Positions 1 to 50,320 of a stretch of 50,320 bases of DNA are shown here, piece after piece. The notes under the pieces were generated by a model. That model did not search any database, had not been told where the DNA came from, and worked only from the letters and a program-made list of their open reading frames with translations. The first letter of the stretch is position 1; every line of letters begins with the position of its first letter. The translations under genes and the position numbers were made by a program. The DNA is from Lentisphaeria bacterium (GTDB taxonomy: Bacteria; Verrucomicrobiota; Lentisphaeria; Victivallales; Victivallaceae): the NCBI GenBank assembly GCA_017450705.1, contig JAFSTC010000075.1:1-50320 (forward strand). Reading direction: 5' to 3'.

Positions 1-139
1 AACGTCGCATAACAACCATTATGTAATGCGGATCCGAGCTCAAATCCCCCTTTTTTTCAAATCCCTTCGATGACCCGTTCCGCCCTGTTACGCTCAAAAA
101 GGACACCCCAATTTTACAGTATGGTTGTTATGCGACGTT
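1..139. repeat. 19-bp perfect inverted repeat pair (MITE-like or attC-like element)
   Basis: Bases 1-19 (AACGTCGCATAACAACCAT) are the exact reverse complement of bases 121-139. Pairing can continue inward with a bulge (TGTAA near 25 against TTACA near 114-118). The 101-bp interior has no gene. GCATAAC in the left arm and GTTATGC in the right arm each differ by one base from the integron attC boxes RYYYAAC and GTTRRRY, and the total length is within the attC range. A small non-autonomous transposable element would look the same. The left end lies on the window edge, so the element may extend further. The repeat is certain; its nature is inferred. Confidence 0.6.
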
Positions 140-321
140 GCGGCGCCGCGGTGTGACCGTTTCCCGCAGAGGCCGCCCGGCGGCATTGCTTCCCTTTCGG
201 AACGGCGTTCGGAAGTCATTGGAGAAGAAGAGAATGCGGCATCCCGCCCGGCAGGGCGTGACGGCGGCGCAGTGGAGATAAACAAAGAGGTTCCTGTCAT
301 CGAACATTTGGAGGTTGTGCA
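140..321 (+). other. Intergenic leader of the tad operon
   Basis: No gene and no convincing promoter hexamers are visible between the inverted repeat and cpaB. The only clear signal is the ribosome binding site GGAGG at 309-313, eight bases before the GTG start of cpaB. Confidence 0.4.
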
Positions 322-1086
322 GTGAAAAATGTTATTCCCGTGATCGTGGCCGTCGTGTTGGGATTGGCCGGAGTGTTTGCCGTCAACAGGGTGGTGGCCC
401 GAAAAGCGGTCCGGAAGGAGGCCATGATCGCGATCTGCGCCGCGTCCCGGATGCTGAAGGCCAACGAGACCATTTCGGAAGAGTATGTCTACCCCAAGGA
501 GGTCGCGGTGTCTTCCCTGCCGCAGCAGTACATCGCGTACAGCAACCGGAATCTGGTGATCGGCCAGAAGACACTTTTCCCCATTGCCAAGAACGACTAC
601 ATCCTTCTCTCCAATGTCGGCACCTCCTCCAGCATGAGCAACGTGCTCAGCGACGGCGAATGGGGCTGTCCCGTGCGGTTCAGCGACACGACGCTGCTGA
701 ATCTGATTCAGCCGGGGGACGAGATCGCGATCGTGGCCCTCTACCAGTACAAGCAGGTGGTGAAACGGGAGAAGGACGTCAACGCCAAAGCGCAGGAGAT
801 AACCCGGCAGGTCGCGACGGTGCTCTATCCCCAGGTGCGCGTCCTGGAGAAACGTGGTTCGGCCGTCATCATCTCCATGCCGCCCCGGCAGGCGATTGCG
901 CTGACGGCCATCCAGCAGCGGGCACAGCTGTTCCCCCTGCTGCGCAAGGCCAACGACTCCAGAGGACTGGACAGGAAAGCCGGCGGCGTGTTCGATCTCT
1001 CGAACGACTTCTTCGCCAAACTGGCCGAAGGGATGCAGACCATCGAGATCCCGGCTGTTCCCGCCGGCGTGAAAACTCCCAGATAA
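322..1086 (+). CDS. cpaB: CpaB/RcpC-type Flp pilus assembly protein
   Basis: A 254-residue inner-membrane-anchored periplasmic protein of the tad/cpa pilus machine. One membrane helix spans about residues 4-22, followed by an SAF-like region (about 35-95) with the pattern 'AICAASRMLKANETIS...YVYPKEV...IGQKTLFPI', typical of CpaB. Family members are thought to connect the secretin to the inner-membrane platform. Start is GTG with GGAGG eight bases upstream; an in-frame ATG lies nine bases downstream. It is the first gene of the tad locus and is followed 12 bp later by the secretin, the usual cpaB-cpaC order. Identification is by domain pattern and neighbourhood. Confidence 0.88.
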   Translation: MKNVIPVIVAVVLGLAGVFAVNRVVARKAVRKEAMIAICAASRMLKANETISEEYVYPKEVAVSSLPQQYIAYSNRNLVIGQKTLFPIAKNDYILLSNVGTSSSMSNVLSDGEWGCPVRFSDTTLLNLIQPGDEIAIVALYQYKQVVKREKDVNAKAQEITRQVATVLYPQVRVLEKRGSAVIISMPPRQAIALTAIQQRAQLFPLLRKANDSRGLDRKAGGVFDLSNDFFAKLAEGMQTIEIPAVPAGVKTPR

Positions 1087-1098
1087 CGAGGTGCAGAT

Positions 1099-2595
1099 AT
1101 GAAAAAATTGCTTCCCGCTTTGCTGCTGTTTGCGTTTTTGCCGGCGTTCTCCCAGGAGCGGATCAGTCTGGCGGTCCAGGAGAGCCGGGAGATCCAGCTG
1201 CCTTTTGCCGTCCAGAGCTATAAGGCGACGCCGCAGAAAAAGGTCAAAATCGATTCGATCTCCGAAAACAAGCTGCTGGTGACCGGCGTTTCACAGGGCA
1301 ACTGTGAACTCCTGGTCTCCGGCGGGAGCATTTCCCGGAAGGTCTTCATCTCCGTGGTCAGCAACCTGAAGGCGATGCTCAAAAAGATCAGATATGACCT
1401 CCAGGACCTGACGGAGCTGGATATCGCCGTCAATCAGGATGTCATCGTCATCAGCGGCAGTTTGAGCAAATACGACAAGTGGAAGTACCTGAATGACGTG
1501 CTCGCTTCCTATGACCGGAAGACCGTGCTTTCCTACGTCAAGTTCGTTCCCTCCGCGGAGACGGTCATCAATCTCCGGAAGACGCTCGAGACTTTGGGGT
1601 ACAAATTTTCCGAAAAGGAGACCGCGGAGCCGGGGCTCCTCTTCCTGAAAATGTCGCCCGAGGCCTTTTTCCTGAGCGGCAAAGTGTTCAGTCAGGGCGA
1701 ACTGAACGAGATCATGGAAGTGCTGAATGCCCAGCCCTGGCTCGATCTGGGCACGAAGGGCGTCGCCCCGGCCGGAAAGGTCAAGGCCATGGTCAATATC
1801 TCCGTGGTCAAGACCCAGATCGCCGTGGATATCGCTTTCCTCGCGCTGAATGCCCGCGACAGAGACAACCTCGGCAGCGGCGGAGTCCTCTCGGGAAGAG
1901 TTGACTTCAATTTCCTCTATGACATCATCAACGGAAGAACGACCGAAAAAGTTGCCCAGTTCGGGGGCGATATGAACAGAACACTGGGATTTCTGGCCAA
2001 CAGCGGCGTGACGCGCATCCACAAGGCCGGATCGGTGTCGTTCACCAACGGCGACGCCTCCGGCGGACATTTGAAAGTCGGCGGCACCAAATACGTCAGG
2101 GTCTCCGGCGTCGGTTCGAGCGATCTGAAGGAGATCAACTACGGTTTCATCATCACCGTCAAGGGGACGATCATGAACCGCCGTCAGATAAATCTGAACC
2201 TCGATCTGGAACTTTCCCACATGGATGGCGAGAACGAAAAAATGGACAACACGGTCCGCACCTCGCGGGTCGCGGAGTTCGACAAAACGGCGATCATCGG
2301 GGGATTCAAGGACATCACCCGCACGATCGGCAACTCCGGATTTCCCATTCTGCGCAACACGCCCGTCCTGCAGTGGTTCGTCGCCGAGCAAAGCGATACG
2401 GACGTCCAGAACGATCTGCTGGTTCTGGCCTGTCCCCGGGTGTGTCTGGACTCCAAGGTCGTCCAGATCGATATCCCCGTGACCGACCGGGTCGCGCCGA
2501 CGGTGAAGGACGTCGACAAGGACAATGAGGAATACAAGAAGGGCCGGAAGAAGTATTCCGGGAATCTTTACTGGCTCAACTGGTTCGTCTGGTGA
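1099..2595 (+). CDS. cpaC: CpaC/RcpA-type secretin of the tad pilus
   Basis: A 498-residue outer-membrane secretin through which the Flp pilus would exit. The N-terminus is a signal peptide (MKKLLPALLLFAFLPAFS, cut before Q). Next comes a pilus-formation N-domain (about 20-95) and a BON-like region (about 96-170). The C-terminal secretin domain (about 310-475) has the pattern 'GFIITVKGTI...INLNLDLELSHMDG' and the hallmark 'GFPILRNTPVLQWFV' near residue 417. The start follows ACGAGGTG, and the gene lies 12 bp after cpaB and 16 bp before the ATPase gene. Length fits CpaC proteins. No lipobox is seen, and no RcpB-type partner gene is present nearby. Confidence 0.92.
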   Translation: MKKLLPALLLFAFLPAFSQERISLAVQESREIQLPFAVQSYKATPQKKVKIDSISENKLLVTGVSQGNCELLVSGGSISRKVFISVVSNLKAMLKKIRYDLQDLTELDIAVNQDVIVISGSLSKYDKWKYLNDVLASYDRKTVLSYVKFVPSAETVINLRKTLETLGYKFSEKETAEPGLLFLKMSPEAFFLSGKVFSQGELNEIMEVLNAQPWLDLGTKGVAPAGKVKAMVNISVVKTQIAVDIAFLALNARDRDNLGSGGVLSGRVDFNFLYDIINGRTTEKVAQFGGDMNRTLGFLANSGVTRIHKAGSVSFTNGDASGGHLKVGGTKYVRVSGVGSSDLKEINYGFIITVKGTIMNRRQINLNLDLELSHMDGENEKMDNTVRTSRVAEFDKTAIIGGFKDITRTIGNSGFPILRNTPVLQWFVAEQSDTDVQNDLLVLACPRVCLDSKVVQIDIPVTDRVAPTVKDVDKDNEEYKKGRKKYSGNLYWLNWFVW

Positions 2596-2611
2596 TTCAC
2601 GGGATGCGGTC

Positions 2612-4405
2612 ATGAACGTTATCGTAAAAAACATACAGGATGACCGGCGCATCGCCCAGGTCAGGCTTGCCGATGACGGGAGCTGTCTGCTGCTGGGCCG
2701 GGGAACGGACTGCGATCTGATCCTGCCCTCCAACGCCGTTTCCCGCAGGCATGCGCGTCTCATGTTCATAAACAACATGTTCTTCGTGGAGGACATGGGC
2801 AGTACCGGCGGTACGCGGGTCAACGGCGTCCGGATCGCCGAAATGACGCAGATCCGGCCCTCCGATGCGGTGCAGATCGCCCATTTCTCGATCTCTCTGG
2901 AAGAGGAATCCGCGGAGGGGAGATCCGTCCCGGCCGGTCCTCCGGAGGGAGAAGTCTCCCCGGCCTCCTCCGAGGCTTCTCCCGCGGAGCCCGCGCCGGA
3001 ACCCGAGCCCGTTCCCGCGGCGTCATCTCCGGTCCCTTCCGCGCCGCCGCCGGAAAGCCCGGCCGGAGCAAAGAAGCCCGAGGTCAACAATTTTCTGGAT
3101 GAATTCAAAAACGCCTCGATCCTCTATGAAAAGGACACGATGCGGCTGACCCACCGGATCCACGAGGAGATCCTCGACAAACTGAACTGGACCGAGGACC
3201 AGATGGTGGACTCCGGCAACGCCCAGCTGATGCAGGAGCTCGAAATGACCCTGGATCAGGTTTTGCGGGAGCACCGTCACGAATTGCCCGTCAATGTCCC
3301 CTTCGATCTTTTCCGCCAGGCGCTGAAGGACGAACTGATCGGCTTCGGTCCGATCTCTCCGCTGCTTCGTTCTCCGAAAATCTCCGAGATCATGATAAAC
3401 GGTCCCAATGTCGTGTATGTGGAGAGCGAGGGGCGGCTGTTCAACAGCGGCGTCCGATTTTACAGCGACCAGCAGTTGCTCTCGATCATTCAGCGCATCG
3501 TCGAACCCCTGGGGCGTCACGTGGACGAGGCGAGTCCCATGGTGGATGCCCGTCTGCCGGACGGTTCCCGCGTCAACGCGGTGATCCCGCCGCTGGCGTT
3601 CCGCGGGGCCTCGGTGACGATCCGCAAGTTCGCCGAAAAGAAATTGACGACGGAGGACCTCATCGCCTTCGGCAGCATGACGCAGGAGATGGCGCTTTTC
3701 CTCGCGGAGGCCGTCCGGGCGAGGAAGAACATCCTGGTTTCCGGCGGGACCGGCTCGGGCAAGACGACCCTGCTCAATGTTTTGTCGCTTTTCATCCCGG
3801 AAGGGGAAAGGGTCATCACCGTCGAAGACTCCGCGGAGCTGAAACTCTCGCATCCCAATCTCGTCGGCCTCGAAGCGCGCCCGGCCAACATCGAAGGGAA
3901 GGGGCGGATAACCATCCGCGATCTCGTGGTCAACACCCTGCGGATGCGTCCTGACCGGATCATCGTCGGCGAATGCCGCGGCGCGGAAGCGCTGGATATG
4001 CTTCAGGCGATGAACACGGGGCACGACGGTTCGCTCACGACGTGCCACGCCAACAATCCCCGGGACGCGCTTTCGCGGATGGAAAACATGGTGATGATGG
4101 CCGGATTCGAGCTGCCCTCCAACGCGATAAGGGAGCAGATCGCTTCGGCGATCGATATCATCGTCCAGCAGTCGCGGCTTTCCGACGGCTCCCGCAAGAT
4201 AGTGCAGATCACCGAGATCACCGGCAAAGAGCAGGACGTGATCCTGATGCAGGATATCTTCCAGTTCGTGCAGACGGGGATCGGCAGGGACGGCAAGGTT
4301 CAGGGGTACCACACGGCGACGGGAAATATCCCGTATTTCATCGACGAAATGCGCCAGAACGGATCGCTTCAGCTGGACCTTTCGGTTTTCGTGCCGAGGA
4401 CCTGA
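2612..4405 (+). CDS. cpaF: FHA domain-CpaF/TadA secretion ATPase fusion
   Basis: A 597-residue cytoplasmic ATPase that would power Flp pilin polymerisation. Residues 1-95 form an FHA phosphothreonine-binding domain (LLGRGTDCDL, SRRHARL, STGGTRVNG). A Pro/Glu/Ser-rich linker (about 100-150) joins it to a full CpaF/TadA ATPase with Walker A GGTGSGKTT (about 378-386), the Asp/Glu box 'VITVEDSAEL', Walker B-like 'RPDRIIVGECRG' and the His box 'GHDGSLTTCHANN'. An open frame extends to 2525 but overlaps the secretin; ATG 2612 is preferred because the FHA fold begins immediately after it. Ordinary CpaF lacks an FHA domain, so this fusion is notable. Confidence 0.93.
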   Translation: MNVIVKNIQDDRRIAQVRLADDGSCLLLGRGTDCDLILPSNAVSRRHARLMFINNMFFVEDMGSTGGTRVNGVRIAEMTQIRPSDAVQIAHFSISLEEESAEGRSVPAGPPEGEVSPASSEASPAEPAPEPEPVPAASSPVPSAPPPESPAGAKKPEVNNFLDEFKNASILYEKDTMRLTHRIHEEILDKLNWTEDQMVDSGNAQLMQELEMTLDQVLREHRHELPVNVPFDLFRQALKDELIGFGPISPLLRSPKISEIMINGPNVVYVESEGRLFNSGVRFYSDQQLLSIIQRIVEPLGRHVDEASPMVDARLPDGSRVNAVIPPLAFRGASVTIRKFAEKKLTTEDLIAFGSMTQEMALFLAEAVRARKNILVSGGTGSGKTTLLNVLSLFIPEGERVITVEDSAELKLSHPNLVGLEARPANIEGKGRITIRDLVVNTLRMRPDRIIVGECRGAEALDMLQAMNTGHDGSLTTCHANNPRDALSRMENMVMMAGFELPSNAIREQIASAIDIIVQQSRLSDGSRKIVQITEITGKEQDVILMQDIFQFVQTGIGRDGKVQGYHTATGNIPYFIDEMRQNGSLQLDLSVFVPRT

Positions 4406-4417
4406 CGGGAGGACGAT

Positions 4418-5278
4418 ATGATCCTGACATACGCCGCAGTTTTTCTCGCGATCGGCTTCGGGTGCTGGCTGTTGACCTTGACCGTCTCGCAGTCGCTGGC
4501 CGAGCGGTATACGAAGGAGCATTTCCGGCGGTACGACAACGTCCGGCGCTTCATAGCGCCGGAAACGCTGCTGCAGATCCAGATCGTCGCCGCAAGTCTC
4601 GCGGCCGCGCTGCTGCTTCTTCTTCTGGTTTTTTCCGGTGTGTATTCGCCCTTCATCCTCATCCCGGCGGGGGCGGCGGTCTGCGTCGCGGGTTTCTTCG
4701 CTCCTTTTCTGTTCTTCGTCTGGAAAGCCAGAAAACGGCAGGAGCTCATCGCTTCGAAACTTCTGGACTTCACCATGGCCCTGACCAACAGCATGAAGGC
4801 CGGCATGGCGCTGCCGCAGGCGCTCGAAGCGGTCACCAAAAGACTGTCGGGGCCCATCCAGGAGGAATTCCAGCAGATCCTGCGCGAGTACAGGCTCGGA
4901 CTGGAGCTGACCGAGGCCTTCGAGCGCCTGGGGACCCGGGTCGTGTGCGAAGATGTGAAACTGCTCGTGACCACGATCAAACTGACCACCCGAACCGGCG
5001 GCAGTCTGGTGGAGGTGCTCGAGGAGATGGTCGTCACGATCCGTCAGCGTACGGAGTTTCAGGAAAAAGTGAAGACCCTGACGGCCCAGGGGCGCTTCGA
5101 AGCCCTCGCGATCTCGCTTTCGCCCATCATCGCCTTCGGTGTCCTCTGGTTCATCGACCGGGAGCTGATGGAGCCGCTGCTGACGACCGGGATCGGCTGG
5201 TGCGCCCTGGGGATCATCGCAGCGCTGATAGCTGTCGGCTTCTTCATCATCAACAAAATCGTCACGATCGAGGTCTGA
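4418..5278 (+). CDS. tadB: TadB-type inner-membrane platform protein
   Basis: A 286-residue polytopic membrane protein of the type II secretion F (GspF) superfamily. Hydrophobic segments lie at about residues 2-22, 48-72, 76-102, 230-250 and 260-283. The central cytoplasmic domain (about 110-225) has the T2SSF pattern 'LLDFTMALTNSMKAGMALPQALEAV' and 'LLVTTIKLTTRTGGSLVEVLEEM'. With TadC it forms the platform driven by CpaF. Start ATG 4418 has GGGAGG six bases upstream, 12 bp after the ATPase stop. Confidence 0.92.
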   Translation: MILTYAAVFLAIGFGCWLLTLTVSQSLAERYTKEHFRRYDNVRRFIAPETLLQIQIVAASLAAALLLLLLVFSGVYSPFILIPAGAAVCVAGFFAPFLFFVWKARKRQELIASKLLDFTMALTNSMKAGMALPQALEAVTKRLSGPIQEEFQQILREYRLGLELTEAFERLGTRVVCEDVKLLVTTIKLTTRTGGSLVEVLEEMVVTIRQRTEFQEKVKTLTAQGRFEALAISLSPIIAFGVLWFIDRELMEPLLTTGIGWCALGIIAALIAVGFFIINKIVTIEV

Positions 5279-5281
5279 AAA

Positions 5282-6193
5282 ATGGAAGAAAATCATATTT
5301 TCGTGTACGGGGCCGTTTTCGGGATGATTTTTTTCTCTTACCTGTTCGTTCAGATGTTTCTGGACGAACCCCGGGAAAAAGGGGCGCGGAGACCGGGGGG
5401 GCGGCTTCCCGCTTTTTTCGCCCTGGGCTACTGGTTTTTCTCGATGTTTTCGGTCTCCGTCGGCGGGTTTTGGAAAAAATACGCCCCCCGGACCTGTGAA
5501 AGGATGCAGAAGCGTCTGATCGCGGCCAATCTGAAGATGCCGGTCGAGATCGTCTTCACCGGACAGCTGCTGACGTGCGTGATCTTCGGGATCGTTGCGT
5601 TCTTTGCCGTGCTGTTCATATTTTCGGAGCCCGCTTTTGCCCTGGCGGGAATGCTTGTCTGCGGGTTCTGCGGCTTTGTCTACCCCGTGAACATCATCGA
5701 CAGACTCGTCCGCACCCGGCAGGAATCGATCATAAAGTCGCTCCCGTTCGCCATCGATCTGCTTGCCTCGGCGATGAAGTCCGGACTTGACTTCTCCGCC
5801 GCGGTCCGGTATTACGTGGCCAACGAGCGGAAAGATCTGCCCCTGGCGCAGGAGTTTGCTGTGGCTCTGCGCGACATGGAGCTGGGCAAGACCCGGATAG
5901 AGGCTCTCGACAGCATGGCGCAGAAGATCCAGTTGGACGAATTCTCCGCGTTCATCGCCGCCGTGATACACGGGACCGAGGTCGGCGCTTCCATCGTCTC
6001 GACCCTGAAAGTCCAGGGTGAGGAGATGCGCCGGGTCAGGTTCAACGTGGCGGAACGCAAGGCGGCCCGGGCGCCGTCGATCATGATCCTCCCCATCGCG
6101 CTTTTCATCATGCCCGCGTTCATCATGGTGATCGCGGCTCCCATATTTATCAAGATGCAGCTTACGGGCGGGCTTGGAGCGTTGTTCAAATGA
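5282..6193 (+). CDS. tadC: TadC-type inner-membrane platform protein
   Basis: A 303-residue T2SSF-family membrane protein, paralogous partner of TadB. Membrane segments lie near residues 8-25, 40-58, 90-130 and 270-295. The cytoplasmic T2SSF domain (about 150-260) contains 'LPFAIDLLASAMKSGLDFSAAVRYYV' and 'FSAFIAAVIHGTEVGASIVSTLKVQ'. It starts 3 bp after tadB and its stop overlaps the next start (ATGA at 6190-6193), indicating translational coupling. Size and order fit canonical tad loci. Confidence 0.91.
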   Translation: MEENHIFVYGAVFGMIFFSYLFVQMFLDEPREKGARRPGGRLPAFFALGYWFFSMFSVSVGGFWKKYAPRTCERMQKRLIAANLKMPVEIVFTGQLLTCVIFGIVAFFAVLFIFSEPAFALAGMLVCGFCGFVYPVNIIDRLVRTRQESIIKSLPFAIDLLASAMKSGLDFSAAVRYYVANERKDLPLAQEFAVALRDMELGKTRIEALDSMAQKIQLDEFSAFIAAVIHGTEVGASIVSTLKVQGEEMRRVRFNVAERKAARAPSIMILPIALFIMPAFIMVIAAPIFIKMQLTGGLGALFK

Positions 6194-8004
6194 GATACCA
6201 GATCAAATTCACAAAGGGGGATTTGGCCGGTCAGGCGTTTCCGATCGATCGGGATTCCGTCTCCGTCGGCCGGTCCAGGTCAAATGACATCGTTTTGAAG
6301 ACGGGCGACGTCTCGCGGAAACACCTCATCGTATCCAGAAAGGGCCGCGATATTTTCCTGGACAATCTGAGTGTCCGGCCGACGACCCGCTGCGGAGCCG
6401 TCGAACTCGCAATGGGCGAAAGCATCCCTTTCCGGGCCGGTATGGAGATCTCCATCGGACGGGAGAACGCCTTCGTTCTGGAATCTCTGGACGACGGATT
6501 TTACGGCGGCGAAGCGACTCTGATCCCCGGCGCCGCCGGCGTCTCCGGCAGCGATAAGACGGTGATCCCCGACGGTGCCGATGCGGTCCCCGTCGGCGGC
6601 AAGACGGTGATCCCCGACGGCGTCGATTCGGTCTCTCCCGGGGGCAAAACGGTGATTCCTGACGGCGTCGATGCGGCATTTTCCAGCGACGGCAAGACCA
6701 TGCTTCCCGGCGTCGATGCGGCATTTTCCAGCGACGGCCGGACGATACTTCCCGGCGTCGTCGACCCGAACGCCGGATTTTCCCCCGACGGCCGGACCGT
6801 TCCCGAACAGGCGGGCATCGATGCGGCGGCCGTGAAGGGAACCTGTACCGAGTCTGCGAAAAACGCGGAAACGCCTGCCGCTCAGGGAGAAAGTTCCGGA
6901 GAGACCGTCTTCCCTTTCGAAAAGACGACGGGCGGACTGAAGACGGTCGGGCTGAAAACACGGGCTGCCACGCCCGAAGAGATCCAGCTGGTCAAGGACG
7001 CCGAGAGGAAAAAGCTCCGCCGGAAATCGTTCCTGATCGGCGCCGGCGCGACGCTTCTTCTCGTCCTGCTGGGGGTTTACTTCTATTTCACGCTGTACAA
7101 GGCGCCGGAGCCCTATATCTCCTGGCCGAAAAAAGACGGCAGGCTCCTGGTCGGTTACGCCCGGATCCAGGACAAGATCTTCCCGTTCCCCAATGATCTG
7201 CAGCTGGGGTTTCCCAATCCGCCGTCGACCAGGATCTTCAGCCAGCCCGGCGTGCTGGAGATCACGACCCGGACGGGCAGATACCTGGACGTCCCCTGTT
7301 TTATCCGTCTGGAGTACCTGAGGATCCCCGGAGGGCTGAAAATGGACAGGCTCGACGCCTTCGAACGCTGGATGAACGAGAAGTCCTCCGGAAAAAACGG
7401 CTGGAATTTCGATGTGCCTTCGCCGCTGCAGTTTTTCTTTCAGGACAACGGGATCCCGCACTACGCCATCTTCTACACCCGTACCGTCGGCCGGATATCG
7501 GTCTGCGGGATCGCGCGCTTTTTCCGGATGGAGGACTGGCAATTCGTCCTCACCGCCGAGATCCCCGCTCACGAGAGATGGCGCGGCACGACATTTCTCA
7601 AGCAGAACTTCATCCAGTTCTCCTACGACTTTCTGTACGCCCACTGGGAGGGGATGAAACTGACGCAGCCGGTCGACAAGGAAAACGGCGTTTACGAGGC
7701 GAGGATGCTCCTGTCGCGGCAGTCCCCTTCGGTGTGGGGCCGGGTCGAGTATCTGCTGAGAACGGCCCTTATCTGCTGCGACCGCATCCGGGATGCGGAG
7801 CTCCGCGCCGAAGCCCGGCGGCTGCTGATGCTGCTGCGCTCGACCCAGATCAAATGGTTCAACGAACAGAAGATCGCCTACCGGCGGGCGCAGACGCTGG
7901 AAGACAAGGACGGCATGGAAAGAATAACCGAAAAGTGCAAGGCGGTTTTTTCCTCTCCTGAGGACATGCGGTTCCACGCTGTCAGGCAGGATAACTGGAG
8001 GTGA
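6190..8004 (+). CDS. Membrane-anchored FHA protein with tandem KTVIPDG-type repeats
   Basis: A 604-residue protein of unknown function. Residues 1-98 form an FHA domain (VSVGRSRSNDIVL, SRKHLIV, a degenerate third motif LDNLSVRPTTRCG). Residues about 108-205 carry about seven degenerate repeats around a threonine in K/R-T-[VMI]-[IL]-P-[DG]-G, the first full copy with Thr124. A single membrane helix (about 281-303) precedes a predicted extracytoplasmic domain of about 300 residues with no recognised family. The repeated threonines could be kinase sites read by the FHA domains; this is inference. ATGA overlap with tadC places it in the same operon. No kinase domain is present. Confidence 0.82.
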   Translation: MRYQIKFTKGDLAGQAFPIDRDSVSVGRSRSNDIVLKTGDVSRKHLIVSRKGRDIFLDNLSVRPTTRCGAVELAMGESIPFRAGMEISIGRENAFVLESLDDGFYGGEATLIPGAAGVSGSDKTVIPDGADAVPVGGKTVIPDGVDSVSPGGKTVIPDGVDAAFSSDGKTMLPGVDAAFSSDGRTILPGVVDPNAGFSPDGRTVPEQAGIDAAAVKGTCTESAKNAETPAAQGESSGETVFPFEKTTGGLKTVGLKTRAATPEEIQLVKDAERKKLRRKSFLIGAGATLLLVLLGVYFYFTLYKAPEPYISWPKKDGRLLVGYARIQDKIFPFPNDLQLGFPNPPSTRIFSQPGVLEITTRTGRYLDVPCFIRLEYLRIPGGLKMDRLDAFERWMNEKSSGKNGWNFDVPSPLQFFFQDNGIPHYAIFYTRTVGRISVCGIARFFRMEDWQFVLTAEIPAHERWRGTTFLKQNFIQFSYDFLYAHWEGMKLTQPVDKENGVYEARMLLSRQSPSVWGRVEYLLRTALICCDRIRDAELRAEARRLLMLLRSTQIKWFNEQKIAYRRAQTLEDKDGMERITEKCKAVFSSPEDMRFHAVRQDNWR

Positions 8005-8008
8005 CATC

Positions 8009-10372
8009 GTGTTCATCAGGAAAAAGAAACTGCTGCTGCGGCTGGAATTGGAGAACAAATTCATCTGTCAGATCACCTCCGATGAGCTGGATCGTCCGAT
8101 CACGATCGGCCGGGACCGGAACTGCGACTGGCGGATTCCCGCCGCGGACCGGAGCGCGAGCAACCGCCACGCCGAGTTGTTTCTCCGCCGCGGCCGGGTC
8201 TGCATCCGGGATCTCGGCAGTCACAACGGCGTTTACTTTCTGGGCGAAAAAATCACGGAGCGGGCCGTGTCCCCCGGGGACCGCTACGGCATCGGGGATG
8301 CGGTTTTGTCCGTTTCGCAGGCCAGGGAGAACGACGGCACGGAAACCGGGCGCAAATTTCACCGGCTGGAACAGCTCAACGGAAAGAACCGGAAAAAAGT
8401 CTACGAGCTTTCCGCCGCCAGTTATACCATCGGTTCGGCCGATGACGCGGAGATCCGCATCGAAGACACCCTGGTCTCCCGCCGCCACGCCCGGCTGGAG
8501 CTCAAAAACGACGGGACCTGCTGGGTCATCGATCTGGGGAGCCGCAACGGAACGTTCGTGAATCGTCTGATGCTCTCCGCCGAAAACACCGACGGGCGGA
8601 TGCTTCAGCAGGGCGATACGCTTTCGGTCGGCAGCGTGGATTTCTGTTTTTACGACCGGAACGTCATGGTCCAGAAGTCCTATTTTCTGTTGAAATCGCT
8701 GTGTGCGGCCGCCACGGTCGCCGTCATCCTCTCGGGATATTTCTTCTGGCAGTCGCTGCTGCCCACGTCGAAGGATCACATCGAACGGGCGAAAAAACTT
8801 TCGGAGAGCCGGCAGTTCGATGCGGCGCTGCGGCAGCTTGACAAGGCCGCCGATGCGTCCAAAGCCGCCAGCTACCGGGCGGAAAGCGCGGACCTGAGAA
8901 AGCAGATCGAAAACTGGCGGAAGACGACGAAAAAATGGGAGGAGACAAAACAGCTGATATCGAACCGCCGCTGGGTTTCCGGCAACAAAATCCTGGCCGG
9001 ACTGGTCGCGGGCAAGGGCGACGTCTGGAATTGGAACAACACCGACGCCATCGAAAGCCGGCGGCAGGCCCTCCTGATGTCCGAGGTGCTGGAGCCCTTC
9101 CTCCATGCGAGGATCCTCATGTCGGAGTCCGGGACCGGGGTGGCGGCGCTGGAGACGGATCTGGCCAAACTGAACGCGGCGCTGCGGAACATCGCCGGGC
9201 GTCCGGAAGAGTATTTCCAGCTCCTGTACGCCGAGGGAAAAATCATTTCCGGGGAACTTGCGTATGTGACGGACCGTCTGAAGCAGATCGAAAAGACGGT
9301 GGCGGCGGCCAATGCGGACCGCCGGTTCGAAAAGGACATCGGGCTTCTCGAGGCCATCAGCCGCGAGGCTCTGGAGCGGAGCCGTGAACCTGAAAAAGTC
9401 CGCCGCCGCCTGACGGCGCAGCTGGTGCCGAACCGCTGCCGGATTTATCTGTCTCCGCTGAAAGCCTTTGCTGCCGCACAGAAACAATTCAGGCACAACC
9501 TCGAAAAACTGGCGTCCATGGAGTTCCGGCAGCTGCACCGGGAGCTCCCGCTGCCCAAGTCCGAGGAGTGCGTCGTCTCGCCCGTGTTCACGTCGCTCCG
9601 GAGCGAGATGCTCAGCCGGAACGAGACGCTTCTCCAGCGGGGCAAACAGCTCGAGTACCTGACCGAAACGCTCAAAAAACGGGGGATCGTTCCCGGCAAG
9701 CAGCCTGAAATGCTCCAAAAATGGCAGGAAAAGGGATTTGCCGACCGGCTGCTGTCGTGCGACTGCTTCAAGTACGACGCCAGGCTGTGGGCGGCGAACC
9801 GCAAAAAGCCCGTCGGCGTGTTCGACGCCTTTCTGGGGATCGAATTCTTCTGGGATTTTCTCCGCGGACTGCCGGGAAAATTCGACGCGGCCCTGCTGGA
9901 TGAACGGCCCTTCGTTCCGGAGATCGTTCAAATCAGGAATATTTACGGCGACCTCGAAGTTTTCAGGGGCTATATCGAAGATCCCGTGCTCGGTCTTCTG
10001 CTCTCGCAGGAGGTCAAAAAGCCCCGTCTGCAGGATCTGGCGCTGTGGGTGGACGAACTGCTGACGCGGCGGGACAACACTCTGACCGGATTCGTCCGCC
10101 GTTCCCGGGAGTGCGCCAGATCCCGCGACGCTTTGATCCTCGGCGGCGCCGTTCTGATTCTGGACGCCGGAAAGAACGCGGACATTGCCGGGGAATACGG
10201 GCGTCTCGCCGGACTTTTCGGGAAATTGCGCCGGGAGGTCTCCGGCATAGCCGACCAAGACGCCGTTCCGGAACAGGTCATCAGGAACCGCCGGACGATC
10301 GTCGCCCTCGGTCTGCCCGGGGATCCCGCTGTCAGAAAGGCGTTTTACGAGATGTCGGAGGAGAAAAAATGA
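8009..10372 (+). CDS. Tandem-FHA membrane protein with long helical C-terminal domain
   Basis: A 787-residue protein with two FHA domains: about 25-95 (TIGRDRNCDWRIP, SNRHAEL, GSHNGVYF) and about 135-205 (TIGSADDAEIRI, SRRHARL, GSRNGTFVN). Both keep the Arg, Ser-x-x-His and Asn-Gly positions needed for phosphothreonine binding. One membrane helix (about 229-249) is followed by about 535 mainly helical, charged residues of no recognised family. Start is GTG 8009, with GGAGGTGA at 7997-8004 overlapping the previous stop. Its stop overlaps the next gene (ATGA). The protein could link cytoplasmic phosphosignalling to the envelope side of the pilus machine. Confidence 0.85.
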   Translation: MFIRKKKLLLRLELENKFICQITSDELDRPITIGRDRNCDWRIPAADRSASNRHAELFLRRGRVCIRDLGSHNGVYFLGEKITERAVSPGDRYGIGDAVLSVSQARENDGTETGRKFHRLEQLNGKNRKKVYELSAASYTIGSADDAEIRIEDTLVSRRHARLELKNDGTCWVIDLGSRNGTFVNRLMLSAENTDGRMLQQGDTLSVGSVDFCFYDRNVMVQKSYFLLKSLCAAATVAVILSGYFFWQSLLPTSKDHIERAKKLSESRQFDAALRQLDKAADASKAASYRAESADLRKQIENWRKTTKKWEETKQLISNRRWVSGNKILAGLVAGKGDVWNWNNTDAIESRRQALLMSEVLEPFLHARILMSESGTGVAALETDLAKLNAALRNIAGRPEEYFQLLYAEGKIISGELAYVTDRLKQIEKTVAAANADRRFEKDIGLLEAISREALERSREPEKVRRRLTAQLVPNRCRIYLSPLKAFAAAQKQFRHNLEKLASMEFRQLHRELPLPKSEECVVSPVFTSLRSEMLSRNETLLQRGKQLEYLTETLKKRGIVPGKQPEMLQKWQEKGFADRLLSCDCFKYDARLWAANRKKPVGVFDAFLGIEFFWDFLRGLPGKFDAALLDERPFVPEIVQIRNIYGDLEVFRGYIEDPVLGLLLSQEVKKPRLQDLALWVDELLTRRDNTLTGFVRRSRECARSRDALILGGAVLILDAGKNADIAGEYGRLAGLFGKLRREVSGIADQDAVPEQVIRNRRTIVALGLPGDPAVRKAFYEMSEEKK

Positions 10373-10617
10373 GGATTTCCCGGCGAAAAAACGAGGGCGG
10401 CTCCGTCCTCATGGAGTATGTGATCCTCATCATGCTGGTCGGCGCGCCCCTCGTCGTCTTCATGCAGGCGGGTTTCTACAGTCTCGACGGCGGATTTTCA
10501 AGCGGTGTCGGCACCATCGACGTCTTCGGTACGCCGGTCACGGTCACGACCCCCGGCAGGATGTTCAAGTTCTATTTTCAAAGGATCCTGACCGGGATCG
10601 CACTGCCGATCCCCTGA
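10369..10617 (+). CDS. Small prepilin-like protein (Flp/TadE type)
   Basis: An 82-residue protein with a short basic leader (RISRRKNEG) and the prepilin pattern G|SVLMEYVILIMLVGAPLVV, in which Glu at +5 and Tyr at +6 match Flp-type prepilins. Cleavage between the two glycines or after the second would be by the peptidase encoded at 11167. The hydrophobic segment is about residues 12-33; the short tail is unrelated to the second prepilin. ATG 10369 overlaps the previous stop. It may be a minor pilin, since the 10827 gene looks like the classical Flp subunit. An open frame upstream of the ATG lies inside the preceding gene and is not used. Confidence 0.8.
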   Translation: MRISRRKNEGGSVLMEYVILIMLVGAPLVVFMQAGFYSLDGGFSSGVGTIDVFGTPVTVTTPGRMFKFYFQRILTGIALPIP

Positions 10618-10672
10618 TAATCATGGGAATACGGTCCGGATATGGACAAAGGATTTCGATAACTCAAACGAC

Positions 10673-10826
10673 AAAGGAGGTGCATCGAAGGAAGCATGAT
10701 TTTTCCGTGGTTTTTTCAAGAAAAAATCACACCGGAAGCGCCGCGGACGAGGCGGCGCGGACAAACATCAATATGAGAGTCCGCTCTTTCGAACGAATCG
10801 GACTCTCGAAAAAAAGGAAAGAAACG
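10673..10826 (+). promoter_or_regulatory. Structured leader upstream of the Flp pilin gene
   Basis: Three inverted repeats fill the gap between the two prepilin genes: TTTTTTC/GAAAAAA at 10711-10726, GCGCCGC/GCGGCGC at 10738-10758 (7-nt loop), and GAGAGTCCG/CGGACTCTC at 10775-10807 (15-nt loop). The last sits just upstream of the pilin ribosome binding site (AAAGGAAAG, about 10814-10822). A strong but apparently unused Shine-Dalgarno sequence, AAAGGAGGTG, lies at 10673-10682; the nearest ATG (10696) would give a 26-residue peptide with a long 15-nt spacing. The hairpins may set transcript ends or stabilise the abundant pilin message. Confidence 0.5.
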
Positions 10827-11156
10827 ATGAAAATCAAAGGTCTTCGGATCGCTTCCGTCAAACGGACGGTTTTGGGCAGGACGTTCTGCCGCCTGCTCGG
10901 CGATGAAATGGGCGCCGTCGCCATGGAATACGTGGTCATCGCCCTGCTGGTGGTCGCCGCATCTGTGGGAGCCGCCCTCTTTTTCGGAGCCGGAATAAGA
11001 CGCGGATTAGTATCAACCGTACGAATGATCTTCGCACCGAACAAAACCGCAGAGTCACAGCAGATCAGCAGCGAAAATCCGGGATTTGTTCAGGCTGGGC
11101 AGGCTCAAAGTAACGCGGTTAAAAACAATATTGGCGGCACCGATACCCCTGAGTAA
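10827..11156 (+). CDS. flp: Flp-type major prepilin
   Basis: A 109-residue prepilin. A 28-residue basic leader ends in DEMG, followed by AVAMEYVVIALLVVAASVG with Glu at +5 and Tyr at +6, the Flp signature. The hydrophobic helix runs about residues 29-52, and a tail of about 55 residues rich in Asn, Gln and Ser follows, longer than in typical Flp proteins. The open frame extends upstream to 10623, but ATG 10827 with AAAGGAAAG in front is the right start because it gives a normal leader. The prepilin peptidase gene follows 10 bp later. This is the best candidate for the major pilus subunit. Confidence 0.88.
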   Translation: MKIKGLRIASVKRTVLGRTFCRLLGDEMGAVAMEYVVIALLVVAASVGAALFFGAGIRRGLVSTVRMIFAPNKTAESQQISSENPGFVQAGQAQSNAVKNNIGGTDTPE

Positions 11157-11166
11157 AAAACGTGTT

Positions 11167-11715
11167 ATGGCAACTCCGCTTTACATACTGGCTGTCGTGA
11201 CGCCGTGGCTGGCATATTTGTGCTGGTCGGACGTCCGGACGCGGCGGCTTCCCAATCTTGGGACATTGGGGATGCTGGGTTGCGCCCTGATCTGGCGTCT
11301 GGCGTACGGCGGAGTCCCCCTGTTCATGAACGGTCTTGTCGGCGGAGCGCTCTGCGGAGCGTTTCTGCTCCTGCCGTTCCTGCTGCGCGGCGCGGGCGGC
11401 GGCGACGTGAAAATGATCGCCGCCGCGGGCGCCGTGCTGGGCGTTCAGCGGATCGCGCTGATGCTCTTCGCCACTTCGCTGGCCGGTTTTGTGCTGGCGC
11501 TGGTGATGCTGTGCTGCCGCCGCGCGGATCCGGCCCGGCTGAAGCATTATTTTCTCTGCCTTTTCTGGTGGCGATACGACCGTGCCGCCGGACGGGCGGC
11601 CCTGCCGCCGAAGGACTCCGAAAGGGCCCGGATCCCTTTCGGCGCGGCGATCGCCGCCGGCGTCTGGCTGGCCCTCTTCTTCGAAATTTTCATGATTTGG
11701 AGGAACGGACGGTGA
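11167..11715 (+). CDS. tadV: Type IV prepilin peptidase (TadV/CpaA type)
   Basis: A 182-residue polytopic membrane aspartyl protease of the A24 family that would process the Flp and TadE-like prepilins. The catalytic aspartates are visible in 'CWSDVRTRRLPN' (about residue 21) and 'GAGGGDVKMI' (about residue 80, GxGD motif). Five to six hydrophobic segments cover most of the protein. It lacks the N-terminal methylase domain of PilD, as expected for TadV. The start is placed at ATG 11167, just after the flp stop, which implies translational coupling; no good ribosome binding site is seen. The stop overlaps the next ATG by one base. Confidence 0.9.
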   Translation: MATPLYILAVVTPWLAYLCWSDVRTRRLPNLGTLGMLGCALIWRLAYGGVPLFMNGLVGGALCGAFLLLPFLLRGAGGGDVKMIAAAGAVLGVQRIALMLFATSLAGFVLALVMLCCRRADPARLKHYFLCLFWWRYDRAAGRAALPPKDSERARIPFGAAIAAGVWLALFFEIFMIWRNGR

Positions 11716-12431
11716 TGCGTTTCGGGTCGGGGAAAGGTTCCGTTCTCATGGAGTTCGTGCTCGTCGGGCCGATGCTCCTGCTGCTGATTTTCGTCATTGT
11801 TCAGCTGGCCTTCATATTCATGGCCAGACAGCTCGTATTTTACGCCGCTTATTCCGCCGCGCGGACCGCGCTGGTTTACAATATCAAGGACTACACGGTG
11901 ACCCGAAACCCGGAAGATGAGGACGCGTCGGATGATTTCAGGCCGAACAGCGGCCCGCTCTATCTGGCGGCCTGCACGGTGATGTCGTGGCTGAATTTCG
12001 GGGACGGATCTTCCGATTTTCCGTTTTACCCCAAAGGCGATGCGGACGTCTGGTGGCAGGTCAGGATCTCCGGAAAGGAGCGGATCGTCCAGGAGGGCAA
12101 AGACCGGCTCCCGGCGGTGGCGGTGACGGTCCACTATTATTATCCATTGATGGTGCCTCTGGTCGGTGATATGCTGGCTTACGTTCTGGCCGGACCGGAG
12201 CCGGACGATTCGACGTGGGAAACCTTCGGCTGGGCCCCGGGGCCCCGGCAGGCGGCCGCCGCGCAGAACATTCCCCAGGTGACGGACGCCCCCCGGGACC
12301 GCGTTTACCGTAACGGCGGGCTCCCCGTTCTGCACCTGCAGGAGACCTGTTACATGGCAAAGCCTTACAAAACATCGACCTACGCCCGGATCCCGACGGA
12401 CGGCAGCGGGGGATTTCAAAGGAGCCTTTGA
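11715..12431 (+). CDS. tadE: TadE-like pseudopilin
   Basis: A 238-residue TadE-family minor pilin. The N-terminus has the processing pattern GKG|SVLMEFVLVGPMLLLL with Glu at +5, and 'YAAYSAARTALV' follows the membrane helix as is usual for TadE. The remaining about 190 residues form an extracytoplasmic domain with aromatic-rich stretches (VHYYYPLMVPL) and two Cys residues. The start ATG 11715 shares one base with the peptidase stop; an in-frame GTG lies immediately before. It is followed 3 bp later by the TadG-like gene. Confidence 0.84.
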   Translation: MRFGSGKGSVLMEFVLVGPMLLLLIFVIVQLAFIFMARQLVFYAAYSAARTALVYNIKDYTVTRNPEDEDASDDFRPNSGPLYLAACTVMSWLNFGDGSSDFPFYPKGDADVWWQVRISGKERIVQEGKDRLPAVAVTVHYYYPLMVPLVGDMLAYVLAGPEPDDSTWETFGWAPGPRQAAAAQNIPQVTDAPRDRVYRNGGLPVLHLQETCYMAKPYKTSTYARIPTDGSGGFQRSL

Positions 12432-12434
12432 CAG

Positions 12435-15074
12435 ATGAGCCGTCTGATCCTGAAAATTTGCATGGAAAGATTCAAATCGCTCCCCCGGGACGAAAGCGGT
12501 GCGGCCGTGATGATAACGCTGGCGGTGGTTCTTTTCCTGTATCTGCTCTGCTCGTCCGTTTACGCCGTCGGCATGACTGTCAACGAAAAGATCCAGCTGC
12601 AGAACGCCTGCGACGCGGCGGCGTATTCCGGAGCGGTGGTGGAAGCGGATTGTCTGAGCCGCATCGCGACCATCAACCGCGCCATGTCCTGGACCTACAT
12701 CCAGACCGTGAAACGGCGGATGGATTACATCGTGCTGGAATGGCTGAAGCTGACGGTGGACAGATTCAAGGAAGACGAGGACATGTGCCGGAATTATAAT
12801 AGCCACAATTATAAAGACTTTCTTCTCAATCCGGGACCGGTTCCCGGAGATGAAGACCCCATCCCTCCTCCTGAAAAAAACAGGGGGTACAGAGCATATT
12901 CTATTACGCCATACCCTTGCAGTGAACATGAAAGCGGCAAACGGGGCGGGGGAACCTGGTGGTGCGGATGGACGCCGCAGGACGGCGCGAACGAAAGCGA
13001 TGCCCTCGTCAGGCTCGGCTATCTGACGAAAGATGAGGACCGCGCCGGCCGCGCCGGTTTCCAGTACGGCCGTTTTCTCAAGCGCACCGAGATCAGGGAT
13101 GAACTGCTGCACAGCTACGGGCAGCTGAAAGACGAACTGCAGAAAAAAATCGTGAACGACGACGAGGTGCTTGCCGCGCTCTCCGCGCTGCAGTTCCAGT
13201 GCGTCGGATCCATGAACGAAAAGATTTCCTCGGCCGCTCTGAACGTGCTGCGCGACAATCTGCCCCGAAATTCCGGTCTGGGCGACGACGAATACTTCTA
13301 CCGGGTGGATCTGCCGAGCTTCAACAATCCCTACCTGGATCTGAAGGAAAACGAGTTGTGGGCGGGCGTATTTTCCGCCTGCCGGAATACGGAGGAGGAC
13401 GAACTGGAGTTCCTGGCGGCGGCGCTGAATACCGACGCCTCGAAAGAAAAGGTTTTTTCCGGCGGGTTCCTCTTTCAGGACATCTTCGGCGGCGACGATA
13501 ACCGGTGCGACGGCATCGACCAATGGTTCATACGCGGCAGTCAAAGCACCCTGACGAAAGAAGACATCCGTTTTGCGGCGACGGCCGACGATCTTGCCAT
13601 GCGCGGCATCCAGCGCGGCTACAAAAGCGCCAACCGGGCCGAGGCGGAAGCCGCGACATCCGTTCTGCGGGGAAATCACGTCGCGTACGGCAATAATCTG
13701 ACAGGTTCTGCCCAGGCAATAGTGAACTGGGCGCAAAAATCAGCAATTCCAGTCTTATGCAGTCCTGTCATTGCTCAAAATTTCTCGACGGCATTGGGCA
13801 AATTCAATGCCGGCAAGAATTTGGATATCGTTCCTTCGGCCGTGAATTCGGGAAATATATTTGTCGAACAGTGCAAAAGCACCGAAAACAATTTCGGCCT
13901 GGTCGCGGAATACCATTGGGCCTCCATGCGCTGGTGGTGCGCCCGACTGTGGGGGTGGATTAAAATTTCCAGAAGGTATAAGGTTCCGAGATACCTTACT
14001 GAAATGCATTTCAAAGTATGCCCTGTTGATGTTTGTTCCAAACACGGAAACGGCGGGACCGATTCCAATTCCCGCGGCGGTTACAAACAGTGCTATGTCG
14101 GGAAATATATGCTCGATGACATGGATACGCATGGATCCTACAATGATTTCCCGGGGTACATGACCATGGGGTACAGCCGGGTATACGGCGACGACCGGGC
14201 GATATTCAAAAGTGAGACCCAGCGGTATTACATGACTCCCAAAGTGATGCCGATGAAACTGAACCGCACGTTCTTTCAGGAGCGGATCAACGTCGTGGCG
14301 GGCAAGAGACAGAAAAACCCCTTCCGCTGGATGTATTCCGGGAACGGCGGGTTCCGTCCGGCGGCTTCCGGGAACTCCGTTTTCGCTATGTTCGATCCGA
14401 TGCTCGTCACTTCGTCCGGCGATGCGGAGAGCATGATCCTCGCCTCCTCTTCGGCCGCCGCGGCGTTCCGCTCCCGCAGAAATCCCGGGGAGGGACATTA
14501 CGAGACCAATTACGACCAGATCTCCAGTTTCGAATACGACGACGCCTTCGCAAATGACGAGCCGACGATCGCCCTGACCGGCAATGGCACAGGGGCCCTC
14601 GCTTCCGAACTGCGCATCGGCTGCCCCCACCGCAGCGGCGGCAATCGGATCGGCAGCCGGATGAAACAGGCGTGGAACCTTTGCGAAACCGATTGGCAGG
14701 CCGTCTTCGTCCCGCAGCACTACGCCGATTTCAACTGGATCGGACGCAGAACTTCCGGAAGCGTCACGGCCCCTTACGACTCTTTCACCCTCCCGGCAAA
14801 CGGCGATGTCTTTTATTGCCGCCATCCCCGGCCGCCTGCCGGGACCCGGAATTTCCTTCTGCGCTGTCTGGGTTTCCCGGAGGAGAGTGCCTCGGAGAAA
14901 CAGGAAAAAAAAAGGTATCTGCTGCCGCTGTACGGAGACGGTTCGGCCGATTCCGGGCCGATCCGGACCGCTCATCCCGGCCACTGGGACGGCGATCGGC
15001 AGCTCTTCATTCCGGGCCGGCTGTTCGGCAGCGACAGCCTGCCCGCGTTCGTCCTGAAATACAAATGGCAATAA
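12435..15074 (+). CDS. tadG: TadG-like pilus assembly protein, large
   Basis: An 879-residue protein. The TadG N-terminal pattern is clear: RDESGAAVMITLAVVLFLY followed by 'NEKIQLQNACDAAAYSGA' (about residues 18-65), in which the helix is preceded by Gly and position +5 is not Glu, as in TadG. The rest is a large extracytoplasmic region with many Trp and Cys residues. Typical TadG proteins carry a von Willebrand A domain; I see no DxSxS MIDAS motif here, so the C-terminal part seems different. In the family the protein is needed for pilus assembly or surface anchoring. Confidence 0.8.
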   Translation: MSRLILKICMERFKSLPRDESGAAVMITLAVVLFLYLLCSSVYAVGMTVNEKIQLQNACDAAAYSGAVVEADCLSRIATINRAMSWTYIQTVKRRMDYIVLEWLKLTVDRFKEDEDMCRNYNSHNYKDFLLNPGPVPGDEDPIPPPEKNRGYRAYSITPYPCSEHESGKRGGGTWWCGWTPQDGANESDALVRLGYLTKDEDRAGRAGFQYGRFLKRTEIRDELLHSYGQLKDELQKKIVNDDEVLAALSALQFQCVGSMNEKISSAALNVLRDNLPRNSGLGDDEYFYRVDLPSFNNPYLDLKENELWAGVFSACRNTEEDELEFLAAALNTDASKEKVFSGGFLFQDIFGGDDNRCDGIDQWFIRGSQSTLTKEDIRFAATADDLAMRGIQRGYKSANRAEAEAATSVLRGNHVAYGNNLTGSAQAIVNWAQKSAIPVLCSPVIAQNFSTALGKFNAGKNLDIVPSAVNSGNIFVEQCKSTENNFGLVAEYHWASMRWWCARLWGWIKISRRYKVPRYLTEMHFKVCPVDVCSKHGNGGTDSNSRGGYKQCYVGKYMLDDMDTHGSYNDFPGYMTMGYSRVYGDDRAIFKSETQRYYMTPKVMPMKLNRTFFQERINVVAGKRQKNPFRWMYSGNGGFRPAASGNSVFAMFDPMLVTSSGDAESMILASSSAAAAFRSRRNPGEGHYETNYDQISSFEYDDAFANDEPTIALTGNGTGALASELRIGCPHRSGGNRIGSRMKQAWNLCETDWQAVFVPQHYADFNWIGRRTSGSVTAPYDSFTLPANGDVFYCRHPRPPAGTRNFLLRCLGFPEESASEKQEKKRYLLPLYGDGSADSGPIRTAHPGHWDGDRQLFIPGRLFGSDSLPAFVLKYKWQ

Positions 15075-15086
15075 CGGAGCGATAAA

Positions 15087-16226
15087 ATGAAAAAGGTTTC
15101 AAGAAAGATCCTGTGTTCCCTGCTCGCCTGCTGGATCTGGGGCGTCGGGGCGACGACGGTCGCCCGTGTCGATGAACCGAAGCTGACTCAAACAGTCGAC
15201 GAAAAGATAATCGGCCGAAAAACTCTCGCCGCCCCCCGGAACACGGAAGAGCGCCCCCTTCAGACGCCGGAAGAGTTCATCAGGCAGCTGCCGGCTCAGG
15301 ATCGGGAGAAGCTCCGGGAAGTCTCCCGGCTCCTGGCCGTCAACGAAGCCGTGAACAAGCTCAAAGACGATTATATCCGCGAGCCCGAAAAGCACTCTTC
15401 GGTGTCTTTCCGTTCCATCGTCGGCATCAAATGGAAGAGAATGCTTAAAAACAGCGGGTTCGCGCCGATTTTCCTGAGCGATCTCTTCACGGGTGCTTTG
15501 TTGATAAACGGTCCCTTCGGTGAGAAATGCGCGGTCGCCGCGCTGTACAATCCCTGGTGGGACGCCCTTCTGTTCTTCCGTCTTGAGGCCGCGGAAAACG
15601 GTCCGCCGTGGAAGATCACGTCATTCGAACTGCAAAGCGGCGAAGATTTCCGCGGAGAGCCTCCCTCCGGGATTCCCTCCATCGATCCCGTCATCGCGCA
15701 GAAGGGCAGACAGGCGTTGGTCTGGATGCGTCTGATAAAGGCCACGCGGGCCAGATTCGACGCCGTCTTTTCTGGGAAGAAGCCGGAAAACTGCAGCTTC
15801 CGGAACGAGTTCCCGCCGACTTCCCGCCTGCCGGTCCAGCTCCGCGCCGCGGCCCGGATGAAACTGCATCAGACGATGCTGGGTAACAAAGGGGTTATCG
15901 TGGAGATGTCTGCGTTTCTGCAACTTCTGCGCGGCGTGAAGGCCGAAAAAATGAAAGCCGTGCTCAAGGGAAACGATCTGCGCACGTTCAGGTTCTTTGC
16001 CGCTCTGCCCGTCGGGTTCCGCCGGACCATGACCTATTACGGCTGCTGGACGACCGAAAGACAGCGGCTGTATCTGTACATCAGTAAGATGAACCCCAAT
16101 ATCATCTGTCTGCTTTACATCAATGCCGGCGTGAGGGTCAACTTCGAAATGTTCGACTTGAACGATTCGGAAAAATATCTGGATGTGATCGGGAAAGCGC
16201 AATCCGGAAAGGCGGTGGGCAAATGA
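15087..16226 (+). CDS. Secreted protein of unknown function in the tad locus
   Basis: A 379-residue protein with a signal peptide (MKKVSRKILCSLLACWIWGVGATTVA, cut near residue 26). No family is recognised. The mature part is mixed alpha/beta with a charged region at about 50-100 and no membrane helix. Start ATG 15087 has ACGGAG about eight bases upstream. The gene lies 12 bp after tadG, and its stop overlaps the lipase-like gene (ATGA), so it is co-translated with it. A chaperone or partner role for that hydrolase is possible but speculative. Confidence 0.7.
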   Translation: MKKVSRKILCSLLACWIWGVGATTVARVDEPKLTQTVDEKIIGRKTLAAPRNTEERPLQTPEEFIRQLPAQDREKLREVSRLLAVNEAVNKLKDDYIREPEKHSSVSFRSIVGIKWKRMLKNSGFAPIFLSDLFTGALLINGPFGEKCAVAALYNPWWDALLFFRLEAAENGPPWKITSFELQSGEDFRGEPPSGIPSIDPVIAQKGRQALVWMRLIKATRARFDAVFSGKKPENCSFRNEFPPTSRLPVQLRAAARMKLHQTMLGNKGVIVEMSAFLQLLRGVKAEKMKAVLKGNDLRTFRFFAALPVGFRRTMTYYGCWTTERQRLYLYISKMNPNIICLLYINAGVRVNFEMFDLNDSEKYLDVIGKAQSGKAVGK

Positions 16227-18037
16227 AAAAATTCCTGTCGACCGCACTTGGGTTCCTGTTCTGCTTTGCCGCGCTCGGCAATGAGGGAACGGCCGTTTTG
16301 AAAAAGGCCGTGTTCGGAAGCGACGGAAAGGTCACCGGCTGGCAAAGCGTGGACAATGCCGACATCCGGGGGAAGACCGCCTACGTCATTTCCCATGGTC
16401 TGAACGACTCCCATGATGCGGAATGGGTGAACAACATCGCCGCTTCGTATCGTCAGCAGAGCAACGGTCAGGCCGTGATCCTCAGCGTCGATTGGGACAA
16501 AGACTCTTCGGGGCCTCTCGCAAGCACCCGAATCAACCGCAACGTGGAGACGCTGTCGCAGCAGCTGTCCGGCGTGAACATCGAGACCGCAGTCGGACAC
16601 AGTTACGGCTCACACCTGCTTGCCGGTGTGATCGGTGAGGGCACCGCGACCGTGAAAAACTTTGTCGCCCTCGATCCGGCGGAAGAAGCCCTGACCTGGA
16701 CCGGAACGAGCCGCGACTGGTCGAAGGCCGTCGAAAAAACCAATGTCGAAGTCTACAAAAGTTCCGTATTCCTCGGAGCGGAGGTCACCCTCGGCGACTA
16801 CAACTATCTGCTGGCGAAACCGGGCGAAATATCGCCCCTCTCTCTCGGCGGCGACTGGGGCGGGATCAATCCCCTGGCGGGTCCGGACAGCAATCACTCC
16901 CTTGCGACCGCCTGGTACGGTCAGATCATTGCGGCGACCGGTCAGTCCAGCGGCTGGTACACCCCTAAACCCGGAGACGACGCCGCCGTCGGTCCGGGAA
17001 CATGGACCGGCGTGGTCAACACCGGCAAATACCAGAAATTGGACTACATGCTGCCCGCCGGCAAGGCCACCGGGGAATGGGGCGAAGTTTTCGTCGAGAT
17101 GGGCCTCGACACCGATAATTGGGAGGGAACGGTCCTGAAGCCGAGCCACAAGAAACGTTTCGACTCCCAATTTGAAGTCCAGGTCACCCAAATAGGAGGA
17201 GACGAGTGGAAGTACGACCCCAAGACCGGACAGTATTATAAAAACGGCGTGCTGTATACGGGCGGTCTCGAACTGGGCCAGTACTGGGAGACTTCCGGAA
17301 GCGGAAACATCAACTCCATCACGGATTATCTGGATTCCGTCATGGCCGATGCTGAAGCCGCCGGAAAGGATGTCCTCAACGATGCCCTGGAAACATTCAT
17401 CGAAACCTGGAACAGCACGACGGGTTCCATCTGGGAAAAGCTCGAACAAAGTGTAAAAGATTCCGCCCAGACCGCCGTGAACTCCATAAAGGCCAACATA
17501 AAGATCCTGATAAGAAAGTACGCCTCCTTGGATGAGCTGAAGAAGGTTGCCGATCTGGGATTGAAAAAGCTGCTCCGACTGAATCCGAAACTCAATGAAG
17601 TCTTCACGAATTTGGGGCTGGACAATATCAACAACATCGTCGGCGTGTGCAAGGATCTTTTCAAACTGGTGAGGGGACTGCTGAACGGGGGATCCTTCCT
17701 CGATCTTCTGAGAAATTCAGATTTTCTCAAACGGGTGTTCGAAAATGCCGCGGCGTGGGGTGTTGGCCTTTTGAAAAACCTGCTGTCGAATCTTGCTTCG
17801 AAGCTGCTGTCCCCGGTGGTGAAATGGCTGCAGAACTTTATCGACAAGGCTTTGAGCGCGCTGGGAATAAAGGGATGCGTCAATCTTCAGGCTCTGCTGC
17901 AAAAAGGGGTCGATTCGGCCCTCAATGCCGGCGGCAAATGGATACAGGCGAAAATCGATGATTTTCTTAATCCTCAAACTTCAGTCTCACCGTCGTCTCA
18001 GACGACAAACACGGGTATTTTACAGACCTCTCCATGA
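16223..18037 (+). CDS. Secreted lipase-fold (pancreatic-lipase-like) hydrolase
   Basis: A 604-residue protein with signal peptide (MKKFLSTALGFLFCFAALG). Residues about 50-240 match the pancreatic lipase type of alpha/beta hydrolase: oxyanion segment 'VISHGLNDSHDAEW' (56-69), nucleophile elbow GHSYGSH (Ser127), 'VALDPAEE' (Asp151) and 'SNHSLATAWYGQI' (His225). The middle has short Tyr/Gly-rich repeats (KYDPKTGQYYKNGVLYTGG). Residues about 370-590 are a long run of amphipathic helices. Substrate could be lipid or another ester; this is not decidable here. Its place between tad genes, overlapping both neighbours by ATGA, suggests it is displayed on or secreted by the pilus machine. Confidence 0.8.
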   Translation: MKKFLSTALGFLFCFAALGNEGTAVLKKAVFGSDGKVTGWQSVDNADIRGKTAYVISHGLNDSHDAEWVNNIAASYRQQSNGQAVILSVDWDKDSSGPLASTRINRNVETLSQQLSGVNIETAVGHSYGSHLLAGVIGEGTATVKNFVALDPAEEALTWTGTSRDWSKAVEKTNVEVYKSSVFLGAEVTLGDYNYLLAKPGEISPLSLGGDWGGINPLAGPDSNHSLATAWYGQIIAATGQSSGWYTPKPGDDAAVGPGTWTGVVNTGKYQKLDYMLPAGKATGEWGEVFVEMGLDTDNWEGTVLKPSHKKRFDSQFEVQVTQIGGDEWKYDPKTGQYYKNGVLYTGGLELGQYWETSGSGNINSITDYLDSVMADAEAAGKDVLNDALETFIETWNSTTGSIWEKLEQSVKDSAQTAVNSIKANIKILIRKYASLDELKKVADLGLKKLLRLNPKLNEVFTNLGLDNINNIVGVCKDLFKLVRGLLNGGSFLDLLRNSDFLKRVFENAAAWGVGLLKNLLSNLASKLLSPVVKWLQNFIDKALSALGIKGCVNLQALLQKGVDSALNAGGKWIQAKIDDFLNPQTSVSPSSQTTNTGILQTSP

Positions 18038-18795
18038 ACGGAAAAAACAGACACTTTTTCGACTGCCGGGGATCGGTGCTGATGGAATTCCTGCTGGTGA
18101 TCCCGGTCTATTTTGCCCTCTGGGGCGGTTTGTTCACCGCCGGGGAACTCCTGCTGCTGAACAACCGTCTCGCCGTCGCCGAGCGCAACATGGGGTACCT
18201 CGAACCGTTCCTGCTGGACATCGGGACCGAACGGGGGGAAACGCAGATCGGATTTTACCGGGTCGCGGCCGGGCTTTCGGGCAGGAACGCCGCCTCCCTC
18301 GCCGATGCGTCGGATTTCGGGTATGCCCGGCGGGCTCCCCGGTTCACTTTCAACCGCGTCGGCAATTCGGCGAGGTATGTCGCGGAGACGAAATGGGGGT
18401 ACACGAACTCGACGGCTCTGACCGTCGGCGGGATCGAGTTCCCCTCCTTCATTCAGGGGATGGTCGCCGTCGTTTCGGTTTTTGCCGGCGACGCGGTGAA
18501 CGACGCCGATTTCGTGTATACCCTGGGCGCACTGGGGGAGGATGGCCGCGGACGTTATTTTCTGATGTGCAGAGAACCGCGGGAACGGATAGCGTACAGA
18601 GAAAACTGTCTGTCGGAAAACGGATCTTCCGGACGTGAATATCTGTTCCTCGAAACCGCGTTGAAGGTCTCCGGCGAAAGCACGCTCGGCACCCCCCCCG
18701 CGCCGGACTCCGGAAGCGGTCAGGATGCCATAAAGGCTCCGCAGGAAGAGTATACCCGCATTTTCGGGGGATTGTTCAGCGAAAAAAAACAATGA
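18034..18795 (+). CDS. Second TadE-like pseudopilin
   Basis: A 253-residue protein with a 13-residue leader ending CRG, then SVLMEFLLVIPVYFALWGG, with Glu at +5 as in the TadE-like protein at 11715 and the prepilin at 10369. A helix of about 25 residues is followed by 'LLLNNRLAVAERN' and an extracytoplasmic domain with no further recognised family. ATGA overlap with the lipase-like gene places it in the operon. It may be a tadF-position minor pilin. Confidence 0.78.
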   Translation: MNGKNRHFFDCRGSVLMEFLLVIPVYFALWGGLFTAGELLLLNNRLAVAERNMGYLEPFLLDIGTERGETQIGFYRVAAGLSGRNAASLADASDFGYARRAPRFTFNRVGNSARYVAETKWGYTNSTALTVGGIEFPSFIQGMVAVVSVFAGDAVNDADFVYTLGALGEDGRGRYFLMCREPRERIAYRENCLSENGSSGREYLFLETALKVSGESTLGTPPAPDSGSGQDAIKAPQEEYTRIFGGLFSEKKQ

Positions 18796-18807
18796 TGTGA
18801 TTTTGAT

Positions 18808-19197
18808 ATGAAGATTTTAACGGCACGGCGGGAAAAAGTTTTTTTCGCGGCACTTCTTTTCGGCATGATTTCCTGCGCCGGTCTGCGCGCGGACGAGTTC
18901 AGCAATTTGTTCGATCCGCTGTGGCTGGGGGAAGGGCCGAAAGAGGAACTTTCCGGAAAGGGCTGGCGGCAGTCCGGCCGTCTGCTGAAGACGTTCGAGG
19001 CGGCGGATTCTCAGATCTCCCAGCTGCTCAAGGATCGGGGATTCACGGTCCGAAACAGTTCCGAAGGCCGGAAAAATACGAGAAGATGCAAGATCTCCCT
19101 CTGGCGGAAGAATGACCGGCAGATCATCGTCATGCTTCTGGAACTCGGGATCGGGGAAACTTCCTTTTCGTGGGGACTCGTCGACAATGTCAAATGA
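18808..19197 (+). CDS. Small secreted protein of unknown function
   Basis: A 129-residue protein with a signal peptide (to about residue 28, ISCAGLRADE). The Cys at residue 23 sits in 'GMISCAG', which resembles a weak lipobox. The rest is charged, with the pattern 'ISQLLKDRGFTVRNSSEG' and no recognised family. The 3' end overlaps the start of the phosphatase gene by 11 bp in another frame. It belongs to the tad operon by spacing. Confidence 0.65.
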   Translation: MKILTARREKVFFAALLFGMISCAGLRADEFSNLFDPLWLGEGPKEELSGKGWRQSGRLLKTFEAADSQISQLLKDRGFTVRNSSEGRKNTRRCKISLWRKNDRQIIVMLLELGIGETSFSWGLVDNVK

Positions 19198-19990
19198 CAT
19201 GCGGGCCCGCATCGCCGATTTCGCCGACGTTTCCGAAACCGGACTGGCAAGGGAGGAAAACGAAGATTCCCTGCTGTCGCTGCCGGATGACGGCTTTTTT
19301 GCCGTGTCGGACGGCATGGGCGGCGCATCGGCGGGCGCGACCGCCAGCCGGATCATCACCCGCGGACTGCGTGCCATGACCGGCACCGCCGGGGATTCTC
19401 CGGGAGAACGCAAGTATCTGCTCCAGCAGACACTGCATAAGGTCAATTCGGATATCGCCGGATTCGCGGCCGCCCACGGTTACGGGACCATGGGGGCGAC
19501 CGTTTCTTCCCTGCTGCTGGACCCCTGGGACACGGGGAAAGCGGATATCTGCAATATCGGTGACAGCCGCATATACTGTTTCCGGCAGGAAGAGCTGTTT
19601 CTGCTGACCGAGGACGATGTCCTGTCCGCCGATCCCGCACGAAAGCACATATTGACCAACTATCTCGGCGACAAGGCCTGCATGTCCGCGGCATGGGAGC
19701 GGATCTCCGTCTGTCCCCGGGACCGTTTTCTCCTTTGCACCGACGGATTGTCTTCCGTTCTGCCGGATGAAAAAATACGCGACATCCTGGCGGCCAGGGA
19801 AGATGCGGAACATACACTCCGGTCCCTCGCGGAAGGGATCGTGAGGGCCGGGGCTCCCGACAATTACTCCGCCATCTGCATCGATATCGCCGAAACGCTG
19901 CCGCCGGATCCCGAGATCACGCCGGAAGACCGCGAGGAGAGCAACTACCTGTACGGCATCGCCGAGAAGAGAAGAGATTACGGCAGATAG
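19187..19990 (+). CDS. PP2C-family Ser/Thr protein phosphatase
   Basis: A 267-residue cytoplasmic phosphatase that removes phosphate from Ser/Thr residues. PP2C (PPM) metal-binding motifs are complete: REENED (22-27), SDGMGG (41-46), GTMGATVSS (100-108), IGDSRIY (124-130), TDGLSS (185-190) and DNYS (225-228). ATG 19187 is chosen because it gives a normal N-terminus; ATG 19199 is an alternative. It is the last gene of the tad locus and overlaps the preceding gene. With four FHA domains upstream it would be the 'off' side of a threonine-phosphorylation switch; the kinase is not in this window. Confidence 0.93.
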   Translation: MSNDMRARIADFADVSETGLAREENEDSLLSLPDDGFFAVSDGMGGASAGATASRIITRGLRAMTGTAGDSPGERKYLLQQTLHKVNSDIAGFAAAHGYGTMGATVSSLLLDPWDTGKADICNIGDSRIYCFRQEELFLLTEDDVLSADPARKHILTNYLGDKACMSAAWERISVCPRDRFLLCTDGLSSVLPDEKIRDILAAREDAEHTLRSLAEGIVRAGAPDNYSAICIDIAETLPPDPEITPEDREESNYLYGIAEKRRDYGR

Positions 19991-20010
19991 GCCGGGGGTA
20001 TATACGGTTT

Positions 20011-20029
20011 TTCCCCATTCTCCGGGGAA
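20011..20029 (+). terminator. Weak hairpin at the end of the tad locus
   Basis: TTCCCC (20011-20016) pairs with GGGGAA (20024-20029) across a 7-nt loop, 20 bp after the phosphatase stop and before the convergent gene at 20041. No T-run follows, so it is a weak terminator candidate. Confidence 0.3.
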
Positions 20030-20040
20030 GGGGGCCTTTG

Positions 20041-20271
20041 TCAGCGCTCTCCTCTCCCGCCGGGCGGGATCCCGTCTCCCGGTCGGATGTTTCCCGACGC
20101 GTCGTACTGCTCGTCGAGGATCTGCCAGTTCTTCGCCCTGATCGCCTCGGCCACGGCGGCGATCACGTCCCCGTGGGCCACGGGATGCCAGCTTGCCGTT
20201 CCCTCCGGGGTCGGCACGTTGACGATCTCGTCACGCCCCACGAACTTTCCATCGCACATCATCAGTCCCAT
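20041..20271 (-). pseudogene. DUF932-like fragment (phage/plasmid-type protein remnant)
   Basis: A 76-residue open frame. Residues 1-59 (for example 'NVPTPEGTASWHPVAHG' and 'AEAIRAKNWQILDEQYD') resemble the start of DUF932 proteins, which are usually 250-350 residues and typical of plasmids and phages. The final 17 residues (Gly/Pro/Arg-rich) do not, so the gene appears truncated. It keeps a good ribosome binding site (AGGAGA, 9 bases before ATG), so the short protein may still be made. It marks the left edge of the defence island. Confidence 0.55.
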
Positions 20272-20285
20272 TTTGTTTTCTCCTG

Positions 20286-20313
20286 TTGATTTTTTTCTTT
20301 TGCATGGTATATT
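20286..20313 (+). promoter_or_regulatory. Sigma-70-like promoter of the toxin-antitoxin pair
   Basis: TTGATT (20286-20291) and TATATT (20308-20313) are separated by 16 bp and lie 30 bp before the antitoxin start. This promoter also overlaps the upstream region of the divergent DUF932 fragment. Confidence 0.6.
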
Positions 20314-20342
20314 ACTTTCAGGTTACAGAGAGGAAGATGCCG

Positions 20343-20585
20343 ATGAGTCCCGCAAAAACTGCTCAAGTGACGTTGCCTAACGGTGTCACGGTTCCGGTTG
20401 TCCCGGCTGAATTTGCCCGGGAGACAGCCGAGACGCGGCGTTTGCGCGATTCGGCGGCCAAGGCCGGAGCCCGTGCCGCCGCGGAGGCGTTGGCCAAGGG
20501 GATTCCCGTCACCATCATGCGCGACGGGGTGCTTGTCCGCATCAATCCCGACCGCAGTGAAACGGTGATAGGAGCACAGGCATGA
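20343..20585 (+). CDS. Putative antitoxin of the zeta-like toxin
   Basis: An 80-residue protein with an Ala/Arg/Glu-rich central helix and a C-terminal pattern 'GIPVTIMRDGVLVRINPD'. It does not look like the classical epsilon antitoxin. ATG 20343 is preferred over ATG 20337 because AGAGAGG lies at a good distance (9 nt instead of 3). Its stop overlaps the toxin start (ATGA at 20582-20585), the usual antitoxin-first arrangement. Function is inferred from position and size only. Confidence 0.7.
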   Translation: MSPAKTAQVTLPNGVTVPVVPAEFARETAETRRLRDSAAKAGARAAAEALAKGIPVTIMRDGVLVRINPDRSETVIGAQA

Positions 20586-21304
20586 TACCGCGTTTGCGGA
20601 TGTTGGCCGGACCGAACGGATCCGGGAAGTCCACTCTCGCTGCCCAGCTGGCGGATGACTACGCTGTCAATCTCTACAAGTTCCTGAATGCCGACACGCT
20701 CTTTTCCGAAATCGCTCAGAGCCATAAAACGGCTTGCCCGTTCAGCATCGACAACCGGGAATTGCTGGACTTCATCAGCTCTTCCACCTATCCGGAGCAT
20801 TGCAAGCAGCCGTTTCGGGAACGGGCGATCGCGATCGACGAAGACGACTATCTCAATTTCGCTCCGGAGGCCGTCAACTCCTACACGGTGGCGATGGCGG
20901 CCGATTTTTTCAAAGATGAGTTTCTGAAACGTCATTTGAGTTTCTCCTTCGAAACGGTTTTCTCCCATCCGGCAAAAATCGAGATCCTGAAAAAGGCTCA
21001 GGCCTCGGGGTTCCGTACCTACATGTACTTTGTCGCTACGGAAGATCCGCAAATCAACCTGAGCCGTGTCCGTTCCCGGTCCCGGCTCGGCGGACATGAC
21101 GTGCCGGAAGACAAGGTCATCGCACGCTATTACCGCTGTCTCGAACAGGTCAAGTATGCGTTGCCTCACCTGAATCGGGCCTATTTCTTCGACAACTCCA
21201 CCGACCGGTCCGTGTTTTTCGCCGAGTACGAGGCGGGTAAGGGATTTCAGTTGTTTACCGCGTCCGTCCCCGTCTGGTTCAAACGCCACTTGCTCGGCGA
21301 ATAA
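20582..21304 (+). CDS. Zeta-toxin-like P-loop kinase
   Basis: A 240-residue P-loop protein of the zeta toxin/UNAG kinase-like family. Walker A is GPNGSGKST (10-18). Downstream are 'FSFETVFSHPAKIEILKKA' and 'FVATEDPQINLSRVRSRSRLGGHDVP', followed by 'RYYRCLEQV', all typical of this family. Zeta toxins phosphorylate UDP-N-acetylglucosamine and block wall synthesis; whether this enzyme does so is unknown. The 3' end overlaps the convergent 51-aa gene by 58 bp. Confidence 0.83.
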   Translation: MIPRLRMLAGPNGSGKSTLAAQLADDYAVNLYKFLNADTLFSEIAQSHKTACPFSIDNRELLDFISSSTYPEHCKQPFRERAIAIDEDDYLNFAPEAVNSYTVAMAADFFKDEFLKRHLSFSFETVFSHPAKIEILKKAQASGFRTYMYFVATEDPQINLSRVRSRSRLGGHDVPEDKVIARYYRCLEQVKYALPHLNRAYFFDNSTDRSVFFAEYEAGKGFQLFTASVPVWFKRHLLGE

Positions 21305-21402
21305 CCTTTGCGGCACCGATCGCGATAGGGACAGTCGCCGCAGTTCATCTGGTTTTCGTTGCGGTAGAAGGCTCCGGCCAATTCGTTTTTCGAGATCTCC
21401 AT
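21247..21402 (-). CDS. 51-residue cysteine-containing protein
   Basis: A short protein with 'CGDCPYRDRC' (Cys21, Cys24, Cys30), a possible metal-binding knuckle. It is supported by a near-perfect ribosome binding site, AAAGGAGG, located 6 bases before its ATG. The open frame extends far upstream through GC-rich repeats, but the ribosome binding site fixes the start at 21402. It overlaps the end of the toxin gene convergently. No family is recognised. Confidence 0.6.
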   Translation of the reverse strand: MEISKNELAGAFYRNENQMNCGDCPYRDRCRKGYSPSKWRLNQTGTDAVNN

Positions 21403-21727
21403 GTTTACCTCCTTTTGATTGATCCCCCAAAAACGCGGCGCTGTCGCCGTTTGAGGCTCCGCGCCCTGCGCTTCGCTTCGGGTTGCACTGCGCTTTCGGG
21501 GGGACCCCCGCGCTTCGCCATTCCGTGCACCGCTGTGCGGTGTACTCGTGACTGCGCGAAAGGTCCTTTTGTTGTTTACGACGGCATGCCTGCCGTCAGG
21601 TTGAAAAGCAAAGCCCCGCCGATCCCGAAGGACCGGCAGGGCCATATGCGCGTGAGCTTATCTCACGGAGGTAATATATATGTCAAATTATTTGAGAAGC
21701 GAAGGGATATGTATTTCTCACAATGAG
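21403..21727. other. GC-rich spacer with many short hairpins
   Basis: No convincing gene in 325 bp. Several inverted repeats are visible: CACCGC/GCGGTG near 21528-21542, GACGGCA/TGCCGTC near 21580-21597, GGGGGACCCCC near 21499-21510, and GTGAG/CTCAC at 21651-21665. On the - strand this is the leader of the 51-aa gene and the region downstream of res. It could encode a structured RNA. A ribosome-binding-site-like GGAGG (about 21667-21671) stands in front of an ATG at 21680 on the + strand, but the frame it opens runs antisense to res. Confidence 0.4.
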
Positions 21728-24700
21728 TTATTTTACGAGCTTCAAGAGATCGGTATAGCAGGATATATGGTCATAGATGACGGCATCCGTACTGATGGCT
21801 CTGAAATGCTTTCTCGCACATTGGATTTTTGCCGCTTCGATCTCACGGAGCTGGAGGGTCGAAAGATCCCCCTTGGTCTCGGCCACAAAATAGACGTGCT
21901 TTACTTGGGCCGAATCGAATGCAATAGCCCAGTCCGGATTGTATTTACCAACCGGGGTGTTGATGTAGAATCCGCTCGGGAGCTTCACATACAGCACGAC
22001 TTCGGTGGCAGCTTCCAACTCCTCGGCGAACTTCTGTTCTGTATCTTTGGCGTCGAAGATCAGATAGTCGTAAAGGTGTTTTGCCGTTTCCATGGCGTTG
22101 ACGCCGAGTTGTCCCTTCATCTCGTGCTGGGTGAAGATGCTGGTGCCGAAGCTCTCGTCCAGTTTGTTGTAGACAATCTGCTCAACGATGATGGTCGCCT
22201 TCTGTTCGTTGATCAGCGTCGATACCTTGATGATGAACTCTTCCGGATTGACCTTGAACATCGAAAACTTTTCGGCGTTGATGCCCTTGAGTATCTTTGC
22301 CACGGCATCGCGGGTCAATCCCGTTTCCGAAACGATCTTGCCGATCAGGTCATACTTGACCCGCGTGCTCGCCAGCGAATCGAAATTATCGTCGGTATCG
22401 CGCGTGGCCTTGGAGAACGCCGATCCCTCCAGCAGCGCCTCCTTGGATTTGATGTTCCCCATCACCCCGGACTCGATGACGGCGAATATCTTGGAAACTC
22501 TCAAATCGGCGTTGACAGCCTGGATGGATTTGCGGATAAGTTCGTCGGTATCGAAATCGACGATATACGCGGTCTTAGTGTTGATGCGCTTCCACAGCTC
22601 CTGAAACTCTCTGCGCCTGAGCTTCTCCTCGTCGAGGTGAAGCGATACGGTGTTGCTGCGGGAATTCTCCGGTTTGACTCGCGCGGCATCGTAGATACTG
22701 TCGACAATTTTGATGATGTCGTCGCGAAACTCCGCCATGCTTTCGGGCATCGCCAACTTTCCGGCGGTTTTATCGTCATAATACTTGTCGGTCAGCATCT
22801 TCTTGCGCGGGTCGATGTACTGGTTTCCCGCCATGAAGAAGATGATCTCGCTGGCGTCCTCATTGGAAAGTATTTTTTCCTCGCCGCGGGCGTTATGAAC
22901 GATTTTGCCGCTGAACAGGACCTCGGTAATCTGACGCGGCCGATCCGCAACCGCTTCGGCGTATTCGGTCTGAAGCGCCTGGGCGAAACTGTCGTAGGAC
23001 TCGCTGGCGATGACCGTCAGGACGTTTATCTTCTGGACGTCGCCGCCCAGTACGGATACATCCTGCCGCTCTCCGGATTGATTCACGCAGAGCCGCAACC
23101 CACGTCCGACCTCCTGCCGCTTTCGGACATCGGCGGAGCTTTGCTTCAAGGTACAGATCTGGAACACGTTGGGGTTGTCCCATCCCTCGCGCAAAGCCGA
23201 GTGGGAAAAGATGAAACGTACCGGTTCGTCGAAACTGAGCAGACGCTCCTTGTTTTTCATGATCAAGTCGTAGGCATCGGTATCGTCGGAGCGGCCCTCC
23301 TTTTTGTCGATCTTGCCGTTGATGATCTGCTTGCTCTTTTTGTCGATGGAGAAATACCCGGCGTGGGTCGCCTCGGCGGCAATGCCGCGCAAATAAGCCT
23401 TGTACGCCTCGCTCATGAACATATCGTCGATGAACTCCTGGACGGCGATGCGGTATTCCTCTTCGAAGATGTCGGCATATTTTCCGTTCATCGGCGTGGA
23501 GCCTTCGTACACCTTGTAATTGGCAACCTCATCGATGAAAAACAGCGACAGCACCTTGATCCCGCGCAGGAAAAGCTCCCGTTCCCGCTGGAGGTGGGTG
23601 ATGATCGTCTCGCGGATCTGCAGCCGCCTGATATATTCGTCGGTCTCGTCGATGCCGCTGGCATCACCGGCATAGAGTTTTATGCCGTTGACGAATTCCA
23701 CGGAGTTGTCGCGTCCGTCGATGCTCTTTATCACATAGCGGTCGCGGTAAGCCTCGATGCCGTCGGACTCGCGATTGTACTGCGACAACTCGTAAATGTT
23801 ATCGCCTTCGTTGAGCCGCCGCACCTCGCGCCGGATCTTGTCCTTGCCGCGCACCTCGAACTCCAGCACCGCCTGCGGCGGCTTGGTGGGAGACAGCACC
23901 AGATCCTGCAAGTAGAGGTACGCGGACGTTCCGGTCGTGCCGGTGGTATGGACGGCTTTTACCGCGATCTTCTTGACCAACTGCCGATTGTACGCTTCGA
24001 CCGCGTCGAGACGATAGACCATGTTGTAGATGCTGTCCGCGCGGTGGGTAGCGGAGTAGCGCAGCGTCATGAGCGGACGGAACTCCTTCAGCCGTTCCTT
24101 GGTCTGCTTGCCCTCGACCGACTGCGGCTCGTCGATTATCAGTATCGGATTGGTGCGGGCGATCACGTCGATGGGACGACGGCTGCGGAACTCGTCCAGC
24201 TCCATGTAGATGCGGCGGGCGTCCGCGCCTTTAGCGTTGAACGCCTGACTGTTGATGATCATGCAGTTGATGGCGCTGTCCTGGGCGAAGTGCGAGATGT
24301 CGGAGAGTTTGGCGGAGTTGTAGATGAAGAACCGGATCGTCTTGCCGTACTCGGCCTTGAAGTGCTCCTGCGTGACCTGAAACGATTTATAGACGCCCTC
24401 GCGGATGGCGATGCTGGGGACGACGATGATGAACTTGCACCAGCCGTAAAGCTTGTTCAGCTCGTAAATGGTTTTTATGTATGTATAAGTTTTGCCGACG
24501 CCGGTCTCCATCTCGATGGTCAGGTTGATGCCGGGACCGACCAACTCATCGGAGGGCTTGATCTGCTGGTCGCGCTGCATTTTGGTGATGCGCGAAAGCA
24601 TGACCTCCGGGGTGAGCGAGTTGACCAGCGGCTCGTTAGCGAACCCCTCGATATTGATCAAGGTTCCCTGACCGTCTGCGCTCTTGCCGGGATCGACGAC

Positions 24701-24796
24701 GTAGGAGCGGCTGGCCAACGGCTGCCCGGTGAAGACATCGCAGACCGCGCGCGCCGCATCTTCCTGAAATTTCTGATGTTTGAATTGGAGTTTCAT
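21728..24796 (-). CDS. res: Type III restriction endonuclease subunit Res
   Basis: A 1022-residue helicase-nuclease, the restriction subunit that acts with Mod. Superfamily 2 motifs are clear: METGVGKTYT (96-105), DEPQ (222-225), 'RYSATHRADSIYNMVYRLDAVEAYN' in two parts near 245-270, 'SHSALREGWDNPNVFQI' and 'EVGRGLRL'. The C-terminus has a PD-(D/E)xK nuclease core ('NPDWAIAF...VYFVAETKGD'). The frame can start at TTG 24805, but ATG 24796 is preferred: AAGGCG lies nine bases before it and the family begins near 'MKLQFKHQKFQEDA'. Length is normal for Res. It is the last gene of the operon. Confidence 0.94.
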   Translation of the reverse strand: MKLQFKHQKFQEDAARAVCDVFTGQPLASRSYVVDPGKSADGQGTLINIEGFANEPLVNSLTPEVMLSRITKMQRDQQIKPSDELVGPGINLTIEMETGVGKTYTYIKTIYELNKLYGWCKFIIVVPSIAIREGVYKSFQVTQEHFKAEYGKTIRFFIYNSAKLSDISHFAQDSAINCMIINSQAFNAKGADARRIYMELDEFRSRRPIDVIARTNPILIIDEPQSVEGKQTKERLKEFRPLMTLRYSATHRADSIYNMVYRLDAVEAYNRQLVKKIAVKAVHTTGTTGTSAYLYLQDLVLSPTKPPQAVLEFEVRGKDKIRREVRRLNEGDNIYELSQYNRESDGIEAYRDRYVIKSIDGRDNSVEFVNGIKLYAGDASGIDETDEYIRRLQIRETIITHLQRERELFLRGIKVLSLFFIDEVANYKVYEGSTPMNGKYADIFEEEYRIAVQEFIDDMFMSEAYKAYLRGIAAEATHAGYFSIDKKSKQIINGKIDKKEGRSDDTDAYDLIMKNKERLLSFDEPVRFIFSHSALREGWDNPNVFQICTLKQSSADVRKRQEVGRGLRLCVNQSGERQDVSVLGGDVQKINVLTVIASESYDSFAQALQTEYAEAVADRPRQITEVLFSGKIVHNARGEEKILSNEDASEIIFFMAGNQYIDPRKKMLTDKYYDDKTAGKLAMPESMAEFRDDIIKIVDSIYDAARVKPENSRSNTVSLHLDEEKLRRREFQELWKRINTKTAYIVDFDTDELIRKSIQAVNADLRVSKIFAVIESGVMGNIKSKEALLEGSAFSKATRDTDDNFDSLASTRVKYDLIGKIVSETGLTRDAVAKILKGINAEKFSMFKVNPEEFIIKVSTLINEQKATIIVEQIVYNKLDESFGTSIFTQHEMKGQLGVNAMETAKHLYDYLIFDAKDTEQKFAEELEAATEVVLYVKLPSGFYINTPVGKYNPDWAIAFDSAQVKHVYFVAETKGDLSTLQLREIEAAKIQCARKHFRAISTDAVIYDHISCYTDLLKLVK

Positions 24797-24831
24797 CGCT
24801 ATCAACGCCTTACATCTGCGAAATGGTTGAG

Positions 24832-25035
24832 TTATGGCTGAGTCTTGGCTGGATTATGGCTGTTTTGCGCCATTTCAGCCAAAACTTGAAACTTGCAACC
24901 GATTGCAAGTTGGTTGCAAGTTGGTTGCAAGTTTACCATCAAACCGTGACAAACCGTCACGACTTGATCACTCGAAAGGGAGGGGATAAAATGTCCCCGT
25001 CCTTGCTCTAACATGTGGCTGCGCTCCATCTTCAT
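24832..25035 (-). CDS. Possible 67-residue protein between mod and res
   Basis: An open frame whose ATG overlaps the mod stop (ATGA at 25032-25035) and which ends 35 bp before the res start. The tight coupling fits the rest of the operon. However, about half the frame is made of tandem repeats, there is no recognised family, and the composition is not clearly protein-like. Listed as a candidate only. Confidence 0.3.
   Translation of the reverse strand: MKMERSHMLEQGRGHFIPSLSSDQVVTVCHGLMVNLQPTCNQLAIGCKFQVLAEMAQNSHNPAKTQP
24892..24961. repeat. Tandem and inverted repeats in the mod-res junction
   Basis: The 11-bp unit TTGCAAGTTGG occurs 2.8 times (24903-24933). CTTGCAA at 24892-24898 forms an inverted partner with TTGCAAG at 24903-24909. 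Next come AAACCGTGAC and AAACCGTCAC (24941-24960), in which CGTGAC and GTCACG are inverted copies. Nearby, ATGGCTG recurs around 24833-24862. They could regulate or vary res expression. Confidence 0.7.
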
Positions 25036-26930
25036 ATCACCTTGACGGTCGTGGCGGGGGAGAGGAGTTTGAAGATCTCTTCCACGTTGATCTTCTGCGG
25101 GGCGCCGGCGAAGGAGCTGTCGCGGAAGACAACGCGGAGCGGCTGGCGTTTCGCGATGGCGCGGATCGCACTCTCCGGGATGTTCGGGTCGAAACAGGCG
25201 ATCAGGTCGCCGTTGTTAACCGTATGAACGGTCACGCCGTCGATGTTTTCCGAAGTGTGCGGCAGAGAGAGCTCCACGCCCCAATCCAGGAGACAGCCGT
25301 AAAGCAGATCGAGGTCGGTGCGGTCGTCCTTGATATTGCTGACCAGCGCATCCAGCGTATCCTGCGAATACTCGGCGGCGGAATAATAGACATTCTTCAT
25401 GTTGCTGTCGTCGAGTTTGAATACCCGAAACCCCACGTCCAGATCGGCGGCGGTGAGGGGATTTTCTTGCTTTATCTTCTCGCCGGCGCGGCGGATACGC
25501 TCCTTGCCGATCTCGCAGATGTTTTTATAACCGGCTTTTGCTGCTTCGGAGCCGGGCTGGCACTCTTCGGGAATCTGAGCCATGATGAACTTGCGCTTGC
25601 CACCATCCTCGGCGTTCAACTGCATCACCGCATGGGCGGTGGTTGCAGAGCCGGAGAAAAAATCAAGTACAATATCATTATTTTTCAAACCAACTAAGCG
25701 AATCAACTCCATCAAAAGCTGCTTGCTTTTAGGATTCTCAAAGGGAAGGTCAATTTCTTTCCCTATCTGCGAGACTTCTATGTCAGTCCAATTGCTTGTC
25801 CGTAAGGATGTCGAAGACGGGGCAATCCAATGTTGAACGCCTCCATTTTTTCCTGTTGCATTGGGAATTCTTCTTATGAAATTATCAATACCCGTTTTTT
25901 CGTAATACTCCTCAATCGTCATTGACGAGGAATAGTTGTTCACATATGTAATATAGTTTTCCACCGCGATCATTGCTTTTTCTTTGGAATTTCTCCACTG
26001 CCCTGTACTTGGAGTAAACCCCAAAATATCATATCGCATTGTCGGTCTATCTGCATTGCTCCAAAAAACATCCCACCGCCCTTTTTCTGGAACAACATCT
26101 TTCTTCATCTTTAATGCCTGCATTAAAAATGATTTGCTCTTAGCATACACAAGAATGTATTCAAAAGCGACATTCATTGTCGATAGACCGTTATGGGTAA
26201 ATTGTGAATTTAAGCTTTTTATACGCCTTCTTACCAATAAGGTGTTTCTAAAATTGTCTGCACCAAAAACTTCGTTGCAAATCCTTCTTAAATTGTCCAA
26301 CTCGTTATCATCGATTGAGATGAATATAGCACCGTCTTCGGATAACAAATCCCTTGCCAACGCAAGCCGCGGATAAATCATCGTACACCAGACAGAGTGA
26401 AAGCGCCCATTGGCCTCAGTGTTTCTGAACATACGGGTCTTTTCGCCAGTCTCTTCGTCTTCTACGACCTCTCCGGTAGCTTCCGCATATTCGTTGTTGC
26501 CCACCTTGAAATCGTCGCGATAGACGAAATCGTTGCCGGTATTGTACGGCGGGTCGATGTAGATCATCTTGACCTTGCCGAGATAGGACTCCTGCAGGAG
26601 CTTCAGGACTTCGAGGTTGTCGCCCTCGATGTAGAGGTTCTGGGTGGTGTCCCAGTCCTTGCTCTCCTCCACACAGGGCCGCAGGGTTTTTTGGATTGGC
26701 CGCGCGGCTTCGGCTATCGCCGCCCGTTTCCCCGGCCAGGTGAAGTCGTAACATTCGCCGCCCTCGACGTATTCGCCGGAAAGCAGCTCCTTGAGGACGT
26801 CCCACTTGACGGCCCGGGTGATTTTGCCGTCCTCGCCCTTTACCTCGGTCACCACCTGCGGAAACATCGCGGAGATCTTGTCAACATTCCGCTCCACTCC
26901 GCTTGTCGTCTCACACTTCATCTTGTCCAT
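25032..26930 (-). CDS. mod: Type III DNA methyltransferase Mod
   Basis: A 632-residue DNA methyltransferase that modifies the recognition site and guides Res. The catalytic motif IDPPYNTGND lies at about 125-134 and the AdoMet motif DFFSGSATTAHA at about 421-432, the beta-class order. The region between (about 177-417) holds the target recognition domain and is clearly AT-richer than the flanks, as if exchanged. Start ATG 26930 has GAGGAG eight bases upstream. It follows the membrane protein gene by 20 bp. The N-terminus (VDKISAMFPQVVTE) is typical of type III Mod. Base specificity is probably N6-adenine. Confidence 0.94.
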   Translation of the reverse strand: MDKMKCETTSGVERNVDKISAMFPQVVTEVKGEDGKITRAVKWDVLKELLSGEYVEGGECYDFTWPGKRAAIAEAARPIQKTLRPCVEESKDWDTTQNLYIEGDNLEVLKLLQESYLGKVKMIYIDPPYNTGNDFVYRDDFKVGNNEYAEATGEVVEDEETGEKTRMFRNTEANGRFHSVWCTMIYPRLALARDLLSEDGAIFISIDDNELDNLRRICNEVFGADNFRNTLLVRRRIKSLNSQFTHNGLSTMNVAFEYILVYAKSKSFLMQALKMKKDVVPEKGRWDVFWSNADRPTMRYDILGFTPSTGQWRNSKEKAMIAVENYITYVNNYSSSMTIEEYYEKTGIDNFIRRIPNATGKNGGVQHWIAPSSTSLRTSNWTDIEVSQIGKEIDLPFENPKSKQLLMELIRLVGLKNNDIVLDFFSGSATTAHAVMQLNAEDGGKRKFIMAQIPEECQPGSEAAKAGYKNICEIGKERIRRAGEKIKQENPLTAADLDVGFRVFKLDDSNMKNVYYSAAEYSQDTLDALVSNIKDDRTDLDLLYGCLLDWGVELSLPHTSENIDGVTVHTVNNGDLIACFDPNIPESAIRAIAKRQPLRVVFRDSSFAGAPQKINVEEIFKLLSPATTVKVI

Positions 26931-26950
26931 TATCTTCTCCTCGTCAAGTA

Positions 26951-27580
26951 TTAGGCAACATCCAAATTTTTAAGATACGCTCGCAAATCAGAAATCAGTT
27001 TATCCATGTCGTCGTTTATAGTCTGTGTGCGCCGCGAACATTCTTCAAACAACGCTTTTGATTCGCGCCGGGATTCAAATGCGAAATCATCTATATAAAA
27101 CGCCGGATAATGGAATAATTGCATGTCAACATCGCGGAGAATGTTTCTAAAGCGCTCAAAAATACTTTCCTCTATAAATGGGGCATTACAATGCAGTTGA
27201 ATGGATGCCTTATTAAATGCTTCTGTACATTTATTCATTCGAGTGATGTAAAAATTTTTTTGTTTTGGTTTATCTTCTGGAACACTGTCTAAACGATAAA
27301 ATGTAAACAAATGATTTTGGGTTTTTACCACTTCCAAAAATGCGGCAGACAAATCTCTGTATATTGCAAACTCCGCATCGAAGCGCACCCTGCTGACATA
27401 GTTTTTGCGTTCCAATCGCTTGGTCAGACGTTCCAATTCTTCGCGGTATTTTGCCGATTCCTTTGCCATCAACCGCTCTGCCCAAACCTTGCCGAGCCAC
27501 GATGAAAGTGCCGCAACGATAGCGCCCCCGATCCCAACGCTGCCTAAAATGGCGAGCGCCGTTTGTATGATCTCTTTCAA
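26951..27580 (-). CDS. Membrane-anchored coiled-coil protein of unknown function
   Basis: A 209-residue protein with one N-terminal membrane helix (about 9-32, AILGSVGIGGAIVAALSSWL), then a charged coiled coil (about 38-60, ESAKYREELERLTKRLE) and a helical domain. Proteins with this build often sit in defence operons, where a membrane anchor can serve an effector role; that role is not shown here. The gene is AT-rich compared with Mod ends and helicase. It overlaps the upstream gene by 4 bp (ATGA) and lies 20 bp before mod. Confidence 0.75.
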   Translation of the reverse strand: MKEIIQTALAILGSVGIGGAIVAALSSWLGKVWAERLMAKESAKYREELERLTKRLERKNYVSRVRFDAEFAIYRDLSAAFLEVVKTQNHLFTFYRLDSVPEDKPKQKNFYITRMNKCTEAFNKASIQLHCNAPFIEESIFERFRNILRDVDMQLFHYPAFYIDDFAFESRRESKALFEECSRRTQTINDDMDKLISDLRAYLKNLDVA

Positions 27581-29391
27581 GCCTTATCCTCCGGTTGCTG
27601 TTCAATTTTTTTCCAAAGATTCATTATCGGCCATTGAGAAAAATCGTCTTGATCCGCTTTTGAAAGTTGTGCGAATGCCTTCTCCGCCCCGGAAAAGTCT
27701 TGCAAAACAATATAGGCTCCGGTCATCAGGGCGTTGTTCTGCGGATTTGAGTTTATTATATTCATGAGCTTTGTTCTTTCAGCATCATTCAAATCGCGTT
27801 GCCTTCTCACCGCCTGGAGATAATTCAAAACACTTATGTCGTCGTCTCTGCACTCAACAAGAGAACACAACCACTCTGCAATTCTAGTAGCACATGTCAG
27901 CAACTCTTGGTTAGGCTTTTTATCAAATGCTGAGAGCATAAAAAGCAACAATAAGTTAACTGCGTTGTAATATTTCTTATCGACATCCGGGAATGTTGTT
28001 ATTTCACTGTAAATCACGTCATAATCAATGTTATCAAGAGTTAAAAAACCATCAATGCCAAGAACAATTACGCCCGGCGCCTTTTTTACATACTCTTCTG
28101 CCACGCTGTCGTCAAATTCAACCACAGTGCCCCGTGAAAAAAAGTTTCCCAGCTGGAACATGTTTTTGGAGACCCGTTTCGCCAACAGCATTATGTTGTA
28201 ATCGCCAATTTTCATCACGAAGGAATGATGACGATCCGGGGCGTTTCTAAGCGGAACCGCTCGGTGAGCCACCACTGATGACACAAGAGAATTCAACGCC
28301 TCCACATCTTGCTCTGATAATTCCGAAAGTATCAAATCTTTATAAAATCCAACTTTGTGTAACGCGCTTTCCAATGTCTTCAAGGCCGTCGTATATTTTT
28401 CAAAATCGTTAATATTGCCGTTGCCACTGTTGTTCGGAATTTCGAACTTCAGTGGCACGTCTGCAATATAAAATACTTTTTCTTTAATCAAGCTACAAAG
28501 AAAGGAAGCTGCATTGATAATTTCTTTTAAGGTTCCGATTGCGGAAAAATTCAATGTAGCAGATGGGGCCCCCGTCAAGTTGTACGCAATAGAGACGCAT
28601 CGTCCAAATAACATTGTCCTTTTTTCGCGCGTAAACTCTTGGGAAAAAGAATCGAAAAAAATCTGCCCGCCGCATGTGATTTTTGCTTTAGATTGGGCAG
28701 ATAGTTTTTCAGCCGGTGGTAATTCTCTGACAGGAATGGTTATGCCGTCTGGAAGTTCAGCGTATTGAAATACACTATTTTCCATTAAATACATATATGG
28801 ATTTTTTTCGTCAACGGCTGTATCTGTAAAAGACATCACTACGCGCGAGACAGTGAATTTTTGCTGTAACTCTTCCAGGGTCTTCAAGTGATCAAGCTGA
28901 ATGACAGACTTTTGTTTTCTCATGTCATCAAGCATATTAAAAAAACAATTGATCTTTTGTGATTCTTTCTTCGGGAATGCCGAAAGCTTTACAGAAATAT
29001 GTTTTTGGTCTTTCGCATCTGACAACAATTTTTTTATTGTATATGGGAGCAGTTTAATAGCGTATATCTGAAAAGAATTTGGATCTTTGGTTATTTTGAC
29101 AACAAAAAACACGGCACCGCCATCTTCCAGATAGTGATGTAAATCAACAACTTTAATCGGGTATTTTATATTGCTGCAAAAATTCTTTTTATTGGTCGCT
29201 AGTTCACCTTTTATCTGTATTGGTACGCGACCTTTCAAATTTTCATTTCTATGTTTATCGGCATCGTTATAGACGTATACAGAACCATCCCAAATTGGTT
29301 CTCTGTCACGAAGCGATATGTGGGCGACAAGACGATCCGTTAACGCCAAAGACTCCAATACCTTTGCGGCAGCACACCCCTCAATATCCAT
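27577..29391 (-). CDS. DUF4365-like nuclease-fold protein
   Basis: A 604-residue protein. The N-terminus resembles DUF4365: 'DRLVAHISLRDREPIWDGSVYVY' in two parts and 'GRVPIQIKGEL' supply Asp35 and Gln59-x-Lys61 of a PD-(D/E)xK-type core. A 'VVDLHHYLEDGGAVFFVVKI' stretch (split about 85-104) follows, as in that family. The remaining about 450 residues are of unknown fold, with a tetratricopeptide-like helical end. The gene is AT-rich. It overlaps the upstream gene by one base and the downstream gene by four. A DNA- or RNA-cutting accessory role in the R-M operon is inferred. Confidence 0.7.
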   Translation of the reverse strand: MDIEGCAAAKVLESLALTDRLVAHISLRDREPIWDGSVYVYNDADKHRNENLKGRVPIQIKGELATNKKNFCSNIKYPIKVVDLHHYLEDGGAVFFVVKITKDPNSFQIYAIKLLPYTIKKLLSDAKDQKHISVKLSAFPKKESQKINCFFNMLDDMRKQKSVIQLDHLKTLEELQQKFTVSRVVMSFTDTAVDEKNPYMYLMENSVFQYAELPDGITIPVRELPPAEKLSAQSKAKITCGGQIFFDSFSQEFTREKRTMLFGRCVSIAYNLTGAPSATLNFSAIGTLKEIINAASFLCSLIKEKVFYIADVPLKFEIPNNSGNGNINDFEKYTTALKTLESALHKVGFYKDLILSELSEQDVEALNSLVSSVVAHRAVPLRNAPDRHHSFVMKIGDYNIMLLAKRVSKNMFQLGNFFSRGTVVEFDDSVAEEYVKKAPGVIVLGIDGFLTLDNIDYDVIYSEITTFPDVDKKYYNAVNLLLLFMLSAFDKKPNQELLTCATRIAEWLCSLVECRDDDISVLNYLQAVRRQRDLNDAERTKLMNIINSNPQNNALMTGAYIVLQDFSGAEKAFAQLSKADQDDFSQWPIMNLWKKIEQQPEDKA

Positions 29392-30038
29392 TAGAAAGAA
29401 TCCCCCAATGCCCCAAGGGGCGCATTAAGTTTTTGTATCTCTGCGCGGAGCTCCAACTGCTTCTTGAACTGCTTTTCGTGGAGCAGTTTGTTTTCGAGCT
29501 GGGCGATCTTCTTCTGGAGCTTCTCCCGTTCGCGGGCCGCGGTGAGCTCAGTTTTCAGGTCTCCCGTGTCCGTAGGCTGGAGCTCGCCGTGGATCTGCCG
29601 GATGAAGTTATCGCAGACCTCGTCCAGCGTCAGCCCGGAGATCTGCAGCGGGAGTTCGTCCGGCGTCAGCCACTCGGTACGGTAGTATTCTTTGACCGCC
29701 GAGGCTTCGCTCTCCTTGTAGCCCATACACGCCTGATACTCATTCCTTCGCTTCAGCAGAAAGAGCAGTTGGTACGGGATGCCGCGGTCGATGGTCTTCA
29801 GGACCGCCTCGTTAAACACCTCGCCCTTCAGTTCGATTTCGATCACCTCCAGCTCCTTCACCCGGCTGCCCGGCCGGATGTTCAACGTCTCCGGCGAGAG
29901 CTTGTTCCGCCAGACGATCTGTGCGATCTCGTTCACGAAGGCGCGCTTGACCATCGGCGTCACCGGCAGCTTCTCGTAAAACTTCGCCTTCGGTATCGCC
30001 TTGCCGAATATGGTGCTGGCGGGAAATTCAAGCATCAC
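29391..30038 (-). CDS. DUF4391 domain protein
   Basis: A 215-residue protein matching DUF4391 by its start (FPASTIFGKAIPKAKFYEKL), 'FVNEIAQIVWRNKLSPETLNI' in part, and 'EIELKGEVFNEAVLKTID'. The C-terminus (about 165-207) is a coiled coil. DUF4391 proteins are commonly found beside SNF2-type helicases and type III R-M genes, but their activity is not established. It is GC-rich like the helicase, overlaps its upstream neighbour by 4 bp and its downstream one by 1 bp. Confidence 0.82.
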   Translation of the reverse strand: MMLEFPASTIFGKAIPKAKFYEKLPVTPMVKRAFVNEIAQIVWRNKLSPETLNIRPGSRVKELEVIEIELKGEVFNEAVLKTIDRGIPYQLLFLLKRRNEYQACMGYKESEASAVKEYYRTEWLTPDELPLQISGLTLDEVCDNFIRQIHGELQPTDTGDLKTELTAAREREKLQKKIAQLENKLLHEKQFKKQLELRAEIQKLNAPLGALGDSF

Positions 30039-30901
30039 TTGGTCTCTATCTGCGCCTTTAGTTCTTTGATTTCTTTATGCAGTGTGGAAAAGTCGTCTGC
30101 CAACAGCGCCAGCAACAAAACGCTGTAAGTCTTGTCGTACCACACTTCCAATTCCTTGGGCGGCATTTGCGCGACAACGGCGTTATAGCTCTTGGAGTCG
30201 GGAGAAGTATTGTTGTGGCGTATATTCAGCTTGTTCAGCAGCAGTCCGGCATCTTTTGCAACATCTTTAAAATTCCCGCTTTCCAGTTGCGGACGTACGG
30301 ATTCAAATTTTTGCCCGATGGCCAATAGTATTTCACGTTTGCGGTCAATATTGCCCCGCAATATGAAATGATTGTATTCGATGACCTTGAAAGAGAAATC
30401 CTGATTTTCGGCGGCATATTTGTCCGCCACGGCAGTCGCCGCGGCATCTTTTTCGACGATGATGTATTTTCTATCGCCCCGCTTTTGGATTTCATATCCC
30501 AGCCTCGCACAATTTGCTTCTATGCTACTTCTAATTTGAACGAGTGTCGCAACTGCAATAGCTGACCATTGGGTCTTTGTGTTTGCTAAGCGCACTAAAT
30601 TATATAACGTCTCCATGTAAAGCAAAAATTCATCTGGCTTAATTTTTCCTCCGGCATCAATTCGTTTTATTAGGCCGTCAAGTCCCAAACGCCGAAATAA
30701 GTGCCCAATAGATGGCGAAGTTATCGCATTTTCAGCTGCCCACTGTAAATAACTATCGCGGTTAATATAATACTTTACGCCGGTTTTGGCTGCGCTTGTT
30801 TTGGTGCAATACATTTCCCTGTTGAAGAGTTCATTCAAAGCCCACAATTCATTTTCAACACCGGCAAATTCAGTTGCCAATTCCCAAAAGCTTTTGCGCA
30901 T
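30035..30901 (-). CDS. Unknown protein of the defence operon
   Basis: A 288-residue soluble protein not recognised. The N-terminal half (about 1-140) is AT-rich in DNA and contains 'SFWELATEFAGVENELWALNELF'-like helical sequence (in part); the C-terminal half is richer in charged residues and ends in a short coiled coil (HKEIKELKAQIE). No membrane helix or catalytic motif is obvious. It starts one base after the Fic gene stop and overlaps the DUF4391 gene by 4 bp, so it is an integral part of the operon. It might be the partner that controls the Fic protein; this is a guess. Confidence 0.7.
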   Translation of the reverse strand: MRKSFWELATEFAGVENELWALNELFNREMYCTKTSAAKTGVKYYINRDSYLQWAAENAITSPSIGHLFRRLGLDGLIKRIDAGGKIKPDEFLLYMETLYNLVRLANTKTQWSAIAVATLVQIRSSIEANCARLGYEIQKRGDRKYIIVEKDAAATAVADKYAAENQDFSFKVIEYNHFILRGNIDRKREILLAIGQKFESVRPQLESGNFKDVAKDAGLLLNKLNIRHNNTSPDSKSYNAVVAQMPPKELEVWYDKTYSVLLLALLADDFSTLHKEIKELKAQIETK

Positions 30902-31777
30902 TTAATTTTCCTCCTTCACCGCTTCTTCGTAGTAGTAGGAGTAGTCGATGCCCTTCATGAACATCTCGCGGTCGTTGATCTTGTCGGTCAGCGCCGGTTC
31001 GAGCAGCGCTTTCAGACGCCGGCTGTCCGTTACGCTTTCGCGCATCGCGTTAAGATAGTTGTTTTTATCGACCTTGCTCCAGTCGACGCACTTTTTCAAC
31101 GTCCGCTTGAGCATCAGATCAAGCCAGATGCGGGTACTGCGCCCGTTGCCCTCCATGAAGGGGTGGGCGACGTTCATTTCCACATACTTGTCGATTATCT
31201 CGTTGAAGCTGGTCTCCGGCATGTTTTCGATATTGCCGAGCACGGTCGGCAAATACAGCGCATTGGCAAAAGTGAATCCGCCCTTGCTGATGTTCTTGCT
31301 CCGTATCTGCCCCGCGAAATCGTACAGCCCGCCGAATATGTAGGCGTGGATCTGCTGAAGGCATTTTACGCTCCCCGGTTCGAGGCTGGCGAGCAAGCCG
31401 CTTTCGAAGAGTGCATAGGCCTTTTTCTTGCTCTGCCCGTCGATCGTGTTGTCGCTGTACAGAAACCAGTCGAGAAACGCTGTCGCGCCATGCCCCGGAA
31501 AGTTCTTCGCCAGATCGATGACGCCCTGACTGTCCAAACAGTCCGTCGCCCGACGTTTCCCGTCCGGCGCGACCAGTTTGAACCCCTTACAATTTGTAAG
31601 GGTTTGACTTCCGGCTTTCCTCAAACGGTTTTTCAACACATACCAGTAGTTGCGCGGATCGGCGCTGCCGCTCAGCACGGCAACGATATCCACGACCGAG
31701 AACCACCACTTGCTGTCTTTCTCATCCCAGACGGCACGCACTTCACGGTCGTTGAAAAAGCGGATCGATACCTTCAT
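30902..31777 (-). CDS. BRO-N-like domain fused to Fic (AMP-transferase) domain
   Basis: A 291-residue protein. Residues about 1-105 resemble a BRO-N/KilA-type DNA-binding-like domain ('[22 protein letters not shown]' in part, then 'LKNRLRKAG'). The Fic domain follows, with '[17 protein letters not shown]' (about 143-159) and the complete catalytic motif [12 protein letters not shown] (205-216; His205). Fic enzymes usually transfer AMP to a target protein. I see no clear (S/T)xxxE(G/N) inhibitory helix, so control may come from a partner. ATGA overlap with the helicase gene ties it to the operon. Confidence 0.85.
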
Positions 31778-34700
31778 GCCGAGACCTCCTTTACGACCAA
31801 AAAGCAGATCAGTTCGAAGTCATGCAGACCGGAGATGGCGTTCTCCAGCGCGGAGGTGCCGCCGGTCGAAAACAGGCTGTCGATGTCGCTCTCCTCCTTC
31901 TTGCAGATGATGGAGTGGATGGCGTCGCCCAGCAGTTTCGAGTACCGATCCATCTTCTTGCCGTCGCGGGTCTCTCGGTTGAATTCCTTGCACAGGGGCG
32001 CGAGCGGTTCGGTCTTTCCTTTGCACAGCAACCGCATGGTGTCGAGCAGTTTCTTGGGCGCGAGGTGGTGGCATACCACCTCGCCGTCCTCGCGCAGATA
32101 GACCATGTAGAAGGGATGCAGACGGTTCTGTTTGTCGATGTTCACGCCTTGATTCACGTTCCGCAGCACGAATATCACCCCCGGCGGGCATTCCCCGGAT
32201 GCCGGAACTACCGCGTGGAGTCCCTTCGGGGCGCGGTTGCAGCTGTCGTCATTCTTCACATAGTCCAAGAGGTCGAGGCGGAACTCGTTCAGTCCGAGAT
32301 CCATGATCGTGATGCCGGTGTTCATCTCCTCGATGTCCACGACCTCGTTCTGCAAACGCTCCAACTGGCGGCGGCGGTACTCCAAGTCGACCGAATCCTC
32401 TTCGTTGATCGGATCGTCATCCCCTGTGGCGGTCATGACCGTGATCTTCATGCGCGTTTCGACCCTGTCCTTGAGCTGGATATAGTCGTCGAGCGTCATG
32501 TCCGGCCAGTAGTTCACCAGTTTGATGTACTCGTTCCGGCTGCCGATGCGGTCGATGCGCCCGAAGCGCTGGATCAGCCGCACAGGGTTCCAATGGATGT
32601 CATAATTGATCAGGTAGTCGCAGTCCTGCAGATTCTGCCCCTCGGAGATGCAGTCGGTGGCAATCAGGATGTCGATCTCGTCGTGATTGTTCGGGAAAAT
32701 CAGATGTTTCTCCTTGGAGACCGGTGAAAACAGCGTCAGCACCGTGTTGATGTCCATGCGAAGTTTCGGCACGGTCGATCTGCCGTCCGCATCGCCGGTG
32801 ATCATTGCCGTGTGCAGACCGTGGCGTTTCGTCACATGGGCACTGACGTATTTGTAGAGGTACTCCGCCGTATCCGAAAACGCGGTGAAGACAATGATCT
32901 TCTTATTGCCGGGATTGATCGGATGAGCGATCTTGTCGTCAATGCGTGCCAAGAGGTTCTGCAATTTGTTGTCATACTGCGGCGTGATGTCTCTGACCAT
33001 CGAGATCAGCAGTTCGAGCGTTTCCACATCCCTCGCAAGACAGTTACGCCACGAAACAAAATCCATGTCGCCAAGGTCGATCCTGACCTTGCGTCCGACG
33101 GTGAACAAATCTCCGGCATCCTCGTCCGACTCCTGTGCAGCCTCCGCCGCAAGGTCGGAAAACTCGAAGAGATCCGCTTCGCGGCATTTCTCATAGCGGT
33201 CAATAACGCGAATTGTCTTTTCGTTCAGCTCCTTGATGCGCTCCAGCGTCAGCCGGAACGAATACACGGAACTTTCCAGACGCTTCAGCAAGCCCACGCT
33301 CATCAGGTGGTGGATGCCCATTTCCCGACCGAGCTGTGAAAGTCCGCTGCTTTCGGAATCTTCGCTGATGCCGTATTTGTCTCGCGCACTGGGAAAGATG
33401 AACTTCGACGGCAGATAGATCATCAGCGACAGTTCCTGCAACTGGCCGTAGATCTCGTTGTAGTTGATCGCCCCCGGCAGCGTAGTCAGCGCCGGACGCG
33501 GACTATCCGGCGCAAGACGGGTCGGGAATTTGCCGATGGCGGAGGTGTCGTAATACCTTTCGATGTGTTTACGGGAACGCGCGATGGTCACGGAGTCAAG
33601 CAATTCGAAGAAGTCGAAGTCCAATCGGTCCAGCAGGGCGTCGGCGGTGCGCTCCTCTGCGGGGAGTTTGCTCCAGGCGTTGAACTCCTTCTGCGCCTGA
33701 CGGAATATCTCGTCGATGGAGTGCGTGGTGGAGAGCTTGTCATCCCACTGCTCGGCTCTGCCCTCGTAGGCCAAGGCGATCTGGTTCTTGAGGTCGTTGA
33801 AGCGGTTGTTCACCGGGGTCGCCGAGAGCATCAGAACCTTGGTTCGGACGCCCGGACGAATGACCTGGTTCATCAGGCGGGCGTAGCGGTTTACCCGGCG
33901 CGTATCATCGTCGTCATCGTCATCGATGCCGTTGCCGCCATTGCGGAAGTTGTGGGATTCGTCGATCACGATCAGATCGTAGGTGTCCCAGCGCAGACGT
34001 TCCAATTCGATGCCGTTGGACATTCCGGACGTGCGCGAAAGATCCGTGTGGTACAGCACGTCGTAACGCAGGCGGTCGCCCGCGATGGGGTTGTTGACGT
34101 AATTGCCCTTGAAGGTATTCCAGTTGCTGGCGAGTTTCTTGGGGCAGAGCACCAGTACGTTCTTGTTACGGTTTTCGTAGTATTTTATCACCGCCAGCGC
34201 CGAAAAGGTCTTGCCGAGCCCCACACTGTCCGCAAGGATGCACCCGTTGTATTTTTCCAGTTTGTTGATGATCGCCAGCGCGGCATCCTTCTGGAAGTCG
34301 TAGAGTTTTTTCCATATCTGGCTTTCGCGGAATCCCACGCCTTCGTTGGGAAGCACATCCTCGGAGATGTCTTCAAGGAACTCGCTGAAGATGTTGTAGA
34401 GCGTGACGAAATAAATGAACTCCGGAGCGTTTTCGCGGTAGGCGACCGAAATATTGTCGATCACGACATCGGTTACTTCCTGCATCTTGGCCGAATCATT
34501 CCACAGCGAATTGAAGGTCTGCAAAAAAGTCTGGCTCTGCGGAGCATCCAGCTTCACGACGTAGTTGAAGGCGTTGTTCCCGCGCTCACACCCCAAATCA
34601 ACTGTGGTGAACCCGGCGAAGGGCTGATAGGTGGAATTCGTTTCGTTGGCGACGTTCACAAAGCCCTGCATCGCGTCGCCGGAGATGTTGGATTTGAACT

Positions 34701-35037
34701 TGACCTTTGCCCGTATCCAGTCGGCGCATTCGCGGGCAATCGCTTTCTGGGTCAGCTCGTTGCGCAGCTTGATCTCGAAGTCCGATCCGCAGAGGGTCTG
34801 CTCACGCTGCAGTCTCGGAATATAGAACTCACGCTTTTCTTTGGGGGCGTGCTCGGTGGTGAAGGTCGGCGAGGTGAAGATAAAACGCAGCTCGGCGATT
34901 TGCGAGAGTTGCTCCTTCAATTCCTGATAGGCGTAGATGGAAAAACACGCGGCGGCGATGGATATTTTGCTCCCGGGACGAATCTCCTGCTTGAGATCGT
35001 CCTTCACAAATTCCTTGATGTTATCGAACATACGCAT
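31774..35037 (-). CDS. SNF2-type helicase with N-terminal PLD-like domain
   Basis: A 1087-residue helicase. The N-terminal region (about 1-180) looks like the phospholipase D-like domain of defence helicases ('[16 protein letters not shown]', '[11 protein letters not shown]'), but I see no HxKxxxxD motif. ATPase motifs are GLGKT (about 272-276), DESHNF (about 357-362), SATPVNN, '[19 protein letters not shown]' and [10 protein letters not shown] (about 822-831). A run of seven Asp follows DESHNF. It is the first gene of the operon; the start is ATG 35037 or ATG 35031, with AAGGA 13 bases upstream of the first. It probably remodels DNA or displaces protein in the R-M-linked response. Confidence 0.9.
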
Positions 35038-35463
35038 GGTTGTTATACATTCCTTATGCGTTGTTGCGTAATATTTTCATCTCCACAGCGTCCACAACTG
35101 TCCTCCGTGAACTCCCGTGCGGGAATACAACCTACAAATCCTTTGTAATATACCGCCCAAAAACCTCAAAATCAACCAACGTTCCGGGCGATTTCACATC
35201 AAAACTGTTCTCGCGATACAGACAATCCTCTGATTCTCCTTCTCGACGATCTCCTCCGCTCTCCGGACTTGTCCCGGGAAGCGGAGAGGACCGTTCTTTT
35301 GTGGGCATGAGACGGGATGGAGGCGGAGGGGAGAAACGAACCTCCCGGGGATTCCCTCGCCCACGACTTCCGCCGAAGCGGGAAATAACTTACGCGCGAT
35401 CCGGTACCGGACAAGTCGAACGACCTGTTCGGCTTCTTTTTTCCATCTCCGGACTTCACACCT
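35038..35463. other. Intergenic region between helicase operon and sugar locus
   Basis: No gene seen in 426 bp. Inverted repeats include ACGCAT (35032-35037) with ATGCGT (35056-35061) around the helicase start, CTCTCCG/CGGAGAG near 35258-35287, and the perfect 12-bp palindrome TCCGGTACCGGA at 35400-35411. A possible - strand promoter for the helicase operon is TTGTGG and TATTAC about 18 bp apart within 35070-35100 (weak). Confidence 0.4.
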
Positions 35464-35517
35464 GTTCGAAATGTTGCAAAATTCCGGTTTGAATCTTCAA
35501 AACCGTTATGGTATATT
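35464..35517 (+). promoter_or_regulatory. Promoter and upstream control motif of the DUF6067-LacI operon
   Basis: GTTCGAAATGTTGCAA (35464-35479) is a control motif. The -35 box TTGAAT (35489-35494) and -10 box TATATT (35512-35517) are 17 bp apart. The motif start is exactly 25 bp before the -35 box, as at the second GH5-like gene (47137/47162). The LacI protein of this operon is the obvious candidate ligand of the motif, but the upstream position would also fit an activator. Confidence 0.72.
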
Positions 35518-35563
35518 ACCCGCTTATGGGGATCTCGTCTGGAATAAAGAAAGGGACCATCGG

Positions 35564-38500
35564 ATGAAGACATGCTTCTGTTTTGCGCTGTCCGTTCTCG
35601 CCGTCGTGCTGGGAGCGGCCGATCTCTTCAAGGAAAGTAAAGAACCTCTCGTTTTCCGTTTGGGCTTGAATACCCCGAAACTGGACGGTGAATTCGCCCC
35701 GGACGAGTATCCGCTTTCGGGAACGAGTTTCAGAGAGATGAGAACGAAAAACTTCTCTTCCCTGCCGGTCAGATGGGGCATTTCATACGATCCGGAATAC
35801 CTTTACATCGCCGTTTCTTCCCCCTGCCGTTCGGATCTGCCGCCCAGACATACCCGGCGGGACGGCAACATCTGGGAGGACGAATCCATCGAGGTCCACC
35901 TTCAGCCGCAGGCGGAGGGGAAGCCCGATTTCCATTTCATCTTCAATGCCGCCGGAGGGATCTACGACGCCCGGAACCGCAAAGTCCAATGGAACATTTC
36001 CGGGTTGCAGTTGAAAAATACGCGGAAAGACGGCGCCTGGATCCTGGAGGCGGCGATACCGTTCCAGGGACTGGGAGTCGCCCGGCCCCGGCCGGGAGAC
36101 GTGTGGAAGTTCAACATCTGCAGAAGCTTCAGAGCCCTGGGGGCAGCCACGACTCTCGCCCCCTGTTTCCTCCAGTATGCGGAGCCCGGCTATTTCCCCC
36201 TTGTGGTGTTCGGAGACGCCCGGACGCCCCGGCTTCAGCTGCCGGATCTCCGAACGCTGTCCCGGGGCAAGCTCGCCATGGCGGCCGTTCTCCGCAGTCC
36301 CCTCGCGGGCGAGACCGTGTTCGACTGCAGCATAACTCCGGGACAAAAGGCGGGGTTCGGCGGTGCAAATCAGAACAAAACGGTCCTTTTTCAATGCAAA
36401 AGAAGCGTTTCCGGAGAAGGGGGAAAAAGTGTCAGGATCGCCCTCCCGGACGAAACCGTTCCTCCGGTCGGGACCTTCAATTTCAGCATCACCGCGCCGG
36501 GGGATCTTCCTATGGCGGCGGGCAGACTGACCTACAAGCCTTTCGTTCCCCTGAGCATCATCAACCTCTTCATGGATTTCTCCGTCAACGAACTGGTCGC
36601 GATCTGCAGTTCCGACAGCGAATTGACGGATGCGGATCTCGTTTTTGATTTCCACAGGCTGGAGGACGACTGCCGCACGGCGCGGAAGGAAATTTCTCTG
36701 CGGAAGCGTCTCGCGGTAAAGACGGCGACGAAAAAGTTCGAACTGCGAACGAAGATCGACGATCTGGCTCCGGGCCATTACAAAATCATCTGCTCTCTTC
36801 AAAAAGACGGCAGAACCGCCGGTTCCTGCTATGAATGGTTCTTCAAACCCGGCTCAAAAGATCCCTTCGACACGCACAGGATCAGGGAACTGGTGCAGAA
36901 CTTCATTCCCCGCCCCTGGACGGCGCCTGTTTCCGAAAACAACACATTTTCCTGCCTCTTCCGCCGGTACACACTGGGAAAGACGGGCCTTTTGGACGCC
37001 GCCGTTTCACGGGACAAAGATCTTCTGCGCCGTCCCGCGGAACTCTTTCTGAATGGCAAAAAACTTCCCGCATTCAAGGGGGAGATGGCAAAAAAAGACA
37101 CGATCGGCGCGGATTATCTGCTGGAGACGCAAGCCGACGGCATCCTGCTGAAAGCGAAAGTCCGTGCGGAATACGACGGTCTGCTGCAGTACGAACTGGA
37201 ACTCGTCCCGCAGCGCAAGGATGTCACGATCTCGTCGCTCTCGCTCAAACTGCCGCTGATCCCCTTCCCCCGGAACGGCTTCTTCGACAGTCAGGTGGCG
37301 TTCGGCGCCAAGGAGCGTCTGCCTTTCGCTCCCGGATCTTCACGGGGCGTGAATCTGGGAGGCGTCTCCTCGTGCTGGATAGGCGACATGGAGAGAGGCC
37401 TGATCTTCGGGGCTCCCACCCTGAAAAACTGGCACGTGAAGGATCTGAACAGATCGGCGATCCTCACTTCTCCCGATTCCGGCAACGATGTGGACATCGT
37501 TTTCTGGGATACGCCGGGAAAACTGACCGCGCCCCGCAAGCTGCGGTTCTTTCTGATGGCGACGCCCGTCCGTAGCTTCACCGCGGAGATGCGCAACGTG
37601 CGCCCGTGGGTCAACGCCATCACCTGGACCGGCTATTGGGTCCAGATGTACGAATATCACCGCAGCGGATGGCTCAACCCGAAGAAAGTCAAGATGTTCC
37701 AGAACAAGAAACGGGTCTTTCACTACACCAGTTCCTACGGCATGTCCCCCCTGTGCGGAGAGTGGCGGTTCTATCAGCAGCTCTGGAACAAAGGGACTCT
37801 CGGCAGCTACACGATCGACGCGAGAACGCCGGATCGGGCCTCGGAAGAGCAGTTCGCTTTCACGGAGGGGTGTCTGAACTGCAGGAGCTTCTCCGATTTC
37901 AAGCTTTCCATGCTCAGGGATATGCTGGCCCGTCCGGATCTGAACATCCGCAACCTCTATCTGGATCTCTCCAGCCCCCTGATCTGCAGAAATGGAGAGC
38001 ACGGATGCGCCTACGTCGACGATTTCGGCCGCCTCTGCGGTTCATCGCAGGTGCTGGGGGTGCGTGAGCACGCCCGCGCGCTCGCGGTGCTTCTGCAGCA
38101 GAAAAATCCCGATGGGATGATGATGATGCACGTATTCACCCGCACCCCGGCGGATGCCTACGTGGATTCCGTCATCATGGGGGAACTCTTCGACAGGATC
38201 ATCGCCCGCCAGAAGAATTACTACAAGCTGTTCACACCCGACCTGATGATGGGGATGTTCTCGGCGCGTAACCCGGAGCAGATGGTGTTCGCCTCGTCCC
38301 AGTTCCTCCGCTCCCTGCAGCTGTATGCCCCCGCCCAGGCGGCCAAGTGGAATGCGAAAGATCCCAAGACCTCCCACGCCGTCCGCCACTTCATGACCAC
38401 GCTCATGCTCAACAGACTTAACAGCAACCGCACGCGGGATATGGAATACCATCTTTCCACGTGGTGCTATCCCGCCGAGGATTTCACGGGGGACATCACC

Positions 38501-38782
38501 CAAGCGGCGTTTTACCCCTACTGGAACAATGCGGCAAATCCCATCCGCATCACCGGCAGCGACACCGTTCTGATGTCGACTTACCGCGGGACAAACGGCA
38601 AAACTCTTGCCGTCGTCGTCAACCAGAGTCCGAAGAAGCGGAAAGCGGTGATCGACCTGGGCAAGACCCCCGTCCGGAAACTGACTAATTTTTATTTTCC
38701 CGAACAAAAGCTTCAGCTTTCGGGCAACAGGATAAATCTGACGATGGCGCCCTACGATTCGCTGCTGATCGGCATCGAATGA
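35564..38782 (+). CDS. Secreted CBM9-like/DUF6067 glycoside-hydrolase-type protein
   Basis: A 1072-residue protein with a signal peptide (MKTCFCFALSVLAVVLGAA). Residues about 30-215 resemble a CBM9-like sugar-binding domain ('LDGEFAPDEYPLSG', 'RDGNIWEDESIEVHLQP', 'WILEAAIPFQGLG'). The central and C-terminal part (about 480-1050) fits the DUF6067 glycoside hydrolase-like group ('FWDTPGKLTAPRKLRFFLMATPVR' in part, 'VNAITWTGYWVQMYE'). Start ATG 35564 has AAAGGGA upstream; the longer open frame to 35471 crosses the promoter and is rejected. It overlaps the LacI gene by ATGA. Substrate is unknown; envelope or extracellular location is expected. Confidence 0.8.
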   Translation: MKTCFCFALSVLAVVLGAADLFKESKEPLVFRLGLNTPKLDGEFAPDEYPLSGTSFREMRTKNFSSLPVRWGISYDPEYLYIAVSSPCRSDLPPRHTRRDGNIWEDESIEVHLQPQAEGKPDFHFIFNAAGGIYDARNRKVQWNISGLQLKNTRKDGAWILEAAIPFQGLGVARPRPGDVWKFNICRSFRALGAATTLAPCFLQYAEPGYFPLVVFGDARTPRLQLPDLRTLSRGKLAMAAVLRSPLAGETVFDCSITPGQKAGFGGANQNKTVLFQCKRSVSGEGGKSVRIALPDETVPPVGTFNFSITAPGDLPMAAGRLTYKPFVPLSIINLFMDFSVNELVAICSSDSELTDADLVFDFHRLEDDCRTARKEISLRKRLAVKTATKKFELRTKIDDLAPGHYKIICSLQKDGRTAGSCYEWFFKPGSKDPFDTHRIRELVQNFIPRPWTAPVSENNTFSCLFRRYTLGKTGLLDAAVSRDKDLLRRPAELFLNGKKLPAFKGEMAKKDTIGADYLLETQADGILLKAKVRAEYDGLLQYELELVPQRKDVTISSLSLKLPLIPFPRNGFFDSQVAFGAKERLPFAPGSSRGVNLGGVSSCWIGDMERGLIFGAPTLKNWHVKDLNRSAILTSPDSGNDVDIVFWDTPGKLTAPRKLRFFLMATPVRSFTAEMRNVRPWVNAITWTGYWVQMYEYHRSGWLNPKKVKMFQNKKRVFHYTSSYGMSPLCGEWRFYQQLWNKGTLGSYTIDARTPDRASEEQFAFTEGCLNCRSFSDFKLSMLRDMLARPDLNIRNLYLDLSSPLICRNGEHGCAYVDDFGRLCGSSQVLGVREHARALAVLLQQKNPDGMMMMHVFTRTPADAYVDSVIMGELFDRIIARQKNYYKLFTPDLMMGMFSARNPEQMVFASSQFLRSLQLYAPAQAAKWNAKDPKTSHAVRHFMTTLMLNRLNSNRTRDMEYHLSTWCYPAEDFTGDITQAAFYPYWNNAANPIRITGSDTVLMSTYRGTNGKTLAVVVNQSPKKRKAVIDLGKTPVRKLTNFYFPEQKLQLSGNRINLTMAPYDSLLIGIE

Positions 38783-39780
38783 CGGGGGCCGGGGAGGCTC
38801 GATTGTCAAAACAGAAAGCCACTTTGCGCACCATCGCTTCCGAGCTGGGCATCGCACCCTCGACAGTCCTGCGCGCGCTGTCGGGGAAACCCAATGTCCG
38901 CCCGGAACTGCGGGAGAAGATCGCCGCCTGTGCGGCGGCGAACGGGTACGTGCTGCCGAATCACACCACCGGCAATGTCGCCGTGATCACGGCTGAGGTC
39001 GGCATCTTCAATTATCTTTCCTGCCTTCTGGCCGCACTCTCCAATGAACTGCACAAGGATGGGTTCCGTGTCTGCATCCTTTCGGAAAAGGATGCGGACG
39101 TCCTGAACGATTACCTGTACGACGGCGTGATCTCCACGACGTGGAGCGGTGTCCTGGAGAGGAAATTTGCCGAGATCCATGCCCTGCCTTTCGTCTCGCT
39201 CAACGGCATCAACAACCGCCGGGACAATATTTTCTCGGTGTGCAGCGACGATTTCGGCGGGATCACCCGGGGACTGCAGTATCTTTACGACGCCGGAGCC
39301 CGGCGGATCGCCTTCATCGTCTCGTCGCAGGCGGAAGGCAACAGGGGAAGCGCGGAACGGATCTCGGCGTTTCGGCAATTCTGCGCAAAGCATAATCTGC
39401 CGGTGGAGGACTTCTGTCTCTGCAAAGAGGGTTCTTCCTTCGAGGAACTGGTCGCGAAAGTGGTCGAACTGAAGGCCGACGCCATCTTCTACGTCAATGA
39501 GGGCCATATTCTGGAGTTGTATCATGAACTGCGCAAGCGGTCGATCAGGATCCCGGAGGATATTTCCGTGATCGGCCTGGAAGCTTGGTCGATCAGTTGT
39601 TTTCTGGACCCGCCGCTGACATCGCTGCGGCAGGACTTCGAAGGTCTCGCAAGAGAAAGCGTCGCCATGCTGAAGAAACTGATCGCAGGCAAAAAAGTGA
39701 ACGCAGACGTCCGGCTGCCTTACACCCTGATCGAACGCGCAAGTGTCCGTCGGCGGGCAAAACCGGCAGGTGAAAAATAA
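38779..39780 (+). CDS. LacI-family transcription regulator
   Basis: A 333-residue regulator. The helix-turn-helix is 'TLRTIASELGIAPSTVLRAL' followed by 'SGKPNVRPELREKI' and the hinge 'NGYVLPN'. The ligand-binding domain has the usual 'GVIS', 'FVSLNGINNRRDN', 'DDFGGITRGLQYL' and 'DISVIGLEAW' patterns. ATG 38779 overlaps the previous stop, but TTG 38803 with GGGGAGG five bases upstream would give the more typical short N-terminus (MSKQKATLRTIA). It probably controls this operon and the divergent gene at 47252. It lies inside the operon it may regulate. Confidence 0.91.
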   Translation: MTGAGEARLSKQKATLRTIASELGIAPSTVLRALSGKPNVRPELREKIAACAAANGYVLPNHTTGNVAVITAEVGIFNYLSCLLAALSNELHKDGFRVCILSEKDADVLNDYLYDGVISTTWSGVLERKFAEIHALPFVSLNGINNRRDNIFSVCSDDFGGITRGLQYLYDAGARRIAFIVSSQAEGNRGSAERISAFRQFCAKHNLPVEDFCLCKEGSSFEELVAKVVELKADAIFYVNEGHILELYHELRKRSIRIPEDISVIGLEAWSISCFLDPPLTSLRQDFEGLARESVAMLKKLIAGKKVNADVRLPYTLIERASVRRRAKPAGEK

Positions 39781-39840
39781 AAGCCGGACGCGGATGTCCT
39801 TTCGCGCTCGTCCGAAAAAGAAAAACAACAAGGGATCGAA

Positions 39841-41712
39841 ATGCTTTCCGAAACTTTCTTCGTCGGAGCCAACTACTGGGCCTCTCATGCCGGAACGTTC
39901 ATGTGGCGCAACTGGGATGAAGCCGTTGTGGAACGGGACTTCAAACTGCTGCATGAAAACGGCCTCCGGGTCCTGAGGGTCTTCCCCCTTTGGAGCGATT
40001 TTCAGAAACTCACCGATCACCGCCGGAACGGCGGGATCCACCGCGAATTCCGGTACGGAGAGGCCCCCTTGCCCGATACCCCGACCGGATGGGCCGCGGT
40101 CGATCCCGAAATGCTCGAGAGGTTCCACCGGCTGTGCCGGCTGGCGGAGAAGTACGATCTGCGCCTGATCGTCGGTCTGATCACCGGCTGGATGTCGGGC
40201 CGGCTTTACGCGCCCCCTGCACTGGAACACCGCGATCTTCTGACGGACCCGGCGGCGATCCAGTGGGAGGTCCGTTTCGTCCGCTGTTTCGTCCGCGAAC
40301 TCAAAAACGAAAAAGCCATCGCGGCGTGGGACTGGGGCAACGAGTGCAACTGCCTCGCCTCCTGTTCGACAGAGGCGATGTGGCTCTGGGGAAGCGCGAT
40401 CACCGCGGCCATCCGGGCCGAGGATGCGGAACGCATCGTCATCAGCGGCCTCAGCAACAGCAAGAGTGAATCCATTCAGGCGATGGGCGAAGTGTGCGAT
40501 ATGCTGACCGCGCACTCATATGCGGCTTTCTGCCCGCACGGTCAGGTGGATTTCATCGATTCCTTCCGCAGTTCGTTTCAGGCGGCGGTCCAGACCCGCT
40601 GGACGGCCGACCTGGGGAAGAAACCGGCATTCATCGAGGAGATCGGTTCGTTCGGTCCGACGTTCACCACCGATGCGGTCTCGGGAGACTTCGTCAGAAA
40701 CGTCCTGTGGAACAGTTATGCGCACGACTGCCGCGGTCTGCTGTGGTGGTGCGCCAACGACCAGAACGAACTGGCGCAGACGCCCTACGACTGGAACTCC
40801 ATGGAGAGGGAACTCGGTCTGCTGAAAACGGACGGGACCCCAAAGCAGATCCTGCGGGAACTGGCCGTTTTCGGCGAATTCGCCGCGCGGAACCCCCTGC
40901 CGCCCCATCGGCGGGACGCCGTCGTCATCCAATGCGTCGACGGGGATCACTGGGGCGTGGCCTACATGACGTTCCTGCTGGCCAAACAGGCGGGGTTCGA
41001 CGTCCGCTTTCACAACGGCATCGACCCCTTGCCCGACAGCCGCTGCTATCTGCTGCCCTCGGCGGCGGGGACCCAGATCATGCCGCGCCACCGCTATCTG
41101 GAACTGCTCCGAAAGGTGGAGGAGGGCGCGACGCTTTACTACTCCTCGGACTACTGCGGGATCCAGCCCTTCGACGGCTTCGGCGTGGAAATCAGATCTG
41201 TCGCCCGTGCCGCCGGTCCCGGAAAAATCATCGCGCCGGAGCTGCACCTGGATCTCACGGTCCCCCGCGAATTCGAGCTCCGCACGGGAAATGCGGCGGC
41301 CCGGATCCTCGCCCGCGATGCAGAGGGCCGCCCTGTTCTCACGGCAGCCGGTTACGGCCGGGGGAAATTGATTTTCCTGGCCCTCTCCATGGAAAATGCC
41401 CTCGCGGAAATGCGCCGGGCTTTCGGAGACGATGCGCCCCGGTATGCGGAGATCTACCGCATCATCGCCCGCGAAGCGGGGATCCGGCGCACGTTCATAT
41501 CGCCCGATCCCATGGTGACCGTGACGGAGCATCCCGAGGACGAAAAAACGGTTCGCGTCGCGGCGGTCAACAATTCCGGCGTCCCGAAAACGATCCCCCC
41601 CGTTCTGGCCGATCGGTGGCGGATCGATACATGTCTCGTCGGAACATGGGCAAAAGGAGCCCTGACACTTGCCCCCCACAGCGGCGCGCTCCTGACCCTG
41701 TCGCGCGTTTGA
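39841..41712 (+). CDS. Intracellular GH5-like (clan A) glycoside hydrolase
   Basis: A 623-residue enzyme without signal peptide. The N-terminal TIM barrel (about 1-340) starts 'FVGANYWASHAGTFMW' and carries the acid/base in 'WDWGNECN' (Glu168) and the likely nucleophile in 'PAFIEEIGSFG' (Glu267). The later region (about 355-540) resembles the non-catalytic domain of GH42-type enzymes ('RKVEEGATLYYSSD', 'GRGKLIFLALS'). ATG 39841 has AAGGGA upstream. It is a paralogue of the 47252 gene. It would cut an imported oligosaccharide; beta-mannosidic or galactosidic linkages are possible. The gap of 60 bp after LacI has no terminator. Confidence 0.82.
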   Translation: MLSETFFVGANYWASHAGTFMWRNWDEAVVERDFKLLHENGLRVLRVFPLWSDFQKLTDHRRNGGIHREFRYGEAPLPDTPTGWAAVDPEMLERFHRLCRLAEKYDLRLIVGLITGWMSGRLYAPPALEHRDLLTDPAAIQWEVRFVRCFVRELKNEKAIAAWDWGNECNCLASCSTEAMWLWGSAITAAIRAEDAERIVISGLSNSKSESIQAMGEVCDMLTAHSYAAFCPHGQVDFIDSFRSSFQAAVQTRWTADLGKKPAFIEEIGSFGPTFTTDAVSGDFVRNVLWNSYAHDCRGLLWWCANDQNELAQTPYDWNSMERELGLLKTDGTPKQILRELAVFGEFAARNPLPPHRRDAVVIQCVDGDHWGVAYMTFLLAKQAGFDVRFHNGIDPLPDSRCYLLPSAAGTQIMPRHRYLELLRKVEEGATLYYSSDYCGIQPFDGFGVEIRSVARAAGPGKIIAPELHLDLTVPREFELRTGNAAARILARDAEGRPVLTAAGYGRGKLIFLALSMENALAEMRRAFGDDAPRYAEIYRIIAREAGIRRTFISPDPMVTVTEHPEDEKTVRVAAVNNSGVPKTIPPVLADRWRIDTCLVGTWAKGALTLAPHSGALLTLSRV

Positions 41713-41783
41713 CGGAAAATTTATGTTTGCAGCGCATCGTGACATCTCACGGTGCGAACTGGTAAAAAAGGAGGAATTTCATT

Positions 41784-43358
41784 ATGCACCAGACTTTTCG
41801 GGGGATCCGCCCGGACGACCTCCACGGACGCCGGGCCTTGCGCAATCCGGAGCGGGGCTTCAGAACGGAAATGTATTTCAGCACCATTCCCGGAGAGATC
41901 GCCGGCATGTGCTCCTGCCACCAGAAACAGTTGAAACTGGACGGACGCCCCACCGTCCCCGTCTTCCAGAACATCGACATCCCGGGCGTGCCCCATCTGA
42001 TTCGGGGAAACCGTCTGGACGGAATCGAGTTCGCCCACTGCCAGTGGGAGGATGAACTGGACTATTTCGCCTACGACGGCGTGACGATCATGCAGAGCTA
42101 CTGCTTCCTGAACCGCTTCGAAAGAGGCGAAGCGCTCTCCAAACAGAAACTGGACGATATCGAGACATTCTTCCGCAAACTCCGGGCCAACGGCGTCAAG
42201 ACTCTGCTCAGGTTTGCCTACGAATTGTCGCCCTCGCTGACCGGACCGACGGCGGAAACGGTATTGAAGCACCTCGAACAACTCAAACCCCTGCTTTTGA
42301 AGTATATGGATGTGATCTACGTGCTTCAGTGCGGCTTCGTCGGAAAATTCGGCGAGTGGCACAGCAGTTTCAACCGGCTGGATTTCGATCTCCCCCTCAG
42401 AAGAGAACTCTTCAAATCCGTGCTGGATCTCCTGCCGCCCGACCGCTGCACCATGATCCGTTACCCGCGCATCAAGTGGGAGGTGTACGGCGCCGATCCC
42501 CTGACCGAGGAACAGGCATTTTCCGCCATCCCGCAGGCCCGGATCGGACACTTCTTCGACGGCTTCATGGCCGGCGCAAGCTGGGGCGGGACCTGGTGGG
42601 TCCCAAAACCCGAAATTTACGCGGACCGCTCACTCGCCTACCGGAACGGCACCTGGGACGGCATCTGGTGCGACATTTCCATCGAAGAACAGCAGCTCCG
42701 TGTCGCCCGGGAAAGCTCCTTCCTGCCCGTCGACGGAGAACTCTTCTGGCGCGACCTCGCCGGAGTGGCTCTGCCCGCCGATACCGTCAGGGCTTTGGCC
42801 CGGTTCCATTTCGATACCCTCGGATTCGTCCACGGCCACAGCGCGTTCGAAGGCAAGGAATACTCCGTCGACGTCTGGAAAAGCGTTCCGGCAGACCCCG
42901 TGTTTCTGATAGATAACGATCTGCCCCTCTCCGACGGCTATTTCGAATCGGAAACAGGCAAACATATCTGGCGAAGCTATTATGAATACATACGCGACCA
43001 CCTGGGATACCGCCTGGAACTCCGGGAGGCGGAAGTCTCCTGCGAAAACGGCTGCGTACACGGCTCCATCCGTCTGATCAACCGCGGGTTCTCCGCCCCG
43101 GTCAATCCCCGCCCCGTCTACCTGATGCTCGGCGATACAGCCTGCCACATCGAGTGCGACGTCCGCCGCTGGTACAGCGGAAAAGAACAGGTGCTCACCT
43201 TCAACTTCCCCGCCCCGGAAAAAACGAACTGCCCCGTCGGTCTCTGGCTCCCCGACGCCGCGGAAACGCTCCGCGACGACCCGGACTACGCCATCCGCTG
43301 CGCCAACGCCCTCGAATTCAGGGACGGCGTCAACTGGTTCGGCTTCCGCCTCGGCTGA
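41784..43358 (+). CDS. DUF4874/DUF4832 protein
   Basis: A 524-residue protein without signal peptide. The start 'LRNPERGFRTEMYF' is the DUF4874 hallmark, and the later part ('LQCGFVGKFGEWHSS', 'RYPRIKWEV', 'RIGHFFDGFMAG') fits DUF4832, a TIM-barrel-like pair found in carbohydrate-use loci. A C-terminal beta domain (about 410-520) looks like an immunoglobulin- or CBM-like module. AAGGAGG lies nine bases before ATG 41784. It is the last gene of the operon, 71 bp after the GH5-like gene. Activity is not established for this family. Confidence 0.8.
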   Translation: MHQTFRGIRPDDLHGRRALRNPERGFRTEMYFSTIPGEIAGMCSCHQKQLKLDGRPTVPVFQNIDIPGVPHLIRGNRLDGIEFAHCQWEDELDYFAYDGVTIMQSYCFLNRFERGEALSKQKLDDIETFFRKLRANGVKTLLRFAYELSPSLTGPTAETVLKHLEQLKPLLLKYMDVIYVLQCGFVGKFGEWHSSFNRLDFDLPLRRELFKSVLDLLPPDRCTMIRYPRIKWEVYGADPLTEEQAFSAIPQARIGHFFDGFMAGASWGGTWWVPKPEIYADRSLAYRNGTWDGIWCDISIEEQQLRVARESSFLPVDGELFWRDLAGVALPADTVRALARFHFDTLGFVHGHSAFEGKEYSVDVWKSVPADPVFLIDNDLPLSDGYFESETGKHIWRSYYEYIRDHLGYRLELREAEVSCENGCVHGSIRLINRGFSAPVNPRPVYLMLGDTACHIECDVRRWYSGKEQVLTFNFPAPEKTNCPVGLWLPDAAETLRDDPDYAIRCANALEFRDGVNWFGFRLG

Positions 43359-43373
43359 GGAAGGGAACAAACA

Positions 43374-43395
43374 GGCCCGTGGGAACCCACGGGCC
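43374..43395 (-). terminator. Terminator for the pseudopilin operon (possibly bidirectional)
   Basis: A perfect 10-bp stem, GGCCCGTGGG-AA-CCCACGGGCC, lies between the convergent ends of the DUF4832 gene and the pseudopilin gene. On the - strand it is followed by TGTTTGTT, a modest T-rich tract; on the + strand no T-run follows. Confidence 0.75.
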
Positions 43396-43445
43396 GAATC
43401 GTCGACACGGGCCGGGGGCAGTTTCCCCGCCCGCCGGAATGTTTC

Positions 43446-44174
43446 TTACCGTTCCACCAGGATCTGAGTCTTACCCTCTTCGTTCCGGTAGGCAACGCGG
43501 TCGTAAACACCGTTCCCCGTGAAAGCCCCCGCGGAAGCGTCCGCGAACAGGACATCGGTGGCGCCGTTGTGGATCAGTCCGAGATAATAGCCCGCGTGGT
43601 TGATGTTCACATTGTCCCGCGTATTCACATTGAATTCCTTTCTTGCCGTCGCGTCATAATGGGAATCAGCCAAATGCAGCGTCCGACTGGGATTTTTGAA
43701 CCGGCCGTTTTTCGGGGCAGGCGGATCCGTGACCTGTTTCCAATCGTGACACAGATATCTGTTTATGATGTAATTTGAATAAACGGTGTTTGTGACGTAC
43801 TTCCCAAACTGTTTCTGCTTGTTGGATCCGCAGTAAAACATCTGCATGCCCTGATAATTCAGCGCTGCCGACTCCCAGCTGTGATGCACGGGCATCCCCC
43901 GATGGGCATTCAACGCCTGCGGCCAGCTGATGCTGGCATCGGTATTTTTGTACTGCTGCCGCAAGGGAGCAAAGTAGTCCTTGTTGCTGTCGCAGTAAAA
44001 CTGATTGAGCTGACCGATCTGTTTGAGCGAGTTGAGACAGCTGGCCTGCTGCGCCTTTTCCCGTGCCTGCTGAAGAGCCGGCATCAGCATCGCCGCGAGG
44101 ATCGCGATGATCGCGATCACGACCAGGAGCTCGATCAACGTAAAGTTCCGCACCATCAAATTTTTCCGTTTCAT
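43446..44174 (-). CDS. Type II secretion-like pseudopilin (H-x9-DG family)
   Basis: A 242-residue prepilin-like protein. The N-terminus [27 protein letters not shown] has the cleavage/methylation motif with Glu at +5 but Asn rather than Gly at -1. '[17 protein letters not shown]' follows. The C-terminal '[17 protein letters not shown]' is the H-x9-DG-type motif with Ala in place of Gly. ATG 44174 has AAAGGGG six bases upstream. It lies 61 bp after the DUF6259 gene and is probably co-transcribed with it. Lentisphaerota and Planctomycetota carry many such paralogues whose role is poorly known. Confidence 0.88.
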
Positions 44175-44235
44175 AAGACACCCCTTTCTGCAAACGGTTG
44201 AAGCAAACTGTTCTATCCTTTTCGGGCGCAGCCGG

Positions 44236-46308
44236 TCACAGCCGGATGAACCTGGCGGAACGCCCCGGCATGGTCACATCGATTCTATATTTTCCCTCGG
44301 ATTTGAACCGGCAGGGCCGAGTTGAATAATTGACGACCGCGACGCCGATCTTCCCGGCCTCGCTGCGCCAGAGAGACGCCTGGACCGCCGGAAGCGTCAC
44401 GGAAGCGGAGATGTGCTTCCGCTTCTGGATGTGTTTCCATTCGGCCGTCAAAGACGGGATCGGCACGGAGGGTTCGAGTTCCCCCAGAAACGAACCGTAG
44501 ATCATGAACTCCTTCGCCCCGCTGCGCGCACCGACAAGTTCTCTCAGATAAGCGTGCCGGGCCGCGCTCTCCCGGGGATTTCCGCCCGGATAAGTCTCTC
44601 CTTCGAATTCTCTCTGGTGGACGTGCGGCATCACGCCCCACAGGAAAAAGCGTCCCTGAATCATGGCATAAGCATCGGCATCCTGAACGACCCCGTGGGC
44701 CAAATCCGAGAAGGACAGAACATATCCGCTGTACAGATAGGGCATCAGAGGAACGCACTCGGCATGTTTGTAGGCCACCCACCACTGCAGAATGAAACCG
44801 TCGAAGGCGCCCAGCCAGGCATCCCCGCCGTGCTCCGTCGTCAGCGGTATCCGCTTTTGCGCCGAATCGCCGCAGGCCCGGCGGACCGACTCTATGATCT
44901 TCAGATAATTTTTCGTGAAGGAGGCCGCGCCTCCCGGCTGATGACGATGCCCCGGAGCAAAGCAGAGATGTCCGACGGCGGCGCCGATCTGGTCTATGTA
45001 GATGCAGGGAACTTTGTATTCGCCGGCCAGCCGCGCGCAGATATCCGTCAGCGTTTTTTCCCACAGCGCCGTTCCCGGGCACATGACCACCGCACGTCCC
45101 GGTTCGCCGTTGTCGTATTTGGGCGGATTCGTGCCCTTGTACTTGAAATCCGTGACGTCCCCGCCCGTCAAAGTGCGCACCCGGCCGGCCGCGCCTTCCG
45201 GTGAAGTGAAATAAGGACTTTCGAGACAGGCGCAGCGGCCGTTCGTGTAAGGCATCGGCACGTGCCCCGCCATTTTGTAAACGGCAACTTCCTCGCCGAA
45301 CCGCTTCAGCGCGGGAAAGAGGTCCGGGTAGTGCCGATCGTAGGGATGTGCGTTCCAGTGCGACCACATCGAAACCACCGGCGTCTTGAAAAAACGTCCG
45401 GCCTGGCGGACATAGGTGGCCGTGACCGCTCCCCAGCTTGAAAAAAACAGTCCCGCTTCCTTGTATTCTTTCGGAAGAGGACGGCGGCTCAAACGCAGCT
45501 CATCCGGCAGTTGCCCGGAGTGCTTCAGATATTCCCTGTGGATGTCCGCCGCCCTGTACCAGTTTCCGGAGAACGGCTCCAGCACCACGGGATAAGCCGT
45601 TTCCATGCCGACACCGGGCTGACACATGGGTTCGGGATGCTGACCGAAGGAAAAAGTCTGGTCCGGCCGAAGGCTGAAAAATTTCAGGCAATGCCGGGGG
45701 TCCTGGGCCCCGAAATAAACGCCCTCGCCCTCGCGCATGGCGGCGGCGAAGGCACAGGGCATATTTGCTCCGGGATAGCGGAATCTGTTGGCTTTTCTAT
45801 TGTTCTTCAGCAGCGCCGCGCCGAAATGTCCCCCCGGCAGCAGAACATCCCCTTTCCCCGGTTCGATAAGACTGCCGAGAACGGGGTACTCCAGGGTATG
45901 GATCCCCCGCTCCGCATTTTTGTTGACGACGGAAGCCCGCCACACGCTGCGGCCGTTTTTGAGGGTGACGCTGGCGACGAGGGTGAAAGCCCCCTCGCTG
46001 TTTTCCCATCGGAATTCCAGTCCTCTGGCGCCGTCGGCGGCGGTGAAAAAGCGGTGACTTTTCACCGCGGGAGAATCCGCCGTATACTTTTTCACCGTCC
46101 CGTCGCCGCTTTTGGCCATGGAGAGGACCCACATGGCGGCGGGGCGGAAGCCGAAACGCACTCCCTTGCCCGTCGTCACCGACTGGAACGCGTAGTTGCC
46201 CCCGGCATCGGCGAAAAGCAGTTTCGCTCTGCCGTCGCTCAATTCAAGGACTCCGGCCCCAAGGCTCCCCGAAACGAAGAGTGCGAAGACGGGAAACAGT
46301 TTCCTCAC
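44236..46308 (-). CDS. Secreted DUF6259-type glycoside-hydrolase-like protein
   Basis: A 690-residue protein with a signal peptide ([19 protein letters not shown]). The N-terminal about 230 residues look like a beta-sandwich; the middle is a TIM-barrel-like region with '[17 protein letters not shown]', '[11 protein letters not shown]' and '[15 protein letters not shown]', whose Asp and Glu could be catalytic. The C-terminal part is a small beta domain. This fits the DUF6259 group of putative glycosidases. It overlaps the upstream gene by 4 bp. Substrate is unknown. Confidence 0.75.
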
Positions 46309-46997
46309 TTGTCGTCATCCCGGAAGATCAGAGACGCCACGGCGATCCGGTTTTCCCAGGCGTCGCGGAGATGGGGAAACACGGGCAGAATGTCAAGATT
46401 CGACCAGGTCCTCTCCTGCGCGGCGACGGCGGCAAACTCCGGCGGCAGGGGGCGGTCTTCGATCAGCGTCCCGTTGAGATAGCAGGCCATCTTTTCTGCG
46501 TTCCAGGTCAGTTTGAACGTGTTGAACTTTCCGGCATCGAACTCCCGTTTGGGGATGCGGAGTTTGAACTGTTCTTTTTTCACCTGGATCATGAACATCA
46601 TGTCCCCGCCGGCATTGATGAAGCAATAGTAGATCAGCAGATCCTTGGTCTTTTTGGCCGGACTGTAAACATGTATGAGACGGACCGCGGTACCGGGCTT
46701 GCGTTTCGATACCTTGCAGCAGACTTCGAAACTGCCTTTCGCAAACGGGACATTGGCAACGGCGTTGTAGCCCGGGTGTTCTTTGGCCTGCTCGTTTTTA
46801 TCGCTCAGCTGAAACGCAAAGCCGCCGTCGGGCCCGGGAACGAAATTTTCCGAGCCGCAGGAGAATTTTTTGAACGCGACAGTGCTTTTGCCCTGCGGCT
46901 TGAGTTCCTTTTGAGGAAACCGGAGTTCGAAAGTGACATCTCCGAAGCACAGGACTCCGGCGAAAACGGCAAGTACGGCGATCGACAGTTTTTTCAT
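46305..46997 (-). CDS. Secreted concanavalin A/LamG-like protein
   Basis: A 230-residue protein with a signal peptide (MKKLSIAVLAVFAGVLCFG). The mature part shows the jelly-roll pattern of LamG-like lectin domains: 'GSFEVCCKVSKRKPGTAVRL', 'FNTFKLTWNAEKMACYLNG' and a final 'IAVASLIFRDD'. It could bind or, less likely, cut polysaccharide. First gene of the - strand operon, with a promoter at 47052-47080. Confidence 0.7.
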   Translation of the reverse strand: MKKLSIAVLAVFAGVLCFGDVTFELRFPQKELKPQGKSTVAFKKFSCGSENFVPGPDGGFAFQLSDKNEQAKEHPGYNAVANVPFAKGSFEVCCKVSKRKPGTAVRLIHVYSPAKKTKDLLIYYCFINAGGDMMFMIQVKKEQFKLRIPKREFDAGKFNTFKLTWNAEKMACYLNGTLIEDRPLPPEFAAVAAQERTWSNLDILPVFPHLRDAWENRIAVASLIFRDDDK

Positions 46998-47051
46998 AGG
47001 TGTTCTCCCGGCGTTTCATTCAGGAAGTCATTTCTCCTGCACGATGAGGCT

Positions 47052-47080
47052 AATATAGCCAACCGCCCGGGGAAATGCAA
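47052..47080 (-). promoter_or_regulatory. Promoter of the LamG-DUF6259-pseudopilin operon
   Basis: On the - strand, TTGCAT (47080-47075) and TATATT (47057-47052) are 17 bp apart, 55 bp before the first start codon. It is divergent from the promoter at 47162-47190. Confidence 0.6.
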
Positions 47081-47110
47081 GCCCGGAAGGACCTGCGTTA
47101 ATTGAAACAT

Positions 47111-47190
47111 TTGCAACAACTTTCGGAACAGGAAAAGTTCGAAATGTTGCAATTTTTTCAGTTGATTTTTCCATCGTCCCGCCGTATAGT
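47111..47190 (+). promoter_or_regulatory. Promoter and dyad operator of the second GH5-like gene
   Basis: GTTCGAAATGTTGCAA (47137-47152) repeats the motif at 35464. The -35 box TTGATT (47162-47167) is 25 bp after its start, and the -10 box TATAGT (47185-47190) lies 17 bp further. An imperfect inverted copy, TTGCAACAACTTTCGGAAC, sits at 47111-47129, so the site is a dyad here. ACCCGC follows the -10 box in both promoters. Confidence 0.72.
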
Positions 47191-47251
47191 ACCCGCAAGT
47201 CGCAATCAAGAGCCGTCAACGGCACAGAATTCTGAACACGAAGGAAGAGAT

Positions 47252-49171
47252 ATGCAATTCGGATGCAACTACTGGGCCTCTCACGCAGGGACGGAAATGT
47301 GGAGGCAATGGGACGAAAACGTGATCCGCGAGGATATGCGCAAACTTCACGAGGCCGGCAACGAAATCCTGCGGATATTCCCCGTGTGGCGGGATTTTCA
47401 ACCGATCGAACTCGCACGGCGCAACAACTCCATACCCTGCGAGATACTGATGCACAACCATCATCTGCCGACCACTTACTGCGGACAAAACGGAGTCGAT
47501 GAGGTCATGGTGGAGCGTTTCCGCACTCTGATCCGATGTGCGGAGTCCTTCGGGATGAAACTGATCGTATCCCTCATCACCGGCTGGATGAGCGGCCGGC
47601 AGTATGTTCCCCCCGCCATCGAAAACCGGAATGTCTTTGCGGATCCGCTGGCCCTGAAGTGGCAGATCAAATTCGTCCGGACGATGGTCCATGAATTGAA
47701 AAACGAGCCCGCGATCATCATGTGGGAACTGGGAAACGAGTGCAACAATCTCCATTCCGTCACCGACGCGGATACGGCTTACACGTGGACCCACATGATC
47801 ATTTCCGCGATCAAGATGGAAGATCAGACGCGTCCCGCCGGATCGGGCATGCACGGTCTGGGAGCCGTCAACACCTTCGAACATGACGAAAACTGTCGCT
47901 GGACGATTCAGGATCAGGGAGAGATCTGCGACTTTCTGACGCCGCATCCCTATCCCTTCAGCTGTTCCAAACTTGCGGCTCAGGTGGATGTGCACACCAG
48001 CTTCCGCATGGTCAACAATGCGGCTCTGGAAACTCAGCTGTACAGCGACATCGGCAAACGTCCCGCCTTCGTCGAGGAAATCAATGTCTTCAGTTCCGCC
48101 TACTGCAATGATCACACCCGTGCCCTCTTCATGCGCAACAGCATGTTCAACGCCTGGGCCCACGGGTCGGATTATTTCCTCTGGTGGTGCGCCTTCGATC
48201 AGGACGAACTGGGCTTCCCGCCCTTCGAATGGTCCCTCTGGGAACGTGAGAACGGCGAGTTCGACAAAGACGGTTCCCCGCGCGAAGCCGTGAAGTTCGC
48301 CGGAGAATTCAGCGCATTTCAGAAGAGCCTTCCTTTCAAAAAACTTTCCCCCTGCCGCCGCGATGCCGTGTGTCTGCTGACCCGGAACATGGGGAAGACG
48401 CAGTTCCTGAACAACGCCTGGTCCTGTTTCCTCATGGCGAAACTGGCCGGATTCAACGTGAGCTTCGACCACCTTCACTACGACATCCCGGAAAGCGATG
48501 TCTACATCATGCCGGGCGTCTGTTCGCTGAGCCCGTACTCCTACTGCGAATTCCTGGAATTGTATTCCCGTGTCGAAAAGGGGGCAACGCTGTACATGTC
48601 CGTCGGCGAAAACGGCGTTCCGACCGGCTGCGAGCGTTTTCTCGGCTGCACGTTCATTTCCAGAGAAAAGCGCACCGGACTTGCGGAATTCACCTTCAGA
48701 GGGCAGCGCTTCGCCGTCGCCTCGCCCAAAAAATTCTTCATCAGGGAACTTGACTGCGAGGTCCTCGCGCGGGAGGATGACGGAAATCCCGTCTACATGC
48801 ACCGCAAGTGCGGCAAAGGACACATCTATTTTCTCACGGTCGCCCTCGAAGATCATCTGGCGATGACGCCCCACGCCTTCGACCGGGAGGCGCCGGACAG
48901 TTCCGTGATATACAAAGAGTTTTGCCGCGACATTGTTGCAAGAAGGATCGCCAGATCCTTCGATCCCTACCTGACTCTAACGGAGCACAGCGATGAAAAC
49001 GGCCGCTGCTGGATCATTGCCGTCAACAATTCCGATGCTCCCGTCGAGGCGAAATTCGATATTTCCCCCGATTGGAAAATCGTTTCCGTTCTGCCGCCCG
49101 CAATCGAGGAACACAGCGGGATCGTTTTCGAAGTTGCCCGCAAAGCCGATACGGATCGCGCAAGGCACTGA
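47252..49171 (+). CDS. Second intracellular GH5-like glycoside hydrolase
   Basis: A 639-residue enzyme, paralogue of the 39841 gene over its full length. It has no signal peptide. The barrel begins 'FGCNYWASHAGTEMW'; the acid/base is in 'WELGNECN' (Glu163) and the likely nucleophile in 'PAFVEEINVF' (Glu276). The C-terminal part again has 'SRVEKGATLYMSVGENG'. ATG 47252 follows GAAGGAAGAG; the longer frame to 47102 runs through the operator and promoter and is rejected. The gene stands alone and is divergent from the LamG operon, under the shared promoter type. Confidence 0.82.
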   Translation: MQFGCNYWASHAGTEMWRQWDENVIREDMRKLHEAGNEILRIFPVWRDFQPIELARRNNSIPCEILMHNHHLPTTYCGQNGVDEVMVERFRTLIRCAESFGMKLIVSLITGWMSGRQYVPPAIENRNVFADPLALKWQIKFVRTMVHELKNEPAIIMWELGNECNNLHSVTDADTAYTWTHMIISAIKMEDQTRPAGSGMHGLGAVNTFEHDENCRWTIQDQGEICDFLTPHPYPFSCSKLAAQVDVHTSFRMVNNAALETQLYSDIGKRPAFVEEINVFSSAYCNDHTRALFMRNSMFNAWAHGSDYFLWWCAFDQDELGFPPFEWSLWERENGEFDKDGSPREAVKFAGEFSAFQKSLPFKKLSPCRRDAVCLLTRNMGKTQFLNNAWSCFLMAKLAGFNVSFDHLHYDIPESDVYIMPGVCSLSPYSYCEFLELYSRVEKGATLYMSVGENGVPTGCERFLGCTFISREKRTGLAEFTFRGQRFAVASPKKFFIRELDCEVLAREDDGNPVYMHRKCGKGHIYFLTVALEDHLAMTPHAFDREAPDSSVIYKEFCRDIVARRIARSFDPYLTLTEHSDENGRCWIIAVNNSDAPVEAKFDISPDWKIVSVLPPAIEEHSGIVFEVARKADTDRARH

Positions 49172-49318
49172 TCGCAGCTGCAGGCAGCGCCGTTCCGGGA
49201 AGCCGTAAGAACTCACCAAAAAACTCGGCTGAAAACCCGAAACGGCCTCTTCCGCCCAGAGGAATGCTTCACCGTTCATCAGGGCTGCCCCGCGATTTTA
49301 CCTAAAAGTGACAGCCCC

Positions 49319-49346
49319 CTCCCCCCCCGCACCAGTCTGGGGGGAG
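49319..49346. terminator. Hairpin between convergent genes
   Basis: CTCCCCCC (49319-49326) pairs with GGGGGGAG (49339-49346). It lies between the convergent genes ending at 49171 and 49400. No clear T-run follows on either strand, so function as a terminator is tentative. Confidence 0.4.
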
Positions 49347-49399
49347 CGGGACGGCAGCGTTATTTCAGCCGTTCTCCCCTCGCGAGCGAAAAGTCCCCC

Positions 49400-50086
49400 T
49401 CACGCGTTCCCGCAGCCGGAGCGCTTGTTGAGATCCCGTGTCATCCGCCAGCAATCATGTTTGCTGATGCGATCTGGATCGACGCCGTATCCCCGACAGA
49501 CGCTTTCGACATTGCGACCGTCATTCATCGCGGCGGCGCGCAACGCTTTCAACGCAGCCTCCGATGCCGGTACGGAATCATCCTCTCTCCGCCAATCATT
49601 TGCAGGGACGGCAGTTGCAGCAGCCGTCCTCCTGGCGGAAAAGTTTTCGAACTCGCGCCCCACCTCATCCAGCAGGCTCTTCAAACCTCCCGCCCCGCAG
49701 GTATCTTCAAGTTTGGAAACGACCTCCGGAGTAATATCAGAAATGACCGATAAAGCCCTCCGCTGTCCTTTTTCATTACCGCTTCTTCCCTCCGCGTAGT
49801 CAATGAATTCCTGAAGGGAGGAACGATACATCAACGACTCGTGCGGAGTCAAGGGCCTGGCACGATCCGGATGGACTTCGTATTTTGCCCATATCCCGGA
49901 CAGAGGAAGATTTTCTGCGATTTTCGAGAACCCCTTGACAGCTTTGATCCGGGCGACGGCGATTTCTTTGGTCGGCGCCTTCCACGCCGCATCCGGCTCC
50001 GTCAGGATGACCGTCGGCAAGCAGGCGACCGGGTATGCCGTCGACGCAATCTGCGCCCGTGCCGGAAAGTAAACAAGTTTTTGCAA
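49400..50086 (-). CDS. Unrecognised protein
   Basis: A 228-residue open frame starting at TTG 50086 with GGAAGGGG five bases upstream. No family is recognised. Visible features are 'TEPDAAWKAPTKEIAVARIK', 'RPLTPHESLMYRSSLQEFID', an Ala-rich stretch and a C-terminal 'GYGVDPDRISKHDCWRMTRD'. No signal peptide after the first residues is convincing and there is no membrane helix. An overlapping frame from ATG 50135 has a similar claim to the first part. It could be a phage or orphan gene. Confidence 0.5.
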   Translation of the reverse strand: MQKLVYFPARAQIASTAYPVACLPTVILTEPDAAWKAPTKEIAVARIKAVKGFSKIAENLPLSGIWAKYEVHPDRARPLTPHESLMYRSSLQEFIDYAEGRSGNEKGQRRALSVISDITPEVVSKLEDTCGAGGLKSLLDEVGREFENFSARRTAAATAVPANDWRREDDSVPASEAALKALRAAAMNDGRNVESVCRGYGVDPDRISKHDCWRMTRDLNKRSGCGNA

Positions 50087-50320
50087 GTCCGCCCCTTCCG
50101 GGCTCTCGACTGATTACATACCCCGCAACATACAAATTCCCGCCGGGGATTTTGTTTTCGAGGAGAAACAGGGAGAAAGATGGTACCGGAGGTGGGGGCC
50201 TTCCAGACTACCTTAATACGCTCAAAAATCGGAGTTTTCTTCTCCAACGCCCTCAAATTTGGCACGTTATAGCACTTCTCCCGTAGAACGCCGAATTTTC
50301 CTTTTTGGGGAACTTTCGGG
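50087..50320. other. Right-end stretch without a clear gene
   Basis: A - strand open frame from ATG 50265 has no recognised product and shares its end with the start of the 49400 gene in another frame. Nothing else is evident. Confidence 0.3.

Follow-up and report, generated by a model that had tools for sequence, protein, structure and literature searches.

A threonine-repeat linker beside an FHA domain in a Tad pilus locus of Lentisphaeria, a candidate multi-site phosphothreonine scaffold

The window analysed here is the whole stretch of 50,320 nucleotides from a contig of a Lentisphaeria bacterium. The subject gene belongs to a Tad pilus locus, a run of tad genes on a single strand (Table 1), and in the relatives too a homologue of the double-FHA gene comes next after the homologue of the subject gene. 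Of the 25 frames of the window that were scanned with Pfam, none matched a T6SS core family; the scan gave secretin, CpaF, T2SSF, peptidase A24, TadE and Tad domains. The double-FHA protein reached a score of 71.8 with the TagH model TIGR03354 (cut-off 120.25), and the PP2C-type phosphatase matched NF033484 at 5.2e-37 with a score of 127.6, below the cut-off of 230. Three proteins of the window carry FHA domains, namely the subject protein, the CpaF and the double-FHA protein. The pocket Ser is present in the latter two, and the second FHA domain of the double-FHA protein has Ser instead of the pocket Arg.

Table 1. Coordinates of the tad genes and of the parts of the subject gene in the window
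Feature	Position	Strand	Basis
CpaB-like gene	322..1086	+	TIGR03177 8.7e-15, 54.7 bits, below cut-off 71
Secretin	1099..2595	+	PF00263 2.3e-11
CpaF/TadA motor ATPase with N-terminal FHA domain	2525..4405	+	PF00437 2.5e-66, PF00498 4.5e-16
TadB-like membrane protein	4418..5278	+	PF00482 3.3e-15
TadC-like membrane protein	5282..6193	+	PF00482 9.2e-16
Subject gene (FHA, Thr-array linker, TM helix, C-terminal domain; 604 aa)	6190..8004	+	
FHA domain of subject protein (residues 1-102)	6190..6495	+	Pfam FHA and structure matches
Seven Thr-centred linker repeats	6511..6810	+	Translation, tandem-repeat finding
Juxtamembrane motif KTVGLKTRAATPEE	6940..6981	+	Alignment of 13 relatives; pattern search of family genes
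Transmembrane helix core, basic residues before it	7027..7083	+	Hydropathy; model helix 262-302
C-terminal domain, predicted PsbP- and SciW/EagT6-like fold	7144..7629	+	Structure matches of model
Double-FHA protein, directly 3' of subject gene	8009..10372	+	PF00498, two stretches, 5.2e-33
Peptidase A24 frame, just upstream of TadG-like gene	11086-11715		Pfam
TadE-domain frame, just upstream of TadG-like gene	ends 12431		Pfam
TadG-like protein	12435..15074	+	PF13400 domain
PP2C-type Ser/Thr phosphatase	19112..19990	+	PF13672 4.8e-13, over cut-off

The FHA domain of the subject protein was recognised by Pfam (PF00498, residues 24-90, 27.8 bits against a cut-off of 20.7), and FHA structures matched this part of the predicted model with Z up to 13.6 in the structure comparison. 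Its string GRSRSNDIVLKTGDVSRKH contains the Arg and the Ser of the phosphothreonine pocket (GRS...DVSRKH). The Asn-Gly of the last loop is lacking, as the alignment gives NLSVRPTTRCG at the place where many relatives have ENLSSHGT; we take the pocket consensus to be Arg and Ser together with Asn-Gly in the last loop. In sequence, the FHA part also matched EmbR and GarA chains weakly, which is read as FHA kinship and nothing more. The linker (residues 103-256) has a pLDDT below 50 in the structure model and is predicted to be disordered, and, given the basic residues ahead of the transmembrane core, it should lie on the cytoplasmic side, while the C-terminal domain is presumably extracytoplasmic. 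In the whole-protein model, the C-terminal part matched PsbP (2xb3, Z 13.2 over 144 residues), SciW (6xrr, Z 11.6 over 121 residues) and EagT6 (Z 11.5), and the other matches listed for it have folds of a similar kind. The subject protein also matched the Pfam family Yop-YscD_cpl (PF16697) with 35.5 bits against a cut-off of 33.2. The YscD family has periplasmic ring-building domains.

The original prediction placed about seven degenerate copies of a Thr-centred motif between the FHA domain and the membrane helix. The translation confirmed the seven copies, each with a Thr (residues 110, 124, 139, 154, 170, 185 and 203; codons starting at 6517, 6559, 6604, 6649, 6697, 6742 and 6796), and the order FHA, repeats, helix was borne out by Pfam, pLDDT and the model helix. 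The spacing is variable as predicted, successive Thr being 14, 15, 15, 16, 15 and 18 residues apart. The core [KR]T[VMI][IL]P, which had been described as kept, is exact in five of the seven copies; the first copy reads ATLIP and the last RTVPE. At the DNA level, Tandem Repeats Finder reported two arrays of a 45-nt unit, one of 2.7 copies with 84% matches (6556-6676) and one of 2.2 copies with 92% (6663-6760), and when the 150 residues of the linker were shuffled 5000 times at constant composition, five cores were never reached (expected 0.00). Chance or mere composition as the source of the repeats was rejected by these tandem units and the shuffles.

The original prediction also proposed to see whether Thr is the most conserved position of the linker and whether it drifts among orthologues. 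The outcome is mixed. Among residue types Thr does not rank first, as the pairwise conservation among seven close orthologues was 0.62 for Thr and higher for Lys (0.66), Pro (0.67), Asp (0.67) and Ile (0.72). The three motif Thr compared were kept in 7/7, 7/7 and 6/7 of these orthologues, and from genus to genus the unit changes. Thr124 was nearly invariant among 13 aligned relatives, of which two are truncated.

With a profile built from 13 sequences, the family was found in 42 of 137 genomes of the order, including the own genome, which has a second tad locus (L039). When the subject protein alone was the query, no relative was found among named genomes; the alignment-based scan found 16 loci, mostly in Lentisphaeria, Lentisphaerae and Victivallales and otherwise in unclassified bacterial records. 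The family set comprised 54 genes, with the FHA-only fragments G007:C121, G098:C298 and G125:C100 left out. We defined class I by the pocket Ser of the FHA domain (D[VI]SxxH/Q) and class II by another residue at that position. Class I thus contains 34 genes, of which 31 have the pocket-Ser FHA and three are truncated (L074, L127 and L133; included in the linker and motif counts, kept separate in the locus and juxtamembrane counts), and class II contains 20. The diverged class I gene L072, which is without the juxtamembrane motif, was kept in the linker counts. In a maximum-likelihood tree of 53 rows, built from the part from the juxtamembrane motif onward, the two classes were split at 100/100; read without a root, this split fits a loss of the array as well as a gain.

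The linkers of class I range from 46 to 553 residues, and their unit sequence turns over between genera. The wording is KTVIPDG in the window, [KRQ]T[CD]PGE in L039 of the own genome, DKTILDEPSPVPADI in L061, EMTIIGAPAPEVKPAAKPADTDP in L074, EMTSVTKFASEVEEG in L058 and TAATRFVEDLLQKE in L060. At least two Thr motifs were present in 26/34 class I linkers and in 0/20 of class II, and at least two equivalent Ser motifs in 1/34 and 0/20, respectively; the repeats are thus not absent from most class I relatives, although clear tandem repetition was found only in 9/34 (class II, 0/20). The eight class I linkers with fewer than two Thr motifs include L039. With motif patterns that were defined post hoc from these very sequences, Thr-hydrophobic-hydrophobic occurred 93 times in the 34 class I linkers against 21.7 expected (0/1000 shuffles) and Ser-hydrophobic-hydrophobic 12 times against 18.3, while [KR]T occurred 110 times (expected 34.4) and [KR]S 25 times (expected 28.5). 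The 20 class II linkers had no excess of Thr motifs over the shuffle expectation. Because repeat copies and orthologues are not independent, similar contexts were collapsed; of the 257 Thr contexts then counted, 15% had a double hydrophobic after the Thr, against 2-5% for the contexts of S, A, E, D, P and G. The linkers of CpaF were considered as a negative control, and the two class I and four class II segments that could be extracted were too few for it. A TDDSGH-type repeat, poor in hydrophobics, was observed in the class I linker of L057 (G028), where the Thr is kept and the Thr-hydrophobic context is not.

Kinases and PP2C in the relatives were called by HMMER similarity, beyond six upstream kinases that were checked with Pfam and all matched PF00069; a seventh frame, which proved to be antisense, gave no match. 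A locus was regarded as testable when the available sequence reached at least 2.5 kb ahead of the secretin, or at least 1 kb past the double-FHA gene. Of the 23 class I loci testable on the upstream side, 22 have a kinase as the first gene ahead of the cpaB-secretin block, in 19 cases on the strand of the block and in three divergent; the second tad locus of the own genome is among the 22, and L055 is the one without. On the downstream side, 19 of the 23 class I loci that could be judged have a PP2C gene. In 18 of them it directly follows the double-FHA gene, the remaining one being the window, and it is absent there from L046, L055, L130 and L131. In class II, neither the upstream kinase (0/13 testable loci) nor the downstream PP2C (0/16) was found. 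These co-occurrences of pocket Ser, array, kinase and PP2C rest on one evolutionary split, as the tree gives no root and class II shares other features as well.

The window itself contains no kinase gene, and 18 Pkinase matches were found in the genome with 0 on the window's contig, which begins 321 bp ahead of cpaB. A candidate for the missing kinase, on contig C107, is 41% identical to a tad-locus kinase of a relative and runs off the contig end; it is an uncertain candidate, as its N-terminus looks zinc-ribbon-like and is without the motif and no link joins the two contigs. In 25 N-terminal segments of kinases from class I loci, four of which belong to kinases encoded beyond the double-FHA gene on its downstream side, Thr-hydrophobic-hydrophobic occurred 58 times against 9.9 expected, and the Ser motif 10 times against 11.5. 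The pattern [KR]T..P did not occur in these 25 segments, and only Thr-hydrophobic-hydrophobic is common to them and the linkers. Among kinases elsewhere in the own genome, a Thr site before the kinase domain was seen by eye in 3/7 (L006, L007 and L008, not L002-L005). In the kinase N-termini of L121, L062, L063, L129 and L130, a Thr unit of the TEVTMVDAPG or HTMVAPSGTPSAASD type is repeated two or three times, so arrays expand in the kinase of tad loci too. The kinases L046:14975-18823 and L056:2568-4355 appear by eye to have an FHA-like domain before the Thr motif and the kinase domain, and the kinase L039:15673-19023 (minus strand) has a proline-rich PKPQPQP repeat at residues ~580-690, after the membrane helix.

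Taken together, the data make it reasonably probable that the linker serves the Tad pilus machine as a multi-site phosphothreonine scaffold, which is read by FHA domains and reset by PP2C. According to this explanation, a membrane Ser/Thr kinase of the Tad system would phosphorylate the Thr motifs of the linker (K/R-T-V/M/I-I/L-P in the window) and probably also its own N-terminal Thr-hydrophobic-hydrophobic sites. The phosphorylated sites would be bound by the FHA domains of the subject protein, in cis or in trans, of CpaF and of the double-FHA partner, and this binding would cluster the inner-membrane platform and recruit or position the motor, until the PP2C phosphatase resets the scaffold. 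Repetition would supply avidity and not one exact site, so the number, spacing and wording of the repeats could turn over between genera while the Thr and the juxtamembrane T-R-x-A-S/T persist. We infer phosphorylation, FHA binding, clustering and an effect on the pilus from these comparisons. The comparative evidence thus favours the array of phosphorylation sites that the original prediction had proposed, with phosphorylation itself suggested by the sequences, and the oligomerisation switch named beside it may apply by analogy. As a Thr array resembling phosphorylation sites occurs together with kinase and phosphatase genes in sister machines, multi-site phosphorylation may switch pilus building.

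Several observations count against the scaffold. The PP2C of the window is not adjacent to the double-FHA gene and follows 8.6 kb after it. The absence of a kinase gene from the window, the eight class I linkers with fewer than two Thr motifs, the lack of Asn-Gly in the subject FHA domain, and the testable class I loci that have no PP2C (four) or no kinase (one) count on the same side, as do the post hoc choice of the patterns and the dependence among copies and orthologues. The position Thr+3 is variable across linkers, and the Thr motif was mildly enriched in whole double-FHA proteins, used as a control, too (131 against 101.8 expected, 0/1000 shuffles). In 15 of 16 class II loci, a convergent and mostly short kinase gene lies downstream, and the pocket Ser is mostly present in the FHA domains of the class II CpaF and double-FHA proteins. 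Our confidence was slightly reduced by this last finding and by the absence of [KR]T..P from the kinase segments.

The decisive site could instead be the juxtamembrane T-R-x-A-S/T, which, when phosphorylated, would fold back on an FHA domain as a closed/open switch, and the array would only tune it. In the subject protein the two Thr of this motif (Thr252 and Thr257; codons 6943 and 6958) lie outside the region 6519-6810 of the original prediction, and Thr252, Thr257, Arg258, Ala260 and Glu264 were invariant in the 13 aligned relatives (two truncated). With a search pattern in which Ser and Lys were permitted too, the motif was found in 53 of 54 genes examined, and all 53 have the Thr-Arg. The Thr upstream of it was present in 30/30 class I genes with complete FHA and motif and in 2/3 truncated ones, and not in class II. 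Moreover, the arrays of L058, L060 and L134 are built from T-[RK]-F-[AV] units that resemble the site, and the best structural matches include the DgcB FHA domain together with its own phosphorylated N-terminal peptide. However, the wording of most arrays differs from the site, and class II retains it as T-R-Y-A-S in 20/20 genes though its FHA domain is without the pocket Ser. This retention counts against the array as scaffold as well, and the partner FHA domains of class II, which mostly have the Ser, could still read the site there. We regard a switch centred on the juxtamembrane site as rather unlikely, though a serious alternative.

It is less probable still that the linker is a mere flexible tether that has grown by replication slippage, with the repeats as a by-product and no phosphorylation site among them. 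The near identity of the 45-nt units, the wide range of linker lengths with a changing unit, and the rank of Thr behind other residue types among the close orthologues would all agree with a tether. But the arrays of different lineages use Thr with hydrophobics or [KR]-Thr and not Ser, the same Thr-hydrophobic-hydrophobic is enriched in the kinase N-termini, and the relatives that are without an array are also without the pocket Ser and PP2C. Least probable is that the repeats are unphosphorylated short linear motifs for another partner, by kinase docking or beta-strand addition, for which a basic residue, Thr and two hydrophobics would fit on general grounds, yet Val or Ile would do equally well while Thr recurs, and kinase, pocket Ser and PP2C occur together.

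The multi-site scaffold, which remains our preferred explanation, may be part of a wider arrangement, which we put forward tentatively as possible but doubtful. The Tad pili of Lentisphaeria might have a dedicated kinase-FHA-phosphatase module with a shared, loose Thr-hydrophobic-hydrophobic code that is amplified into arrays of fast turnover, giving a locus-specific multivalent phospho-glue and possibly a condensate. The arrays would turn over fast because avidity, not the identity of the site, is selected. Among open-licence PMC papers, those found on FHA or CpaF with Tad or with Lentisphaeria/Victivallales (PMC11217815, PMC12019362) do not describe such a module there in the relevant passages. 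If this is true, Tad pili join the machines that are controlled by threonine phosphorylation, and a ligand is suggested for the FHA domain borne by some CpaF motors. Since there are two natural classes, one with array, pocket Ser and phosphatase and one without them, the idea can be tested directly.

We propose the scaffold mechanism on the model of PpkA-Fha-PppA and Rv1747-PknF-PstP, which are its closest working analogies. In type VI secretion, the passages of PMC12607579 on this pathway report that PpkA phosphorylates Fha, for which T640 is needed in A. citrulli, that the condensates PpkA forms recruit components, and that PppA dephosphorylates Fha1. In Agrobacterium, Fha binds phosphorylated TssL, as stated in part of PMC3953482. 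The likeness lies in a kinase, an FHA scaffold and a phosphatase of one secretion machine, whereas here the machine is a Tad pilus, the Thr motifs are many instead of one or few sites, and the scaffold is membrane-anchored. With tad genes as its neighbours, the system of the window would work like the type VI pathway but does not belong to it. For Rv1747 of M. tuberculosis, the section of the review PMC9312465 on this protein reports that PknF promotes and PstP reverses the condensation of its N-terminal part. Rv1747 (FHA, disordered linker, FHA, ABC transporter) is likewise a membrane protein with FHA and a disordered linker; it differs as a transporter whose linker joins two FHA domains, and that section mentions no tandem repeat.

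The Chlamydia protein CdsD, an FHA-bearing protein of a secretion machine that is phosphorylated by the kinase PknD, resembles the subject protein in this respect and through the PF16697 match; however, in the relevant part of PMC2765968, PknD modifies the FHA domains and not a linker array, and the C-terminal part of the subject protein is predicted to be PsbP/SciW-like. The CpaF of the window shares the architecture of class III, with its N-terminal FHA domain, one of the three CpaF classes distinguished in PMC12019362. The passages of that paper on this class name no phospho-partner, and the word kinase appears a single time in its text, for an assay method. Among T7SS variants, a kinase and a PPM phosphatase are components of T7SSc, and the loci of T7SSg and T7SSh adjoin Tad pilus genes (PMC11217815). 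These variants are similar in having kinase/phosphatase or FHA parts, some of them beside Tad genes, and different in being Gram-positive T7SS; the parts of PMC11217815 on them describe no Thr array.

At the very start of the contig there is a 26-nt inverted repeat, 92% complementary, with arms at 1-26 and 114-139. One copy of this region (1-139) with 67% identity was found on contig C66, and it is perhaps a small mobile element at the assembly break. On the minus strand at 25032-35037, the window also harbors an N6/N4 DNA methylase gene and an SNF2/type III restriction-like helicase gene, and this block is perhaps a restriction or defence island that adjoins the tad locus.
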